NCBI RefSeq assembly: GCF_028767125.1
Contig: NZ_JAKCWP010000010.1
Location: 1-64,000 of the forward strand
Origin: Chelativorans sp. YIM 93263
GTDB lineage: Bacteria; Pseudomonadota; Alphaproteobacteria; Rhizobiales; Rhizobiaceae
Length of the DNA stretch: 64,000 nucleotides
Direction: 5' to 3'
Part shown: positions 1-64,000 of the stretch, piece after piece
How positions within the stretch are numbered: position 1 is the first letter of the stretch
Layout: the number at the start of each line of letters is the position of its first letter
Notes under the pieces: model-generated
What the model saw: only the letters and a program-made list of their open reading frames with translations
Databases searched by the model: none
What the model was told of the DNA's origin: nothing
Program-made: the position numbers and the translations under genes

Positions 1-3000
1 CAGTCGAACACCGGCTCGGCCAGGATCTCCACCGTGGCGGTGGCCTCCGCGCCCAGCCGCCGCCCGCTCACATCCGTGACGCTCGCCCGGTTCGTGTGCT
101 CGCCCGGCCCGGCCGTGCTCAACGCCTGCAACCGCAGCCGGATGTCGCGTTCGCCATTGCCCTCCAGAGACAGGCCCTCGAAGCGGATCTGACGTCCGGC
201 AACAACAGCCTCCACAGCCGCATCATCAATTGACGCCGAGCCCTCAACATAGCGGAAACCAGACGGCATCGTGTCGATCACCGTCAGCCCCTCCGCCAAC
301 GAACCGGCATTGTTCGTCACCCGGATCGTGAACGGCACCTGCTCACCCCGGCGGATCTGCCGGAGGTTTGCGATCTTGATGATCGAGATATCGCTTGCCG
401 CAAGCGGCAGCGACAGCACCGACACGCTTTCGTCGGACTCCACCATCGTGCCGGTCACTTGCGTGCCGTTGACATAGCCGATCGCCGTAGCCGTGTTCTC
501 CACGCCGTTGTCGAGACCGGCTCCATTATCGATGTCCATCTCCCCCAGAGAGTAGGTCGCAGTGAAGGTGCCTTCTTCTCCCGGAGCCAGGGTTAGATTC
601 TCCGGCTCGAAGTCCGAAAGATCGTTCTCGCCCTGGGCGCCACCGAAGAGCGGGCCCTCGTCCTGCGGCACGACATCGGAAACCGGCACGTTGCCCGTGT
701 TCGTCACGGTGAAGGTGTAGCGGATCAGATCGCCGGGGCTGGAGGCGCCGTCGCCATCCACGTCCTCGTACGCGCCGGCCTTGAACAAGCCGAGTGAAGG
801 ATCTTGCAAATCGATCACGACACACTGCCCGGGGTTGGCGCTGCAATCGGGCTCCGGCGTTCCATCCTCGTAGGCGACGTTTCTGACTTCGGTGACACCC
901 TCGGGGAGAGGGTCGGCCACCAAGACCTGGTAGACCACTTCCAGCGTGCCGCTCGCCGGAACGACGAGATCGTTCCACACCAGAGGATCGCCCGCGGAGT
1001 CCGGCTCCTGGCTACTCCCGCCCACAGTGGCGGAACCGGCGACATACTCGGTATTGTCGTCGATGTTGTCGGCCAAATCGAAAAGTGCGCCGGCCTCGGT
1101 CTCGTTCGTCAACGTGACCGTATATGTGAGGGTCTCGCCCGGCTCGGCGACATCGTCTTCCAGACCGTCCTCGTCCCTCAGTTCCTTGGAGGGTGCGGCC
1201 ACGCCCGGCGTACGCGTGCTGACGCAAGCGTCCGGAAAGGCATCGCAATCCAGGGTCGCCGCGTTGCGGATCTCCGTCACGCCATCGGGAAGCGGGTCGG
1301 CCACCGTGACCGAATAGACCACCTCAAGCGTGCCGTTTGCCGGAACGACGAGATCGTCCCACTCCAGGGGATCGCCTGCGGTGTCCGGCTCCCGCGGGCT
1401 TCCGCCCACCATCGCCGAGCCCGCCACGTAGGTCGTGTTGTCGTCGATGTTGTCGGGAAGGTCGTGAAGCGCGTCGACCGTACCCGAATTGGTGAGCATG
1501 ACCGTGTAGGTCAGCGTCTCGCCCGGCTCGGCCACATTGTCGACCAGCCCGTCCTCGCCCGTCAGGGCCTTGGACGGAACGGCCGCTCCCGGTGTTGGTG
1601 TGGTAACGCAGGCATCGGGATTGGCGCCGCAATCGTCGGTCGCGGCATTGCGGATCCCTGTCACGCCGTCGGGAAGCGGGTTAGCAACGATCACCTGATA
1701 GGTCACGTCGATGCTGCCGTTCGCCGGCACGACGATGTCGTCCCAAGTTAGTGGATCGGCGCCGACAGGCTCCTGGGCCGTGCCGCCGACGCTCGCCGAG
1801 CCGGCTACGTAGGTCGTGTTGTCGTCGATGTTGTCGGACAGGTCATGAAGCGTGCCGAAAGCGCTTGGATTGGTCAGCGTGACCGTATAGGTCAGCGTCT
1901 CGCCCGGCTCTGCCACATCATCTACCAGCCCATCCTCGCCCGTCAGTGCCTTGGACGGAACGGCCGTTGCCGGTGTCGGTGTGGTAACGCAAGCATCGGG
2001 ATTGGCGCCGCAATCGTCGGTCGCCGCGTTGCGGATCTCCGTCACACCGTCGGGGATCGGGTCGGCCACCTGAACGTCGTAGACCACCTCCAGCGTGCCA
2101 CCGGCGGGAACGACAAGATCGTACCACTCAATGGGATCGCCGTCCTGATCCGGCGCCTGCTGTGTTCCGCCCACCGTCGCCGAGTTTGGCACATAGGTCG
2201 TGTTGTCGTCGATGTTGTCGCGGAGGTCGTGAAGCGCGTCGACAGTACCCGGATTGGTGAGCGTGACCGTATAAGTCAGCGTCTCGCCCGGTTCGGCCAC
2301 GTCGTCGACCAGCCCGTCCTCGCCCGTCAGTTCCTTGGACGGAACAGCCGTTCCCGGCGTCGGTGTGGTCGTGCACGCATCCGGGAAACCAGCGCAATCG
2401 CTTGTCGCCGCGTTGTGGATCTCCGTCACGCTATCGGGGAGCGGGTTGTCCACGAGGACATTGTATTCAACCAGGACGGTCGTTCCCGCCGGAACATCTA
2501 CGTCAGTCCATTCCAGTGGATCGCCAGTGACATCCGGCTCCGTCGGATTCCCGTCCACCGCCGCCGTGCCCGCCACATAGGTGGTGTTGTCGTCTATGTT
2601 GTCGATGAGGTCGAACACGACGTCGAAACCTGCTGCGTTCTCGAGCGCCACCGTATAGGTCAGCGTCTCGCCCGGCTCGGCGACACCGTCGATTAGGCCA
2701 TCTTCGCCCGTCAGCGACTTCATGCGGTGGATGAGAGGGTAAATGTCCCCGTCCGTCGCCGTGTTGTTGGAAAGATCAGAATCGGGCGTTTCCGGCGGGC
2801 TCGTGACCGTGGCGGTGTTGATGAGCTCACCATCTGTACCCGCGGGAATATCGACGGTGTACGTGAACGTGACAAAGCCGCCGTCAACGAGGTCTACCGG
2901 CACGTCCTCTATGGCACCAGTGCCGTTGGCTTCCCCGCAGACGCCGCTCACGCCGTCGCCGATACACGTCCAACTCGCACCCGAGGCGGGGCCGGGAACG

Positions 3001-6000
3001 GCGTCGTTGACGAGCGCACCGGTCACGTCGATGGGGCCGTTGTTGCTGACGGTGATCGTGTAGATCGTCTGGTTGCCCGGATTGTACGTGTCGCTGCCGT
3101 TGGTCTTGGTAATCGCCAGGTCTGTCGGCTCGTTGTCGTCGTTGGTGACGGTACACACCGCGTCGTCGCCAACCGCGATGTCGATGATGTTGCCGGAGAC
3201 CGGCGCACCGCCATTGACGACGCAGCTGTAGTCGGAACCGGTATAGTCCGGCAGGGTGGTTTCGCTCAGGGTGTAGGTCCCGACCTCGACGGGCACGTTG
3301 GTGACGGAAGAGTCGCCGCTGACGCCGGAGAACGATGTCGGACCCGATGCTTCAAGCGTGAAATCGTCCGTGGTGGCCGTGCCCACGTCGTCATTGACGA
3401 CGGTCTTGGCGAGGGTAAGCGTCGGCAGGGCATCATCGTTCGTGATGGTGCAGACGGCGACCTGGCCGTTTGCAAGCGTGATCTCGTTGCCGGTGACAGG
3501 CGAGCCGCCATCGACCACGCAGCTATAGTCGCTGGCCGTGTAGCCCGGCTGGTTCGTCTCGCTCAGCGTGTAGGTGCCCGCCGATACCGCGGCATCCGTC
3601 ACGTCGGCACTGCCGCTGACGCCGGAAATGGTCACGGGCCCGTCGGCGGTGAGCGTGAAATCCGCCGTATCCGCCGTCCCGCCATCGTCGTTCGTCACCT
3701 GCTTCTCGAGCGTCAGGCGCGGGACGGAGACGTCGGTGTCCGTCGCCGTGTTGTTTGTGGTGTCCGGGTCCGGAACGTCGGCCGGGTTATCGACCGTCGC
3801 CGTGTTGACGAGATCGCCGGTGAAGTCATCCGGTACGCTCATCGTCAGGGTGAAGGTGACGGAACCGCCATCCGGCAGGCTCACGGGAACGTCGGTGATG
3901 GCGCCGGTGCCGTTCGCGGCGCCGCATGTGGCGCCGTTCACCGGGGTGTCGCAGGTCCACGTGACATCGGCGGCGGTGATGCCGGCGGGAAGCGGATCGT
4001 TCACCAGCGCGTTCTGAACCCCGAACGGACCGTTGTTCGACAGGACGATGGTGTATTCCACATCCGTGCCCGGCACGTAGGTTGTGCTGCCGTCGTCCTT
4101 GGTGATCTGCGTGTCGGCCGGGAACGTCATCGCCGTGTTGACACATTTGGCGCCGTCGTTGTTGTTGGAGCCCGGCAAGTTCGAGATCAGCGTCGCCTCG
4201 CCGGTGGTCAGGTTGAAGCGGTAGAAGCCGCCAGCGTTGTTAGCGCCGAAGACACCGTTGGTGCTGCCGAACATGGCGCCGAAGCTATTGGCAATGCCGG
4301 TGGTACCGGTCGACGCCGAAACCTGACCGGTCGACGGATTGATCGTATAAAGCGGGTTATCGCTCGACGCGGCTATCCAGAGGCGTCCGTCGTGCCAGGC
4401 TATATCATGGCCGTTGACGCTCCGGGTAAGCCCGACGGAGGTCCACGTCATGCTGGGTATGTCGATGGCATAGAGCGTCGCGCCGGACACTATATAGAAT
4501 GTGCCGTCGGGAGCGATCTCGCCCGTGTAGGGACTAACCGGCAGGGGATCGCCTGTCCCCTGTTCCGTCGGCACTCCCATCGTCGTCACGCTGCCATCAC
4601 TGCCGACGCGAAGCACTTGGCCGGCTGTCGTCCGGTCCATTGCATAGATGTAGTTGTCGTCCGGATTGTACCCCATGCCGTTGTAAGTGTAGGAGGAGGC
4701 ATCTCCCATGGGCGTAACGTCAAAGGGGTTCGACGAGGTGTCGAACTGGAAGAGCCGGGTCGGGGTGTGCTGCCCCAGATACATGGTTGCGTCGCAGGCG
4801 CCAAAATTCGGTTGCGCGGTGTCCGTATCCGCCGCGGTGTTGTTAGTCGTGTCGGGGTCAGGCACGTCGGCCGGGTTGGTGACCGTCGCCGTATTGGTGA
4901 GGTCGCCGGTGTAGCTGAACGGAACCTCGATGGTGAGTTCGAAGGTGACGGAGGCGCCGTCGGGCAGGTTGACGGCTATATCCTCGATGGGGCCCGTGCC
5001 GCTCGCCACGGAGCAGGTTGCGCCACCGGTAGCCGCACCGCAGGTCCACGTCGCTTCGGTGACGCCGGAAGGCAGCGCATCGTTGACCACCGCGTTCTGC
5101 ACGCCGAACGGACCCGCGTTGGATACAACGATCTCGTACGTTACCTGCCCGCCGTTGGCATAGTGATCCGAACTGTCGTCCTTGGTAATCTGCGTGTCGG
5201 CGGGCAGGGTTACCGCCGTGGTCGGGCATTTGGCGCCGTCGCCGCCGCCGGATGGACCATCGGAGATCAGCGTTGCCGCGCCCGTCGCCGTATCGAACCG
5301 GTAGAAGCCTCCAGTACTATTCGAACGACCAAAAATGCCGTTGCTGGCGCTGATCAACGATCCGAACCCAGCTGCGGGAACACCCGACGTCCCGACTGTG
5401 TTCACTGCCCCCGAGGCGGGATTCATCGTGACCAACAGGTCGTTGTCCAGATCGTGAGCGTAGATCAGCCCGTTGTGCCAGGCGATGTCTCCGTGACGGA
5501 CTGCTCGGTCAAGGTCAATAGCTGTCGCGACCCGCGTCGATACGTTGACGCGCCACATCCGGGTCGAACCTACATTGCCCGCGAGCCCATTGTGCTTGAG
5601 GTAGAGAAAGCCGTCCGTCCCGACTACACCCGAAGCGATCGCTGAGGTATAAGGAGATTGATTGATACTCCCCCCCCCGATAACGCCCATATCCCGCACG
5701 ACGCCATTGCTGTCGATGCGAACGAGGTGATGCCTGTTGTCGCCTGTGGCGTTCCAAACCGACGCGTAGATGAAGTTGGTGGTGGGATGATAGCCGATGC
5801 CGTTATAGCCGGGTGTGTCCTGCGAGCCGATGGTCGGATAGGTGAACGGGTTGGTGCTGGTATCGATACTGCGGAGCTGCGTCGGATTGTAGCCCATCGA
5901 CAGATACATGGTCGACGTACAGGCGGCGAAGGGGGTCTGCTGCGCATTTGCCGGCATCGTTGCGGACAGGACACCCGCGAGCGACACCAGGGTCGCTGCC

Positions 6001-6128
6001 CCGCCCAAAGTGAGGATGCGTCGCGCGGCGCGCAGTTTCCTTCGGGCTTCAACCGCCGTTGCCAGAGTGAGTTGAATGAATTTCTGCCGACGGTGTGCTA
6101 CCCGGCTGAGCAAAGCTGGCAGATGCAT
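1..6128 (-). CDS. Giant secreted DUF11-repeat surface protein (C-terminus outside window)
   Basis: The reading frame is open from ATG 6128 to the window edge (about 2042 codons, no stop), so the gene is cut by the window. A GAGGGGG Shine-Dalgarno lies about 6 nt before the ATG. A long basic N-region and hydrophobic stretch end in an Ala-x-Ala site near residue 62, giving a signal peptide. Order: module A, residues ~68-301 (TMYL, GIGY, FYRFD motifs, DUF6923-like); DUF11 ~308-430; a second copy of module A ~443-662; DUF11 ~669-793; two SpaA-like prealbumin folds ~800-998, each ending in TNDD; DUF11 ~1002-1128; five ~128-residue repeats ~1136-1765; two more DUF11-like domains to ~2042. DUF11 proteins are generally exported or cell-surface. 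Adhesion or biofilm is inference only, and no anchor is visible. Confidence 0.9.
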   Translation of the reverse strand, partial: MHLPALLSRVAHRRQKFIQLTLATAVEARRKLRAARRILTLGGAATLVSLAGVLSATMPANAQQTPFAACTSTMYLSMGYNPTQLRSIDTSTNPFTYPTIGSQDTPGYNGIGYHPTTNFIYASVWNATGDNRHHLVRIDSNGVVRDMGVIGGGSINQSPYTSAIASGVVGTDGFLYLKHNGLAGNVGSTRMWRVNVSTRVATAIDLDRAVRHGDIAWHNGLIYAHDLDNDLLVTMNPASGAVNTVGTSGVPAAGFGSLISASNGIFGRSNSTGGFYRFDTATGAATLISDGPSGGGDGAKCPTTAVTLPADTQITKDDSSDHYANGGQVTYEIVVSNAGPFGVQNAVVNDALPSGVTEATWTCGAATGGATCSVASGTGPIEDIAVNLPDGASVTFELTIEVPFSYTGDLTNTATVTNPADVPDPDTTNNTAADTDTAQPNFGACDATMYLGQHTPTRLFQFDTSSNPFDVTPMGDASSYTYNGMGYNPDDNYIYAMDRTTAGQVLRVGSDGSVTTMGVPTEQGTGDPLPVSPYTGEIAPDGTFYIVSGATLYAIDIPSMTWTSVGLTRSVNGHDIAWHDGRLWIAASSDNPLYTINPSTGQVSASTGTTGIANSFGAMFGSTNGVFGANNAGGFYRFNLTTGEATLISNLPGSNNNDGAKCVNTAMTFPADTQITKDDGSTTYVPGTDVEYTIVLSNNGPFGVQNALVNDPLPAGITAADVTWTCDTPVNGATCGAANGTGAITDVPVSLPDGGSVTFTLTMSVPDDFTGDLVNTATVDNPADVPDPDTTNNTATDTDVSVPRLTLEKQVTNDDGGTADTADFTLTADGPVTISGVSGSADVTDAAVSAGTYTLSETNQPGYTASDYSCVVDGGSPVTGNEITLANGQVAVCTITNDDALPTLTLAKTVVNDDVGTATTDDFTLEASGPTSFSGVSGDSSVTNVPVEVGTYTLSETTLPDYTGSDYSCVVNGGAPVSGNIIDIAVGDDAVCTVTNDDNEPTDLAITKTNGSDTYNPGNQTIYTITVSNNGPIDVTGALVNDAVPGPASGASWTCIGDGVSGVCGEANGTGAIEDVPVDLVDGGFVTFTYTVDIPAGTDGELINTATVTSPPETPDSDLSNNTATDGDIYPLIHRMKSLTGEDGLIDGVAEPGETLTYTVALENAAGFDVVFDLIDNIDDNTTYVAGTAAVDGNPTEPDVTGDPLEWTDVDVPAGTTVLVEYNVLVDNPLPDSVTEIHNAATSDCAGFPDACTTTPTPGTAVPSKELTGEDGLVDDVAEPGETLTYTVTLTNPGTVDALHDLRDNIDDNTTYVPNSATVGGTQQAPDQDGDPIEWYDLVVPAGGTLEVVYDVQVADPIPDGVTEIRNAATDDCGANPDACVTTPTPATAVPSKALTGEDGLVDDVAEPGETLTYTVTLTNPSAFGTLHDLSDNIDDNTTYVAGSASVGGTAQEPVGADPLTWDDIVVPANGSIDVTYQVIVANPLPDGVTGIRNAATDDCGANPDACVTTPTPGAAVPSKALTGEDGLVDNVAEPGETLTYTVMLTNSGTVDALHDLPDNIDDNTTYVAGSAMVGGSPREPDTAGDPLEWDDLVVPANGTLEVVYSVTVADPLPDGVTEIRNAATLDCDAFPDACVSTRTPGVAAPSKELRDEDGLEDDVAEPGETLTYTVTLTNETEAGALFDLADNIDDNTEYVAGSATVGGSSQEPDSAGDPLVWNDLVVPASGTLEVVYQVLVADPLPEGVTEVRNVAYEDGTPEPDCSANPGQCVVIDLQDPSLGLFKAGAYEDVDGDGASSPGDLIRYTFTVTNTGNVPVSDVVPQDEGPLFGGAQGENDLSDFEPENLTLAPGEEGTFTATYSLGEMDIDNGAGLDNGVENTATAIGYVNGTQVTGTMVESDESVSVLSLPLAASDISIIKIANLRQIRRGEQVPFTIRVTNNAGSLAEGLTVIDTMPSGFRYVEGSASIDDAAVEAVVAGRQIRFEGLSLEGNGERDIRLRLQALSTAGPGEHTNRASVTDVSGRRLGAEATATVEILAEPVFD
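830..2723 (-). repeat. Five tandem ~384-bp coding repeats
   Basis: Inside the giant surface gene the block encoding LTGEDGL..VAEPGETLTYTV recurs five times. The same core (ctcgcccgg on the plus strand) lies at 1134, 1518, 1899, 2283 and 2667, a period of 381-384 bp, i.e. 127-128 residues with the frame kept. Each unit also carries DNIDDNTTYVAGSA- and TEIRNAATDDC-like stretches. The similarity at DNA level makes unit gain or loss by recombination possible. Confidence 0.9.
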
Positions 6129-6656
6129 GAACGACCCCCTCAATCTGCGATCATCGGAGGGGGCCGCTTCCTGTGCTTCAAGCTGCACTACCGAAACATT
6201 GCAGTGAATTCTTCAATGAATCCAATGCGCTGCATCAATGCCTCGGCAGGAACAACCCCAAACAGATGATTCCGCCAGGGCAGGAAGACAGGAAATTCTG
6301 CAAGGGTCTTTCAGGAAGTTACTGATTTTTTCAAAATACTCAGCACTCACTCCAGAAAATTGCAGCTTTCTTGATGTCGTGGTTCGTATGTGTCAGTTCT
6401 GCCACAGGTTGTGGTCGCAATCGGTGTCGAATGTACTGGAGGAGAGGTGCCCTATACCGCCCGGAATGTATGAGGCCAGAACTCAGCGCCCCTTCGCGCC
6501 CGCCTCTGTCCTGCCGGGCATCCCTTACTCGAGGGAGATTGAGAGACGGACGTGGATGGCGGGTGATCGCGGCCAAGGACCACGCCAACGGCATGGCCTG
6601 TCTCGTTGCTGGCGCGGGCGAAATGAGGGGCGCCAATCGGCGTGTGATGCCGGCCG
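6129..6656. other. 528-bp intergenic region upstream of the surface protein
   Basis: No convincing gene on either strand. The stretch 6200-6400 is visibly more AT-rich than its surroundings, as expected for the promoter of the minus-strand surface gene. The only feature that can be pointed to is the ribosome binding site just before 6128. No terminator hairpin with a T-run was found after iolB. Confidence 0.6.
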
Positions 6657-7466
6657 TCAGGCGCTGTCGCGCTGGAAAATCCAGTCGTGGTCTGGGTGGT
6701 TCTGGAAGCGCCAGGCGCGGCGCGGGCCTGCCATGACATTGAGATAATACATCTCATAGCCATAGGGCGAGCCGCAGGGGTGATGCCCGCGCGGGACGAG
6801 CACGACATCGTGGTTGGAAACGGCCATCGTCTCGTCCAACTCACCGTCTTCGGTGAAGACCCGCTGAAAGCCGAAACCCTGCGCCGGGTTGAGGCGGTGA
6901 TAATAGGTTTCTTCCAGATAGGTCATCTCGGGATAGTTATCCTCATCGTGCCGATGCGGCGGATAGGACGACCAGTTGCCCTGGGGCGTGAAGACTTCGG
7001 TCACCAGCAGGCTGTCGGCGACGTCGCGCTCTTCCATGGCAATGGCATGGATATAGCGCGTGTTGGCGTCCTTGCCGCGCTCGGCAAGCGAAATGCCCGC
7101 GGGCCCGATCACCTGAGCATCATGCCCGCCCTCTCCCGGCGCGGAGCAGACGGCGAGCGTGCACTCCGTCGTCGCTTTCGCGGACCAGCGGGACCCGTTC
7201 GGGATATAGACCGCGTGCGGCGGCAGGCGCTCGAATACGTCCATGCGCTCGCCGAGTTCACCGAAGTCTTTCTCTTCCGCGGCAATTTCCGCCTTACCTT
7301 CGACCAGCACCAGAATGACCTCGCGGTCGCCAGTTTCCTCCGTGGCGGTCTCGCCCGGCTTCAGACGATAGAGGCTGAAACCCACATAGCCCCAGCCCGC
7401 CGATTTCGGCGTAATATCGTGGACCTTGCCGCCCGTGCCGGCGGGCTTGACCAGGAGGTTGGGCAT
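6657..7466 (-). CDS. iolB: 5-deoxy-glucuronate isomerase IolB
   Basis: 269 residues, the usual size for IolB, which converts 5-deoxy-D-glucuronate to 5-dehydro-2-deoxy-D-gluconate in cytosolic myo-inositol catabolism. The bicupin metal site is clear: PPHRHDEDNYPE near residue 170, then LEETYYHR, and RGHHPCGSPYGYEMYYLN near 230. GGGAGCGAG precedes the ATG by a few bases. It is the last gene of the minus-strand iolCDE-x-iolB run, separated from iolE by a small membrane-protein gene. Confidence 0.96.
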   Translation of the reverse strand: MPNLLVKPAGTGGKVHDITPKSAGWGYVGFSLYRLKPGETATEETGDREVILVLVEGKAEIAAEEKDFGELGERMDVFERLPPHAVYIPNGSRWSAKATTECTLAVCSAPGEGGHDAQVIGPAGISLAERGKDANTRYIHAIAMEERDVADSLLVTEVFTPQGNWSSYPPHRHDEDNYPEMTYLEETYYHRLNPAQGFGFQRVFTEDGELDETMAVSNHDVVLVPRGHHPCGSPYGYEMYYLNVMAGPRRAWRFQNHPDHDWIFQRDSA

Positions 7467-7478
7467 TTGTCTCGCTCC

Positions 7479-7691
7479 CTATTGCGTGTCGCTATCGGTG
7501 CCTGTGTCAGGCTTGTAGTCGAAGAGGAAAACCCAGGCGCAGTAAACGCCAAGGCCGGAAAAGAGCGCGCCCCAGAAGGGCTCGTCCATGGAAAATTCGA
7601 AGATGCCCCAGCCGAGACAAACCACGATGACAGCGACCCTCCGCCAGAGCGGACGGAAGAACGGATGATAAAGATCGAAGAGCTTATGCAT
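7479..7691 (-). CDS. Small two-helix membrane protein in the iol operon
   Basis: About 70 residues starting MHKLFDLYHPFFRPLW, followed by two hydrophobic helices (RVAVIVVCLGWGIFEF and WGALFSGLGVYCAWVFLF) and an acidic tail. An upstream in-frame ATG at 7760 exists, but the HPFFRPLW start at 7691 gives a compact inner-membrane protein, so it is preferred; no strong Shine-Dalgarno decides the case. It lies 12 bp before iolB and 130 bp after iolE and is probably co-transcribed. Function unknown; it may belong to a DUF3329-like group, but that is from memory. Confidence 0.7.
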   Translation of the reverse strand: MHKLFDLYHPFFRPLWRRVAVIVVCLGWGIFEFSMDEPFWGALFSGLGVYCAWVFLFDYKPDTGTDSDTQ

Positions 7692-7821
7692 CGTGCCACT
7701 ATAAAAGGCTGCAAAAGTGTTGCAATCGCTGGGACGGGTGACGACGGGAGAGCGCTTCATTGCCCGCTCCTTCCGACAGGACAGAGCGGGGCACGGAGGA
7801 GTGCCGCCCCTCTCACTTTGC

Positions 7822-8721
7822 CTAACCCCCCTCCAGCCCGGCTGAGTGCGCGGCCTCGCGCAGTGCCTTCAGTCCCATCGACTGGTATTTCACCGGGTCC
7901 GCCTTGAGCGGGTCCTGCTCGGCTTCGATGACAAGCCATCCCTTGTAGCCGTGCTCGGCCAGAACCTTCAGCACCGCCGAAAACTCAAGTGCACCCTCCG
8001 GATCGCCGGGAACGGTAAAGACACCGCGGCGCACCCCTTCAAGGAAGGAAAGGCCCTCCTCCTCCACCTGTCTGCGGATTTCGTGGCGCACATTCTTGGC
8101 ATGGAAGTGGCCCACCCGGCCCGCATAGGCGCGCGCCAGTGCCACCGGGTCGGCGCCGCCAAACCATGCGTGCCCGACATCGAGCAGCAGCTTCGTGGCC
8201 GGGCCCGTACCCATCATCAGGCGATCAATTTCTTCCCGCGTCTGCACGACGGTGCCCATGTGGTGGTGATAAACGAGGTCTATGCCTTGGCTCCCGCAAT
8301 ATTCGCCCAGGGCCTCGACCCCAGCGCAGAAGGCCGGCCATTCAGGCTCGGCCAGCACCGGCTTGTCCTTCAGCGGAACGGCATCGTTGCCGTGGATGGC
8401 GTTGGAGGTCTCGCAGACAATGCAGACCCTGCAGCCGTTCGCCTTCAGCCTTTCGAGATGCGGCTGGATCGCGCGCTTTTCGGTCTCCAGGTCGTTGACG
8501 AGCAGGTTGGTCGAGTGCCAGCCGGAGATGAAGACGAGGCCGTGCGCACCGAGCGCTTCTTTCAGCGCCTGCCCGTCGTCGGGCATTTTGTGGCCCTTCT
8601 CGATCCCATCGAAGCCGATCTCGGCCGCCTCGCGCAGGCACTGCTCCAGCGGGATATGCGCGCCGATCGAATGATCATCGTCATTCGACCAGGCGATTGG
8701 GTTGGTGCCGTAGCGGATCAT
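7822..8721 (-). CDS. iolE: Inosose dehydratase IolE
   Basis: Start ATG 8721 shares its A with the iolD stop (TGATG), so the two are translationally coupled; the product is 299 residues beginning [16 protein letters not shown]. IolE dehydrates 2-keto-myo-inositol to 3D-trihydroxycyclohexane-1,2-dione. It is an AP-endonuclease-2-type TIM barrel with metal and substrate motifs [30 protein letters not shown] and [10 protein letters not shown]. Length is normal for the family. The frame continues upstream, but those codons overlap iolD and are not used. Confidence 0.96.
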
Positions 8722-10544
8722 CAGTTCCTCTTCTTCAGCGCGGCTTCGTACTTGTCGCGCGCGTTCTTCACCTCGGCGCGCTCGGACGTTTCCGGCACGG
8801 CGACATCCCACCAGTGCCCCCCGGCCTCCGTGGACGGGTAGGGATCGGTATCGATCACCACGACAAAGGGCCCATCGACCTCACGGGCCCTCGCCAGCGC
8901 GCCTTCCAGTTCGGCCACGGAACTCGCTTTCTCCGCATGCGCGCCCATGGAAGCGGCGTGGGCGACGAAGTCGATCTGGGAGGGATTTACGTGCTGGGCG
9001 TGGTCGAGCAGGTTGTTGAACTCGGCCCCACCGGTCGACATCTGCAGCCGGTTGATGCAGCCGAAGCCGCGGTTGTCGGTGATCACGACGGTGATCTTGA
9101 TGCCCATCATCACTGCCGTCGCCACCTCCGAGTTCATCATCATGTAGGAGCCGTCCCCGACCATCACGACCACGTCCCGGTCCGGCTCGGCCATCTTGAT
9201 GCCCATCCCGCCGGCGATCTCGTAACCCATGCAGGAGTAGCCGTATTCCATATGATAGGAGCCGGGGCGGCCGGCTTTCCAGAGCTTGTGCAGTTCGCCG
9301 GGCATGGTGCCGGCCGCGCACATGACCACGGTGTCATCAGTCGCGGCACGCTGCACCGCGCCGATCACCTGCATGTCGGTGGGCAGCGCGTTGGTGTCGG
9401 TCGGCGCGGCGGTCACCGCATCGGCGGCGGCGAACCACTCTTCCTTGAGCGAGGCGGGAGGCGGATCGAAGCGCTTGTCGCCCAGCGCGCGCCACAGCGC
9501 TTCAAGCCCGACGCAGGCATCCGCGCAAAGGGGTGTCGCACCATGCTTGACCGCGTCATAGGCGTTGACGTTGAGGCTGATGAGCTCGCGTCCTGGGCGT
9601 GAGAACAGCGACCACGAGCCGGTGGTGAAGTCCTGGAAGCGGGTGCCGACGCCGATAACCATGTCGGCCTCGGCGCAGCGGGCATTGGCGCTCGACGAGC
9701 CGGTGACGCCGACGGGGCCGAGATTGAGCGGGTGATCCCAGGGCAGTACCGATTTGCCCGCCTGGGTCTCCACCACCGGAATTTGATGCGTCTCGATGAA
9801 GAAACGGAACGCCTCGTGGGCGTCCGAATAGTGGACGCCGCCGCCCGCGACAATGACCGGTTTCTCCGCGGCGGCGATAAGTTTTGCTGCCTGCTCGACC
9901 TCAACCGGGTCGGGCTGCACGCGGCGCATCCGCCAGACTTGCCGCTCAAAGAAGCTTTCCGGCCAGTCATAGGCCTCCGCCTGCACGTCCTGGCAGAAGG
10001 CGAGCGTCACCGGCCCGCAATCGGCGGGATCCGTCATGGTGCGAAAGGCGCGGGGAAGCGCCGTCAGAAGCTGTTCGGGCCGCGTGATGCGGTCGAAGTA
10101 GCGCGAGACCGGGCGGAAGCAGTCATTGACGCTAATGGTGCCGTCGCCGAAATCCTCGACCTGCTGCAATACCGGGTCCGGACCGCGCCCGGCGAACACG
10201 TCTCCCGGCATCAGAAGCACGGGAAGACGGTTCACATGGGCGAGCGCAGCGGCGGTCACCATGTTGGTGGCGCCGGGGCCGATAGAGGAGGTCACGGCCA
10301 TGGCGCGGCGGCGGCGAAGCTGCTTCGCGTAGGCGATGGCCGCATGGGCCATGGATTGTTCGTTGTGGCCGCGATAAGTGGGCAGCTCCTCACGTACGGC
10401 ATGGAGGGCCTCGCCGAGGGCCGCCACATTGCCGTGGCCGAAGATCGCCCACACACCGGCGATGAAGGGCTCGCCGTCCTCGTTCATCTGGGCGGCGATA
10501 TAGCGCGTTGCAGCCTGGGCGGCGGTCAGCCTGATTGTCTTCAT
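8721..10544 (-). CDS. iolD: 3D-(3,5/4)-trihydroxycyclohexane-1,2-dione hydrolase IolD
   Basis: 607-residue thiamine-diphosphate enzyme that opens the ring in inositol catabolism. The activating glutamate sits in YRGHNEQ (E62). The C-terminal diphosphate/Mg site is [11 protein letters not shown] followed by [11 protein letters not shown] 10544 overlaps the iolC stop (ATGA) and is preceded by GGGAGG, and [10 protein letters not shown] is the usual IolD start. The order iolC-iolD-iolE with overlaps marks one operon. Confidence 0.97.
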
Positions 10545-12460
10545 GCGGCCCTCCCTTTCATCGCGCGTGCACGATCCCACACCTCACAAAGTGCTCGGTA
10601 ACGTTGGGCGATGTCTCGCACGGCCTCCCGGTCGCCGATCTCGCCAGCCAGCCAGCGGCGCGCGGCGTCGGCGAAGATGGTGCGTCCGACGGCAAAGCCC
10701 TTAACGAGATCGAACCCGCCAGCGGCAGCAAAACTTGCCTCCAGCTCGTCGGCTGGCGCATCGAGCCCCAGCACCACAATGCCGCGTGTATAGGGGTCGT
10801 TTCGCGTGATCGCTTCGCAAGCATTGGCCCAAGCCTTCTGCGAGGTCATCGGCTCCAGCTTCCACCAGTCAGGATAGACGCCGATCTCGTAGAAACGCTC
10901 GATGACGGCCGCGGTCGTCCTTTCATCACAGGAGCGGACCGTGGAAGGTATGACTTCCAGAAGCATCTCCAGCCGATTGCGGCGGCTGGCGGCAAATAGC
11001 CGCTTGACCACGTCCTCCTGCCGCGCCTTCATTTCCGCGTCATCATCCGGATGATAGAAGCACAGCACCTTCACCACGTACTCCAGCGGCCACTCGGCCA
11101 GCCCGCCGAAATCCGGTCCGATCTCCGGCTCCAGCTCCAGCGGGCGCGATCCCGGCAGTTCGACCGGCCTTCCGATCCAAAGACCGCTGCCCGCAGCCTG
11201 ATACAGGGCATCGCGGCCGAGCCGCCCGTCGCACAGAATGCCATAGCCATGCCTGTCGCCCGCAACCTGCTTCGCGGCTTCCAAACACAGCACCTTGAAA
11301 TCACCGAGACGCTCCGCCGGCGCCCCAGCCGCTTCGGCCATCTCTTCCAACTGCCTACGGTGGTCGAAGGCGAAGACCCGCATGTCCTGCCAGTCACCCT
11401 TCCGGTTGGTCGACCAGTGCACCTGTTCGAGCACGGTATCCTTGCGGAGCGCGCGGTTCTTTAGGCCGGTGCGGAAGAAATATTGCAGCTCCTCCCAGGA
11501 GGGGTAAGCCGGCGTGCAGCCGTGGCGAGAGACGGCGAAGGCACCGCAGGCATTGGCGTATTTAAGCGTGGTGGGCCAGACCTCCCCGTCGAGCCAGCCC
11601 TTTAGAAGGCCGGCCATGAAACCGTCGCCGGCGCCCAGCACGTTGAAGACCTCGATGGGGAAATGCTCGCCCGCCTCACCTTGATCCAGCGTGCCGGGGA
11701 TCCCGCCAGTGAAGGCCGCAGCACCCATTGGCCCGCGCTTGCAGATGAGCACCGCATCAGTGAGGCGGCGGACAGCGCGCAATGCTTCGATGGTGTCAGT
11801 GGAACCACCGGCGATGTGGAACTCCTCCTCCGTGCCGACGATCAGGTCGAAGAGCGGTAATGTCGTCTGAAGCTTTGCCGTTACGCGCTCGGATTCGATG
11901 AAGCGGCTCTCGCCGGCGCCGTGGCCGGCCAGGCCCCAGAGATTGGGCCGGTAATCTATGTCGAGCGCGGTTTTGGCGCCGCTCTCACGGGCGAGCTTCA
12001 GCGCTTTAAGCACGGCAGCTTCCGTCTGCGGATGGGAGAGGTGTGTGCCGGTGGCGCAAACGGCGCGCGCCTCCGCGACAAAGTCCGGATCGATATCATC
12101 CTCGCTGAGCGCCATGTCGGCGCAGTCTTCGCGATAGAAGATCAGCGGAAACTGCTCCTGATCACGGATGCCGAGAAGGACAAGTGCGGTCAGGCGCTCC
12201 GGATCCGTCTTGACTCCGCGCACGTCCACACCCTCGCGTTGAAGCTCCTCGCGGATGAAGCGGCCCATATGCTCGTCACCCACGCGAGTGATCAGCGCCG
12301 ACTTCAGGCCGAGCCGCGCCGCGCCGGCCGCGATATTTGTGGGGGAGCCGCCGATATATTTGTTGAAGGAGGCCATGTCCTCCAGCCGCCCGCCAACCTG
12401 CGCGCCGTAGAGATCAACCGACGAGCGGCCGATGGTGATGACGTCAAGCTTTTTCGTCAC
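10541..12460 (-). CDS. iolC: 5-dehydro-2-deoxygluconokinase IolC fused to a DUF2090 aldolase-like domain
   Basis: About 639 residues. The N-terminal half is a PfkB kinase (GGSPTNIAAGAARLG near residue 50; NVLGAGDGFMAGLLKG with catalytic Asp near 280). The C-terminal ~310 residues are the DUF2090 domain starting around FAFDHRRQLEEMAE, a TIM-barrel domain usual in rhizobial IolC and proposed to be the phosphate aldolase (IolJ-like) step. GTG 12460 is chosen because GGGAGG lies 6-7 nt upstream; an ATG further up (12496) has no such site. It is the first gene of the operon, ~100 bp after iolR, with a palindromic operator in the gap. Confidence 0.94.
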   Translation of the reverse strand: MTKKLDVITIGRSSVDLYGAQVGGRLEDMASFNKYIGGSPTNIAAGAARLGLKSALITRVGDEHMGRFIREELQREGVDVRGVKTDPERLTALVLLGIRDQEQFPLIFYREDCADMALSEDDIDPDFVAEARAVCATGTHLSHPQTEAAVLKALKLARESGAKTALDIDYRPNLWGLAGHGAGESRFIESERVTAKLQTTLPLFDLIVGTEEEFHIAGGSTDTIEALRAVRRLTDAVLICKRGPMGAAAFTGGIPGTLDQGEAGEHFPIEVFNVLGAGDGFMAGLLKGWLDGEVWPTTLKYANACGAFAVSRHGCTPAYPSWEELQYFFRTGLKNRALRKDTVLEQVHWSTNRKGDWQDMRVFAFDHRRQLEEMAEAAGAPAERLGDFKVLCLEAAKQVAGDRHGYGILCDGRLGRDALYQAAGSGLWIGRPVELPGSRPLELEPEIGPDFGGLAEWPLEYVVKVLCFYHPDDDAEMKARQEDVVKRLFAASRRNRLEMLLEVIPSTVRSCDERTTAAVIERFYEIGVYPDWWKLEPMTSQKAWANACEAITRNDPYTRGIVVLGLDAPADELEASFAAAGGFDLVKGFAVGRTIFADAARRWLAGEIGDREAVRDIAQRYRALCEVWDRARAMKGRAA

Positions 12461-12550
12461 ATCGCGCCTCCCTGCTGTTGCGCGCATTGAGCGCACGTCC
12501 TCCCTCCTTCGGATGGCGGAATCTGGCCGCTATTCGATCCTTAAGAGTTA

Positions 12551-12566
12551 TAGAAGATATATTCTA
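12551..12566 (-). promoter_or_regulatory. Putative IolR operator upstream of iolC
   Basis: TAGAAGATATATTCTA: arms TAGAA/TTCTA are perfectly inverted around six bases (GAA-N6-TTC). It overlaps the iolR stop codon and lies ~90 bp before the iolC GTG in an AT-rich gap. The same architecture recurs at 13467-13482 and, imperfectly, at 19016-19031. An RpiR-type IolR site of the form GGAA-N6-TTCC is remembered for Sinorhizobium. Binding is inferred. Confidence 0.55.
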
Positions 12567-13418
12567 TTTATCGTCGCTCCTCAACAAGGAAATTCCATTT
12601 TCCCGCGCACGCATTTCCGTTCCAACCGCCACAACCAGAGTCACGGCAAGCGAAAGCGTGGCCGAAAGCGAGCGAAAGTCACCGAAATCTGCCTCCGAAA
12701 CGGTTAGAATTTGGGTGGTTACCGGCCTCAGCGGGCTCGCCAGTGAATCCGTGATGCCCACCACGTCGGCGCCTGCATGGTGGGCGGTTTCGGCCAACTT
12801 CACGGTTTCCGGTGTATAGGGCGCAAAGGTGATTGCAATCACGGCATCGTCTGCACGAATGGCATGGCGGCTATCGAGCATGCCCACGCTGTCGTGCAGC
12901 ATGGTGGGAACGTTCATTTTCTCGAATGCATAGGCAAGATAGGAGGCGACGGAGAAAGCCCGGCGCAAGCCGACGATATGGACCATATGCGCCTCGGCGA
13001 GCGCCTTTATGGCCGAGTCCAGCACCTGCGGGTCGATGGTCTTGGCGAGGTTTTCCAGTGACAGCCGTCCCGCCTCGACGAACTCCGCCAGAAGCGCCGA
13101 AGGTCGGCCCGCACCGCTTTCACGCAGCTTTTCCAGCCGGGTCGCATAATCGGGCCAGTTCTGCGCATAAGATTCCCGGAACAGGCGCTGCATCTGCGAA
13201 TAGCCTGAAAACCCGAGCACCTGGCAGAAGCGCATGAAGGCAGACGGCTGTACGCCAGCTCCTTCCGCCATCTCCGCGACGGTCGACACGGCGACGCGGT
13301 CCGGGTTGGTTGCCACGTAATCGGCGCATTGCTTCAGTCGCTTGGGTAAATCGTCGGAGATTTGCAACATCCTGTCGAGAAGTTGCTCGATGGAAGCGGG
13401 GGCGGAACGGGCGTCCAT
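12564..13418 (-). CDS. iolR: RpiR-family transcriptional regulator IolR
   Basis: 284 residues from ATG 13418 (MDARSAPASIEQLLDRM). N-terminal HTH_6 ~1-77 (VSTVAEMAEGAGVQPSAFMRFC); C-terminal SIS domain ~125-260 (HIVGLRRAFSVASYLAY..., GVVGITDS-like), expected to sense a phosphorylated inositol intermediate. Its position directly before iolCDEB is the known rhizobial arrangement. GAA-N6-TTC palindromes flank the gene on both sides, supporting autoregulation. In-frame ATG 13502 is less likely because it falls beyond the operator. Confidence 0.9.
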   Translation of the reverse strand: MDARSAPASIEQLLDRMLQISDDLPKRLKQCADYVATNPDRVAVSTVAEMAEGAGVQPSAFMRFCQVLGFSGYSQMQRLFRESYAQNWPDYATRLEKLRESGAGRPSALLAEFVEAGRLSLENLAKTIDPQVLDSAIKALAEAHMVHIVGLRRAFSVASYLAYAFEKMNVPTMLHDSVGMLDSRHAIRADDAVIAITFAPYTPETVKLAETAHHAGADVVGITDSLASPLRPVTTQILTVSEADFGDFRSLSATLSLAVTLVVAVGTEMRARENGISLLRSDDK

Positions 13419-13466
13419 GCGTGACTTTCTATGCTTGACAGTACACCTGCTCAATCCTAGCGCCTT

Positions 13467-13482
13467 TGGAATAAAAATTCTA
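13467..13482. promoter_or_regulatory. Putative IolR operator in the iolR/dehydrogenase divergent promoter
   Basis: TGGAATAAAAATTCTA: GGAA-N6-TTCT, an imperfect palindrome nearly matching the site before iolC. It sits 49 bp upstream of the iolR ATG (minus) and 42 bp before the dehydrogenase ATG (plus), so one dimer could repress both. Confidence 0.55.
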
Positions 13483-13523
13483 CCATGGTACGAGTCTATC
13501 AAAGCGGGGGATGAGGAGGGCAG

Positions 13524-14642
13524 ATGCGCGAGATTGGCATTGGACTAATCGGCACCGGTTTCATGGGCAAGGCCCACGCGCTTGCCTATCGCACGGCAAA
13601 GGCCGTTCTGGGTGATGTGCCGGCGGCGCGGCTGGAGATCCTCTGCGATACTCCGGCCGACAAGGCCCGGCAAATGGCCGAGCAATTCGACTTTGCCCGG
13701 TCGACGGATAACTGGCGGGAGGTCGTACAGGACCCGCGCGTGGAAATCGTCTCAATCACCACCCCGAACCACATGCACCGAGAGATCGCCCTTGCGGCGA
13801 TCGCCGCGGGCAAGCATGTGCATTGCGAAAAGCCTATGGGCCTGACATTGGCCGAGGCCGAGGAGATGACTGCGGCGGCCAAACGGGCGGGCGTCAAGAC
13901 GATCGTCGGCTACAATTACATCAAGAACCCGGCCTTTCTCCATGCCCGTACGCTGATCCGCGAAGGCGCTATCGGCCGCATCATCCATTTTCGCGGTTGG
14001 GTGGACGAGGATTACCAGGCGGATCCCGACTTGCCCTGGAGCTGGCGCGCGCGACTGGAGGAGGCCGGTCTGGGCGCACTCGGGGACATGGGCTGCCACC
14101 TCGTTTCGATGGCCTACGACCTCATGGGGCCGATCGCCAGTCTGGTCGCGGATATGCAAACCGTCCACGAAACGCGCGCAACGCCGGATGGGACGGATCG
14201 CAAGAAGGTGGAAAACGAGGATACCGCTTCTGCACTCGTGCGTTTTGAAAGCGGCGCGCATGGCTCGCTCTCAACTTCACGGACAGCTTGGGGCCGCAAG
14301 AACCGGCTGGACTGGGAAGTCCATGGAACCAAGGGCATGCTCGTATTCGCCCAAGAGCGCATGAACGAGTTGCACTTGTACCAGAATGAAGGAGACCGGG
14401 CGCAGCAAGGCTTCAAAACGATTTTCACGGGCCCGGATCACCCTCCTTACGGGAACTTCTGCCCGGCGCCGGGCCACCAACTCGGCTTCAACGACCTCAA
14501 GACGCTGGAGGCCGGCGCCTTCCTGCGCTGGGTCGCAGGAGGCGAAAAATCCTCACCTGATTTTTTCGAGGCCCTGGAATACGAAAGGGTTATCCACGCC
14601 ATCGCGGCGGCAGCGCGCGAGGAGCGAAGGGTGGCGGTGTAG
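13524..14642 (+). CDS. Gfo/Idh/MocA family dehydrogenase next to iolR
   Basis: 372-residue NAD(P)-dependent oxidoreductase. Rossmann motif GLIGTGFMGKAHA at residues 8-20, catalytic lysine in HCEKPMG (~98-104) and the D-x-G-x-H pair in GDMGCHLVSMAYDL (~190). ATG 13524 follows GAGGAGGG. Divergent from iolR and sharing an operator, so its substrate is probably an inositol, inosose or related cyclitol. MocA-type or scyllo-inositol dehydrogenases are the closest guesses; the exact substrate cannot be read from sequence. Confidence 0.9.
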   Translation: MREIGIGLIGTGFMGKAHALAYRTAKAVLGDVPAARLEILCDTPADKARQMAEQFDFARSTDNWREVVQDPRVEIVSITTPNHMHREIALAAIAAGKHVHCEKPMGLTLAEAEEMTAAAKRAGVKTIVGYNYIKNPAFLHARTLIREGAIGRIIHFRGWVDEDYQADPDLPWSWRARLEEAGLGALGDMGCHLVSMAYDLMGPIASLVADMQTVHETRATPDGTDRKKVENEDTASALVRFESGAHGSLSTSRTAWGRKNRLDWEVHGTKGMLVFAQERMNELHLYQNEGDRAQQGFKTIFTGPDHPPYGNFCPAPGHQLGFNDLKTLEAGAFLRWVAGGEKSSPDFFEALEYERVIHAIAAAAREERRVAV

Positions 14643-14757
14643 GTCAACCGGCCACCGACAAGCTTGTCGAGCTTACCGGATTGCAAATCACTCTCGATCT
14701 GCAAGAGCCCAGGCAAAGGATCCCCTTACCTTATGAAGGTACTCCCGGCCTCCCAGG

Positions 14758-15762
14758 CTACCCCAGCACCTCAGACACTTTGACCGCCCTGCCCTGTTCG
14801 ATCGACAAATACGCCGCATCGGCCAGCGCCAAGGCCCTGAGGCCGTCCTGCCCCGATGGTGAAGCGGGCTTTCCCTCCGATATAGCGGCGACGAAAGCCG
14901 CCATTTCCGCCGCATAGGCCTCCGTATAGCGCGTCATGAAAAAGTCGTGCAGAGGCGGCTTCGTGTAGCCTGTATTCGTCGCGATCTCTATCGAGACCGG
15001 ACGCTGGTTCTCGGCTGAAATGGCTCCTTTCGATCCGTGCACCTCAATGCGCTGGTCATAGCCGTAGGTGGCGCGGCGGGAATTCGAAATCGTGCAGTGC
15101 TTGCCCGAAGGTGTCGTGAGCACCACCGATGCGCTGTCGTGATCTCCCAGCTTGCCGATCTCCGGATCAACCAGGACAGAAGCCGTGGCGAAAACCGTGT
15201 CCGGCTCCTCGCCCAACAAGAAGCGCGCCATATCGAAATCGTGAATGGTCATGTCCCTCAGAATACCGCCCGACGAGCCGATATACTGTGCCGGCGGCGG
15301 ACCCGGATCGCGGGAGACGATCTGCACCATCTCGACATCGCCGATCCTGCCTTCGTTAATCGCTGCGCGGACGGCGGAAAAATGCGGATCGAAGCGGCGG
15401 TTGAAGCCGACCATAAACGTCGCATCCGTCTCCTCAACGACTCTCAGGCAAGCCTTCACCCTGTCGTAGTCGAGATCGATGGGCTTTTCGCAGAAGATCG
15501 CCTTGCCGGCTCGGGAAAAGCGCTCGATCAGATCAGCGTGGGTGTCGGTGGGCGTGCAGATCACAACGGCATCGATGTCCGCAGCCGCCTCGATCTCCTC
15601 GATGGTGCGCACAGCACAGCCCTGCGCCTCTGCGATCGCGCTGGCGGCATCGGCGACCGCATCGGCGACGGCCGTCAACTGCGCGCCCTTATTGCCGGAG
15701 ATAGCACGGGCATGCACCTTGCCGATGCGCCCGGCACCCAGCAGGCCGAATCGTACTGTCAT
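14758..15762 (-). CDS. idhA: Inositol 2-dehydrogenase (Idh/IolG)
   Basis: 334 residues, typical of myo-inositol 2-dehydrogenase, which oxidises myo-inositol to 2-keto-myo-inositol with NAD. Rossmann GLLGAGRIGKVHAR at the N-terminus, catalytic EKPID, substrate motif GFNRRFDPHF, and the D-x3-H pair in RDMTIHDFDMARF. ATG 15762 has AAGAAGG just upstream; the frame continues to 15939 but those codons show no family match. Downstream of the CUT2 transporter genes on the same strand, separated by 227 bp, so it may have its own promoter. Confidence 0.92.
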   Translation of the reverse strand: MTVRFGLLGAGRIGKVHARAISGNKGAQLTAVADAVADAASAIAEAQGCAVRTIEEIEAAADIDAVVICTPTDTHADLIERFSRAGKAIFCEKPIDLDYDRVKACLRVVEETDATFMVGFNRRFDPHFSAVRAAINEGRIGDVEMVQIVSRDPGPPPAQYIGSSGGILRDMTIHDFDMARFLLGEEPDTVFATASVLVDPEIGKLGDHDSASVVLTTPSGKHCTISNSRRATYGYDQRIEVHGSKGAISAENQRPVSIEIATNTGYTKPPLHDFFMTRYTEAYAAEMAAFVAAISEGKPASPSGQDGLRALALADAAYLSIEQGRAVKVSEVLG

Positions 15763-15989
15763 CCTTCTTCTTTCCTTTTCGTTCGTGTTTTCCGGGTGCG
15801 GCTCACCTTGTTCGGGATAGGCACCCGGGGCCGGTATGACAAGGGCGCGGCAGCCTTCTGCAATAACCTGGGCGGTAACTGCCCACCCGAGCTCCTGGGT
15901 TCCGCCAACAACGGCGGCGCTAATGCGCGAATTTGGCATGGCTCAAGTATTCCCTCGTAGCCGGGGCTGTGCCGTGAAACAGGTCAGCT

Positions 15990-16775
15990 CTAAATATAGC
16001 TCGCGTTCTCGTGCACACCGGCTTTCACCCCGGTGATCAAAGAGACGATTTCGTTGCCGTCGGTCTTGTCGGCCTCCAGCATTCCGGCGATGCGCCCGCG
16101 CCGGAACACCCAGATCTTGTCCACGAGATTGAAGACCTGGCGCAGATTGTGGCTAACGAGAATAAGGGGGATCCCTTGCTTCTTGAGACCACGGATAATG
16201 TTCTCCACCTGCGTGGTTTCCTGAACGCCGAGTGCCGCAGTCGGCTCGTCCATGATGATAAGCTTGGAGGCGAAGCTCGCCGCGCGCGAGATGGCGACGC
16301 ATTGGCGCTGGCCCCCGGACATATTGGCGATCGGGTTATGCAAGTTTGGTATCTTAATACCGGTGCGTTCCAGCGCCTCCATGGACCGACGATACATCTT
16401 TCTCTCATTGAGGAAACTGAACGGGCCAAGATTGAAGTAGACCTCCTCACGGCCGAGAAAGATGTTGGACGGAACGTCCAGATCGTCCGCCAGCGCGAGG
16501 TTCTGGAAGACTGCTTCGATGCCGACATCGCGCGCATCCAGCGGGCTGCTGAACGTCACCTCCTTTCCCTCGAAGAAGATCTTGCCCGCCGTGGGCTGTT
16601 CAACGCCGGTGATCTGACGCACGAAAGTGGATTTCCCCGCACCATTGTCGCCGACAATGGCCACATGCTCGCCTTCCCGCAGCGTGAAATCCGCATCCTC
16701 GAGCGCATGAACGCCCCCATAATGCTTGGTCAGATTTTCCGTCTGCAGGATGATCTTGGAATTGCTATCGGCCAC
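15990..16775 (-). CDS. CUT2 sugar ABC transporter ATPase (inositol importer)
   Basis: 261-residue single-domain ATPase of the FrcA/IatA type. Walker A GDNGAGKST, signature MSGGQRQ, Walker B LIIMDEPTAALG, switch LVSHN. GTG 16775 is chosen because GGGAGG sits 6 nt upstream and the protein then begins VADSNSKIILQTENLTKHYGG; earlier in-frame codons overlap the permease in another frame and are not protein-like. It powers import of the ligand of the upstream binding protein. Inositol is inferred from the neighbouring idh and iol genes. Confidence 0.93.
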   Translation of the reverse strand: MADSNSKIILQTENLTKHYGGVHALEDADFTLREGEHVAIVGDNGAGKSTFVRQITGVEQPTAGKIFFEGKEVTFSSPLDARDVGIEAVFQNLALADDLDVPSNIFLGREEVYFNLGPFSFLNERKMYRRSMEALERTGIKIPNLHNPIANMSGGQRQCVAISRAASFASKLIIMDEPTAALGVQETTQVENIIRGLKKQGIPLILVSHNLRQVFNLVDKIWVFRRGRIAGMLEADKTDGNEIVSLITGVKAGVHENASYI

Positions 16776-16798
16776 TTTATCCTCCCACTTGGCAGCGA

Positions 16799-17836
16799 CT
16801 AGGTGCTCGTCCGGAATCGCTGGCGGTAAACGTCGGCAACCACGGCCGCGATGATGATCGCGCCCATGATCATCTCCTGGTAGTAGGCGCTGAGCTTCAA
16901 GAAGGTGAAGCCGGAGATGATAACGCCGAAGATGGCGGCACCGATCACCGTGCCCACCACCGAGCCGCGTCCGCCCGTCAGCGATACGCCGCCAATGACG
17001 GCCATGGCGATGGCTTGCAGCTCGTACATCATACCCATCCCGGCCTGAGCGGTCAGCCCGCGGGCGGCGACGACAATGCCGGCGAGAGAGGCAAGAAGAC
17101 CGGCGATGGAATACACAAGGACCAAGTGGCGCTCGACACTGATGCCGGAAACCCTCGCCGCATTCTGGTTCGAACCGATGGCATAGGTGTGCTTTCCATA
17201 GACAGTATATTTCAGAGCGACATGGAAAAGCAGCGCGACGGCCAGAAAGATGACGACGGGCATCATGCCTTGTCCGATGGCTGCATAGCTGTCGGTCGGG
17301 AAGGACACCGGTTGTCCGCGCGTGTACCACTTAGCGGCCCCGCGCGCTGTGACCATCATGCCGAGGGTGGCGATGAAAGGCGGAATTCGGGTGTAGGCGA
17401 TCAGCGCGCCGTTTATGAATCCCGCCCCCAGCCCGCAAGCCAGCCCGGCAAGGATCGGTATAATGACTGGAAGGTCAGTCAGATTTGGATAGACCGCGCG
17501 TGGATAGGTACCGACCTGGGCGAGGCTCATGGAGACCATCGCTGTCAAGCCAACTATCGAGCCCGAGGAAAGGTCGATCCCGCCGGTGATAATCACCTGG
17601 GTCACGCCAACGGCAATGATTCCCACCACCGCAACCTGAAGGATCATGATACTCAGGCGCTGGGTGTTGAACAGGAAACTCTGACCCTGAAAAAGCCAGC
17701 CGAGAAGCTCGAAAATGATTGCGACCCCAAGGAGCCCGATAAGAGCATTCAACTCATGGGAACGCGGTTTCTTTCCTTCCGCCACATCTGGCGTGGCCCC
17801 GGCTTCCGCCTGATCTGTCGCCATTCTCTCCGCCAT
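16799..17836 (-). CDS. CUT2 sugar ABC transporter permease (inositol importer)
   Basis: 345 residues with a ~35-residue cytoplasmic N-terminus and about 9-10 membrane helices. Family motifs VTQVIITGGIDLSSGSIVG and AIAMAVIGGVSLTGGRGSV are typical of RbsC/FrcC/IatP permeases. GGGAGG precedes ATG 17836. It lies between the binding protein and the ATPase, with two strong hairpins in the gap to the binding protein gene. Confidence 0.94.
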   Translation of the reverse strand: MAERMATDQAEAGATPDVAEGKKPRSHELNALIGLLGVAIIFELLGWLFQGQSFLFNTQRLSIMILQVAVVGIIAVGVTQVIITGGIDLSSGSIVGLTAMVSMSLAQVGTYPRAVYPNLTDLPVIIPILAGLACGLGAGFINGALIAYTRIPPFIATLGMMVTARGAAKWYTRGQPVSFPTDSYAAIGQGMMPVVIFLAVALLFHVALKYTVYGKHTYAIGSNQNAARVSGISVERHLVLVYSIAGLLASLAGIVVAARGLTAQAGMGMMYELQAIAMAVIGGVSLTGGRGSVVGTVIGAAIFGVIISGFTFLKLSAYYQEMIMGAIIIAAVVADVYRQRFRTST

Positions 17837-17856
17837 GCCGACCTCCCTCTTGGGCT

Positions 17857-17908
17857 GGCCGGCCTTACAGCCGGCCGCCTGATAGCCGGCGGAATCCTCC
17901 CGCCGGCT
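17857..17908 (-). other. Two GC hairpins between binding-protein and permease genes
   Basis: GGCCGGC (17857-17863) pairs with GCCGGCC (17870-17876) around CTTACA, and AGCCGGCGG (17884-17892) pairs with CCGCCGGCT (17900-17908). No T-run follows, so these look like mRNA 3'-end stabilisers or partial attenuators that keep the binding-protein message more abundant than the permease message, rather than full terminators. Confidence 0.55.
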
Positions 17909-17916
17909 GTCCCACC

Positions 17917-18864
17917 TCAGTTCTTGCTCGTGAATTCATCCATGTTGTCGGGTGTGACGAGTTGGAAGGGAATGTAGACTTTCTGATCTTCGATCGCTTC
18001 GCCGCGTGCCAGCTTCAGCGCTGTATCGATGGCACCATGCCCCTGTCCTGCCGCATCCTGGAATACGGTGACGTCGAGATCACCTTCCGCCATGGCGGCC
18101 AGCGCGTCCTGGGTCGCGTCGACGCCGCCGACGAGCACTTCGTCCATGGACATTCCCGCCGCCTTCATTGACTGGATCGCGCCAATGGCCATCTCATCAT
18201 TGTTGGAAATCACTGCATCGAACTCGACGCCAGCTGAAAGCCAGTTGGACATGAGGTCGGCGGCTTCCGTGCGCTGCCAGTTGGCAGTCTGCTCCTCGAC
18301 GATCTCCATAAACGAGCACTCTTCAGTGGCGATCACGTCATGAATATCCTGCGTGCGCATGCGCGCCGCCTGGTTCGACAGCTCGCCCATCATGACGACG
18401 ATCTTGGCGCCATCGTCCTTGCCCTGCTCCCGTAGAAGACGGCAAATCTCCTGAGTTTCCAGCGTTCCGGACTCTCGCTCGTCCGAAGCCACAAAGGCCT
18501 GGTTTTCGGGCAGATCCTCCACGTTGACTGGCTCGCGGTTTACAAAGACCAACGGCACGCCGGCATCAGCCGCTGCCTTGGTCATGGCAACGGTAGCGTC
18601 GGTATCGACCGGATTGACGACGATGGCGTCCACACCGGATGCGATGAAGTTCTGAATCTGGTTGAGCTGCTTGCCGACGTCGTTCTGCGCATCTTCGATC
18701 TGCACATCCACGTCGTCCATTTCGTTTGCATAATCCTCCATACCGTTACGCAAAACAGTCAGGAAGTTGTCGTCGAACAAGGCCATGGACACGCCGATGG
18801 TCTCGGCCATGGCCGACGTCGTCATCAGCGCCGAAACCGCAGCGCTCATTATTAGCTTCTTCAT
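17917..18864 (-). CDS. Periplasmic sugar-binding protein of the inositol-type CUT2 importer
   Basis: 315 residues from ATG 18864 (GGAGGAG upstream). Signal peptide MKKLIMSAAVSALMTTSAMA, then a mature type I periplasmic binding fold beginning ETIGVSMALFDDNFLTVLRN. Typical features include VDAIVVNPVDTDA, VFVNREP and ISNNDEMAIGAIQSMKAAG. Resembles the IbpA / MocB class. First gene of the importer operon; its promoter holds candidate IolR sites. Confidence 0.92.
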   Translation of the reverse strand: MKKLIMSAAVSALMTTSAMAETIGVSMALFDDNFLTVLRNGMEDYANEMDDVDVQIEDAQNDVGKQLNQIQNFIASGVDAIVVNPVDTDATVAMTKAAADAGVPLVFVNREPVNVEDLPENQAFVASDERESGTLETQEICRLLREQGKDDGAKIVVMMGELSNQAARMRTQDIHDVIATEECSFMEIVEEQTANWQRTEAADLMSNWLSAGVEFDAVISNNDEMAIGAIQSMKAAGMSMDEVLVGGVDATQDALAAMAEGDLDVTVFQDAAGQGHGAIDTALKLARGEAIEDQKVYIPFQLVTPDNMDEFTSKN

Positions 18865-19015
18865 TTGATGCTCCTCCGCAGATGGGTGACCGGCGGCACC
18901 CGTTTTCAGCCGGATTCCCGTACCGGGAACTTGCGAGCCCCCCAGCGACGCTCCATAAATGACGACGGCACCTTCTCCTCCAAAATGGAACGCCATCACC
19001 GCGAGATGCTCAATA

Positions 19016-19065
19016 TAAAATATTTATTCCATTTTTTGACCTAACGTCAAGGCGAATTCCATTTT
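19016..19065 (-). promoter_or_regulatory. Composite control region of the inositol importer
   Basis: On the minus strand the decamer AAAATGGAAT occurs twice, 30 bp apart (plus coordinates 19026-19035 and 19056-19065). The proximal copy begins an imperfect IolR-like site (GGAA-N6-TTTT, 19017-19030). Between them lies a perfect inverted repeat TTGAC-CTAAC-GTCAA (19036-19050) of a different type. The region is 150-200 bp upstream of the binding-protein ATG. Confidence 0.45.
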
Positions 19066-19084
19066 GTGGCCGCTTGCGCTGCGG

Positions 19085-19915
19085 TTAAGCGAGTTGTCGC
19101 ATACCTTCTGTGATGAATGTCATGCTGTCGGCTATCGTCGAGGCGAGATCGGGCAGACGGTGCACCGCCTCGGAGAACGGTTCGAATGATAGCGGTCCGT
19201 TAAAGCCACCCCTGCGCAAGGCTGCGATCTGGACGATATTGTCGAGCCGGTCCCCCCGGCCGACCAGCACTCTGTCGCCATCGCACATCTGATTTACGCC
19301 GATGGCACTGTCCGTCACTCCGGAAGCGTGTAGGAGCCCCGTCTGCGCTGGAAAAATTGACTCTTCACCGGACAAGAAATGATGGAACGTATCGTGGACG
19401 ATACGGAAGACCGCACTGGCGCCGAGCCCCTCGATTGCCTCGATGGCTTCGGATTTGTAGCGCAGTGAAGACGTGTCAAAGCCAAGCGGTTCCACTAGGC
19501 CGGCAATCCCAGCTTCGGCCAGGATCGGCCGCAGTTCCTTCAAGGCGATACGCAAGTTTGCCTGACGCTCGCCGTTCGCGCTGCCTGTGCCGTCGTTGAC
19601 GGGCACCAGGACCAGCGCCTCCGCCCCGCACGCTTTTGCATAGGCGGCAAGCGCCCGCGCTTCGTTCTCCCGCGCGTCATTCCATTGGTTGAAGCGCTGC
19701 AGCGCGTTGATGGAGACGATACGCAAGCCCCGCGAGGCGGCGGCCTCGGCAATCGCCTCCGGATCGGTCCCGTCGGCAATGGCATTGCCCTGAATGTCGT
19801 TGCGGATTTCAACGCCGGTCGCCCCGACTGCCTTAGCAAGGTCGAAGAAATCGGAGATGGAATGGTTGGGCGCGCACATGTGGTTGAGTGCAAAAGCCGG
19901 CGTACCTGCGGTCAT
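19085..19915 (-). CDS. IolI/MocC-type TIM-barrel isomerase
   Basis: 276 residues from ATG 19915, with GGGGAGG upstream. Xylose-isomerase-like TIM barrel. Metal-ligand positions of IolI are all present: Glu in GLVEPLGF, Asp/His in IVHDTFHHF, His in GLLHASG and Glu in LSFEPFSE. IolI interconverts 2-keto-myo-inositol and 1-keto-D-chiro-inositol; the rhizopine protein MocC is in the same superfamily. It lies between the importer and the LacI gene on the same strand. Inosose isomerase is the best guess. Confidence 0.8.
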   Translation of the reverse strand: MTAGTPAFALNHMCAPNHSISDFFDLAKAVGATGVEIRNDIQGNAIADGTDPEAIAEAAASRGLRIVSINALQRFNQWNDARENEARALAAYAKACGAEALVLVPVNDGTGSANGERQANLRIALKELRPILAEAGIAGLVEPLGFDTSSLRYKSEAIEAIEGLGASAVFRIVHDTFHHFLSGEESIFPAQTGLLHASGVTDSAIGVNQMCDGDRVLVGRGDRLDNIVQIAALRRGGFNGPLSFEPFSEAVHRLPDLASTIADSMTFITEGMRQLA

Positions 19916-20051
19916 GAGAGGCCTCCCCATAGACTTTGATTTTAATCGAAGCATGGCGGGGACCCGCAGGGGCGTCAACGCGAACGTGCGACAAAGCCTA
20001 TCAAGTATGACAGAATTCGTCTCTCAAGAGACTTGTTTCTATCATTCCACA

Positions 20052-21098
20052 TCACAGACTTTCCGGCACATGAATTGTAACCGGCAAGAAAAGCTGTCCC
20101 GACGTCTCGGCCTGCCCGGAACGAACGGAATTGACCATGTGCTCGAGCAATGAGCGACACATGGATTGCAGCGGCGTCGCGAGTATACCCGTAATCAGAT
20201 GCTCCTGCAGGGCAGCAGTCGAATCCGGCGTCAGCTCGTTGACGATAACCGAGGGTCGCATGGCGGATCCGTCTCTCTCAGACATCTCCTCGCGTAGTGC
20301 CATGATCGCACCCTCCATCCCGCCACCGGCTACATAGAAGCCGGCAATGTCGGGGTAGCGATCGAGAAGGTTCAGCGTTGCCTCGTAGGTAAGCCGGCGC
20401 GTATCCAGATTGACCATTGTCTCAAGGATTTCGAACTCCGGCGCATATTCGCGGAAGAAACTGCGGAAACCGGTCTCGCGCAACTCATGGCCGTGCCAGC
20501 GATGGCCGCCGACGAAGAGCGCCACTTTCCCGGGCCGGCGCGCCGTGTGCGCGATGAGCCATGCCGCCGTGCGCCCCACCTTGATATTGTTCAAGCCAAC
20601 ATAGCTTTCCCGCACCCCTTGGGCGAAATCCGACAGGAGCGCAAAGACCGGTTTGCCGTTGACCTTAAGCGCCTCCACGGCCTGCGTGACGCTGTGATGG
20701 TCGACGCTAACGGCTGCAATGGCCTGGGTGCGAGTGGCGAGCGGCTCCAGCTGTGCCACGATTGCGGAGGGGGCCTGCCCCTCCGCAAATGCAATGTGCG
20801 GACGCACCCGCACGTCTCGCACGCCCACCGCGGCCTCCGTCAGCGCCCGCGCCAGCCCCTGATAGAAGGGCTGTGCCTCCTTTTGCAGGAGAAAGCCGAA
20901 GTCCATCACCGGCAGCTCGGCCGTAATGCGCTGGTGAATAAGCGCCGCCGCATGATAGCCGACCGCTTGGGCGGCTTCGTATACGCGCCGCGCCGTCTCC
21001 TCACGCACCCGATGCCGACCGTTCAGCACCCGATCCACGGTGGCAACACTTACTCCGGCCTCGTGGGCCACATCGGCAATTGTCGGGCGCTGGCCCAT
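20052..21098 (-). CDS. LacI-family regulator of the moc-like genes
   Basis: 348 residues. N-terminal LacI HTH (TIADVAHEAGVSVATVDRVLNG, hinge QAVGYHAAAL) and a periplasmic-binding-protein-like effector domain with GLNNIKVGRTAAWLI and FYVAGGGMEG. Divergent from the desaturase gene, with a perfect palindrome 15-30 bp before its own start. It likely controls the mocDEF-like operon, itself, and perhaps the IolI-like gene downstream. The effector is unknown; an O-methyl-inositol or inosose is plausible. Confidence 0.88.
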   Translation of the reverse strand: MGQRPTIADVAHEAGVSVATVDRVLNGRHRVREETARRVYEAAQAVGYHAAALIHQRITAELPVMDFGFLLQKEAQPFYQGLARALTEAAVGVRDVRVRPHIAFAEGQAPSAIVAQLEPLATRTQAIAAVSVDHHSVTQAVEALKVNGKPVFALLSDFAQGVRESYVGLNNIKVGRTAAWLIAHTARRPGKVALFVGGHRWHGHELRETGFRSFFREYAPEFEILETMVNLDTRRLTYEATLNLLDRYPDIAGFYVAGGGMEGAIMALREEMSERDGSAMRPSVIVNELTPDSTAALQEHLITGILATPLQSMCRSLLEHMVNSVRSGQAETSGQLFLPVTIHVPESL

Positions 21099-21112
21099 GC
21101 AGGGTCCCTCTC

Positions 21113-21128
21113 TGATAGTAATCTATCA
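21113..21128. promoter_or_regulatory. Palindromic LacI-type operator
   Basis: TGATAGTAATCTATCA is a perfect inverted repeat (TGATAG/CTATCA, 4-bp centre) in the divergent gap between the LacI gene (start 21098) and the desaturase gene (start 21236). A further TGATAG half site lies at 21147-21152. The flank is AT-rich and promoter-like. Confidence 0.6.
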
Positions 21129-21235
21129 TGAAATAAAATCACATTCTGATAGGAAATGATATAAAAGATTGCATACTTCTTGAGGTGTCTCTTCCCCGCG
21201 CATAGCATGCTGGGCGACTTGGAGGAGGTGTTGAT

Positions 21236-22312
21236 ATGGCCAAACGCGATTACAGCCTTATCGGACCGAACGCCCACCGTGCAGTCGAAACTGGCCTCGC
21301 CTCGGCGGAATGGTATCATACGGACGTCTCACGCAAGGAGATGAAGGCGCTGATGAGGCGCAGCGATGGTCCAGCCATCCGCGACACGGTTATCTGGCTC
21401 GGCTCGATGATCGTACTGGCCGGTACGGCCGTCTGGCTGTGGCCGTCGCTTTGGTCTGCCCCCTTCTTCCTCGCCTACGGCGTACTCTACGGTTCGGCCG
21501 GCGACTCGCGCTGGCACGAATGCGGCCACGGCACTGCCTTCAAGACACGCTGGATGAACGATGCGGTCTACCAGATCGCATCGTTCTTCATGATGCGCAA
21601 TCCCGTCACCTGGCGCTGGAGCCACGCGCGGCATCACACCGACACGATCATCGTCGGGCGCGATCCGGAGATCGCCGTCATGCGCCCGCCGGATCTGCTG
21701 CGCCTGACACTCAACTTTTTCGGCATTCTCGATGTCTGGCACGCCATGGTCGACATGGTGCGCAATGCGGCCGGCGTCGTCAGTGCGGAGGAGAAGACTT
21801 TCATCCCCGAGCAGGAGCAATCGAAGGCGATCTTCGTGGCCCGCATCTGGGTGACCATCTATGTCGCCACGGGGGCGACCGCCGTCTACACCGGTTCTAT
21901 CCTGCCGTTCCTCATCATCGGCGGTCCGCGCCTTTACGGCGCCTGGCATCATGTGATGACGGGGCTTCTGCAACACGGCGGGCTTGCCGAGGACGTGACC
22001 GATCATCGGCTCAACAGCCGCACGGTCTACATGAACCCGGTCAGCCGCTTCATCTACTGGAACATGAACTATCACGTGGAGCACCACATGTTCCCGATGG
22101 TGCCCTATCACGCGCTGCCCAGGCTGCATGAAATGATCAGGCATGACCTGCCGGCGCCGAGTATGTCGATCCTCGATGGTTACCGGGAGATGCTGCCTGC
22201 CTTCCTGCGCCAGCTTCGCTACGAGGATTACTTCATCAAACGTGAACTGCCCCCGACAGCAAGGCCCTACCGGGCCGAGTTCCACGATGTGGCGCCTGAG
22301 GCGGCCGAATAG
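21236..22312 (+). CDS. MocD-like membrane di-iron oxygenase (fatty-acid-desaturase superfamily)
   Basis: 358 residues, with GGAGGAGGT before ATG. The three histidine boxes of the FA-desaturase/hydroxylase superfamily are HECGH (94-98), HARHH (130-134) and HVEHH (~280). Hydrophobic segments fall at ~50-85 and ~200-225. Followed at once by a Rieske ferredoxin and a ferredoxin reductase, i.e. a complete three-part oxygenase. In rhizobia mocD-mocE-mocF is this trio and is linked to demethylation of 3-O-methyl-scyllo-inosamine. Here the inositol genes around it make an O-methyl cyclitol the likely substrate; that is inference. Confidence 0.85.
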   Translation: MAKRDYSLIGPNAHRAVETGLASAEWYHTDVSRKEMKALMRRSDGPAIRDTVIWLGSMIVLAGTAVWLWPSLWSAPFFLAYGVLYGSAGDSRWHECGHGTAFKTRWMNDAVYQIASFFMMRNPVTWRWSHARHHTDTIIVGRDPEIAVMRPPDLLRLTLNFFGILDVWHAMVDMVRNAAGVVSAEEKTFIPEQEQSKAIFVARIWVTIYVATGATAVYTGSILPFLIIGGPRLYGAWHHVMTGLLQHGGLAEDVTDHRLNSRTVYMNPVSRFIYWNMNYHVEHHMFPMVPYHALPRLHEMIRHDLPAPSMSILDGYREMLPAFLRQLRYEDYFIKRELPPTARPYRAEFHDVAPEAAE

Positions 22313-22338
22313 AAACAAAAACCAAGGGGAGGCAAGAC

Positions 22339-22653
22339 ATGTCCCAATGGGTGGATGCATGCGCCGTCGACGATGTGGAGGAGGAGGATCTCATCCGCTT
22401 TGACCATGACGGCAAGGTCTTTGCAGTCTATCGCAGCCCGAATGACGAGTTCTTCGCGACCGATGGCATCTGCACGCACGAGCATGCGTTTCTCGCCGAC
22501 GGGCTGGTGATGGACTACATCATCGAATGTCCCAAGCATAACGGCCGCTTCGACTACCGCACCGGCGAGGCCCAGGGCGCGCCCGTCTGCGTCAACCTGA
22601 AGACCTATCCGGTCAAAGTCGAGGACGACCGCGTCTTCATCGACGTGGCGTGA
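22339..22653 (+). CDS. MocE-like Rieske [2Fe-2S] ferredoxin
   Basis: 104 residues. Rieske ligands C45-x-H47 (CTHEH) and C64-x2-H67 (CPKHNGRFD) are intact. AGGGGAGG precedes ATG 22339, 26 bp after the desaturase stop. It would carry electrons from the following reductase to the di-iron oxygenase. Soluble, cytoplasmic. Confidence 0.93.
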   Translation: MSQWVDACAVDDVEEEDLIRFDHDGKVFAVYRSPNDEFFATDGICTHEHAFLADGLVMDYIIECPKHNGRFDYRTGEAQGAPVCVNLKTYPVKVEDDRVFIDVA

Positions 22654-23849
22654 GCGCCATGGGCGATATCCTCATCATCGGCGCCGGCGAATGCGGAGTG
22701 CGCGCTGCCTTCGCCCTGCGCGAGACCGGCCACGAGGGCGGCATCCGGCTCATCGGCGAGGAGCCGCATCTGCCCTATGAGCGCCCGCCCCTTTCAAAGA
22801 CGGCTTCGACAACTCCGAAGCTCATCGCAGAAGAGGCCCGCTACGGTGAGGCGGACATCGAGCTCATGCGTGGCAGCCGCGTCGAAAGCATCGACCGTGC
22901 TGGCAAGCGCGTGCGGCTGTCGACGGGCGAAACCTTTTCCTACGACAAGCTTCTGATCGCCACCGGCGCCCGCGCGCGCCGTCCCCTCGGCATGGAGGCC
23001 GCATTCACTCTGCGCAGTCTGGACGACGCGCGAGCCATACTCGGCGCGGTCCGGCCAGGCGTCAGGCTTACGATCATTGGCGGCGGCTTCATCGGGCTGG
23101 AGCTTGCCGCCACCGCTCGCAAGTTGAGAGTCGGGGTCACCGTGGTGGAGGCGGCAGACCGGTTGATGGCGCGCATCGTGCCGGCGGAGATCGCCGAAAC
23201 GGTCGCTGAGCGGCATCGGGCCGAGGGTGTCGAATTGATCCTCGGCGCAGGTGTGACCGCGGTGCGGCCCGACGGTCTCACGCTCGCCGACGGGCGCGAG
23301 ATCGAGGCTCACATGGTGGTGGCCGGTGTCGGCGCGGAGCCGGAGACGCAGCTTGCGGCAGAAGCCGGGCTCGAGGTGGCCAACGGCATCGTTGTCGATG
23401 GCCGGCTAGCCACGAGTGACCCGCACATCTTCGCCGCCGGCGACTGCTGCTCTTTTCCTTACAATGGAGAGCGCGTGAGGCTTGAAAGCTGGCGCTGCGC
23501 CCAGGACCAAGGGACGCACGCCGCGCATACGATGCTGGGCAGAAAGGACCGTTACACCCGCGTGCCGTGGTTCTGGTCCGATCAGTACGATCTCACGCTG
23601 CAGGTGGCCGGCATTCCCGATCCGTCGCTCGGTCATGTGCGCCGCACTCTCGACGACGCCTTCATCCTGTTCCAGTTCGGAGCGGACGGACGTCTCGTCT
23701 CGGCCAGCGGCGTCGGCATCGGCAATGCCGTGGCCAAGAACATCCGCCTTGCCGAAATGATGATGGAAAAGGGCATCAGGCCGGATCCCGCGCAGCTCGC
23801 CGACCCGGCAGTCAATCTGAAAAAGCTTTTGAAGGGGATACCGGCATGA
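22650..23849 (+). CDS. MocF-like FAD-dependent ferredoxin reductase
   Basis: 399 residues, with an FAD-binding motif (IIGAGECGVRAAFALRE), an NAD-binding motif (IIGGGFIGLELAATARK), a second FAD motif (HIFAAGDCC) and the C-terminal reductase domain (VPWFWSDQYDLTLQVAG). This is the rubredoxin/ferredoxin reductase family. GTG 22650 overlaps the Rieske stop (GTGA); ATG 22659 is an alternative start. Electron donor for the MocE-like protein. Confidence 0.93.
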   Translation: MSAMGDILIIGAGECGVRAAFALRETGHEGGIRLIGEEPHLPYERPPLSKTASTTPKLIAEEARYGEADIELMRGSRVESIDRAGKRVRLSTGETFSYDKLLIATGARARRPLGMEAAFTLRSLDDARAILGAVRPGVRLTIIGGGFIGLELAATARKLRVGVTVVEAADRLMARIVPAEIAETVAERHRAEGVELILGAGVTAVRPDGLTLADGREIEAHMVVAGVGAEPETQLAAEAGLEVANGIVVDGRLATSDPHIFAAGDCCSFPYNGERVRLESWRCAQDQGTHAAHTMLGRKDRYTRVPWFWSDQYDLTLQVAGIPDPSLGHVRRTLDDAFILFQFGADGRLVSASGVGIGNAVAKNIRLAEMMMEKGIRPDPAQLADPAVNLKKLLKGIPA

Positions 23850-24652
23850 AGCGGCCGAACCGGATGACAGTTGCGGATCTGCGCGCGCTGAAGGGCAAGC
23901 GCCAGCTTGTCATGTTGCGTGTGGAAACGCTTGAGGAAGCCGAGGCCGCCGAGCGTGCCCGCATCGATATGGTCTCCGTGCCGCCAGCGTTGATCCTCGA
24001 CTCCGCTTTCCGCGACGCCGCTCCCACCGTCTTTGCCATTCCCGGCGACAACTTCTTCGAGATCGGCACGCCAGACGATTTCATCCACTGGGCATTCCCG
24101 CTCTACAAGGCGGGCGCGGACGCCATCTATTGCTCGGCCGGCACAGGCACCATCCGCCGGCTTGCCGGAGAAGGCATCCCCGTGTGCGGCCACGTCGGCC
24201 TCATCCCCTCCAAGGCCACATGGACGGGCGGCTTCAAGGCGGTCGGCAAGACGCTAGAGACTGCGCAGCTCGTCTGGCGCCAAGTCAAAGCGCTGGAGGA
24301 AGGCGGCGCCTTTGCGGCGGAAATCGAGGTGGTGCCCGAGGCCATCGCCACGGAAATCGCAAGCCGCACGTCGCTTTTCATGATCTCCATGGGCGCGGGT
24401 GCGGGCTGCGATGCGCAATACCTATTCTCCGGCGACGTGCTCGGCGCCAATACCGGGCACGTGCCGCGACACGCCAAAACCTACCGCAACTTCGCGGCCG
24501 AATACGCCCGGCTGCAGGAGGAGCGCGTCAACGCCTACCGCGAATTCGCCGAAGACGTACGCTCCGGCGGCTATCCGCAGGCCGGACACAAGGTAGAGGC
24601 GGAAGCTGAAGTGCTCGCCAGTTTCCGCGATTGGTGCCGCCACAACACTTGA
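23846..24652 (+). CDS. Divergent PanB (ketopantoate hydroxymethyltransferase) paralogue
   Basis: 268 residues, PanB-like along the full length: IPVCGHVGLIPSKATWTGGF, EVVPEAIATEIA, MGAGAGCDAQYLFSGDVLG, TGHVPRHAK. The family glutamate base is kept (E161), but the Mg-binding Asp of VGDS is Val (V45) and the Glu of KIEGG is Ser (S97) by eye alignment. ATG 23846 overlaps the reductase stop (ATGA), so it is translationally coupled to the oxygenase operon. PanB uses methylene-tetrahydrofolate, so one idea is C1 or aldol chemistry linked to demethylation. It is unlikely to be the pantothenate enzyme. Confidence 0.8.
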   Translation: MKRPNRMTVADLRALKGKRQLVMLRVETLEEAEAAERARIDMVSVPPALILDSAFRDAAPTVFAIPGDNFFEIGTPDDFIHWAFPLYKAGADAIYCSAGTGTIRRLAGEGIPVCGHVGLIPSKATWTGGFKAVGKTLETAQLVWRQVKALEEGGAFAAEIEVVPEAIATEIASRTSLFMISMGAGAGCDAQYLFSGDVLGANTGHVPRHAKTYRNFAAEYARLQEERVNAYREFAEDVRSGGYPQAGHKVEAEAEVLASFRDWCRHNT

Positions 24653-24899
24653 GCGTTTCCGAATCCGTTCGGAGACAGGGCTTTCCAGGCTGGGCCAAAT
24701 CGCTGTATCGCCCTTCCTCGCACGATTCTTTCAAAAATCGGCGGCTTGTTTACCAACTGGACATGCCGCCCTCCTTATACGAGTCGATATCGACCCTCAA
24801 GCACCGACGATGCCCGCATGGTTAACCAACTTACAAAGAAGCATTCAGGACGCGAGGTGAAGAGTCGCGCGGATGTCTCTGGTGGAATAGCTTTGGTCA

Positions 24900-26186
24900 A
24901 TGGCCCTTCATAACCCCCATCTCGTCCCGGAAAGCCCTTCCGGTCGAGTTCTGCTGATTGGCGATGACATGCGCGCGTTCCTCGCGACTGTTCGCTCACT
25001 CGGCAAAGCCGGCCTTGAGATCGACGTTGCGCCGTTCGACTGGAAATCGCCGGCTTTGCACTCGCGCTACATCAGCAACATTCATTACTTGCCGCATCCT
25101 TCCCAGGATCCCCGCCGGTGGGCCGAGGAAACTGCGGAAATCGTCAAGCGCCGAGGCTATGACCTGATCGTTCCGATGTGCGAGCGCTCTCTCTTGCCGT
25201 TGGTGAAGTATGAGGACCTGTTCGAACCCGGGCAGATTGCTCATCCGGGGCGACAGGCGCTTGCTGCCTTCATTGACAAGGCCGAAACCAAATCGCTTGC
25301 TCTTGCATGCAACGTGCCCGTTGCGCCCGGCCGTTTGCTGCGTACGAGCGACAATGCCGACAACCTGATCGACGAGTTCGATCTGCCCATCGTCATCAAG
25401 AATACGGCATCCTATCGCATCGAGTCACTCGACTACCGCAGCAAGGTCTCCATTGCCCGCAAGCCCGAGCAGCTTAGCGCAGCCCTTGCGGACCTGGATC
25501 CGGCCGAGCCTCACCTCGTCGAGGGTTACTTCCCACCTTCCGGCAAAGGACAGGGCGTTGGTGTGTCGGTGCTGGCCAGTAAAGGGACTGTGCTGATTGC
25601 TTTCCAACATGCCAGACTGCTGGAGCCGGCCGGCGGAGGCGGAAGTTCGATACGCATCAGCGAACAGCTCGATCCACAGCTGTTGGAGGCCTGCCGCAGT
25701 TTGGCCCAACGAACCGTGCTGAATGGTGTTGCGATGTTCGAATTCAGGCGCGATCGGGTAACGGGCGAGGCCATACTGGTGGAGGTCAACCCCAGATTCT
25801 GGGGTTCGCTGCCCCTGGCCATATTTGCCGGCGTGGATTTCCCGTGCATGCTCTACGAGATGCTGGTTAAAGGCAAACAGCCCAAACAGCCGGATTACCG
25901 TATCGGTTGCCAGGCACAAAATCTCGTCAACAGCGTCTACGATCATCTGTTCAGGAGCGAAGGGCGTCGCTGGAAAGGCATCTGGTCAAGTTTCACCGAT
26001 ATCGGCATGGCAGCCTTGAAAGGGGTGGGGCTGGGACCGCGGAATCTTTGCTTTGACAGCTTCGACCGGAAGGACTTCGCACCCGGCTTCCGAGAAATCA
26101 CCGCTCTCCCCCGGGTCCTGGTCGGCCGCATCAATCAACGCAAGCAGAAGCTACCGGAAAGCCGGAATGTCACCCCTCAGAGTTGA
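24900..26186 (+). CDS. ATP-grasp superfamily ligase
   Basis: 428 residues. An N-terminal pre-ATP-grasp Rossmann-like part (GRVLLIGDDMRAFLATVRSLG) and an ATP-grasp fold ~130-330 with IVIKNTAS, LVEGYFPP, GVGVSVLAS and the C-terminal metal/ATP motif ILVEVNPRFWGSLPLA. Such proteins ligate a carboxylate to an amine or similar nucleophile. The C-terminal ~80 residues are basic. The stop overlaps the flippase start by 20 bp, so the two form one unit, perhaps for modifying a surface glycan or lipid. Substrate unknown. Confidence 0.8.
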   Translation: MALHNPHLVPESPSGRVLLIGDDMRAFLATVRSLGKAGLEIDVAPFDWKSPALHSRYISNIHYLPHPSQDPRRWAEETAEIVKRRGYDLIVPMCERSLLPLVKYEDLFEPGQIAHPGRQALAAFIDKAETKSLALACNVPVAPGRLLRTSDNADNLIDEFDLPIVIKNTASYRIESLDYRSKVSIARKPEQLSAALADLDPAEPHLVEGYFPPSGKGQGVGVSVLASKGTVLIAFQHARLLEPAGGGGSSIRISEQLDPQLLEACRSLAQRTVLNGVAMFEFRRDRVTGEAILVEVNPRFWGSLPLAIFAGVDFPCMLYEMLVKGKQPKQPDYRIGCQAQNLVNSVYDHLFRSEGRRWKGIWSSFTDIGMAALKGVGLGPRNLCFDSFDRKDFAPGFREITALPRVLVGRINQRKQKLPESRNVTPQS

Positions 26187-27561
26187 GGCTGACAAGCCGG
26201 ACAAGCCACCGGCCAAGCCAACCGCTTTCGCAAGTGCGGCGAAGCATGTGCGAAAGCTTTTCGCGCGCTTGAGCGATGCCAACTCCGTGGCTGCTTTTGT
26301 CACGCTGGCGGTCCGAACGGGCGGAGCCGGCGTCGGATTTCTCAGTCACATCTTTTTCGCCAGGTTGCTCGGCACTCAGGGTTACGGGCTGTTCTCCTTC
26401 GCCTGGACCTGGGTCATCATCCTGGGGACCTTGTCGCATCTGGGTCTGAGCACATCGGCGACGCGTTTCGTCGCGCAGTATGTTGAGAAGCACCGATTGC
26501 GCCGCGCACAAAGCTTTACGCGCTTCGCCAGCATTTTTGTCTTCCTGTTCGGCTGTCTGGTGGCTGCGGCCTTCATGGCGGTCACGGCCCTGGTCATCGG
26601 GGAGTGGTATGCCTCGCCGGACTTTGCGCCCCTCGTCGTCGCGGCAGCATGTATCCCCGTCTTTGCCATGGGTGAAATGCTCAGGGGCGTGGCCCGCGGC
26701 TTTGGTTGGAATGTGCTTGCCTATTCGCCAAGCTTTCTGGAGCGCCCCCTGGTCATTATCACGCTCACCCTTCTAGTGGTCGTGGCAGGTGTTACGGTGC
26801 GACCGGAAACCTTGATGATCATCTCTCTGGTAGCATTGCTTACGACTCTCGGTCTCCAGTGGCTGCGTATCGCGCGCCGCACCAAAGATACGTCGACGGG
26901 TCGGATGCACACCACCCACGGCCGCTATTGGCTTGCAACGTCGGCCCCTCTCGTCTTCGTGGATGCCTATTACCTCATTATTTCACATACCGATATCGTC
27001 ATCCTGAAGGCCTTCGTCTCAGATGCCGAAATCGCGGTCTATTTCGCGGCCGCCAAGATCGCCGCACTTGTTTTCTTCTTTCAAATGGCGGCAGGTTCGG
27101 CCGCCGCCAGGCCGTTCGCTCAGGCTCATACCAACGGAGACAATGGAAGGATTGCCGATCTCTCGCGTCAGTTCGCGTTGTGGAGCTTTTTGCCAACCCT
27201 GGCATGTGCCATCTTTCTTGTTGTCCTGGGAAAGCAGGTTTTGCACCTGTTTGGACCCGACTTCACCAGCGGCTATCCTGTGCTGGTCATCCTGTTGTCC
27301 GGCCTTGTCGTCCAGGCTGCCATCGGTCCGGTTCGCTTCGCCATGGCCATGACCGGATTGCAGAAGTCCCTCTCGGTGGTAATGGCTGTGTCGGCGCTGG
27401 CCAACATAGCGATGAATGTGGTCCTGATCCCGCGGCTGGGCGCTATCGGCGCTGCGGTCGCAACGGCGATCTCGACAGTCGGTTTCAGCATTACGCTGGC
27501 CGTCATCGTTCGCGCGCGCCTCGGCTTTTGGCCATGGATTTTTGCCAAAAGGCGAGGATGA
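26167..27561 (+). CDS. Polysaccharide/lipid flippase (Wzx/MATE-like)
   Basis: 464 residues with roughly 12-14 membrane helices and polysaccharide-biosynthesis features (FARLLGTQGYGLFSFAWTW, LGLSTSATRFVAQYVEKHRLRRA, NIAMNVVLIPRLGAIGAAVATA). ATG 26167 (GGAAAG upstream) lies within the ATP-grasp gene, and the protein starts with a short Pro/Lys-rich cytoplasmic tail. It probably flips a lipid-linked precursor across the inner membrane. No glycosyltransferases are adjacent. Confidence 0.85.
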   Translation: MSPLRVEADKPDKPPAKPTAFASAAKHVRKLFARLSDANSVAAFVTLAVRTGGAGVGFLSHIFFARLLGTQGYGLFSFAWTWVIILGTLSHLGLSTSATRFVAQYVEKHRLRRAQSFTRFASIFVFLFGCLVAAAFMAVTALVIGEWYASPDFAPLVVAAACIPVFAMGEMLRGVARGFGWNVLAYSPSFLERPLVIITLTLLVVVAGVTVRPETLMIISLVALLTTLGLQWLRIARRTKDTSTGRMHTTHGRYWLATSAPLVFVDAYYLIISHTDIVILKAFVSDAEIAVYFAAAKIAALVFFFQMAAGSAAARPFAQAHTNGDNGRIADLSRQFALWSFLPTLACAIFLVVLGKQVLHLFGPDFTSGYPVLVILLSGLVVQAAIGPVRFAMAMTGLQKSLSVVMAVSALANIAMNVVLIPRLGAIGAAVATAISTVGFSITLAVIVRARLGFWPWIFAKRRG

Positions 27562-27614
27562 GGACGTATTTATAATCCCTGCGGGGTGGGGCGCAGCAAG
27601 AGGCCGGATGATCA

Positions 27615-28040
27615 ATGTTCAGCCATGTGATGATCGGTGCGAACGACTTGGGGAGGATGGTCGCGTTCTACGATGCGGTGCTAGCTCGCATCGGATTGGA
27701 CCGGACAACTTCTCTTCAATCCGTTAGCCCTGCCGGCGTCATATGGCAGAAAGATCGGCAGCGATGGCCGCAGTTTGCCCTTCGCGCGCCGCTTAATGGC
27801 AAGCCCGCCTCAGCGGGAAACGGGGTGCAGGTAAGCTTCATGTGCAGCTCGCCCGAGGCGGTAGATGCCGCATGGCGAACGGCACTCGCGAACGGCGGAT
27901 CAGATGAGGGCGGGCCTGGCGATCGCCCGATCTACAGCGATGATTTTTATGCTGCTTATGTCCGCGATCCCGAGGGCAACAAGCTCTGTTTTCTCTATTG
28001 CGCGGCGTTCTCCGATATTCCCCCAAGCGAGACTGCTTGA
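27615..28040 (+). CDS. VOC (glyoxalase/bleomycin-resistance) family protein
   Basis: 141 residues with paired beta-alpha-beta-beta-beta units: FSHVMIGANDLGRMVAFYDAVL at the N-terminus and AAYVRDPEGNKLCFLYC near the C-terminus, carrying the usual metal-site positions. Role unknown (dioxygenase-, isomerase- or detoxification-like). Starts 54 bp after the flippase and is convergent with the mutarotase gene. Confidence 0.88.
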   Translation: MFSHVMIGANDLGRMVAFYDAVLARIGLDRTTSLQSVSPAGVIWQKDRQRWPQFALRAPLNGKPASAGNGVQVSFMCSSPEAVDAAWRTALANGGSDEGGPGDRPIYSDDFYAAYVRDPEGNKLCFLYCAAFSDIPPSETA

Positions 28041-28103
28041 TCAATTGTCATCCGCCGTCCGCGATGGGACGCAAGCCGAATTCAATTGGTAAAATGGGCC
28101 AAA

Positions 28104-29126
28104 CTAACCATGAGGGGCTCCGATCTCGATCTCGCACCAGTGGCTGTATGGCCGCTCGGGCGTGATCACGGGCGAGGGAAAGTGCGGGTGGTTGATGGCG
28201 TCGGGAAAGTTCTGGTCCTCCAGGCATAGACCACCGAAGCGCGGATAGCGCCGCCCACCCAGGCCGGGAACGGTGACATTCAGCTTGTCGCTGGTATAGA
28301 CCTGCAGTCCCGGCTGATCGGTTTTCAGGGTCAGCATCAACGAGTTGTCGGGCGCGGTGACGGTTGCCACAGGAGCGGAAGGATCGCGGTCCGTATTCAG
28401 AACCAGATTGTTGTCGTAGGCAATGGGCTCGCCGGCCTCGTTCTTCAGTTCGCGAGGATTATTGAAATCAAGATGGCTGCCGGCCACCGGCCGGATCTCG
28501 CCCGTGGGGATGAGATCCTCACCGGTCACCGTATAGGCATTTGCCGCCGCCTGCAGCGTGTGATCGCGGATATCACCATCGCCCATCAGATTGAAGTAGT
28601 TGTGTTGGGCAATGTTGACTGGGGTCGGTGCATCCGTCTCGGCCGCAAAATCGATGCGCAGGCGGTTGCCTACAAGCCTGTAGGTGACTGAAATGTCGAG
28701 CCGGCCCGGGTACCCCATTTCACCGTCGGGGCTGGTAAGCCGTAGGCGCACGCCCTCCTCACCGGCCAAGGGTTCCATACGCCAGACCTGCTTGCCGATG
28801 CCCTTCGGCCCGCCGTGCAGATGGTTTTCGCCCTCGTTTGCCGGAAGGCGGTATTCTTTTTCGTTCAGGGTGAAACGCGCGCCGCCAACGCGATTTGCCA
28901 TGCGACCGGCTATCGCCCCGAAATAGGGGCTGTATCCCGGATAGGTCTCGAAACGGTCGAACCCGAGAACGACCGAGCGCATCCCGTTTCCAACCGGCAC
29001 TTGCCAGTCGCGGATCGCCGCCGCATAGCTCATGATGGAGATGCGCACGCCGGTTTCGCTTTCCAGCGTCGTCTCCAACACATTACGTCCGTCGAATGTG
29101 CCGATCCGTCTCGGTTCGCTCGCCAT
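28104..29126 (-). CDS. galM: Aldose 1-epimerase (mutarotase)
   Basis: 340 residues from ATG 29126 (GGGAGA upstream). GalM-type features: NRVGGARFTL, ENHLHGGPKGIGKQVW, the histidine in INIAQHNYFNL-type context (VNIAQHNYFNLMG) and PRFGGLCLEDQNFPDAINHP near the end with the general-base glutamate. It interconverts sugar anomers in the cytosol. It lies beyond a terminator after the glycoside operon, so it may be expressed separately or by read-through. Confidence 0.93.
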   Translation of the reverse strand: MASEPRRIGTFDGRNVLETTLESETGVRISIMSYAAAIRDWQVPVGNGMRSVVLGFDRFETYPGYSPYFGAIAGRMANRVGGARFTLNEKEYRLPANEGENHLHGGPKGIGKQVWRMEPLAGEEGVRLRLTSPDGEMGYPGRLDISVTYRLVGNRLRIDFAAETDAPTPVNIAQHNYFNLMGDGDIRDHTLQAAANAYTVTGEDLIPTGEIRPVAGSHLDFNNPRELKNEAGEPIAYDNNLVLNTDRDPSAPVATVTAPDNSLMLTLKTDQPGLQVYTSDKLNVTVPGLGGRRYPRFGGLCLEDQNFPDAINHPHFPSPVITPERPYSHWCEIEIGAPHG

Positions 29127-29173
29127 GTTGTCTCCCTGGTTTCCGGGTGGATTCACCCCTCTTTGGCGTAACT

Positions 29174-29225
29174 AACACTTAGCTTCCGCTGCGCTCCAGC
29201 TAAGATGTTGGAACCGCTTTTTCTC
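29174..29225 (+). repeat. Hairpin repeat, copy 1
   Basis: AACACTTAGCT pairs with AGCTAAGATGTT (one bulged A) around a 13-nt loop, followed by GCTTTTTCTC. It shares its arms, loop core (GCTGCGCTC) and T-rich tail with the opposite-strand hairpin at 29313-29362, so the two look like inverted copies of one small element. Confidence 0.5.
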
Positions 29226-29312
29226 CCACAAGAGAACAGGTGGGTGCCCCAGCACCGCCAACACTGGCGACCAGCGGTGAGAGCGATGCAAGCGATATCT
29301 CTCCGCTAGGAA

Positions 29313-29362
29313 GAGAAAAAGCAAACACTTAGACTTGAGCGCAGCCAAGCCCAAGTGTTTGC
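29313..29362 (-). terminator. Intrinsic terminator of the glycoside operon
   Basis: On the minus strand GCAAACACTT pairs perfectly with AAGTGTTTGC, with a further CTTG/CAAG pairing inside, followed directly by TTTTTCTC. It lies about 30 bp after the stop of the last dehydrogenase gene and before galM. Also copy 2 of the hairpin repeat at 29174-29225. Confidence 0.75.
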
Positions 29363-29394
29363 GCGAGGGGGTAACACACCCTTCCCCTACTCGG

Positions 29395-30582
29395 TCACAC
29401 CGCGTCGAGCCGCGTCCAGGCGGCATCGGCCTGCGAGGAGTTCACGCACGCCTGGATAAAGCGCATGCCGTGAACACCGTCCTCCACGGTCGGAAGGACG
29501 AGACCTTCCGGCTGCTTGCCCTCGCGCATCTGACGAATGGCGCCTGCTGCTTCCGTGTAAAGCGTGGCGAAGGCCTCAAGATAGCCTTCCGGATGGCCAC
29601 CAGGAATGCGCGAGACTGCCGCCGCCGCCTCATTGGCCCCTGCCCCGGCACGCGTGATCAAGCGCTTGGGCTCACCCAGGGGGGTGTACCAGAGGTAATT
29701 CGGATCGGCCTGCACCCATTCGATGCCGCCCTTGGTGCCGTAAACGCGCAGCTTCAGCCCGTTCTCGTTTCCGGGTGCTACCTGACTCACCCAGACAGTG
29801 CCCTTGGGCCGCCGGCCACCGCGCTCGGGAAAGCGCATCATAATATGCCCGTTGTCGTCCAGCCGCCGTCCCGGCACGAAGCTGTCGAGATCGGCCGCCA
29901 CGCTTTCAGCCTGCAGACCCGTGATGAAGGTGGCAAGCTGATAGGCATGCGTGCCGATATCGCCAATGGCCCCGCCCGCACCGGAACGCGCAGGATCCGT
30001 GCGCCAGGAGGCCTGTTTCTGGCCGGTCTCCTCGATGGGTTCGGCCAGCCAGTCCTGCGGGTATTCCGCCTGCACGAGGATGATGTCGCCGAGCGTGCCG
30101 TCCTCGACCATCTGCCGGGCGTGGCGGATCATCGGATAGCCGGAATAATTATGCGTCAGCACGAAGAGCTTGCCGCTCGTCTTCACCGTCTCCGCCAGTG
30201 CTTTCGCGTCGTCCAGGCTGGAGGTCAGCGGCTTGTCGCAGATGACGTGAATGCCGGCGTCCAGAAAGGCCTTCGCCGCCGGATAGTGCATATGGTTGGG
30301 CGTGACGATGCTGACGGCCTCGATGCCATCCTCGCGGGCGGCCTCTTTCTCGGCCATTTCCTGAAAGCTGCCATAGGAGCGCTCGGGGTCGAGGCCGATC
30401 TCGGCGGCCGAAGCCTTTGCCCGTTCGGGATCGGAGGAAAGCGCGCCGGCCACCACCGTGTAGTGCCCGTCGAGACGCGCGGCCATACGGTGAACCGCAC
30501 CGATGAAGGCGCCCTGCCCGCCGCCCACCATGCCGAGGCGGATCGGGCTTGTGGCGGATGAAGTCGCGGATGCTGAAACCAT
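29395..30582 (-). CDS. Gfo/Idh/MocA family dehydrogenase (glycoside operon, first pair)
   Basis: 395 residues: Rossmann LGMVGGGQGAFIGAVHR, catalytic lysine in CDKPLTSS, and D-x-G-x-H in IGDIGTHAYQLATF. Sits 10 bp after a TIM-barrel isomerase gene, an arrangement often seen as a pair. The likely reaction is oxidation or reduction of a sugar ring hydroxyl with NAD(P). Substrate not readable; a xylosyl or glucosyl derivative fits the operon. Confidence 0.88.
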   Translation of the reverse strand: MVSASATSSATSPIRLGMVGGGQGAFIGAVHRMAARLDGHYTVVAGALSSDPERAKASAAEIGLDPERSYGSFQEMAEKEAAREDGIEAVSIVTPNHMHYPAAKAFLDAGIHVICDKPLTSSLDDAKALAETVKTSGKLFVLTHNYSGYPMIRHARQMVEDGTLGDIILVQAEYPQDWLAEPIEETGQKQASWRTDPARSGAGGAIGDIGTHAYQLATFITGLQAESVAADLDSFVPGRRLDDNGHIMMRFPERGGRRPKGTVWVSQVAPGNENGLKLRVYGTKGGIEWVQADPNYLWYTPLGEPKRLITRAGAGANEAAAAVSRIPGGHPEGYLEAFATLYTEAAGAIRQMREGKQPEGLVLPTVEDGVHGMRFIQACVNSSQADAAWTRLDAV

Positions 30583-30592
30583 TTTTCTCTCC

Positions 30593-31651
30593 TTATCCCA
30601 GCCCGAGCATCTTGCGCAGCTTGGCCGTATCGGTCTCGCCGCCGGCGAAGTCGTCGAACGCCTTCTCGGTCACCTGGATGATGTGATGATCGATAAAAGG
30701 CGCACCCTCGGCCGCTCCCTGCTCGGGGTGTTTCAGCGCGCATTCCCATTCCAGCACTGCCCAGCCGTCATAGTCGTACTGCGCGAGCTTGGAAAAGATG
30801 CCGCTGAAGTCCACCTGCCCGTCGCCCAGCGAGCGGAAACGGCCGGCGCGGTTCACCCAGCCCTGATAGCCCGAATACACGCCCTGGCGGCCGTCGGGAT
30901 TGAACTCGGCATCCTTCACGTGGAAGGCTGAAATGCGCTCGTGATAGATGTCGATGAAGGCCAGATAATCAAGTTGCTGCAGCAGGAAGTGCGAAGGATC
31001 GTAGTTGATCATGCAGCGCTTGTGGCCATCCACCTTGTCGAGGAACATCTCGAAGGTGGCGCCGTCGAACAGATCCTCGCCGGGGTGCAGCTCGAACGCG
31101 ACATCCACACCGGAATCCTCGTAGGCATCGAAGATCGGCTTCCAGCGGCGGGCAAGCTCGGTGAACGCCTCGTCAATCAAGCCCTCCGGGCGCTGCGGCC
31201 AAGGATAGAGATAGGGGAAAGCCAGTGCGCCCGAGAAGGACACGCTGACATCCAGGCCCATATTGCGCGAGGCCTTGGCCGCGAGCAGCATGTTTTCGAC
31301 GGCCCATTCCTGGCGCGCTTTCGGATTGTTGTGCACCTTTTCCGGCGCGAATCCGTCGAAGGGAATGTCATAGGCCGGATGGACGGCGACGAGTTGGCCA
31401 ATGAGGTGCGTGGAAAGCTCGGTGACTTCCACGCCGGCCTCCTTGCAGATGCCCTTCACCTCATCGCAATAGTCCTTGGATTCAGCCGCCTTGGCGAGAT
31501 CGAACAACCGGCCGTCCCAGGAGGGAATCTGGATACCTTGATAGCCGTGGCCGGCCGCCCAACGGGCAATGTTCGGCAGTGTGTTGAACGGGGCCTCGTC
31601 GCCGGCGAACTGAGCCAGGAAAATACCCGCTCCCCTCATTGTTTTAGGCAT
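30593..31651 (-). CDS. TIM-barrel sugar isomerase/epimerase (first pair)
   Basis: 352 residues from ATG 31651 (AAAGGGAG upstream). AP-endonuclease-2 fold with putative metal ligands Glu (AFELHPGEDL), Asp/His (INYDPSHFLLQ), His (SAFHVKDAEF) and Glu (AVLEWECAL). Paired with the following Gfo/Idh dehydrogenase. Members of this superfamily include isomerases and enzymes acting on 3-keto-sugars; the role here is not known. Confidence 0.85.
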   Translation of the reverse strand: MPKTMRGAGIFLAQFAGDEAPFNTLPNIARWAAGHGYQGIQIPSWDGRLFDLAKAAESKDYCDEVKGICKEAGVEVTELSTHLIGQLVAVHPAYDIPFDGFAPEKVHNNPKARQEWAVENMLLAAKASRNMGLDVSVSFSGALAFPYLYPWPQRPEGLIDEAFTELARRWKPIFDAYEDSGVDVAFELHPGEDLFDGATFEMFLDKVDGHKRCMINYDPSHFLLQQLDYLAFIDIYHERISAFHVKDAEFNPDGRQGVYSGYQGWVNRAGRFRSLGDGQVDFSGIFSKLAQYDYDGWAVLEWECALKHPEQGAAEGAPFIDHHIIQVTEKAFDDFAGGETDTAKLRKMLGLG

Positions 31652-32519
31652 TGTCAGTCTCCCTTTGAATTTCGTCTGGGCGTGCATAGCGGATATAGGC
31701 GAACGCGCTTCCATCTGGCGCCCAGCACGGCACGTTGATCGAGCCTTGGCCGCCGAAGAGTTTCACCAGCGTGCGGGCATTGCCGCCGTTGATATCCATG
31801 AGGCGCAATTCCACTTCGTGGTCGCGCGGGTGTCCCTCGACGCCCGGCGCGTAGGATAGATAGAGCACCGAGCGGCCATCGGGCGAAGGATGCGGGAACC
31901 AGTTCACCCGCTGATCATCGGTCATCTGCTCAAGCCCGCTGCCGTCCACGCGCACGCGCCAAAGCTGCATGGCTCCGCCACGGCTGGAGTTGAACCAGAT
32001 CCACTCGCCGTCCGGCGTGTAATCCGGCCCGTCATTGTGCCCCTTTCCGTCGGTCACCCGCGTTTCCGGTCCGCCTTCTACGGGAATGGTGTAGATGGCG
32101 AATTCGTCATCCCGCTTTGCCGTATAGGCGAGGCGTTTCCCGTCCGGCGACCAGCCATGCCACCAAGACGGGACGTTTTCCGTCACGCGCCGGGGCGTCC
32201 CCCCCTCGACGGAGAGCGTATAGATGCAGGACTGGCAGGTTTCGGTCTTGTCGCTGATGACAAGCGTCGAGCCATCAGGCGAAATGCCATGGTCGTTGTT
32301 ACAGTTGACGGCGAAGCCGGTATCGATCTGCCGTGGCTCTGCACCCTCCTCAAGGTCCAGCCGGTAAAGCAGCCCGCCGCCGTTGAAGACCAGAAAACGT
32401 CCGTCCGGCGACCAGTTCGGGGCCTCTATGAGCGACGGCACCTCTCCCGAATCGTGTGTTCGATAGAGCTCACGGGACTGCCCGCTGCGGCAGTCATAGA
32501 CTTCCAGGAAGCTCGTCAT
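31644..32519 (-). CDS. TolB/PD40-type beta-propeller protein
   Basis: 291 residues made of repeated blades with NWSPDGRFLVF, GISPDGSTLVI, GWSPDGKRLAY, DYTPDGEWIWF, HPSPDGRSVLY and WAPDGSAFAY. No signal peptide, so probably cytosolic. Overlaps the next gene by 8 bp and the upstream GH43 gene by 4 bp. Could be a lyase- or scaffold-type propeller; the oligogalacturonate-lyase fold is related. Function unknown. Confidence 0.8.
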   Translation of the reverse strand: MTSFLEVYDCRSGQSRELYRTHDSGEVPSLIEAPNWSPDGRFLVFNGGGLLYRLDLEEGAEPRQIDTGFAVNCNNDHGISPDGSTLVISDKTETCQSCIYTLSVEGGTPRRVTENVPSWWHGWSPDGKRLAYTAKRDDEFAIYTIPVEGGPETRVTDGKGHNDGPDYTPDGEWIWFNSSRGGAMQLWRVRVDGSGLEQMTDDQRVNWFPHPSPDGRSVLYLSYAPGVEGHPRDHEVELRLMDINGGNARTLVKLFGGQGSINVPCWAPDGSAFAYIRYARPDEIQRETDNA

Positions 32520-34123
32520 CCGTCGGTCTCCGGATGATAGGCGAAGCGCGTGAAATCGGCGGGAATGGCGGACCCGCTGGTATCGAAGCAGACCATGCCT
32601 ACGAACGCGCCGGTGAAGGAGCCGTGCTCCCCGCGCCCGCCCTCATCGGAAATCACGCTGGCGTCCAGCACCGGACCGACCGGCTGCCAGCCACCATCGG
32701 TTTTGTAGAAGAACTGCAGTTCGGCTTCCCTGACCTCCACAGCCAGGCCGATCCGGCCTTCTTCCGGTAGCTTCACCGGTTCCTCGAGCGGGAATGAGAG
32801 CCGCCCGTCCGGCCAGTCGCCCGGGCAGCTCAGAATGGTTAGCACACGGCCCAGTTCCTCGTGCCAGGTGACGGCCAGGAAGTGAAACTTGTGGCGATTG
32901 TAATAGGCGGTTAGCCCCGCCACCTGCTGATAGGTCGTCGGCTGGAAGTCGAGCTCGGTTTCCGCGCGGTAGGAGAAATGCTCCTGCCGGCGGGCGACAA
33001 GTGCCTGCTCGAACCAGCTTCCGATGGATTCCCGTCCGATCAGCCGCAGCGCAGAACCGGTGAATGTGAAGATGCGCTCGGGGTGTGGCGTGCGCAGCCA
33101 TTGGAACTCTTCCGGCAAGGTATTGCCGTTGAAGACGTGCTCTTTCGCTTGCGGCGGCGCGGGTTCGGCCTCGGTTGGCGCTGGCACACGGACCTCCGGC
33201 ACGGGACTTCCCGTTTCGGGATAAGGCCAGCCATCCTCCTTCCAGACGCATTTCTGGATCGCCGTTTCGCGGCCGAGAGGCGAGCGGCGCGTGCCCGGCA
33301 GCGGGCGCGAACAGAGGTGGGTGTGATAGATGGCACCCTCGGGCGTCTCGACGATCTGGCCATGCCCCGCGCGCTGCAAGGTGGCGTTCGGCGTGTCCTT
33401 CGATGTGAAGAGATACACGTCCGGGTGCAACTCATATGGCCCGTCGATCTGTCGCGAACGCGCCATGGTGACGGCGTGGCTATAGCCCGTTCCGCCCTCG
33501 GCGACGGTCATGTAGTACCAGCCATCGCGCTTGAAGAGATGGGGGCCTTCGACCAGCCCGTGCGGGCTGCCGGCGAAGACGTTCTTCACCTCGCCGATCA
33601 GCTTGCCTGCCTCGGCGTCATATTCCTGCAAGAGGATGCCGGCGAAGGCCGGGTGCTTTGGCTGGCCGCCTACGGAATTGGAGCGATGGTTCCAGACCAT
33701 GTTGAGGAACCATTTGCGGCCATCGTCATCGTGGAAGAGCGAAGGGTCAAAGCCGGAGGAATTCACATAGACCGGGTCGGACCAGGGGCCCTCGATGGAA
33801 GGTGCGGTGACGATGTAATTGTGCGCGTCCTTGAAGTTGCCGTCGATCCGCTTCACGTCCGTATAGACCAGCCAGAACAGCCCATCCGCATAGGAGAGGC
33901 ACGGGGCCCAGATGCCGCCGGAATCGGGATTGCCGCGCATGTCGAGCTGGCTGGCGCGGTCGAGCGGCCGCTTTGCCAACCGCCAGTTCACCAGATCGCG
34001 AGAGTGATGAATCTGTACGCCAGGGAACCACTCGAAGGTGGAGGTCGCGATATAGTAGTCCTCACCCACCCTGCATATGGAGGGATCGGGATTGAAACCG
34101 GGCAGGATGGGATTGACGATCAT
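32516..34123 (-). CDS. xynB: GH43 beta-xylosidase
   Basis: 535 residues. Five-bladed propeller catalytic domain ~1-300 with catalytic Asp13 (NPDPS), pKa-modulating Asp126 (SSGFDPSLF) and acid Glu192 (VEGPHLF), then the C-terminal beta-sandwich (GH43_C2) ~320-535. No signal peptide, so it would hydrolyse imported xylo-oligosaccharides in the cytosol. ATG 34123 overlaps the aldo/keto reductase stop (ATGA). This is the strongest clue that the importer takes up xylosides. Confidence 0.94.
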   Translation of the reverse strand: MIVNPILPGFNPDPSICRVGEDYYIATSTFEWFPGVQIHHSRDLVNWRLAKRPLDRASQLDMRGNPDSGGIWAPCLSYADGLFWLVYTDVKRIDGNFKDAHNYIVTAPSIEGPWSDPVYVNSSGFDPSLFHDDDGRKWFLNMVWNHRSNSVGGQPKHPAFAGILLQEYDAEAGKLIGEVKNVFAGSPHGLVEGPHLFKRDGWYYMTVAEGGTGYSHAVTMARSRQIDGPYELHPDVYLFTSKDTPNATLQRAGHGQIVETPEGAIYHTHLCSRPLPGTRRSPLGRETAIQKCVWKEDGWPYPETGSPVPEVRVPAPTEAEPAPPQAKEHVFNGNTLPEEFQWLRTPHPERIFTFTGSALRLIGRESIGSWFEQALVARRQEHFSYRAETELDFQPTTYQQVAGLTAYYNRHKFHFLAVTWHEELGRVLTILSCPGDWPDGRLSFPLEEPVKLPEEGRIGLAVEVREAELQFFYKTDGGWQPVGPVLDASVISDEGGRGEHGSFTGAFVGMVCFDTSGSAIPADFTRFAYHPETDG

Positions 34124-35166
34124 TTCCGCGGCGGTCCTTTACGTTCGGCAGAAGCCGCCCAGAGATTGATGTCGGCATCGCGCGCAAACTTGTCGATTTC
34201 GGCCAGTTCCTCATCGGAAAAGTCGGGGTTTTCCAGCGCGCCGACGCACTCTTCAACCTGCTCCGGCCGGCTGGCGCCGATGAGAGCCGTGGTTACACGT
34301 CCGCCGCGCAGCACCCAGGCAAGGGCCATCTGCGCGAGGCTCTGGCCGCGGCGCTTGGCGATCTCGTTCAGCCCGCGGATGTTCTCCACGTTCTTTTCGT
34401 TCAGGAATTCTTTGCGCAGCGACTTGCCTTGCGCCGCCCGGCTTTCCTCCGGAATGCCGGAGAGATACTTGTCGGTGAGCATTCCCTGCGCGAGCGGCGA
34501 GAAGACGATTGAGCCGATGCCCAGATCGTCCAGCGCGTCCAAAAGCCCGTCGTCTTCTACCCAGCGATTGATCATGGAATAGCTCGGCTGGTGGATCAGG
34601 CAGGGCGTGCCCAGCTCCTTCAGGATTGCCGCGGCCTCGCGCGTTCGCTGCGCGTTGTAGGAGGAAATGCCGGCATAGAGCGCCCGGCCCGAGCGCACGA
34701 TGTGGTCGAGCGCCATCATCGTTTCTTCGAGCGGCGTTTCCGGGTCGAAGCGGTGGGAATAGAAGATATCGACATAGTCGAGGCCGAGCCTCTTCAGGCT
34801 CTGGTCGCAGCTTGCAATCAGATATTTGCGGCTGCCCCACTCGCCGTACGGCCCGGGCCACATGCCGTAGCCAGCTTTCGAGGAGACGATGAGCTGGTCG
34901 CGGTAGCCGGCAAAATCCGAGCGCAGGATCTCGCCGAAAGCTTTTTCAGCCGAGCCGGGCGGCGGGCCGTAATTGTTGGCGAGGTCGAAATGGGTGATGC
35001 CCAGATCAAATGCCTTGCGGCAAATCGCCTGCTTCAACTCGTGCGGGCGATCATCGCCGAAATTGTGCCATAGGCCCAGCGAGAGCGCCGGCAACTTAAG
35101 CCCAGAGCGCCCGCAGCGGCGATACTGCATACGTTCATAACGGTCTTCAGCAGGACGCCAAGTCAT
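34120..35166 (-). CDS. Aldo/keto reductase, YghZ/Gpr-like
   Basis: 348 residues from ATG 35166, preceded by GAAGGAGGT. Closely follows the E. coli YghZ pattern: ERMQYRRCGRSGLKLPALSL, catalytic tyrosine in DLANNYGPP, and YSHRFDPETPLEETMMALD. Gpr/YghZ reduces L-glyceraldehyde-3-phosphate and other aldehydes with NADPH. In this operon it may act on a sugar aldehyde or ketone. In-frame codons upstream of 35166 fall in a repeat and are not used. Confidence 0.9.
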   Translation of the reverse strand: MTWRPAEDRYERMQYRRCGRSGLKLPALSLGLWHNFGDDRPHELKQAICRKAFDLGITHFDLANNYGPPPGSAEKAFGEILRSDFAGYRDQLIVSSKAGYGMWPGPYGEWGSRKYLIASCDQSLKRLGLDYVDIFYSHRFDPETPLEETMMALDHIVRSGRALYAGISSYNAQRTREAAAILKELGTPCLIHQPSYSMINRWVEDDGLLDALDDLGIGSIVFSPLAQGMLTDKYLSGIPEESRAAQGKSLRKEFLNEKNVENIRGLNEIAKRRGQSLAQMALAWVLRGGRVTTALIGASRPEQVEECVGALENPDFSDEELAEIDKFARDADINLWAASAERKGPPRK

Positions 35167-35171
35167 GCCGG

Positions 35172-35283
35172 CACCTCCTTCGACAAGCTCAGGACGGGGA
35201 CAAGATTGGATCGGGTGCAACGAAGGGCGCCCTCCTCCCCCTTGCCGAGGGAGGTGCCGAACGGAGTGCCCACAGGGGCACCT
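35172..35283. repeat. Intergenic repeat (REP-like) between operon genes
   Basis: Contains CTTCGACAAGCTCAGGAC, an interspersed motif known from many proteobacterial genomes (it would translate as PELVEG), and further on an inverted pair AGGTGCC (35252-35258) / GGCACCT (35277-35283) next to CTCCCCCTTGCCGAGGGAGG. The first part overlaps the ribosome binding site of the aldo/keto reductase. Confidence 0.5.
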
Positions 35284-35343
35284 GCATAACCGCCGCCGCT
35301 TCCTCTTCTTCGTCTACGCCACGTTATCATTGCGTTGCCGCCC

Positions 35344-36492
35344 TTAAGCGAATTCCTTTTCCTCCAAGAGCTCACGCGCCGACTCAATGTCGAGAGCGGC
35401 CGGCCGCTCGCAGGTCGTCGTCAGGTTGACGAACGAGCCCAGTTCGCCGGATCTCAGTATAGAGGTCATAACATCGATCGCGTGCAGCGACATCTCCTGA
35501 GAACAGCGATGCGGGCGGCCTTCAATGATCGCCAGCGCCATGTCGGCCAAGCCAGCCGCGCGATAATTGGCCAAGGCCTTGCCGTCCTTACCCTCCTGAT
35601 TGGCGACGCTCAGGGGATGCTGCCATTTCGGCGTATCCACCACCTTCTTTTCGTCAGTAACGATGAGTTCGCCGCCGAAGAAATTCGGATCGGGAACGTG
35701 CAGCGATCCCTTTTCGCCGTAAAGCTCCATGTTCGCGTGCTTGTGATGCCATACGTCCCAGGATGCCCCAAGCGTGACGATGGCGCCATTGGCGAATTCC
35801 ATGACGGCGTGGATGGTGGTCGGCGTCTCGACGCTGATCTTTTCGCCTTTGCGCGGCTCGGAAAGGATCGTCCGCTCCCTGGCCGGAATGGAGGCCAGTG
35901 CGCCGACGCGCTTCACCGGGCCAATGAGTTGGATGAGATTGGTGACGTAGTAAGGGCCAATGTCGAGGACAGGACCAGCGCCGGGCTTGAAGAAGAAGTC
36001 CGGGTTCGGGTGCCAGTGCTCCATGCCGTGGCTCATGACGTGGCACGTGCCGCTGACAATCTCACCGACAGCACCCGAATCCACGATGTGGCGGGCGAGC
36101 TGGTGCGCTCCCCCCAAGAAAGTGTCGGGCGCGGAGCCGACCCGCACACCCTTTTCCTTAGCAAGCGCGGCAAGTGCCTTACCTTCCTCCACCGTAAGCA
36201 CAAAAGGCTTTTCCGAATAGACATGCTTCCCGGCTTCGATGGCCTTCTTCGATATTTCGTAATGGGCCGCGGGAATTGTCAGGTTAACGATGATGTCTAT
36301 GTCGTCGGCAGCCAACAGGTTCTCGACCGTATCGGCGCGCAGATTGAATTCCTTTGCACGAGTTTCGGCAGCCGCAGCGTTCATGTCAGCGCAGGCGCGG
36401 ACCTCAATCCCGCGGAAGAGCGGCGACAGCTTCATGTAGGCTTCGGAAATGTTTCCGCAGCCTATGATTCCAACCCCGAGTTTCTTCGACAT
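35344..36492 (-). CDS. Gfo/Idh/MocA family dehydrogenase (second pair)
   Basis: 382 residues from ATG 36492 (AAGAGGT upstream). Rossmann GVGIIGCGNISEAYMK, catalytic lysine in YSEKPFVLT. The usual D-x-G-x-H is D-x-G-P-Y (VLDIGPYYVTNL), i.e. Tyr replaces His, as in the glucose-fructose oxidoreductase branch. It follows a second TIM-barrel isomerase gene. Probably acts on a sugar ring; substrate unknown. Confidence 0.88.
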   Translation of the reverse strand: MSKKLGVGIIGCGNISEAYMKLSPLFRGIEVRACADMNAAAAETRAKEFNLRADTVENLLAADDIDIIVNLTIPAAHYEISKKAIEAGKHVYSEKPFVLTVEEGKALAALAKEKGVRVGSAPDTFLGGAHQLARHIVDSGAVGEIVSGTCHVMSHGMEHWHPNPDFFFKPGAGPVLDIGPYYVTNLIQLIGPVKRVGALASIPARERTILSEPRKGEKISVETPTTIHAVMEFANGAIVTLGASWDVWHHKHANMELYGEKGSLHVPDPNFFGGELIVTDEKKVVDTPKWQHPLSVANQEGKDGKALANYRAAGLADMALAIIEGRPHRCSQEMSLHAIDVMTSILRSGELGSFVNLTTTCERPAALDIESARELLEEKEFA

Positions 36493-36608
36493 GTTTATAC
36501 CTCTTAACCTTGGCCGCTGGCGGCGGTGGCAACGCTCAGGCACGGGCCTGACCCGAGATCCATGCCTGAGCACGCCACTCACCAGCAGTTCAAATCCACG
36601 TTTCTGTC

Positions 36609-37358
36609 CTAATACTTGCTCGCATTCTCGATCGACCGGCGCGCGAAGCGCTCGTGGTCGTTCGGCTTGTCGTGTTCCATCACGAACAGCTGCGCCTTCG
36701 TCTGCTCACGCACGGCATCCATGATCTTTTTCCAATCCATCGTGCCAGTGCCGACATCAGCCCAGCCATCCTCGTCCACGCATTCGCCTTCGGGTGCGAT
36801 ATCCTTGACGTGGATCGAGACGATACGGTCCGCGTAGTTTTCGATCCATTCGATCGGGTCGGCACCGCCGCGCGCGATCCACGCGATATCCGCCTCCCAG
36901 GCAAGCTCCGGCCCGCCCTTAAACATTTCCGCCTGCGGAATAGCCCCGTCGGGCAGCGGGCGGAACTCGAAATCATGATTATGCCACCCAAAGACGAGGC
37001 CGGCTTTCCTTAGCGGCTCGCCCGCCTTCTGCAGCCTTTCGCCAAAGCGGGCATAACCGGCAGCGTCCGACGGACGCTGATCCGGCATGAGGAAGGGGCA
37101 GAAGGCGGCTTTCATGCCGACAGTGCTGGCGATATCAAGGACTCGGTCGGTTTCCTGCTCGAGCATGTCGAGGCCGAAGTGCCCCGAAGCCATCGCAAGC
37201 CCGGTCTCGCTCAGCGCTGCCTTGAGCGCGGGGAGGTCGCCGTAAATACCGCCGTACCCCTCGACCTGAGCGTAGCCCAGGGACTTGAGCATCCTGAGCG
37301 TGTCGGAAAGGGGCGGAAACTCTCGAGAGGAATAAAGCTGGTAGGAAAATTCGGTCAT
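36609..37358 (-). CDS. TIM-barrel sugar isomerase/epimerase (second pair)
   Basis: 249 residues from ATG 37358 (GGAGAG upstream). AP-endonuclease-2 fold with FGWHNHDFEF, WEADIAWIARGG, SIHVKDIAPEG and FVMEHDKPND near the expected metal positions. It lies between the importer ATPase and the second dehydrogenase. Related families include hydroxypyruvate isomerase and 3-keto-sugar enzymes. Confidence 0.82.
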   Translation of the reverse strand: MTEFSYQLYSSREFPPLSDTLRMLKSLGYAQVEGYGGIYGDLPALKAALSETGLAMASGHFGLDMLEQETDRVLDIASTVGMKAAFCPFLMPDQRPSDAAGYARFGERLQKAGEPLRKAGLVFGWHNHDFEFRPLPDGAIPQAEMFKGGPELAWEADIAWIARGGADPIEWIENYADRIVSIHVKDIAPEGECVDEDGWADVGTGTMDWKKIMDAVREQTKAQLFVMEHDKPNDHERFARRSIENASKY

Positions 37359-37471
37359 CCACATCTCTCCACAATTCGGCCACCCACGGGGGCTGCCGCT
37401 CATAAAATCCCCACAGCCATTTGCGGCCGTGAAATGAGGGAAAGCAGCCGCGCGCCGTGCGCGCCGCATGC

Positions 37472-38560
<1,089 letters not shown>

Positions 38561-38563
38561 TGC

Positions 38564-39505
38564 TCATCCCTTCACGGCGCCGGCCGCAATGCCGCGCACG
38601 AACAGTTTTCCGGAGGCGAAGTACACAATCAGCGGCACTAGGCCGGTGATGATCGTTGCCGCCATGTTGACGTTATATTCCTTCACGCCCTGGACCGAGT
38701 TGACGATGTTGTTGAGCTGAACCGTCATCGGATAGTATTCGGGTCGGGTGTAGACGACGCCGAAGAGGAAGTCGTTCCAGATGCCGGTGACCTGGATGAT
38801 CATCGCGACGACGAAGATCGGCAGGCTCATGGGCAGCATGATCTTGAAGTAGATTCCCCAGAAACCTGCGCCATCGACACGGGCGGCCTTGAACAACTCT
38901 TCGGGCACAGACGTGAAATAGTTGCGAAAGAGCAGGGTCAGGATCGGCATGCCGAACACTGCGTGCACCAAAACGAGCCCCGTGAGGCTGCCATAAAGGC
39001 CCATTTCGCGCAGGATGATCACCAGCGGGTAGAGCATCACCTGATAGGGGATGAAGGCGCCGACGATGAGGATCGTGAAGAAGAGATTGGCGCCCTTGAA
39101 GCGCCAATTGGCGAGGGCATAACCGTTCACCGAGGCGATGGCGATGGACAGAACGATCGACGGAATGGTGATGCGGACCGAATTCCAGAAGCCGCGAGAT
39201 AGTCCTTCGCAGTTCAGCCCCGTACAGGCGCTCGACCAGGCTTTCACCCATGGCTCGAAGGTGATTTCCACGGGCGGCGCGAAGATATTGCCGAGGCGAA
39301 TCTCCGGCATTCCCTTCAGCGAGGTCACGATCATTACGTAGAGCGGCAGAATATAATAAACCGCGATGACGAAGAGCGTGCCGTAGAGCATGATGTTGCG
39401 GCGGGAGAGCGCGCGGCGCGGGCGCGCTCCGCGTGGGCCGACGAGATCTTCGGCGCTGGCGTCGGCGCTCACCCCCGCGATGTTGATTGCACCGGTGCTA
39501 GACAT
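38564..39505 (-). CDS. CUT1 ABC transporter permease, MalG type
   Basis: 313 residues from ATG 39505, overlapping the preceding permease by 8 bp. Six predicted helices; the EAA loop is EELFKAARVDGAGFWGIYFKIMLPMSLP. The N-terminal ~50 residues are polar, with the basic run GARPRRALSRR before the first helix. Confidence 0.93.
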   Translation of the reverse strand: MSSTGAINIAGVSADASAEDLVGPRGARPRRALSRRNIMLYGTLFVIAVYYILPLYVMIVTSLKGMPEIRLGNIFAPPVEITFEPWVKAWSSACTGLNCEGLSRGFWNSVRITIPSIVLSIAIASVNGYALANWRFKGANLFFTILIVGAFIPYQVMLYPLVIILREMGLYGSLTGLVLVHAVFGMPILTLLFRNYFTSVPEELFKAARVDGAGFWGIYFKIMLPMSLPIFVVAMIIQVTGIWNDFLFGVVYTRPEYYPMTVQLNNIVNSVQGVKEYNVNMAATIITGLVPLIVYFASGKLFVRGIAAGAVKG

Positions 39506-40394
39506 GGCGCTTCTTGCCCCCGTATTCGAGATAGGCCCAAGGCACGATGACGATGATGACGGCAAGCAGCATCATGGTCGAAGCTGCAAAGCCCTGGCCG
39601 AGATTCTGCGACAAGAACATCGCATCGTAGACGTATTTTGCGGGCACCTCCGACGCGATGCCCGGTCCGCCGCCGGTCTGGGCCACGACGAGGTCGTAGA
39701 CGCGCACGATGCCGGTGGCGATGATGACGAGCGCGGTGATGAAGACCGGCCGCATCATGGGAATGACAATGAAGAGATACGTCTTCCACATCGGGATACC
39801 GTCGATGCGAGCGGCCTTCCAGATGTCTTCATCGATGCCGCGGAGCCCCGCCAGCATCAGGCACATGACCAGCCCGGTGCCCTGCCAGACGCCAGCGATC
39901 AGTATGCCGTAAATAACGATCTCGGGATTGTAGAGCGGGTCGAAGGTGAAGCTTTCCCAGCCCATCGAACGGACGACATGCTGGATGCCGAATTGCGGAT
40001 TGAGAAGCCACTGCCAGACAAGCCCGGTGACGATGAAGGACAGGGCGAACGGGTAGAGGAAAATCGTGCGAAACGTGTTTTCGAAGCGGATTCTCTGATC
40101 CAGCAGCGCCGCGAGGACAAACCCGATGACGAGCGAGAGAACCAGCGTGCAGACGCCGTAGATAAACAGGTTCTCGATGGAGATGAGCCACTTGTTGGAG
40201 GCCCATAGGCGATCATACTGCTTCAGCCCAACGAATTCCCCACGCGGCAAAAGCCCTGAATCGGTGAAGGAGTAAATGGCCGTCCAGGCAGTGCCGCCGA
40301 CAAAAACCACCGATGCGGTCAGGATCATCGGAATGGCGGCGATCTTGGCGGTCAGGTTCCGGAACAATTGATTCGGTCGGCGGGACGCAGACAT
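39498..40394 (-). CDS. CUT1 ABC transporter permease, MalF type
   Basis: 298 residues with six helices; EAA loop DIWKAARIDGIPMWKTYLF followed by IVIPMMRPVF. Partner of the MalG-type permease in the heterodimeric channel. It starts 76 bp after the binding-protein stop; that gap has GC-rich inverted repeats without a T-run. Confidence 0.93.
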   Translation of the reverse strand: MSASRRPNQLFRNLTAKIAAIPMILTASVVFVGGTAWTAIYSFTDSGLLPRGEFVGLKQYDRLWASNKWLISIENLFIYGVCTLVLSLVIGFVLAALLDQRIRFENTFRTIFLYPFALSFIVTGLVWQWLLNPQFGIQHVVRSMGWESFTFDPLYNPEIVIYGILIAGVWQGTGLVMCLMLAGLRGIDEDIWKAARIDGIPMWKTYLFIVIPMMRPVFITALVIIATGIVRVYDLVVAQTGGGPGIASEVPAKYVYDAMFLSQNLGQGFAASTMMLLAVIIVIVPWAYLEYGGKKRHV

Positions 40395-40470
40395 GAAGAC
40401 CTCCCAGCGGAAAATGCAACGAGCGGAACCAGCCGGTACGAAGCCGGCCGGCCAAGCCGTAAGCTATTGC

Positions 40471-41703
40471 TTAATCGGCGTTCTCGATGAGCTGGACGAA
40501 CGTGTTCTGCGCAGCTTCGGCCGACATGTTCGGGTCGTTGAAGAACTGCACGAACAGATCGTTGATCTGCACCAGCGAGTCTGCCGACATGAGCTGGTCG
40601 GGCGACTGGATGATGTTGCCCTGGTCAAGGATATCCAGGCCTTTCCTCATGCAATCATTGACCGCTTCGAGATCGACATCCGAGCGCACCGGCAGCGATC
40701 CCTTTTTGAGGTTGAAGGCGACCTGGGTCTCCGGCGACAGCATGACCGAGGCAAGCTGATCCTGCGCAGCAGAGACTTCCGGATCGTCGATAACCGGGAA
40801 GTAGAACGCGTCACCGCCGGTCATAATGACCTCGTTGACGCCGAGACCGGGCAGGCAGGTATAATCCTCACCGGCGACTTGCCCGGCCACCTGGAATTCG
40901 CCCTGCGCCCAATCGCCCATGATCTGGCCGCCGGCTTCACCGGTGATGACGAGGTTGGTGGCCTGGTTCCAGTCCTGCACATCGGAGTCAGCCGACATGC
41001 TGCGCGCCTGGTCCGCAGCTTCGAAGACCTTTGTGATCTCGGGGCTTGCGGCCAATTCCGCATCCTGTTCGCCAAAAATCTTGGTATAGGCGTCGGGTCC
41101 GGCCAGCGCGACCAGGAGAACCTGGAACGCCAGCGTCGTCTGCCAAGGTTGCTGGCCCATCGCGAGCGGAATTTTGCCGGCCTCCTCCAGCGCCGGAGCC
41201 GCGGCAGCGAACTCCTCCCAATTCGTGGGAACGGGCACGCCCGCATCCTCGAAAGCTTTGTTAGAGAGCCACAACCACTGCTGCGAGTGAATATTCACCG
41301 GAACACAGTAGACCTTGCCGTCGAGCGTGCAGCTTTCCAGCAGGCTGGCGGGCCGAATGATATCCTTCCAGCCTTCCTTTTCCGCAACTTCGGTAAGGTC
41401 ACGCATCAGCCCGGCTTCGACCAGTTCCTCGGCCTGGCGGCCATGGTTGAACTGGGTAGCGGCCATCGGATCGCCACCGGTGATACGGCTGATCATGACC
41501 GGACGCGCCGTGCCGCCGCCACCGGCAATAGCGCCGTCCACCCATTTGTTGCCCGTGGCATCGAACGCCTTGGCGAACTCGGCAACGGCCGCGGCTTCAC
41601 CGCCGGACGTCCACCAATGGGTTACCTCCAGTTCGGTTGCGTGAACCGCCGCGGCAGCACCAAGAAAAGTCGATGCGGTCAATATCGTCTTGAAAAGCTT
41701 CAT
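40471..41703 (-). CDS. CUT1 sugar-binding protein
   Basis: 410 residues from ATG 41703 with GGGAGG upstream. Signal peptide MKLFKTILTASTFLGAAAAVHA, mature start TELEVTHWWTSGGEAAAV typical of rhizobial glucoside/xyloside-type binding proteins. Contains MGDWAQGEFQ and FPVIDDPEVSAAQ. First gene of the operon, 93 bp from the LacI operator. Ligand probably an oligosaccharide such as xylobiose, by context. Confidence 0.93.
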   Translation of the reverse strand: MKLFKTILTASTFLGAAAAVHATELEVTHWWTSGGEAAAVAEFAKAFDATGNKWVDGAIAGGGGTARPVMISRITGGDPMAATQFNHGRQAEELVEAGLMRDLTEVAEKEGWKDIIRPASLLESCTLDGKVYCVPVNIHSQQWLWLSNKAFEDAGVPVPTNWEEFAAAAPALEEAGKIPLAMGQQPWQTTLAFQVLLVALAGPDAYTKIFGEQDAELAASPEITKVFEAADQARSMSADSDVQDWNQATNLVITGEAGGQIMGDWAQGEFQVAGQVAGEDYTCLPGLGVNEVIMTGGDAFYFPVIDDPEVSAAQDQLASVMLSPETQVAFNLKKGSLPVRSDVDLEAVNDCMRKGLDILDQGNIIQSPDQLMSADSLVQINDLFVQFFNDPNMSAEAAQNTFVQLIENAD

Positions 41704-41795
41704 CTTTTCCTCCCGTTCGCGTCCACAATGGACCGAAACTCTCAGCATCGGCCTCCTGCCGACACAATCGACCGGCGGCGCTTGCGCGCGGTGCC

Positions 41796-41809
41796 TGTAA
41801 TCGATTACA
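41796..41809. promoter_or_regulatory. LacI-family operator of the glycoside operon
   Basis: TGTAATCGATTACA is a perfect 14-bp palindrome with the central CG typical of LacI-family sites. It lies almost midway between the binding-protein ATG (41703) and the divergent LacI start (41897), so one site can control both. Confidence 0.8.
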
Positions 41810-41896
41810 TCAAGCTTGATTAGCGAGACCAAAGGTGTCAACCCTTTTCATCTCACCTGGATCAATTTTTTTCACGACTCGGATAAAATATAGAAC

Positions 41897-42943
41897 TTGG
41901 ACAAGAAAACGCCGAACATTCAGGACGTCGCCCGGGAAGCCGGAGTGTCGACCGCGACCGTGAGCCGGGCGATTTCCAATCCGTCCGTCGTTTCTGCCGC
42001 GACTCGCGAGGCTGTCTTGGAGGCCATTCGGAGCACCGGCTATCACACGAACATGGTCGCGCGAAACCTGCGGCAGCGGCGCACAGGCGCCATCGTCGTG
42101 CTTGTGCCCAATCTCGGCAATCCCTTCTTCTCGCGCATTCTTGCCGGCGTGGAGCAGGCTGCTGCGCAAGCCGGCTTTTCGGTGCTCATTGTTGACACCA
42201 AGCAACCACACGCAAACGAGAATCAGCTTTTCACCTATCTCCACAGCGCGCGGGCCGACGGCCTGATCGTACTCGACGGTTCGCTGCCGCTCGAGTTTCT
42301 GGGGGAGATGGATGCGCCCGGCAGAATGCCGCCGATTGTCTTTGCATGTGAATGGATCGCCGACAGCCCTTTTTCAAAAGTTGTCATCGATAACGAGGCG
42401 GGCAGCGCGACAGCGGTTCGCCACCTTCACGAACTAGGCCACCGGCGTATCGGCCATGTGATGGGCCCGCCCGGAAACGTGCTGACCGAAACGCGACGTG
42501 AGGGGACACGGGCCGCGCTGGCCGATCTGGGCGTCGAGATCGCTCCGGAGTGGTTCTTCAGTGGCGACTTTTCACTTCACTCCGGCGTGGAAGCGGCGCG
42601 CCAATGGCTTACGCTGAAACGGCGCCCGTCCGCTGTTTTCTGCGCCAGTGATCAGATGGCCTGCGGGTTTATCTCGGAATTGAGCATGGAAGGTTATTCG
42701 GTGCCCGACGACGTTTCCGTCGTTGGCTTCGACGACATCGATATCGCCCAGCGTTTCATTCCACCGCTGACGACGATCCACCAGCCCCGCACCCAGATCG
42801 GCACGACCGCCGCCAAGGCACTTATCGAGCGCATAAACAGCGAGGGACGTGAGCGCACTATCGCTCACCAAGTGCTGACGGTGGAGCTGGTCGAACGCAA
42901 GAGCACGGCGCCGCTGGGGCAGAGCGCGGTTAAACAGGATTGA
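41897..42943 (+). CDS. LacI-family regulator of the glycoside operon
   Basis: 348 residues. HTH NIQDVAREAGVSTATVSRAISNP, hinge GYHTNMVARNLRQRR, then the effector domain with PNLGNPFFSRILAGVEQAA, FCASDQMACGF and SVVGFDDIDIAQRFIPPLTTI. The best-supported start is TTG 41897 (TTG GAC AAG); no strong Shine-Dalgarno is visible, which suggests low expression. Divergent from the CUT1 operon and next to a perfect palindrome. Confidence 0.92.
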   Translation: MDKKTPNIQDVAREAGVSTATVSRAISNPSVVSAATREAVLEAIRSTGYHTNMVARNLRQRRTGAIVVLVPNLGNPFFSRILAGVEQAAAQAGFSVLIVDTKQPHANENQLFTYLHSARADGLIVLDGSLPLEFLGEMDAPGRMPPIVFACEWIADSPFSKVVIDNEAGSATAVRHLHELGHRRIGHVMGPPGNVLTETRREGTRAALADLGVEIAPEWFFSGDFSLHSGVEAARQWLTLKRRPSAVFCASDQMACGFISELSMEGYSVPDDVSVVGFDDIDIAQRFIPPLTTIHQPRTQIGTTAAKALIERINSEGRERTIAHQVLTVELVERKSTAPLGQSAVKQD

Positions 42944-43096
42944 AACATTTCAGCACAGTCGTCGAGGAGCGGAAGGCCGCAAGGTAAAGGCTGTTCGGGA
43001 TGATGCCGCGTGCGGTGGTTTTCCGAAATGCTGGTGTGTTTAGGGCACTGCTCAGGCATGGACCATGCACAGCCCATTGACGCGGCGATCGCCACT

Positions 43097-43522
43097 CTAT
43101 CGCACAACCAGCACCGAGATCTGCGCATGACGGACGACGCGGGCGGCGTTCGGGCCGAGCAGATAGTCTTCCGGGCCCGGCCGCTTGGCCGATAGCACAA
43201 TGAGATCCGCCTTTACGACACCCGCATAGCGCAGAATCTCGCGATAAATCGAACCGTGGCCGACAATGTGGCGGTGCTTGATGTCTGCCGGCACGTGCTT
43301 TTTCGTGAACTCGTGCAACGCCTTGTTCGCGTGATCGAGCGCATCCTGCTCATGACCCTGGGGGAAGAAACCGCCGACGATAGACATGCCGTAATCAGGC
43401 ACGACGGTCATCACATGCAGGCGACTGGCGAAGGTGCGGGCATAATCCACCGCCGTTTCGAGCGTACGCGTCTCGTGCTCAGGGTCGCCCAAGTCGATGG
43501 AAACGAGGATATTCCTATACAT
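43097..43522 (-). CDS. UspA-family protein linked to the TRAP transporter
   Basis: 141 residues from ATG 43522 (MYRNILVSIDLGD). Universal-stress fold with the ATP-binding-type motif GHGSIYREILRYAG and GPNAARVVRHAQISVLVV at the C-terminus. Its start overlaps the TRAP permease stop by 8 bp. A Usp protein (TeaD) regulates the TeaABC TRAP transporter by ATP-dependent association in Halomonas; a similar role is plausible here. Confidence 0.9.
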   Translation of the reverse strand: MYRNILVSIDLGDPEHETRTLETAVDYARTFASRLHVMTVVPDYGMSIVGGFFPQGHEQDALDHANKALHEFTKKHVPADIKHRHIVGHGSIYREILRYAGVVKADLIVLSAKRPGPEDYLLGPNAARVVRHAQISVLVVR

Positions 43523-46211
43523 GTGCCTTTTCCCTCCGAGCAGCAGGCTCAGGGTTTGGGTTTCCCGCGAGCGTGCCTCCGCGCCGGCGCTGGAGGAACA
43601 CAACCAGCGCCAGGATGAGAGCCGCCGGGATATAGAACACCTCGCGAGGCATTCGCTCCGCCGTCACCTCGACCGCGGTGATCTGCACGGGCTCCTCGGC
43701 ATAGAAATCCATGTCCGACAGTGCGCGGCCGGCAAGACTGTTGAAGTCGAGCGGCTCGTCGAGAATGACTGTTCCGTCCTCGATGCGCACGGGAAGGCCG
43801 ATTGCCTCCTCAAAGCGCTCTTCCCCTCCGGGACCAGCTTGCCCAAGGCTGAAGGCCATTGTGCGTTGAAGCATCTCGTCCGGGTTGTCGAAGCTCGGCC
43901 CGCGAATGACGAGCCGTATCTGCGCGTCGGACGGCTCCTGTTCCGTCACCTGGAAAAGTTGCTGCGGTTCGATCTGGTCATAAGGTGGCTGGACAATGTC
44001 CAGGAAGAAGCCCGGCCGCAGCAGCATGAAGGTGACGAGAAGCAGGGCCGCCGACTCCCACAGGCGCGACTTCACCATGAAGAAACCTTGGGTGGCGGCG
44101 GCGAATATCAGCATGGCCACCGTCGCCAGGCAGAATATCCAGACGGCGCCCACCCAGCCGACATCGATGAGCAGCAGGTCGGTGTTGAACACGAAGATGA
44201 AAGGCAACAGCACCGTGCGCAGCGAGTAGAAAAAGGCAGTAAAGCCGGTTTTTAGCGGATCGCCACGCGATACGGCCGCCGCCGCGAACGAGGCAAGACC
44301 CACCGGTGGCGTCACATCCGCCATGATTCCGAAATAAAAGACGAACATATGGGCGGCGATCAGCGGGATTAAAACGCCGTTGGCGGCACCCAACTGCACG
44401 ATCACCGGAGCCATGAGCGAGGAGACAACGATGTAGTTCGCCGTCGTCGGCAGCCCCATCCCGAGCACAAGGCTGATCATCGCCGTGAAGACGAGGATCA
44501 GAAAGATGTTGCCGCCTGACAGGAGCTCCACGAACTCGGCCATGACCTGGCCAATGCCCGTCAGCGTGACGGTGCCGACGACGATGCCGGCGGTGGCGGT
44601 CGCGCAGGCAATGCCGATCATGTTGCGCGCGCCCGTGATGAGGCCGGAGACCAGATCGTAAAAGCCTTCCATGAATGCGGCACGCTGTTCATGGGACTGC
44701 ATGCCGCGGAAGAGCGCCTTGAGCGGCTTTTGGGTCAGGATGATGAAGATGAGCAGCAGCACGGCATAGAAGGCCGACAGGCCGGGCGAATAACGCTCGA
44801 TCATCAGGAACCAGATGAGGACGACGAGCGGCAGGAGGTAATGCAGCCCCGTCTTCAGCACCTCGACGGCCAGTGGCAGTTCCACCACCGGTGCTTCCGG
44901 ATCGTCCAGTTCCAGGTCCGGCGCTTGTGCTGCATACCACACGAGCAGCGCGTAGATGCCGAGCATGGCGATCATCAACACCGGGCCGGAGACGTCGGGA
45001 ATCAAGTAGCGAATGAGCGACACGCCGTAATAGGTAAGCCCGGCAAGGATCACTATCGAAGCGATCGTGATGCCGGCGCGCAGGAGGGCCACGGTCGCTG
45101 GATGTATCTGCGGCTTTTCGAGCACCGGCATGTCGTTCTTCACCGCTTCCAGATGCACGAGGTAAAGCAGCGCGATGTAGGAGATTACAGCCGGCAGGAA
45201 GGCGTGTTTGATGACCTGGAGATAGGGGATGCCGACATATTCGACCATCAGAAAGGCAGCCGCGCCCATGACGGGCGGCATGATCTGTCCGTTGACCGAA
45301 CTCGCCACCTCGACGGAGCCGGCCTTTTCCGGCGTGAATCCCACCCGCTTCATCAGAGGAATGGTGAAGGTGCCGGTTGTGACCACGTTGGCGATCGAGG
45401 AACCGGAGATGATGCCGGTCATCATCGAGGCAAGCACCGCTGCCTTTGCCGGGCCTCCGCGCAAGTGCCCGAGCAGCGCAAAGGCGAGCTTGATGAAGAA
45501 ATTACCGGCGCCAGCCCGGTCGAGCATCGAGCCGAACAGGACGAACAGGAAGACGAAAGCCGACGAAACGCCGAGCGCCACGCCGAAAACGCCTTCGGGC
45601 GACAGCCACATCTGATACATCGCGCGCCCATAGGACGCGCCACCCCAGCGTATGATGTCGGGAATAAGCGTTGAGGAGCCGAAAAATACGTAGCCCAGGA
45701 AAACAAGGGCGACGACGACGAGCGGCGGCCCCAACGCCCGGCGCGCAGCCTCCAACAGCAAGACCATGCCAATCCCGGCAACGATCAGATCCCGCGTAAT
45801 GGGAAGGCCCGGCCGCTGGGCCAATTCGTGGTAAAAAAAGAAATTATACAGGGCGCAAGCCGCGGCGGCGGCCGCCAGAACCACATCCAACCCGGGAACA
45901 CGGTCACGCGGGCTACGGCTGAAGGCAGGAAAAACCATATAGGCCAGGAAGAGACCGAAAGCCAAATGGACGGCGCGGGACTCCGCCTGATTCAGGACCA
46001 GGCTGAGCCCGGTCAGGCTCGAAAGCATATAGGGCAGCGGCGAAGCGATGTAGAGCTGGAAGAGCGACCAGCAAAGCGCCACGCCGGCAATGATATAGCC
46101 GGTCGGTCCGATGGGATTACGCGCGCCGGTATCGGTGGAAGCGACAAGATCCTTTAAATCGTCCGCTGTATGCGATTGCTCGCCTGCGGCGCCGTTCGAC
46201 ATCTCAGCCAT
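43515..46211 (-). CDS. TRAP transporter fused permease, TAXI type
   Basis: About 898 residues with ~18-20 membrane helices. The fused 4TM and 12TM components are recognised by GIISGSSIANVVTTGTFTIPLMK, EVASSVNGQIMPPVMGAAAF, GMGLPTTANYIV and ADVTPPVGLASFAAAAVSRGDP. The C-terminal ~150 residues include a soluble segment and a last helix. ATG 46211 is taken; ATG 46202 is an alternative. Ion-driven uptake of an organic acid is expected. Confidence 0.93.
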   Translation of the reverse strand: MAEMSNGAAGEQSHTADDLKDLVASTDTGARNPIGPTGYIIAGVALCWSLFQLYIASPLPYMLSSLTGLSLVLNQAESRAVHLAFGLFLAYMVFPAFSRSPRDRVPGLDVVLAAAAAACALYNFFFYHELAQRPGLPITRDLIVAGIGMVLLLEAARRALGPPLVVVALVFLGYVFFGSSTLIPDIIRWGGASYGRAMYQMWLSPEGVFGVALGVSSAFVFLFVLFGSMLDRAGAGNFFIKLAFALLGHLRGGPAKAAVLASMMTGIISGSSIANVVTTGTFTIPLMKRVGFTPEKAGSVEVASSVNGQIMPPVMGAAAFLMVEYVGIPYLQVIKHAFLPAVISYIALLYLVHLEAVKNDMPVLEKPQIHPATVALLRAGITIASIVILAGLTYYGVSLIRYLIPDVSGPVLMIAMLGIYALLVWYAAQAPDLELDDPEAPVVELPLAVEVLKTGLHYLLPLVVLIWFLMIERYSPGLSAFYAVLLLIFIILTQKPLKALFRGMQSHEQRAAFMEGFYDLVSGLITGARNMIGIACATATAGIVVGTVTLTGIGQVMAEFVELLSGGNIFLILVFTAMISLVLGMGLPTTANYIVVSSLMAPVIVQLGAANGVLIPLIAAHMFVFYFGIMADVTPPVGLASFAAAAVSRGDPLKTGFTAFFYSLRTVLLPFIFVFNTDLLLIDVGWVGAVWIFCLATVAMLIFAAATQGFFMVKSRLWESAALLLVTFMLLRPGFFLDIVQPPYDQIEPQQLFQVTEQEPSDAQIRLVIRGPSFDNPDEMLQRTMAFSLGQAGPGGEERFEEAIGLPVRIEDGTVILDEPLDFNSLAGRALSDMDFYAEEPVQITAVEVTAERMPREVFYIPAALILALVVFLQRRRGGTLAGNPNPEPAARREKAHV

Positions 46212-46277
46212 CACTCTGTTCCCGGAAAAATTCTTGCTTATTGCGCACTGCCGCTGTTTTCCCCGGCGACAATGCGG

Positions 46278-46302
46278 AAAAAGGGCGCCCTGGCGGGCGC
46301 CC
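46278..46302 (-). terminator. Intrinsic attenuator between TRAP binding protein and permease
   Basis: On the minus strand GGGCGCC pairs with GGCGCCC around CGCCAG and is followed at once by TTTTT. It lies 16 bp after the binding-protein stop and ~67 bp before the permease start, so it should lower permease expression relative to the binding protein. Confidence 0.85.
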
Positions 46303-46318
46303 CTGGTGCAAGCCGTGC

Positions 46319-47296
46319 TTAGTTGAGCCAGCCCTGCTCCTGGTAATAGCGCTCAGCGCCGGGATGCATCGGTGCGGAGTTGCCCTGGCTCACCATCTGC
46401 TCAGGCGTCAGATTTTCCAGCGCCGGATGCAGGCCCTGGAAGTCCTCGAAATTCTCGAAAATGGACTGGACCACGGTGTAGACCACGTCGTCGGACACGT
46501 CGGCGGAGGTCACGAAGGTCGCGCCGACACCGAAGGTGTTCACGTCGTCGGGGTTGCCGCGATACATGCCGCCGGGGATGGTCGCCTGGAAGTAGTAGGG
46601 GTTGTTCTCGACCAGTGTGTCGACAGCCTCGCCCTCGACCGGCACGATGACGCTGTCGCAGGTGGTGGTGGCCTCCTCGATGGAGCCCGCCGGATGGCCG
46701 ACAGTGTAGGCGAAGGCGTCGATGTTGTTGTCACAGAGCGCGGAACTCTGTTCGGCCGGCGCGAGCTCTGCCGCCAGGGCAAAGTCGTCGTTCGTCCAGC
46801 CCTTTTCGGCGATCAGGAGGTCCATCAGCGCGCGCTGACCGGACCCGGGATTGCCGATATTGACGCGCTTGCCCTGCAGATCGTCGAACTCGCTGATATC
46901 GGCGTCGGCGCGGGCCACCAGAGTGAGAGGCTCAGGATGCAGCGAGAAGACCGAACGCAGGTTTTCATGCGCGCCGGTGTCGGCGAAACCGGCCTCACCA
47001 TTGTAGGCATTATACTGAACGTCCGACTGCACGACGCCGAACTCAAGGTCGCCGCCCTTGATGGCGTTGACGTTGAAGACCGATCCGCCGGTGGACTCAA
47101 CCGAGCAGCGGATGCCGTGGTCGCGGCGCGTCTGGTTGACTAGGCGGCACATGGCGCCACCAACCGGGTAATAAACCCCCGTGACACCACCCGTGCCCAC
47201 CGACACGAACTGCTGATCCTGCGCGGCGGCAGTTCCAGCAAGGCCGCCGAGCATCGTCGCAGCGAGGCCAAATCCGAGAATTCGATTTGGTTTCAT
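46319..47296 (-). CDS. TAXI-family TRAP solute-binding protein
   Basis: 325 residues. Signal peptide ending TAAA before QDQQF (residue ~25), then [23 protein letters not shown], the hallmark start of TAXI proteins, and [15 protein letters not shown]. Delivers a substrate (often a dicarboxylate or amino acid) to the fused permease. First gene of the TRAP operon. Confidence 0.94.
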
Positions 47297-47563
47297 CTAA
47301 ATGACTCCCTGAGTGTTAGTGCAGTAACTGTTTGCACGCTGTATTCGCCGCCCGTTCGGGGCAGCGCGCGGCCGGACACTGCGTGCACGATGTCCGACTG
47401 CAACATGCGCAGCCCAAGTGAGAAGCGTTAAACGCCCGCTCGCCCAAGTCAATGAAAGACTGCCCATTTTCCTAAAAGTTGCAACGTCTTATTGCGATCA
47501 TTCGCCAATAGATGGTGACGCATCGCGACTTGTCCTCCCTGTCTCTTCCTCCTTGTTTCCCCT
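47297..47563. other. 267-bp gap upstream of the TRAP operon
   Basis: No gene. Holds the TRAP promoter, presumably. The only notable structure is CGGACA (47373-47378) paired with TGTCCG (47391-47396) across 12 bp, a possible operator ~80-100 bp before the binding-protein ATG. Confidence 0.4.
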
Positions 47564-48886
47564 CTATGCAGTTGCCGCATCGACCGCCTCGCCGAGGCGC
47601 TCGACAATGGTGTCTGCTATTTGCCTGTCGATGATGAACGGCGGCGCCAGCAGAACATGATCACCGCGCTTGCCATCGATCGTGCCGCCCGCCGGATAGA
47701 CCATGAGGCCGCGCGCCATCGCCTCCGTCTTCACCCGCGCGTGAACCTTCAACGCAGGATCGAATGGCTCCTTGCTCGCCCGGTCGGTCACCAGTTCCAC
47801 GCCAAGGAAAAGGCCCCTGCCCCTTATGTCGCCCACATGCGGATGATTGCCGAAACGACTCTCCAGCCGCTCGCGCAGGTACCCTCCCATTTCGCGCACA
47901 TTGGACAGCAGGTCGTCGCGTTCGATCACCTCCTGCACCGCGAGTGAAGCCGCGCAGGCGACGGGGTGACCCATATAGGTGTGGCCGTGCTGGAACAAGC
48001 CGGAGCCGGACTCGAAGGCGCTGAAAATCTGTTGCGACAGGAGCACGGCGCCGATCGGTTGGTACCCGCCACCGAGGCCCTTCGCGATGCTGATGAGGTC
48101 GGGCGCAATCCCCTCCTGCTCGCAGGCGAAGAGCGTGCCGGTGCGCCCCATGCCGCACATCACCTCGTCAAGGATGAGCAGCACGCCGTAGCGGTCGCAG
48201 ATTTCGCGGACACGTTTGAAATAGCCGGGAACGGCAGGCACAGCTCCCGCCGTGGCCCCCACCACGGGCTCAGCGACAAAGGCCATGACCGTATGGGCAC
48301 CGAGTTCGAGGATCTTGTCCTCAAGCTGCTGTGCGGCGCGCTGGCCATAGGCCTCAAGGCTTTCGCCCGGCTGTTGGTAACGGTAGGCGTAACAGGGATC
48401 GATGTGATGGGTGTCGATGAGCAGCGGCTGGAACTGCGCACGGCGCCATTCATTGCCGCCGGTCGCGAGTGCGCCCAACGTATTGCCGTGGTAGCTCTGG
48501 CGACGGGCAATGATGTTTCGGCGCTGATCCTCGCCTTTCTCGACGAAATACTGCCGCGCCATCTTGAGCGCGGCCTCGTTGGCTTCTGACCCGCCGGAAA
48601 CGAAATAGACATGACTGATGCCGTCGGGCGCAGCCTTCACCAGCTTTTCCGCTAACGCCTCCGCCGGCTCGTTGGTGAAGAAGCTGGTGTGTGCGTAGGC
48701 GAGCTTGTCGGCCTGGCTCTTGAGCGCCGCCACGACATCGGGGTGGCTGTGTCCGAGACAGGAGACTGCCGCCCCGCCGGACGCGTCGATATAAGCTTTT
48801 CCTTCGCTGTCGAATATCCGCACGCCCTCGCCTCTAACGGCGGTGGGAAGGTCCGCGTGGATCTGGCGATGCAAGATTCGGGTCAT
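47564..48886 (-). CDS. Class III (omega) aminotransferase
   Basis: 440 residues, PLP-dependent fold type I. Motifs YVSGGSEANEAALKMAR-like (VYFVSGGSEANEAALK), LLILDEVMCGMGRTG, and the PLP lysine in LISIAKGLGGGYQPIGAVL. Such enzymes move an omega- or beta-amino group to pyruvate or 2-oxoglutarate. It overlaps the RpiR stop by 4 bp (ATGA), so the regulator and enzyme are one transcript, divergent from a beta-keto acid cleavage enzyme. Confidence 0.92.
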   Translation of the reverse strand: MTRILHRQIHADLPTAVRGEGVRIFDSEGKAYIDASGGAAVSCLGHSHPDVVAALKSQADKLAYAHTSFFTNEPAEALAEKLVKAAPDGISHVYFVSGGSEANEAALKMARQYFVEKGEDQRRNIIARRQSYHGNTLGALATGGNEWRRAQFQPLLIDTHHIDPCYAYRYQQPGESLEAYGQRAAQQLEDKILELGAHTVMAFVAEPVVGATAGAVPAVPGYFKRVREICDRYGVLLILDEVMCGMGRTGTLFACEQEGIAPDLISIAKGLGGGYQPIGAVLLSQQIFSAFESGSGLFQHGHTYMGHPVACAASLAVQEVIERDDLLSNVREMGGYLRERLESRFGNHPHVGDIRGRGLFLGVELVTDRASKEPFDPALKVHARVKTEAMARGLMVYPAGGTIDGKRGDHVLLAPPFIIDRQIADTIVERLGEAVDAATA

Positions 48887-49785
48887 CGGTTGCCTTCCTG
48901 TCGCGTAACCGTTGGCTGTTCGAGAACATGTATATTGAGTTCGGAGAGCTGCCGCTCTGTCCGGGCGATCTCTTCCAGCGCCGCCTCGCCGCCCTCCCCG
49001 GCCACGAGCGCCGCTATGACCTCCACCGCCGCGAGCGCGGGCGCCACGGCATGGAAGAAGGACGGGCTTTCCGTGCCCACAAGAATAGAGTGGCGGGCCA
49101 GCGCGGCAACTGGCGACGTCGGGCGGTCGGTCAGTGCAATGACCGTCAAGCCTTGAGCCCGGGCATGGCGCGCAGCCTCGACGCTGGCGCGCGTATAGGG
49201 CGCCACGGTGGCGACGAAGAAAACGTCCTCCGCAGTGGCAAAGCGCAGAGAATCGAGACCCGCGCTGCCGTCTGGTTCGAGCATGCGCGCCTTCTCGCCC
49301 AGAAAGGACAGGAGATACACCAGATGATCGGCCACCGGCCGGTTGGATCGCAGGCCGAAGCAGTAAATGCGGCGCGCCTTAGCTATGGCGCCTGCGGCTT
49401 CGACCAAAGCATCGACTGCGCCAGACTGCCCGAGAACCGAAATCTGTTCGGCGGTCACCGTCGCGATCTCGCCGCCCAGGGCTCGGCCACCCGCTTCGCG
49501 CTGCCGCGCCACCTGCGCCCCCGCCTTGCCGGAAAAACCGAGCGCCTGCTCCTTCAGCGCCTCACCGTGAAGTTGTCGGACCTCTTCATAGCCCTCCAGC
49601 CCGAAGCGCTTGGCCAGCCGCGTCATGGTCCAGGGCTGAACGCCGGCGCGGCGCGCCTGCTCGCGCATGGAAAGCAGCGCCACGTCGCCGGGATTCTCCA
49701 TGATATACCGCGCCGCCGCTCCCAATTGGCCGGGGAGCACGTCAACGGACCGGGTGATCTGGTCAGTAAAGGCGGCGCAGTCCAT
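48883..49785 (-). CDS. RpiR-family regulator of the aminotransferase/BKACE locus
   Basis: 300 residues from ATG 49785. HTH_6 domain with REQARRAGVQPWTMTRLAKRFGL, then SIS domain (YCFGLRSNRPVADHLVYLLSF; VATVAPYTRASVEAARHA; VIALTDRPTSPVA). Divergent from BKACE, with two tandem TTGCA-N5-TGCAA palindromes between the two genes. It probably represses both directions until an intermediate accumulates. Confidence 0.9.
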   Translation of the reverse strand: MDCAAFTDQITRSVDVLPGQLGAAARYIMENPGDVALLSMREQARRAGVQPWTMTRLAKRFGLEGYEEVRQLHGEALKEQALGFSGKAGAQVARQREAGGRALGGEIATVTAEQISVLGQSGAVDALVEAAGAIAKARRIYCFGLRSNRPVADHLVYLLSFLGEKARMLEPDGSAGLDSLRFATAEDVFFVATVAPYTRASVEAARHARAQGLTVIALTDRPTSPVAALARHSILVGTESPSFFHAVAPALAAVEVIAALVAGEGGEAALEEIARTERQLSELNIHVLEQPTVTRQEGNR

Positions 49786-49805
49786 ATCTTCATCGTAGAC
49801 GGTGT

Positions 49806-49841
49806 TTGCAGCGTATGCAACAAATGTTGCAAACGCTGCAA
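49806..49841. promoter_or_regulatory. Tandem RpiR operators (TTGCA-N5-TGCAA, two copies)
   Basis: Perfect palindromes lie at 49806-49820 and 49827-49841, with centres exactly 21 bp apart (two helical turns). The pair also forms one larger inverted repeat with a single mismatch per 16-base arm. They sit 21 bp before the RpiR ATG and 18 bp before the BKACE GTG. Confidence 0.8.
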
Positions 49842-49858
49842 TGAATGGAGGATTTTCC

Positions 49859-50710
49859 GTGGTACAAAAGGCGAGCGATGCCGAGGGGAAACCTGTAACA
49901 ATTGCGGCGGCGCCCAATGGCGGTCGGCGCACCTGGGCGGACCACCCTGCCCTGCCGCAGACCGCAAAGGAACTGGCAGAGACGGCCGCAGCCTGTCTCG
50001 ATGCGGGCGCTGCGATGCTTCATTGCCATGTGCGCGATCGCGAAGGCCGACACATACTGGATGCGGGTGCCTATCGCGAAACAATCGAGGCGGTCCAAGA
50101 GGCGGTCGGTGACCGGCTGGTCATCCAGATCACGACCGAGGCAGTGGGGCGCTACCAGCCGCAAGAACAAATGGAGGTTGTGCGCGCGGTGAAGCCCGAG
50201 GCCGCCTCCCTGGCGCTCAAGGAGCTGGTGCCGGATTCCGCGCATGAAGCAGAGTTCGCCCGCTTCCTCGCCTTCATGAAGGAAGAGAGCATCGTGCCGC
50301 AGATTATTCTCTACCATCCGGAAGAGGTTCGGCAGCTAGCCGACATGATGCGGCGAGGACTTGTACCCTTTACCGACATCCCGGTTCTTTATGTGCTCGG
50401 ACGTTACACTGAAGGGCAGCGTTCCGCGCCTGCCGATCTCCTGCCATTCCTCGCGCCAGACATGCCCCAGTTCTCTCATTTCATGGTCTGCGCCTTCGGC
50501 GCGCGCGAGACGGCCTGTGTGACCATGGCTGCTCTGCTGGGCGGGCATGCCCGCGTGGGTTTCGAGAACAATTTGTACCTGCCGGACAGCAGCCTCGCGC
50601 CGGACAACAGGGCGAGCGTGGCCAGCGCAGCAGGCGCATTTCATGCGCTCGGACTTTCTCCCGCGAATGCCGATGATCTGAGAGCCGATTGGGTCAAGCT
50701 CTTGAATTGA
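49859..50710 (+). CDS. Beta-keto acid cleavage enzyme (BKACE, DUF849)
   Basis: 283 residues starting at GTG 49859, supported by GGAGG 7 nt upstream; an ATG at 49802 would lie inside the operators. TIM barrel with zinc ligands H55 and H57 in MLHCHVRD and the late glutamate in VGFENN. BKACE enzymes react a beta-keto acid with acetyl-CoA to give acetoacetate and a CoA ester. The paired aminotransferase suggests the keto acid comes from a beta-amino acid; that is inference. Confidence 0.93.
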   Translation: MVQKASDAEGKPVTIAAAPNGGRRTWADHPALPQTAKELAETAAACLDAGAAMLHCHVRDREGRHILDAGAYRETIEAVQEAVGDRLVIQITTEAVGRYQPQEQMEVVRAVKPEAASLALKELVPDSAHEAEFARFLAFMKEESIVPQIILYHPEEVRQLADMMRRGLVPFTDIPVLYVLGRYTEGQRSAPADLLPFLAPDMPQFSHFMVCAFGARETACVTMAALLGGHARVGFENNLYLPDSSLAPDNRASVASAAGAFHALGLSPANADDLRADWVKLLN

Positions 50711-50761
50711 CGTCGGCAATCGTTTTCCTCATACAGAAGCGGACCGAAAGGAGGCTGAGAG

Positions 50762-51550
50762 ATGAAGTTCGTGCGCGTGAACGGCGTCGTCCTGCATCAT
50801 CACGTCCAAGGACCAGCGGACAAGCCTGTCCTCGTCTTTTCCAACTCACTCGGCACCGATTTCCGGATCTGGACGAAGGTGGCGGCACGGCTGGAAAACG
50901 ACTTTCGCCTTGTCTTCTACGACAAGCGCGGCCACGGGCTCTCGGAAGCCACGCCTCAGCCCTACAAGCTTGCCGACCACGTGGACGATCTCGCGGCATT
51001 GCTGGATCATTTGGGGATAGCCAAGGCAATGATCGTCGGGGTGTCGGTCGGCGGCATGATCGCTCAGGGGCTGGCCACGCGCAGGCCCGAGTTGGTGAAA
51101 GCACTGGTGCTGTCCAATACCGCCCACAAGATCGGCAATGACGATCTGTGGAACGGCCGCATTCAGGCCGTCAATGAAAGCGGTATCGCGGCTATCGCTG
51201 ATGGCATCATGCAGCGCTGGTTCACGCCGGACTACCGCACGCCGAGTAACCCGGAATTCATCGGGTACACCGCGATGCTGACGCGCACCCCCGCCGATGG
51301 CTATGCCGGAACCTGTGCGGCTCTGCGCGACGCCGACCTGACGGAGTCGACTCGAGCGCTGAAGGTGCCCACCCTGTGTGTCGGCGGAGATCAGGACGGC
51401 TCGACGCCGCCCGAGCTGATGCAGGAGCTTGCCTCTTTGATCGTGGGCGCTCGCCTTGAAATCATCGAGAATGCGGGCCACTTGCCCTGCATCGAACAGA
51501 CTGAAAAGATGTCCGAGCTTATCCGCACGTTTGCTGTGGAGATCGGCTAG
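50762..51550 (+). CDS. Alpha/beta hydrolase, 3-oxoadipate enol-lactonase (PcaD)-like
   Basis: 262 residues with AAAGGAGG upstream. Triad: Ser95 in GVSVGG, Asp in GGDQDGSTPPE and His in AGHLPCIE; the N-terminal SNSLGTDFRIW is PcaD-like. PcaD hydrolyses 3-oxoadipate enol-lactone in the protocatechuate pathway, but no other pca gene is present, so a related lactone or ester may be the substrate. Starts 51 bp after BKACE, likely the same operon. Confidence 0.85.
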   Translation: MKFVRVNGVVLHHHVQGPADKPVLVFSNSLGTDFRIWTKVAARLENDFRLVFYDKRGHGLSEATPQPYKLADHVDDLAALLDHLGIAKAMIVGVSVGGMIAQGLATRRPELVKALVLSNTAHKIGNDDLWNGRIQAVNESGIAAIADGIMQRWFTPDYRTPSNPEFIGYTAMLTRTPADGYAGTCAALRDADLTESTRALKVPTLCVGGDQDGSTPPELMQELASLIVGARLEIIENAGHLPCIEQTEKMSELIRTFAVEIG

Positions 51551-51571
51551 ACACACCGGAAAGGACGGGAA

Positions 51572-51907
51572 ATGGAAATTCGCCGGGTTAACGAGGATTT
51601 TGCGGTTACGGGGCAGATCGGATCGGCGCAGGTCTCCGAAATTGCCGGTGCCGGTTTCAAGAGCATCGTCTGCAACCGTCCCGACACGGAAGACGGTGCG
51701 GTGCCGCACGATGACGTCGAGAACGCAGCGCGGAATGCTGGTCTCGAGTTCCGTTTCCTTCCCGTTGTTTCCGGTGCCATCACCGAGGAGAACGTGCGGG
51801 AAATGGGCGAGATGTTGGAGACGCTGCCCCGGCCGGTGCTGGCCTATTGCCGCAGCGGCGGACGTTGTCTCAACCTTTATACGCTGGTGCAGGAAATGAA
51901 GAGATAG
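51572..51907 (+). CDS. TIGR01244-type sulfur-transferase/phosphatase-like protein
   Basis: 111 residues: an N-terminal VNEDFAVTGQIGSAQVSEIAGAGFKSIVCNRPD and a C-terminal loop YCRSGGRCLNLY with nucleophile Cys in the CRSGxR pattern. This family (beta-lactamase-hydrolase-like N-terminal domain) is linked to sulfide/persulfide handling. Starts 21 bp after the PcaD-like stop and appears to end the operon. Confidence 0.82.
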   Translation: MEIRRVNEDFAVTGQIGSAQVSEIAGAGFKSIVCNRPDTEDGAVPHDDVENAARNAGLEFRFLPVVSGAITEENVREMGEMLETLPRPVLAYCRSGGRCLNLYTLVQEMKR

Positions 51908-51909
51908 CC

Positions 51910-51925
51910 GAGCTTCCGGAAGCTC
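51910..51925 (+). terminator. Possible terminator after the BKACE operon
   Basis: GAGCTTCCGGAAGCTC is a perfect 16-bp palindrome just after the stop, followed by CTTCTCATT, which is only a weak T-rich tail. Confidence 0.35.
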
Positions 51926-52184
51926 CTTCTCATTGTAGAACCGCCGCGGCTACATTGGCAGACAGGAATCGGCCCTTTATTCTTTCGCGCGTCTTCGGTA
52001 AAAGCCCGGACATGATGACGAGCGCCGGCTTTACGCTGATTGCCATACGAATTACTGGCCCGGCCTTCCGAGCGGGCTGAACGCCGCGGAAGGTCCGGGA
52101 TTTCTGCGCGCCGTTTCGGCGCTTCCGCCTCTTGATACTGTCATCCGCGAGGCCAACTGGGCTTCGTATTTCCACGGCGAGACC

Positions 52185-55100
52185 ATGAGCGAAACACCCG
52201 ACAAGCTGGACTATTCCAAAACCCTTTTCCTTCCGCAGACGGATTTTCCGATGCGCGCCGGCCTGCCCAAGAAAGAACCGGAGATCGTCGCGCGCTGGCA
52301 GGAGATGGACCTTTACAAGCGCCTGCGCGAGGACGCGAAGGGCCGGCCTCAATTCGTGCTGCATGACGGCCCACCCTATGCCAACGGCAACATCCACATC
52401 GGTCACGCGCTCAACAAGGTGCTGAAGGACGTCATCACGCGCTCATTCCAGATGCGCGGCTACGACTCCAACTATGTGCCCGGCTGGGACTGCCACGGCC
52501 TGCCGATCGAATGGAAGATCGAGGAGCAGTACCGCGCCAAGGGCAAGAACAAGGACGAGGTGCCGGTCAACGAGTTCCGCAAGGAATGCCGCGACTTCGC
52601 CACGCACTGGATCAAGGTGCAGACCGAGGAGTTTCAGCGCCTCGGTGTGGTCGGCGATTTCGACAACCCGTATCTAACCATGGCCTACCACGCGGAAGCG
52701 CGCATCGCCGGCGAGCTTCTGAAATTCGCGATGTCGGGGCAGCTCTACCGCGGCTCGAAGCCGGTGATGTGGTCGGTCGTGGAGAGGACGGCGCTGGCAG
52801 AGGCCGAGGTCGAGTATCACGACCATGAGAGCGATACGATCTGGGTGAAGTTTCCGGTCGTGGAGGCCAGCGTTTATGAGCGTCTTTCCGCTGATGTAAC
52901 ACCTGAAGGTGATCTATTACCCCCTAGGGAAGATGAAGTTTCAGAGCAGAGTGAGAAGTCACTCGATCTTCAGGATGCGTACGTGGTTATCTGGACCACG
53001 ACGCCTTGGACAATACCCGGTAACCGCGCCATCTCTTTTTCGCCGCGCATAGCCTACGGGCTCTATGAGGTTACCGCGGCTGAGAACGATTTCGGCCCAC
53101 AGGCCGGCGAAAAGTTGATCTTTGCTGATGCGCTTGCGGAGGAATCGTTCGCCAAAGCCAAGCTCGACTACAAGCGCTTGTGGGACGTAAAATCTGAGGA
53201 CTTAAGGTCAATTGTCTGCGCCCACCCACTGAAGGGCCTTGGCGGCGGCTATCATTTCGATGTTCCGCTCCTCCCCGGCGAGCATGTCACCGACGACGCC
53301 GGTACCGGCTTCGTGCACACAGCGCCCGGTCATGGCCGCGAGGACTTCGACGCCTGGATGGACGCGCGCGCCGAACTGGAGCCGCGCGGGATCGATACGA
53401 CCATTCCTTTCACGGTGGACGATGGCGGGTTCTTTACCAAGGACGCGCCTGGCTTCGGCCCGGACCGCGACGGCGGCCCCGCCCGCGTCATCGACGACAA
53501 GGGCAAGAAGGGCGATGCCAACAAGGGAGTCATCGAAGCGCTCATCGCAAAGGATATGCTCTTTGCGCGCGGGAGGCTGAAGCACTCCTATCCGCATTCC
53601 TGGCGGTCGAAGAAGCCGGTCATCTTCCGCAACACGCCGCAATGGTTCGTCTATATGGACAAGGACCTGGGTGACGATACCACGTTGCGCAGCCGCTCGC
53701 TCAGCGCCATCGATGACACGCGTTTCGTGCCGGCGGCCGGCCAGACGCGCCTGCGTTCCATGATCGAGGAGCGGCCGGACTGGGTGCTCTCGCGCCAGCG
53801 CGCCTGGGGCGTGCCCATCTGTGTCTTCGCTGACGAGGACGGCGAAATCCTGAAGGACGAGACGGTGAATGCCCGCATTCTCGAAGCGTTCGAGAAGGAA
53901 GGCGCTGACGCCTGGTTCGCCGAAGGTGCGAAGGAGCGGTTCCTGGAAGGCCGCGAGGACAAGGATCGCTGGCACCAGGTGATGGACATCCTCGACGTGT
54001 GGTTCGATTCCGGCTCCACCCATGTCTTCACGCTCGAAGACCGGCCGGACCTAAAATGGCCGGCAGATGTCTACCTCGAAGGCTCGGATCAGCATCGCGG
54101 CTGGTTTCATTCTTCGCTGCTGGAAAGCTGCGGGACGCGCGGCCGGGCGCCCTACGACAATGTCATCACCCATGGCTTCACCATGGACGAGGAAGGCCGC
54201 AAGATGTCGAAGTCGCTCGGCAACACGGTCGTGCCGCAGGACGTGATGGCCAAATCAGGCGCCGATATCCTGCGCCTGTGGGTGGTCACCACCGACTACT
54301 GGGAAGACCAGCGGCTCGGCCAAAACATCCTGCAGACCAACATCGATGCCTACCGTAAGCTGCGCAACACAACCCGCTGGATGCTCGGCACGCTTTCTCA
54401 TGACGAGGGCGAGGAGGTGCCGTTTGCAGAAATGCCGGAGCTCGAACGGCTGATGCTGCATCGGCTGGCGGAACTCGATGCGCTGGTGGATAAGAGTTAC
54501 GACAATTTCGATTTCAAGCGCGCCATGCGCTCCGCCCTCGATTTCATGGTCGTGGATCTGTCCGCCTTCTATTTCGACATCCGCAAGGACACGCTCTACT
54601 GTGACCCGCCGTCGAGCACGCGCCGCAAGGCTGCGCTTCAGGTGGTGCGTCATCTTTTCGATTGCCTCGTCACCTGGATGGCCCCAATGCTTCCTTTCAC
54701 CACGGAAGAGGCCTGGCTGGAGCGCTATCCGAACACAGAGTCGGTGCATCTGGCCCAGTTTCCCAAGATTCCGGAGAGCTGGCGCGACGAGAAGCTGGCC
54801 GAAAAGTGGCGGAAGGTCCGCCAGGTGCGGCGCGTCGTGATGGGGGCGCTCGAAATCGAGCGCAGGGAAAAGACCATCGGCGCGTCCCTTGAAGCTTCAC
54901 CCATTGTTCACGTGACCGACCCCGAGCTGCGCGCGGCGATCGCCGACCGTGACATGGCGGAGATCTGCATCACCAGCGGGATCGAGATTCGCGACGATGA
55001 ACCACCGGCCGATGCTTTTACCCTTGACGAGGTGAAGGGTGTGGCGGTCGTCTTCCGCCGTGCATCCGGCATCAAATGCGCCCGTTCCTGGCGCTACACG

Positions 55101-55190
55101 GACGATGTTGGCTCGGATCCCGAGTTCCCGGATGTCTCGGCGCGCGATGCCGCGGCCCTGCGCGAGCTGAGAGCGTTGGGACGTTTGTAG
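52185..55190 (+). CDS. ileS: Isoleucyl-tRNA synthetase
   Basis: 1001 residues, class I synthetase charging tRNA-Ile in the cytosol. HIGH motif at [16 protein letters not shown] at [11 protein letters not shown]1 editing domain containing [17 protein letters not shown] and [19 protein letters not shown]. The C-terminal zinc site is degenerate (KCARSWRY). Residues ~229-263 look like an extra segment inside CP1 with unusual codons (CTA, TTA, AGG, TCA) and flanking inverted repeats. ATG 52185 starts [13 protein letters not shown], typical for the order. Confidence 0.97.
52902..52974 (+). repeat. Palindromic in-frame insertion within ileS
   Basis: CCTGAAG-GT-GATC (52902-52914) and GATCTTCAGG (52965-52974) are inverted with a 2-nt bulge and bracket a lower-GC segment with rare codons; GTGAGAAGTCAC (52951-52962) is an inner palindrome. 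The frame is kept. Looks like a small palindromic element captured in coding sequence. Confidence 0.4.
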
Positions 55191-55211
55191 AGCTCAACCG
55201 CCATTGCGTCC

Positions 55212-55252
55212 GCCCCGTTCTTTCGGCTAGAAAGCGGGGCAGGCGTCATTTT
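55212..55252 (+). terminator. Terminator-like hairpin after ileS
   Basis: GCCCCG (55212-55217) pairs with CGGGGC (55235-55240), with CTTTC/GAAAG pairing inside; a short T-run (TTTTA) follows about 8 nt later. Confidence 0.5.
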
Positions 55253-55323
55253 ATCGTCGGATTTTCGAAGAAAACAGGGTTCGGGCGATTCTGATCCGTC
55301 CATAGGCGCTGGGGAGAATACTT

Positions 55324-55971
55324 TTGAAAAATGGAAACCGGCAAGGCAGGACGCTGACAACGCGCACGCTCATGGGTGCGGCGGCGGTCCTTGCGGCCTC
55401 GGTCCTGGCAGGTTGTGCCGGCCCGACTTATGGCACCGGAAAGCCGGCCGAACAGCTCCTGCTCGAAGACTTGACCGGTGCGTTATCGCTGGCGCCGAAG
55501 AACAAGGCGCAGATCGATTATGAGCCCCGGCCCGGTCTCGTTAAGCCTCCCTCGACCAATGTCTTGCCGCCGCCCCAGATCGAGCTGGCCACGGAAAACC
55601 CTCAATGGCCCGAATCTCCGGAACAGCGGCTGGCACGCGTTCGCGCCGAAGCGACCGCAAACCAGGACAATCTTCACTACCGTCCCAACATCATCCATGA
55701 TGTGAACCGTTCTTCCGAGGATAATAATCCGGGAATCACCAACCCCCGGACGCGCGCCATGCAGCGTGAAGAGGTTTTGCGTCGCCGACAGATGACGCAG
55801 CAGGGCAGCCCGACGACACGGCGCTATCTCAGCGATCCGCCGACCGAATACCGGCAAGCGGCCGAAAGTGCGCCGGCGGGAGATCCGGGCCAAGACGAAT
55901 GGAAGAAAGAACGCGCCAGAAAACGCCAGAGCGGTGAGCGCCGCGGCATTGGTCGGCTCCTGCCCTGGTGA
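55324..55971 (+). CDS. Hypothetical lipoprotein
   Basis: 215 residues beginning at TTG 55324, chosen because GGGGAG lies 7 nt upstream. Lipobox VLAGC with Cys31 after a basic N-region and hydrophobic stretch, so a lipid-anchored envelope protein. The mature part is rich in Pro, Gln, Arg and charged residues with no recognised domain (LATENPQWPESPEQRLARVR is the most structured-looking stretch). Function unknown; it lies after ileS and convergent with tadA. Confidence 0.85.
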   Translation: MKNGNRQGRTLTTRTLMGAAAVLAASVLAGCAGPTYGTGKPAEQLLLEDLTGALSLAPKNKAQIDYEPRPGLVKPPSTNVLPPPQIELATENPQWPESPEQRLARVRAEATANQDNLHYRPNIIHDVNRSSEDNNPGITNPRTRAMQREEVLRRRQMTQQGSPTTRRYLSDPPTEYRQAAESAPAGDPGQDEWKKERARKRQSGERRGIGRLLPW

Positions 55972-55995
55972 ACCAAGGCATCACTCGCTGTTCGT

Positions 55996-56424
55996 TCAGC
56001 GCATTGCTTCGAAGAAGTTCCTGAGCAGCGCGGAAGCTTCACTTTCGCACAGGCCCTCGTAGATTTCGGGCGCGTGGTGACACGTGGGTTGGCTGAAAAA
56101 GTGCGGCCCGTGAATAACGCCGCCTCCCTTTTCGTCGCCTGCGGCGAAGTATAGCCGGCGAATCCGCGCGAAAGAGATTGCGCCCGCACACATGGCGCAA
56201 GGCTCGAGCGTGACATACATATCGGCACCGGTCAGGCGCTCGGCTTCTTCGGTTTTGCAGGCCGCGCGGATCGCCAGGATCTCGGCGTGGGCGGTTGGGT
56301 CGTTATGCTCGCGGGTGCGATTGCCCGCCTGCGCCACAAGTGTTCCGTCGCGCACCACCGCCGCGCCTACAGGCACTTCGCCGCGTGCGGCCGCGGCGCG
56401 CGCTTCTTGGAGCGCGACATCCAT
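55996..56424 (-). CDS. tadA: tRNA(adenine34) deaminase
   Basis: About 142 residues from ATG 56424. Zinc deaminase with H46-A-E48 and PC76AMC79. It converts A34 to inosine in tRNA-Arg(ACG). In-frame ATG 56475 could add 17 basic residues. Convergent with the lipoprotein and divergent from rluB. Confidence 0.94.
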   Translation of the reverse strand: MDVALQEARAAAARGEVPVGAAVVRDGTLVAQAGNRTREHNDPTAHAEILAIRAACKTEEAERLTGADMYVTLEPCAMCAGAISFARIRRLYFAAGDEKGGGVIHGPHFFSQPTCHHAPEIYEGLCESEASALLRNFFEAMR

Positions 56425-56523
56425 GAAACTCCGGTAGTGACTTGGCTGTTGCCGGTGCAATCTTTTCTCTCGCAAGCGTACTTCAGAGTTGATAACTAGC
56501 GGCGTTGAAAGGCAATAGCCACC

Positions 56524-57801
56524 ATGAAGAGCAAGAAGAACAACCAGCGCCCGAAGAATGCCGGCGGGCGCGGGCCGAAGAATCCGGCGGGCGCCAAAAC
56601 CTCATCGACCCCCACTCAGGCGAGCGAAGGCGGCGAGCGCATAGCCAAGCGCCTGGCGCGGGCGGGCATTGCCTCGCGGCGTGACGCCGAAGCCATGATC
56701 GAGGCCGGGCGCGTGGCCGTGAACGGCAACGTCCTGAAGACGCCCGCCTTCAACGTGCGCTCCGCGGATCGTATTGCGGTCGATGGAAAACCTATCCCCG
56801 AGATCGAAAGAACCCGCCTCTTCCTCTTTCACAAACCGGCTGGTGTGGTCACCACGACACGCGATCCGGAGGGGCGCAAAACCATTTTCGACATCCTGCC
56901 CAGCTCCTTGCCGCGCCTCATCAGCGTGGGCAGGCTCGATATCAATACCGAGGGGCTTGTTCTTCTCACCAATGACGGCGGACTGGCGCGGATCCTGGAG
57001 CTTCCCTCCACGGGTTGGCTGCGGCGCTATCGCGTGCGCGTTCATGGTCATGTCGATCCGGTGAAACTGGGCGAGTTGGAGGAAGGGATTGCCGTCGACG
57101 GCGTGTTTTACGGTGCTATAGAGGCCACGCTGGACCGCAAGCAGGGGTCGAATGCCTGGCTTACCCTCGGCTTGCGCGAAGGCAAGAACCGAGAAGTCAA
57201 AAACATCCTCGGGGCGTTGGGCCTCGAAGTCACTCGTCTCATTCGCGTCTCCTACGGCCCGTTTCAGCTCGGAGAGCTGGCGGAAGGGGCGGTGCAGGAA
57301 ATCAAGGGCCGTATGCTGCGCGATCAGCTCGGGCAGCGACTCGTCGAGGCGGCCGGCGCCAATTTCGATGCGCCGATCACAACGCCCTTTGCCAACAAAC
57401 CGATCCGAGCGGACACGCAGAGAAAAGCAGAGCGCGATCCGGAAGGCGAAGACAAGCGGAAGCCGCTCAACCGCAAAAGGCAACGTGAGGAAAAGCGCGA
57501 GGAAGTGCGCGACCGGCTGCAGACGAAGCCAGGCACCCGCCAAGGCGATGGCAAGGGGCCGTCACGCCCCGTGCAACGCCGCTCACGCGCCTCCAATGTC
57601 TGGATGGCGCCGGGCGCCCGGCCGGTCGGAAAGAAACGGGCCGAAGAGGAAACGCGTCCCGCGGATGAAAAAACTGCGCCTAAACGGTCTTTCGCGGGGA
57701 AAGACCGAAAACCCCGCGAGGAAAACCGCAAAGGCGCTGCAGAGCGGCGACCGGGCCGTGGAAAAATTCATCGCCCAGGAAGCGGCCCGAAGAGGTCGTG
57801 A
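56524..57801 (+). CDS. rluB: Large-subunit pseudouridine synthase RluB-like
   Basis: 425 residues. Basic N-terminal tail, S4 domain ~37-85 (ERIAKRLARAGIASRRDAEAM), catalytic domain ~95-280 with Asp in GRLDINTEGLVLLTND and the REGKNREVKN loop. The last ~140 residues are a low-complexity Lys/Arg/Glu tail usual in rhizobial RluB. Modifies 23S rRNA. Stop overlaps the next gene's possible GTG. Confidence 0.94.
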   Translation: MKSKKNNQRPKNAGGRGPKNPAGAKTSSTPTQASEGGERIAKRLARAGIASRRDAEAMIEAGRVAVNGNVLKTPAFNVRSADRIAVDGKPIPEIERTRLFLFHKPAGVVTTTRDPEGRKTIFDILPSSLPRLISVGRLDINTEGLVLLTNDGGLARILELPSTGWLRRYRVRVHGHVDPVKLGELEEGIAVDGVFYGAIEATLDRKQGSNAWLTLGLREGKNREVKNILGALGLEVTRLIRVSYGPFQLGELAEGAVQEIKGRMLRDQLGQRLVEAAGANFDAPITTPFANKPIRADTQRKAERDPEGEDKRKPLNRKRQREEKREEVRDRLQTKPGTRQGDGKGPSRPVQRRSRASNVWMAPGARPVGKKRAEEETRPADEKTAPKRSFAGKDRKPREENRKGAAERRPGRGKIHRPGSGPKRS

Positions 57802-57803
57802 CG

Positions 57804-58358
57804 ATGCGGGTCGTCGGCGGCAGATTTCGCGGCAGGCATCTTTCTTCCCCGCGCTCGGACGCGATCCGTCCCACGACCGACCGCGCCCGCGAAGCGCTGT
57901 TCAACATTCTGGAGCATGGCTATCCGGGGGCGATCGAAGGGGCGCGGGTGCTCGATCTTTTTGCCGGCAGCGGTGCGCTCGGCATTGAGGCGGTTTCGCG
58001 TGGAGCAGACTATTGTCTTTTCGTGGAACAGTCAGCCGCGGCGCGCGCTTTGGTGCGCGAGAACGTGGAAAGTCTTGGCCTTGGAGGCTGTACCCGCATG
58101 TTTCGCCGCGACGCCACACGACTCGGGCCCATCGGGACGATGCGGCCCTTCACGCTCGTCTTTGCTGATCCGCCCTACAGGGGTGGCCTGGGCGAGAAAG
58201 CGTTAGAGGCGGCGCTTGCCGGCGGCTGGCTGGCGCCCAAGGTTCTCATAGTGGTCGAAGAGGCTGCCGATACGCCATTCGAGCCGCCGGAGGGTATCCG
58301 GCTAATCGAGCGGCGGGACTATACCGGGTCTACGTTGAGCTTTGGCGAGATTGCCTGA
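57804..58358 (+). CDS. rsmD: 16S rRNA (guanine966-N2)-methyltransferase
   Basis: 184 residues from ATG 57804 (AGAGG upstream; GTG 57798 is possible). SAM-binding LDLFAGSGALGIEAVSRG and catalytic FADPPYRGG. Typical MRVVGGRFRGR start. Methylates G966 of 16S rRNA. Coupled to rluB. Confidence 0.95.
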   Translation: MRVVGGRFRGRHLSSPRSDAIRPTTDRAREALFNILEHGYPGAIEGARVLDLFAGSGALGIEAVSRGADYCLFVEQSAAARALVRENVESLGLGGCTRMFRRDATRLGPIGTMRPFTLVFADPPYRGGLGEKALEAALAGGWLAPKVLIVVEEAADTPFEPPEGIRLIERRDYTGSTLSFGEIA

Positions 58359-58360
58359 GT

Positions 58361-58390
58361 TTGGCCATCCTTGCCGGCCAATGACTTTTT
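58361..58390 (+). terminator. Intrinsic terminator after rsmD
   Basis: TTGGCC pairs with GGCCAA around ATCCTTGCC, followed by TGAC and TTTTT. It starts 3 bp after the rsmD stop. Confidence 0.75.
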
Positions 58391-58447
58391 AACGCCGCGG
58401 CCCTAACAATCGCGGTATTCCTTTGAGCCGACACGAGGACAATCTCG

Positions 58448-59815
58448 ATGAAATTTCTCTCCTTGGTCACCGCGCTCTGCCTATTTGTCGGGGCGGCCCA
58501 TGCGCAGGACACCGCCCAGCAGGAAACGGCAAATATGGAAGTGGAGACTTTCATGCTCGATAACGGGCTGGAGGTCGTCGTCATTCCGCAAAGGCGTGTC
58601 CCCGTCGTCACGCACATGCTGTGGTACAAGGTCGGCAGCGCCGATGAGGCGCCAGGACACTCCGGGATCGCGCATCTTTTCGAGCATCTGATGTTCAAAG
58701 GCACATCCAACAACGGACCGGGTGTCTTCGATGCCGCGGTGAAATCGGTGGGCGGAGAGCAGAATGCCTTCACCAGCTATGACTTCACCGCTTATTACCA
58801 ACAGGTGCCACCGGACGCACTGGAAGACATGATGCGGCTCGAAGCCGATCGGATGCGCAATCTTGTGCTCACCGACGAGGTGATCGAGACCGAGCGCCAG
58901 GTGGTCATAGAAGAGCGCCTGATGCGGGTCGACAACCGCCCCTCCGGCATACTGCGTGAGGCGATTAACGCCGCTCTGTACCGCAACAGCCCGTATGGCC
59001 GGCCGGTGATCGGTTGGATGCATGAAATCGAGGCACTGACCCGCGAGCAACTGATCGCGTTTTACGACCGGTATTACCGGCCCAATAATGCGGTGTTGGT
59101 CGTGGCTGGTGACGTTGACGTAGAATCAGTGCGCGAACTGGCAGAGAAAACCTACGGCCAATTGGAAACCGGCCCGGAATTGCCGCCGCGCGAACGGCCG
59201 ACCGAGCCGCCAGCACGGCCGGAGCGTGAAGTGAGATTGCATGACCCGCGCGCAAACCTGCCGAGCTTTACGCTGAACTGGTTCACTCCCGCCTATTTCT
59301 CCGAACAGCGAGAGACCGCGGACGCCCTCCTTGTACTATCGGAAATTCTCGGTGGTGGCGAGCGCAGCCGGCTGCACCAAGCGCTTGTCGTGGAGCAGCG
59401 GATCGCTTCCGCGGCGGGCGCGTTCATGGACGTCAACCGTCTCGATTACGCGCAGTTCGGCGTCTATGCGCAACCTATCGAGACCAGGGAACTCGACGCG
59501 GTCGAGCAAGCGGTGAACGAAGAACTTCAGAAAGTAATCGAGAACGGCATCTCCGAAAGCGAATTGGAAACGGCGAAGAAAGTTCTGGCCAGCCGCCTCA
59601 TCTTTAGCCAGGAAAACCAGATGTCGCGGGCGCGTGAATACGGCACCATGCTGATGACGGGCGGTACGGTCGAGGATTTCGGTAAGACTCGAGAGCGCAT
59701 CGAAGCCGTTACCGTCGACGATATTCGCGAGGCAGCGCAGAATTACCTGACCACGCAGCGCAGCGCTGCCGGCTATCTTCTGCCGGAACCGCCACAGGAG
59801 GAGGATCCGGCATGA
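58448..59815 (+). CDS. M16 zinc protease (active subunit)
   Basis: 455 residues. Signal peptide MKFLSLVTALCLFVGAAHA; the inverted zinc motif H76-LFE-H80 and the downstream glutamate region (ETERQVVIEERL) are intact, so this is the catalytic partner of the following protein. Periplasmic. Processing-peptidase-type fold; substrate unknown. Confidence 0.94.
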   Translation: MKFLSLVTALCLFVGAAHAQDTAQQETANMEVETFMLDNGLEVVVIPQRRVPVVTHMLWYKVGSADEAPGHSGIAHLFEHLMFKGTSNNGPGVFDAAVKSVGGEQNAFTSYDFTAYYQQVPPDALEDMMRLEADRMRNLVLTDEVIETERQVVIEERLMRVDNRPSGILREAINAALYRNSPYGRPVIGWMHEIEALTREQLIAFYDRYYRPNNAVLVVAGDVDVESVRELAEKTYGQLETGPELPPRERPTEPPARPEREVRLHDPRANLPSFTLNWFTPAYFSEQRETADALLVLSEILGGGERSRLHQALVVEQRIASAAGAFMDVNRLDYAQFGVYAQPIETRELDAVEQAVNEELQKVIENGISESELETAKKVLASRLIFSQENQMSRAREYGTMLMTGGTVEDFGKTRERIEAVTVDDIREAAQNYLTTQRSAAGYLLPEPPQEEDPA

Positions 59816-61161
59816 AAGGATATAGATCGATGAAGCTTCAGTCGCTTTCCCATCACGCGGCGTCGAGCATAGCGCTGCTTGCTCTCGCGCTTTCCGCGTT
59901 CGTCTTGCCTGCCCATGCGGAACTCGACATTGCCGAGGTTACGTCCGAGCGAGACGTTACCGCATGGCTGGTCGAGGATCCGACCGATCCGATGGTGGTC
60001 ATCTCCTTCGCTTTTCTGGGCGGCACCAGCCAGGACCCCGAAGGCAAGGAGGGAATGACCGATCTGATGACCTCGCTCCTCAATGAAGGGGCCGGGGATT
60101 TGGACTCCTCGGCGTTTCAGCAACGCTTTTACGAGACAGGCGCCGATCTTTCCTTTCGATCAAGCCGGGAGTTGGTGGCAGGCACCATACGCATGCTGGC
60201 GGACGAAACGGAGGAACCGCTGGAACTTCTAAAGCTCGCTTTGACCGAACCCCGATTCGACGAAGCGCCCTTCACGCGGGAGCAGTCGGTGGCAATTTCC
60301 CGGGTCAGGGCAGAGGCGAATGACCCGGACGATCAAGGCCAGCGTGCGCTGATGGCCGCTCTTTATGGCGATCATCCACTCGGCCGCCAGGCGACCGTCG
60401 AGTCGCTGCAAGAGATCACGCGCGATGACCTCGCATCGCTCCACGAAAAGACTTTTGCCCGCTCGGACCTGTTTATCGGCGCCGTCGGCAACATTGATCA
60501 AGAGAGGCTAGCCACGATTCTGGACGAGGTTTTCGGCGATCTTCCGGCCGAAGCCGACCCGGCCGACGTCCCTCCACCCGATATAAATTTCGGTAAAAAA
60601 GTGGTCCAGACCTATGACAGGCCGCAATCCTCCATACAGATGGTATATCCCGCCGTCGGAGCTAAAGACGCGGAAATCTACACCGCCAGTCTGATTGCCG
60701 AGATGCTGGGCGGCAGCGGTCTCGTATCCCGCCTCTTCGAGGCATTGCGCGAGGAACGGGGGCTAACCTACAGCGCCGGAGCATATCTCGACAGCGCGCC
60801 GGAATGGGGCGACCTGACGGTTAATTTTTCCACCCGTGGCGACCAGACCGAACAGGCCATCGACGCAGCGCAGCAGGTGATCGAGGAATTCGCGACCGAC
60901 GGGCCCAGCCAAGAGGAGTTGGATGGCGCCAAGCAATATTCCATCGGCTCCTATGCTATCAGCCAGCTCAGTTCCACAAGCGCCATCGCACGCACGCTGG
61001 TCGGGTTGCAGAGGCTTGGCCGTGGGCGCGACTATCTAGAACGTCGCGTTGAACTCTTTGATGCTGTCACCGTTGAAGACGTGCAGGATCTCGCCCGCCA
61101 GATGTTTTCAGTGGAACCGACAACGCTCATCGTCGGCCCCGTCGAGGACGGCGATCAGTAA
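59812..61161 (+). CDS. M16 family protein (inactive partner)
   Basis: 449 residues. Signal peptide ending PAHA before ELD. The zinc motif is absent (GMTDLMTSLLNEG in its place), while the R/Y pair is kept (LFEALREERGLTYSAGAYL), the usual pattern for the non-catalytic half of an M16B heterodimer. ATG 59812 overlaps the previous stop (ATGA) with GGAGGAGG upstream. Confidence 0.93.
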   Translation: MKGYRSMKLQSLSHHAASSIALLALALSAFVLPAHAELDIAEVTSERDVTAWLVEDPTDPMVVISFAFLGGTSQDPEGKEGMTDLMTSLLNEGAGDLDSSAFQQRFYETGADLSFRSSRELVAGTIRMLADETEEPLELLKLALTEPRFDEAPFTREQSVAISRVRAEANDPDDQGQRALMAALYGDHPLGRQATVESLQEITRDDLASLHEKTFARSDLFIGAVGNIDQERLATILDEVFGDLPAEADPADVPPPDINFGKKVVQTYDRPQSSIQMVYPAVGAKDAEIYTASLIAEMLGGSGLVSRLFEALREERGLTYSAGAYLDSAPEWGDLTVNFSTRGDQTEQAIDAAQQVIEEFATDGPSQEELDGAKQYSIGSYAISQLSSTSAIARTLVGLQRLGRGRDYLERRVELFDAVTVEDVQDLARQMFSVEPTTLIVGPVEDGDQ

Positions 61162-61192
61162 GGCGGGTGGCTGCGGGTATAATGTGGGAAAC

Positions 61193-62080
61193 ATGATGGC
61201 TGACAGCAAACCGGCGGCGGAGGCGACGGCAGGTCCCGGGCCGCGCTCCGAACCCAGCTTTGCGATCGCCCTAGGCGGTGGTGGTGCACGGGGATTGGCG
61301 CACATTCACGTCATCGAGACCCTGGACGAACTTGGTATTCGTCCGACGGTTATCTCCGGCTCCTCGATCGGGGCGATCATGGGGGCAGGCATGGCCGCGG
61401 GAATGCGCGGCTCTGAAATACGTGAACATGCGCGTGCGGTGCTGGCAAGCCGGGCGGAGGTGGCCGCCCGCGTTTGGCGCGCGCGTCCGGCGAAGTTTTC
61501 GGAAATGATGGAAGGCGGCCTGCGTTTGGGCCAATTCAACGCCGACCGCATTCTGAGGGCCTTCCTGCCGCAGGAGATCCCCGGCACATTCGAGGAACTG
61601 AAGATCCCACTGCGCGTCACTGCGACCGACTATTACGGTCACTGTCTGGCCGTCTTCGACAAGGGTGAATTGCGCTCAGCACTGGCGGCCTCAGCTGCCT
61701 TGCCCTCGATTTTCCGCCCGATCGAGCGGGATGGCATGACCCTGATCGATGGCGGTATTTACAATCCCGTTCCCTTCGACATTCTTGAAGGTGAGGCCGA
61801 CATCCTGATAGCGGTCGACGTGGTCGGGGTCCCGACGGTCCGCTCGCCGAAACTCCCCAGCACGGTCGAGATGATGTTCGGCGCCACGCAGCTCATGATG
61901 CAGTCGATCATCTCCATGAAACTGGAAAAGAAGCGTCCGGACATTCTGCTACGGCCGTCGATAGCGGGTTTTCGCGTGCTCGACTTCATGAAGATCGACG
62001 CCATCATGGCGGAGACGGAGTCGATAAAGGACGAGTTGAAACGCTCGGTCGAATCCATTCTCGAGCGGCATGTGGCCTGA
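61193..62080 (+). CDS. Patatin-like phospholipase (RssA-like)
   Basis: 295 residues. Oxyanion GGGGARG (~28-34), nucleophile Ser58 in GSSIG, catalytic Asp in LIDGGIYNP. Acyl hydrolase with a Ser-Asp dyad; no signal peptide, so likely cytosolic or membrane-associated. ATG 61193 or 61196. Confidence 0.93.
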   Translation: MMADSKPAAEATAGPGPRSEPSFAIALGGGGARGLAHIHVIETLDELGIRPTVISGSSIGAIMGAGMAAGMRGSEIREHARAVLASRAEVAARVWRARPAKFSEMMEGGLRLGQFNADRILRAFLPQEIPGTFEELKIPLRVTATDYYGHCLAVFDKGELRSALAASAALPSIFRPIERDGMTLIDGGIYNPVPFDILEGEADILIAVDVVGVPTVRSPKLPSTVEMMFGATQLMMQSIISMKLEKKRPDILLRPSIAGFRVLDFMKIDAIMAETESIKDELKRSVESILERHVA

Positions 62081-62085
62081 CTGGA

Positions 62086-63888
62086 TCAGCTTTCGGCGTC
62101 TTCCGTCGCGCGGTTAAGCCGCCTTGCTTCGCGAGCAGGCTTGACAAGCGGTTCCGGCGTCACTGGGCGCACATGCATCTTGTCCTGCCCAGCATACCAG
62201 CCGTCAACCGCCTGCAGGGCCAGGCGCTCCTCGTCACGCTTACGCACATCGTCTGCCACGGCGCGGGCCAGATCCTCGTCGGCCCCAAGGGCCTCCAGCG
62301 ATTTTCGCCCGAACATCAGCGCCGACTCGACGGTTTCGCGTATCTCGTAGTCGACGCCCCGAGTCCTGAGCGACAGTGTATGTGCACGGTCGTAGGAGCG
62401 TACGTATAGCTTTACTTGCGGATATTCAGACCGGATCAAATCGACAATGGCGTCAGTGGTCCTTTGATCGTTCGTGCATAGGGCGACAAGTCTCGCGCGG
62501 CGAATTCCGGCTGCCTCCAGCACATCCTTGCGGCGACCGTCCCCGAAATAGATGCGGAAGCCGAATTTCTCGACCGCACGCACCCGCGTCGCCGAGTGAT
62601 CGATGATCGTCACGTCGCTGCCGCCGGCCAGCAGGATCTGTGATGCGACCTGGCCGAAACGGGAAAAGCCGATCATCAGCACATCCGCACCGGCCCCGTC
62701 GAAGCTTTCATCCATCTCGTCCGGCTCTTCTGCGCTCGTGAGATATGTGCCCAGCCGCACGGAGAGCGGAGTCGCCGCCATTGAAAGCGTGACGACGGCC
62801 GTCAGCAGCGACGCCGTTGCAGCAGGAAAAATGAGCGCGGCCGAGGCGGCAGTGAAAAGCACAAAGCCGAACTCGCCGCCCTGCGGCAGCAGTGCGGCCA
62901 CACGAACCGCATCATCATGCTCGGTGCTGAACAGCCTGCAGAGGCCGTATAAAACAAGCGCCTTGACCAGCATCAGAACCGGCACTGCAGCCAGAACTAT
63001 GACCCAGCTCTCGATAACCACATCGAGATTGAGCGACAGGCCAATGGCCATGAAGAAAAGCCCCAGAAGAACGCCCCGGAATGGCTCGATGTCGGCGGTC
63101 AATTCATGCCGGAACGAGGAATCGGCCAGCAGAACACCGGCGACGAAGGCGCCAAGGGCCATGGAAAGCCCGGCGATCTGGAGCAACGTCGCCGATCCCA
63201 AGACCACCAGCAGCGCGGCTGCGACCATAGCCTCCCGCGCTCCCGTGCTGGCAATGATGCGAAAGAGCGGATTGAGCAGATAGCGGCCGGCGGCGATCAG
63301 CGCCACGATACACGCTAGCGCGATTGCAAAGTCCGCGCCGCTGAAGGCGTCTGCCCCCTCGCCTCCCGGCGAAAGCAATGGGACCACGACAAGGAACGGA
63401 GCGATCGCCAGATCCTGAAAAAGCAGCACCGAGAAGGCAGTCTGCCCAAAGCGCTGGTTGAGCGAGCCTTGTTCCTCCAACGTCTGCACGGCAAAGGCCG
63501 TGGATGAAAGCGCCAAACCAAATCCTGCCACCACGGCGGCGGAGGCCGAGAAACCGAGTGCGAAATAGCCGATAAGAGCCAGGACGGCACCGGTAACCGT
63601 CACCTGGACCAAGCCGAGCCCGAAAATATCTCGTCGCATGGCCCACAGCCGGGAGGGATTGAGCTCCAATCCTATGATGAATAGCAGCAGGACGACACCC
63701 AACTCGGCAACATGCAGAAGCTCTTCTCCATCGGCAATCAGCCGCGCAACGGGACCGATTGCAACGCCAGCGGCGAGATAACCAAGGATCGTGCCGAGCC
63801 CCAATTTTTTGAACAGGGGCACCGCGATAACAGCGCCAGCCAGCAGGAGCAGCGGCTCATAGTAGATGCCGTTGGTTACCGCTTCCAT
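62086..63888 (-). CDS. CPA2 monovalent cation:proton antiporter (KefB/YbaL-like)
   Basis: 600 residues. About 12-13 membrane helices over ~1-390 (LGYLAAGVAIGPVARL, FGLALSSTAFAVQTLEEQG), then a TrkA-N domain ~405-520 (VLMIGFSRFGQVASQILLAGG, DGRRKDVLEAAG). Exchanges K+ or Na+ for H+. Convergent with the patatin gene; only 5 bp separate the stops. Confidence 0.94.
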   Translation of the reverse strand: MEAVTNGIYYEPLLLLAGAVIAVPLFKKLGLGTILGYLAAGVAIGPVARLIADGEELLHVAELGVVLLLFIIGLELNPSRLWAMRRDIFGLGLVQVTVTGAVLALIGYFALGFSASAAVVAGFGLALSSTAFAVQTLEEQGSLNQRFGQTAFSVLLFQDLAIAPFLVVVPLLSPGGEGADAFSGADFAIALACIVALIAAGRYLLNPLFRIIASTGAREAMVAAALLVVLGSATLLQIAGLSMALGAFVAGVLLADSSFRHELTADIEPFRGVLLGLFFMAIGLSLNLDVVIESWVIVLAAVPVLMLVKALVLYGLCRLFSTEHDDAVRVAALLPQGGEFGFVLFTAASAALIFPAATASLLTAVVTLSMAATPLSVRLGTYLTSAEEPDEMDESFDGAGADVLMIGFSRFGQVASQILLAGGSDVTIIDHSATRVRAVEKFGFRIYFGDGRRKDVLEAAGIRRARLVALCTNDQRTTDAIVDLIRSEYPQVKLYVRSYDRAHTLSLRTRGVDYEIRETVESALMFGRKSLEALGADEDLARAVADDVRKRDEERLALQAVDGWYAGQDKMHVRPVTPEPLVKPAREARRLNRATEDAES

Positions 63889-64000
63889 CGCATTCCTCGC
63901 TCAAGTTCCGGTTAACGCTGCTTCGCTGCCATTGCGCTACAATCCCTCGAGTCATAAATGGTTGTGATATCGATGTCTTGCCGACTCCACCACCTCCGCC
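63889..64000. other. Window edge, upstream of the antiporter
   Basis: Contains the promoter side of the antiporter; no gene or motif was recognised. Confidence 0.3.

What the first reader, a model, noticed from the sequence alone, without database searches (positions are those of the whole stretch)
13524..24652. Combined inositol (iol) and MocDEF-like oxygenase island, candidate O-methyl-cyclitol pathway
A full desaturase-like di-iron oxygenase, Rieske ferredoxin and reductase in the order mocD-mocE-mocF sits beside an inositol importer, idh, an IolI/MocC-type isomerase and the iolRCDEB operon. Rhizopine catabolism uses mocDEF to demethylate 3-O-methyl-scyllo-inosamine. Here the same logic could feed O-methylated inositols into the standard pathway. 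The added PanB paralogue is not part of the classical moc set as I know it.
Basis: partly seen in the sequence, partly recalled or inferred. Interest (0 to 1): 0.75.

Follow-up and report, generated by a model that had tools for sequence, protein, structure and literature searches.

The report
O-demethylase cluster with a PanB-like partner
A soil-type bacterium carries genes that look set to strip methyl groups off methylated inositols, and the odd extra gene beside them is a conserved, altered vitamin-pathway enzyme that may catch the formaldehyde this releases.

Summary
The cluster is real: iol operon, inositol-type importer and a LacI gene, divergent from mocD-mocE-mocF-'panB' (4-base overlaps at the last two junctions). 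The desaturase falls in the MocD clade that holds the MocD of a rhizopine-type locus, outside lipid-type desaturases; the importer's binding protein is 69-70% identical to those of three rhizopine-type loci. MocR, the deacetylase and the aminotransferase of such loci have no match in the window, so an O-methylated inositol fits better than a rhizopine; no substrate was tested. The PanB paralogue (PanBL) is no oddity: 5 of 5 rhizopine-type loci examined carry mocDEF-PanBL-purU, and among 101 genomes of the family MocD (26) and PanBL (27) co-occur in 24. PanBL has the PanB fold but has lost PanB's metal-ligand positions in nearly all of 129 sequences; this genome lacks true PanB and PanC. PanBL also occurs near four other oxygenase families. 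Best reading: PanBL handles the formaldehyde-level carbon from oxidative demethylation, perhaps loading it onto tetrahydrofolate. Gene order is strong; the chemistry is inferred, and purU is near PanBL in only 1 of 37 wider-sampled loci.

The parts
21236..22312 (+). MocD-like membrane di-iron oxygenase (FA_desaturase family, three His boxes)
22339..22653 (+). MocE-family Rieske ferredoxin
   Evidence: TIGR02377 172.6 bits over cut-off 136.15
22650..23849 (+). MocF-like FAD-dependent ferredoxin reductase, overlaps mocE by 4 bases
23846..24652 (+). PanBL: PanB-family paralogue without the metal-ligand positions; overlaps mocF by 4 bases
20052..21098 (-). LacI-family regulator, divergent from mocD
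   Evidence: same place as the fixV homologues of PMC3538637; that homology itself not tested here
21113..21128 (.). TGATAG-TAAT-CTATCA inverted repeat between LacI and mocD, possible operator
   Evidence: read directly; function inferred
19085..19978 (-). xylose-isomerase-like TIM barrel, perhaps an inosose isomerase/epimerase
   Evidence: PF01261 82 bits; 2q02/4hgx; activity inferred
17917..18999 (-). sugar-binding protein, 69-70% identical to the MocB-position protein of three rhizopine-type loci
16799..17836 (-). ABC permease (sugar type)
15990..16790 (-). ABC ATPase, single nucleotide-binding domain (exact start not fixed)
14758..15939 (-). iolG / idh, inositol 2-dehydrogenase (true start probably inside the ORF)
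   Evidence: TIGR04380 421 bits over cut-off 355
13524..14642 (+). second Gfo/Idh/MocA oxidoreductase, substrate unknown
12564..13502 (-). RpiR-family regulator, iolR by position
10541..12496 (-). iolC, fused kinase/aldolase
   Evidence: NF047869 728 bits
8721..10580 (-). iolD
   Evidence: TIGR04377 921 bits
7822..8811 (-). iolE (true start probably inside the ORF)
   Evidence: TIGR04379 355 bits
6657..7466 (-). iolB
   Evidence: TIGR04378 340 bits

Best explanation
An O-methylated inositol is imported by the MocB-like ABC system. MocD, fed electrons from NAD(P)H by MocF and MocE, hydroxylates the O-methyl group; the hemiacetal falls apart to inositol and formaldehyde. Inositol enters the iol route through IolG (the TIM-barrel protein may interconvert inososes). 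PanBL, a PanB-fold protein that has lost the alpha-keto-acid metal site, handles the formaldehyde-level one-carbon unit, most likely by speeding its union with tetrahydrofolate to methylene-THF; FolD and PurU (purU here elsewhere in the genome, in a part of the relatives next in the operon) would oxidise it to formate and free the THF. Shown: gene content, order, conservation, MocD phylogeny, PanBL residue losses, absence of true PanB and PanC matches in this genome. Inferred: substrate, demethylation chemistry, PanBL reaction. Within this, the demethylase part is about 0.7, a one-carbon role of PanBL about 0.65, the exact PanBL reaction about 0.35.
For: MocD clade membership. 5 of 5 rhizopine-type loci carry mocDEF-PanBL-purU. 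Family sample: MocD in 26 and PanBL in 27 of 101 genomes, both in 24, Fisher 8e-18; 23 of 30 MocD places have PanBL within 6 kb. purU within 6 kb of PanBL in 22 of 80 close loci and 5 of 11 plasmid loci, folD in 4 of those 11; purU in 0 and folD in 1 of 20 canonical PanB loci. Nitratireductor L004 has purU in the PanBL slot. PanBL also near FA_hydroxylase, PhyH, TauD and Rieske oxygenases; canonical PanB control 0 of 20 with any oxygenase sought. Residues. Fold. No canonical PanB or PanC in the genome. purU/folD beside N-demethylating oxidases is on record (PMC3891541, PMC3691474; passages).
Against: No substrate, activity or expression data. In the 37 class/phylum loci purU lies near PanBL in only 1 and folD in none, and folD in none of the 80 close loci, so the folate genes are a partial, not a general, companion. 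Some mocDEF-like loci lack PanBL: Burkholderia L029, L030, L031, Nitratireductor L004 and 7 of 30 family places, one of which has a PanBL 13.6 kb off. 12 of 37 class/phylum PanBL loci show none of the oxygenases sought (L155 and L160 lie near contig ends), among them a distant subgroup (L164, L165, L167, L169, L170). L246 shows no known partner. In the window purU is not in the operon (relatives only on other contigs). L050 has PanBL and purU without any of the oxygenases sought; an FMO-like flavoprotein is 5.7 kb off. PanBL may have lost so much of the PanB site that it is not an enzyme. Deleting canonical panB (with ltaE) did not change formaldehyde-THF growth in E. coli (PMC7073904).
Confidence: 0.55

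Rival explanations
1. PanBL is a carboligase: it uses methylene-THF or formaldehyde to hydroxymethylate a product of the cyclitol pathway, like PanB but with a non-keto-acid acceptor and no metal.
For: PanB fold and the residues aligning with E. coli-type H136 and E181 kept; PanB is a hydroxymethyltransferase.
Against: PanBL occurs near oxygenases of five families with different partner genes, which makes a common acceptor less likely than a common released carbon; purU in the same slot in L004 points to one-carbon disposal.
Confidence: 0.2
2. The locus degrades a true rhizopine (scyllo-inosamine or its 3-O-methyl form).
For: MocDEF-PanBL and a MocB-like binding protein as in rhizopine-type loci.
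Against: MocR, deacetylase and aminotransferase of L027 have no tblastn match in the window at E 1e-5; its two Gfo proteins match window Gfo/Idh genes only at 24-34% identity. LacI stands where MocR does.
Confidence: 0.08
3. MocDEF does not demethylate here but hydroxylates or desaturates another substrate (lipid or other polyol), and neighbourhood with iol genes reflects shared regulation only.
For: The Pfam family is named for fatty acid desaturases; no assay of a MocD enzyme was seen in the passages read.
Against: Clade position, iolG or iol genes in many relatives, one-carbon genes in part of the operons.
Confidence: 0.12
4. The panB-like gene is simply the genome's pantothenate enzyme.
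For: It is the only PF02548 hit in the genome.
Against: No PanC match; metal-ligand positions lost; separated from canonical PanB by a 100/100 branch.
Confidence: 0.02

Closest known systems
Rhizopine catabolism (moc) loci of Rhizobium/Sinorhizobium
   Same: mocDEF, a MocB-like binding protein and, as seen here, PanBL behind mocDEF
   Different: window has a LacI regulator, iolG and a complete iol operon; no match to MocR, deacetylase or aminotransferase; purU not in the window
FixV/Msi119/mocDEF clusters of rhizobia (PMC3538637)
   Same: LacI gene divergent from mocDEF, TIM-barrel gene behind it
   Different: its main text has no 'panB' or 'hydroxymethyltransferase' (purU not searched there); the window adds importer, idh and iol operon
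Ketopantoate hydroxymethyltransferase PanB
   Same: fold (TM 0.73-0.75 to 3vav_H and 1m3u_A), residues aligning with E. coli-type H136 and E181
   Different: D45, D84, K112, E114 positions replaced in nearly all of 129 PanBL; no PanC here
purU-mabO-folD and glyA-soxBDAG-purU demethylation operons
   Same: folate one-carbon genes next to a demethylating enzyme
   Different: those oxidases are reported to yield methylene-THF themselves; MocD is an oxygenase with no folate site that I know of (recalled), so a separate capture step would be needed
Formaldehyde-activating enzyme Fae (methanopterin)
   Same: proposed analogous reaction only
   Different: different cofactor; no homology tested; PMC7073904 (2020, passages) names no THF enzyme of this kind and speculates that one might exist

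Membership tests
MocD-type oxygenase system (mocDEF) | MocD inside the MocD clade, apart from lipid desaturases | tested here: met
   long branches among the outgroups; of two own-genome desaturases one was left out and one is an 11% fragment
MocD-type oxygenase system (mocDEF) | three His boxes, MocE Rieske protein, MocF reductase in order | tested here: met
MocD-type oxygenase system (mocDEF) | O-demethylation of a methyl-cyclitol | not testable with these tools
   needs enzyme or growth assay
Rhizopine catabolic locus | MocR regulator, deacetylase and aminotransferase of L027 | tested here: not met
   unmasked tblastn of L027 proteins on the window
Rhizopine catabolic locus | the two Gfo/Idh oxidoreductases of L027 | tested here: inconclusive
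   only 24-34% identity to window Gfo/Idh proteins; the superfamily is broad
Rhizopine catabolic locus | MocB-type binding protein | tested here: met
   69-70% identity to the MocB-position proteins of L027, L229, L231; the sequence of strain L5-30 itself was not available
PanB | PanB fold | tested here: met
   model mean pLDDT 84; Foldseek top 28 rows are PanB chains
PanB | metal-ligand positions D45, D84, E114 (role recalled) | tested here: not met
   canonical 25 of 25 keep all; PanBL keep D45 in 2 and D84 in 1 of 129 and E114 in 0, the only row with E there being the excluded L166; window has P47, G67, S97
PanB | pathway partner PanC | tested here: not met
   no PF02569 match in the genome
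myo-inositol (iol) operon | iolG, iolB, iolC, iolD, iolE | tested here: met
   all over NCBIfam cut-offs
THF-dependent formaldehyde capture | catalysed formaldehyde + THF to methylene-THF | not testable with these tools
   hypothesis from gene order and residue loss

The most novel reading that the evidence does not exclude
PanBL is a folate counterpart of the formaldehyde-activating enzyme: a PanB paralogue that lost its keto-acid metal site and now catalyses formaldehyde + THF to methylene-THF, plugged in behind unrelated oxidative demethylases (MocD, FA_hydroxylase, PhyH, TauD, Rieske oxygenase) in Alphaproteobacteria, including small low-GC genomes, and an overlooked part of the rhizopine operon.
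Probability: 0.3. Interest if true: 0.85.

Novelty: new variant of a known kind. Interest (0 to 1): 0.62.

Why it matters
Bacteria that strip methyl groups oxidatively make formaldehyde and must trap it. Uncatalysed union with THF is too slow to support much growth, and the 2020 study that measured this names no enzyme for it (PMC7073904). PanBL is a concrete candidate found in many genera, with a simple test. It would also complete the rhizopine demethylation operon, suggest that many '3-methyl-2-oxobutanoate hydroxymethyltransferase' labels in rhizobia are wrong, and give an entry to the use of pinitol or ononitol by rhizosphere bacteria.

Tried and rejected
PanBL as pantothenate enzyme: rejected. 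Lipid desaturase: rejected. The 20 loci (L007-L026) found through the NCBIfam model NF052284 were only 3.8-3.9 kb long and showed no mocDEF inside; the MocR search on plasmids served better. My first gene caller mis-called genes in high-GC loci and was replaced. In the residue count one row (L166) was that genome's canonical PanB taken by mistake; it was dropped, 130 to 129; it stands in the tree under a wrong label. A 'mid' group of 9 PanB relatives (L176-183, L185) was first put among the controls, then set apart: it keeps D45 and K112 but not D84 and E114, and 4 of 9 lie within 6 kb of a PhyH/TauD-type hit. A literature search for pinitol, catabolism, inositol dehydrogenase and demethylation found no paper with all four; a wider one listed 15 of 36 papers, none opened; mocDEF with hydroxymethyltransferase and others found none. 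In the listings (20 of 35 papers shown), 98 and 99 no paper holds PanB or purU together with moc terms; the main texts of PMC10107442 and PMC6668481 hold neither panB nor purU. The library lacks most subscription papers, and Bahar 1998 was seen only as a citation.

Limits: the 80 genome-contig loci are the closest of 498 confirmed and mostly Mesorhizobium, so 79 of 80 with MocD is not 80 independent cases; the same loci make up most of the 129 PanBL of the residue count. The alignment around position 45 is next to a deletion in PanBL and is less sure than the rest. The oxygenase queries PhyH, TauD and Rieske were taken from PanBL loci, which flatters the comparison (25 of 37 against 0 of 20); with MocD and FA_hydroxylase alone it is 20 of 37 against 0 of 20, Fisher 2e-5. 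Counted by genome family I first used 15 control families; they are 14, giving 9 of 13 against 0 of 14, Fisher 1.5e-4.
Full report
What is there. On the minus strand run iolC-iolD-iolE-iolB and, above them, iolG, a three-gene ABC importer, a TIM-barrel gene and a LacI gene; on the plus strand, divergent from LacI, run mocD, mocE, mocF and a PanB-family gene. iolB, C, D, E and G pass their curated NCBIfam cut-offs. mocE and mocF overlap by four bases, as do mocF and the PanB-family gene, so these form one operon by structure. A TGATAG-TAAT-CTATCA repeat lies between LacI and mocD (21113-21128).

MocD. It carries the three His boxes of membrane di-iron oxygenases; 52 of 52 MocD-type rows checked keep them. 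In a 57-row tree the window protein pairs with Chelativorans xinjiangense (90% identity) and falls in a 41-row clade (100/98) that also holds the MocD of a rhizopine-type locus, R. leguminosarum A1 pRLa11 (L027), in one 23-row subclade (97/97); the lipid-type desaturases fall outside. Several outer branches are long. Of two own-genome desaturases one was left out and the other filled only 11% of the columns.

Rhizopine-type loci. L027 has a MocR-type regulator, binding protein, Gfo oxidoreductases, deacetylase and a DegT aminotransferase beside mocDEF. A MocR search found 17 plasmid records whose best place has 60% identity or more; I examined five loci (L027, L229-L232). All five have mocDEF followed by PanBL and purU; folD sequence follows in three. 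So the PanB paralogue and purU stand behind mocDEF in these operons. Calling them rhizopine loci rests on their gene set and on recalled knowledge of the moc genes. The window's binding protein is 69-70% identical to those of L027, L229 and L231. L027's MocR, deacetylase and aminotransferase have no match in the window at E 1e-5; its Gfo proteins match window Gfo/Idh genes at only 24-34%, and its iolE-like protein matches window IolE at 42%. An O-methylated inositol without an amino group is therefore the better guess. Among solved structures the binding protein is nearest 4yo7, with 4irx lower; I recall both as inositol complexes.

PanBL is a distinct family. Against profile A2 the class sample shows two groups: full-length matches of 227-452 bits, and matches of 150 bits and less. 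In the family sample two further places score 216 and, as a fragment, 191 bits. A tree of 93 rows puts 58 PanBL on one side of a 100/100 branch, with 25 canonical PanB, 9 intermediate proteins and one mislabelled row on the other. By E. coli-type numbering, canonical PanB keep D45, D84, K112, E114, H136 and E181 in 25 of 25 (one has T for S at 46); PanBL keep D45 in 2, D84 in 1 and K112 in 0 of 129, but H136 in 129 and E181 in 128; the only row with E at 114 was the mislabelled one. That D45, D84 and E114 bind the metal and E181 is the base is recalled, not from a call. The AlphaFold model (mean pLDDT 84, two low loops at 121-129 and 202-212) matches PanB structures best. The genome, 99.99% complete, has no other PF02548 match and no PanC match.

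Neighbourhoods. In 80 close genome loci PanBL has MocD within 6 kb in 79, MocE in 74, MocF in 16, purU in 22, folD in none. Many of the Mesorhizobium loci carry MocD-MocE-PanBL with ABC genes and no MocF or iol genes, so the module is not tied to inositol operons. The fairer test is 101 genomes of the same family (100 genera): MocD in 26, PanBL in 27, both in 24 (Fisher 8e-18); 23 of 30 MocD places have PanBL within 6 kb and 23 of 36 PanBL places have MocD. Of the 13 PanBL places without MocD I looked at 11: two have FA_hydroxylase (L240, L247), five a PhyH confirmed by Pfam (L241, L242, L244, L245 at about 5 kb with ABC genes between; L249 adjacent), one a weak PhyH-like hit (L243), one sits in an iol operon with MocD 13.6 kb off (L248), one has MocE (L194), one shows nothing (L246); G1041:C96 and G1043:C517 were not fetched.

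Wider samples. In 37 loci from the class and phylum samples (22 loci covering the 23 non-own PanBL places, and 15 of the 25 places), 18 have MocD, 3 FA_hydroxylase, 3 Fe/2OG oxygenases and 4 Rieske oxygenase hits, 25 any of these; MocE 17, MocF 8, purU 1, folD 0. The control, 20 canonical PanB loci scanned with the same queries, gave 0 of 20 oxygenases, 0 purU, 1 folD and 9 PanC. In the phylum sample 19 of 398 genomes have PanBL, all of the window's class; two betaproteobacteria (L050, L100) came from the named collection.

Other oxygenases. FA_hydroxylase (PF04116) is found by Pfam in Bradyrhizobium L036/L037, Sinorhizobium sp. RAC02 L038, L240 and L247; PhyH in L163, L171, L172 and the five above; TauD in L172; a Rieske ring-hydroxylating oxygenase in L166. 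L038 and L240 are telling: MocE, PanBL, IolG, MocF and purU (with folD in L038) around FA_hydroxylase instead of MocD. Small low-GC genomes (L159, L161, L162, L168, L173) keep a MocD-like protein and PanBL within 6 kb. Against this, 12 of the 37 loci show none of these oxygenases; three of the 12 (L156, L193, L194) have MocE, L156 and L193 with TIM-barrel neighbours; L155 and L160 are near contig ends.

Mechanism. Oxidative O-demethylation by a hydroxylase releases formaldehyde. Where purU or folD flank demethylating oxidases (purU-mabO-folD, PMC3891541; glyA-soxBDAG-purU, PMC3691474; passages) the oxidase itself is said to yield methylene-THF. An oxygenase of the MocD, FA_hydroxylase or PhyH kind has no folate site that I know of (recalled), yet folD, and purU behind it, need methylene-THF. 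PanBL, from a family whose normal job moves a formaldehyde-level carbon from THF, fits that gap. He et al. [quoted passage not shown] they considered canonical PanB as a possible promiscuous catalyst and saw no change when panB and ltaE were deleted (PMC7073904, passages). Canonical PanB is also suspected of a folate-cleaving side reaction (PMC4814558, abstract and passages). PanBL as a dedicated catalyst is my inference; carboligation to another acceptor is the main rival. That purU and folD are rare beside PanBL in the wider sample weakens the folate part but not the tie to oxygenases.

Verdict.

Noticed in passing
window 15990-16790 (-): The importer ATPase matches only the first half of two-domain sugar ATPase models, a single-domain ATPase in a sugar-type importer.
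   Followed up: no
window 13524-14642 (+): A second Gfo/Idh/MocA oxidoreductase between iolR and idh scores 337 bits to levoglucosan dehydrogenase (cut-off 650); a relative (46-47%) is next to the importer in L034 and L118.
   Followed up: partly
G000 (whole genome): No PF02548 match other than PanBL and no PanC match: the organism probably needs external pantothenate or uses another route.
   Followed up: partly
L176-L183, L185: Intermediate PanB relatives that keep D45/K112 but lost D84/E114; 4 of 9 lie within 6 kb of a PhyH/TauD-type hit. A second, separate PanB offshoot tied to oxygenases?
   Followed up: partly
L159, L162: In L159 PanBL and a MocD-like protein sit beside DUF1800 and DUF1501 genes; L162 has the same DUF1800 neighbour.
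   Followed up: no
L050: An uncultured betaproteobacterium has PanBL divergent from purU with none of the oxygenases sought within 6 kb; an FMO-like flavoprotein lies 5.7 kb away.
   Followed up: partly
window 28104-31714: Aldose-1-epimerase-like, Gfo/Idh-like and sugar-isomerase-like genes follow, a further sugar or cyclitol locus on the same contig (read from the translations, no family search).
   Followed up: no
Pseudomonas syringae (PMC5132102): A paper reports mocDEF beside a second xylose-isomerase-like gene in woody-host strains, function unclear (passages); whether PanBL is there was not tested.
   Followed up: no
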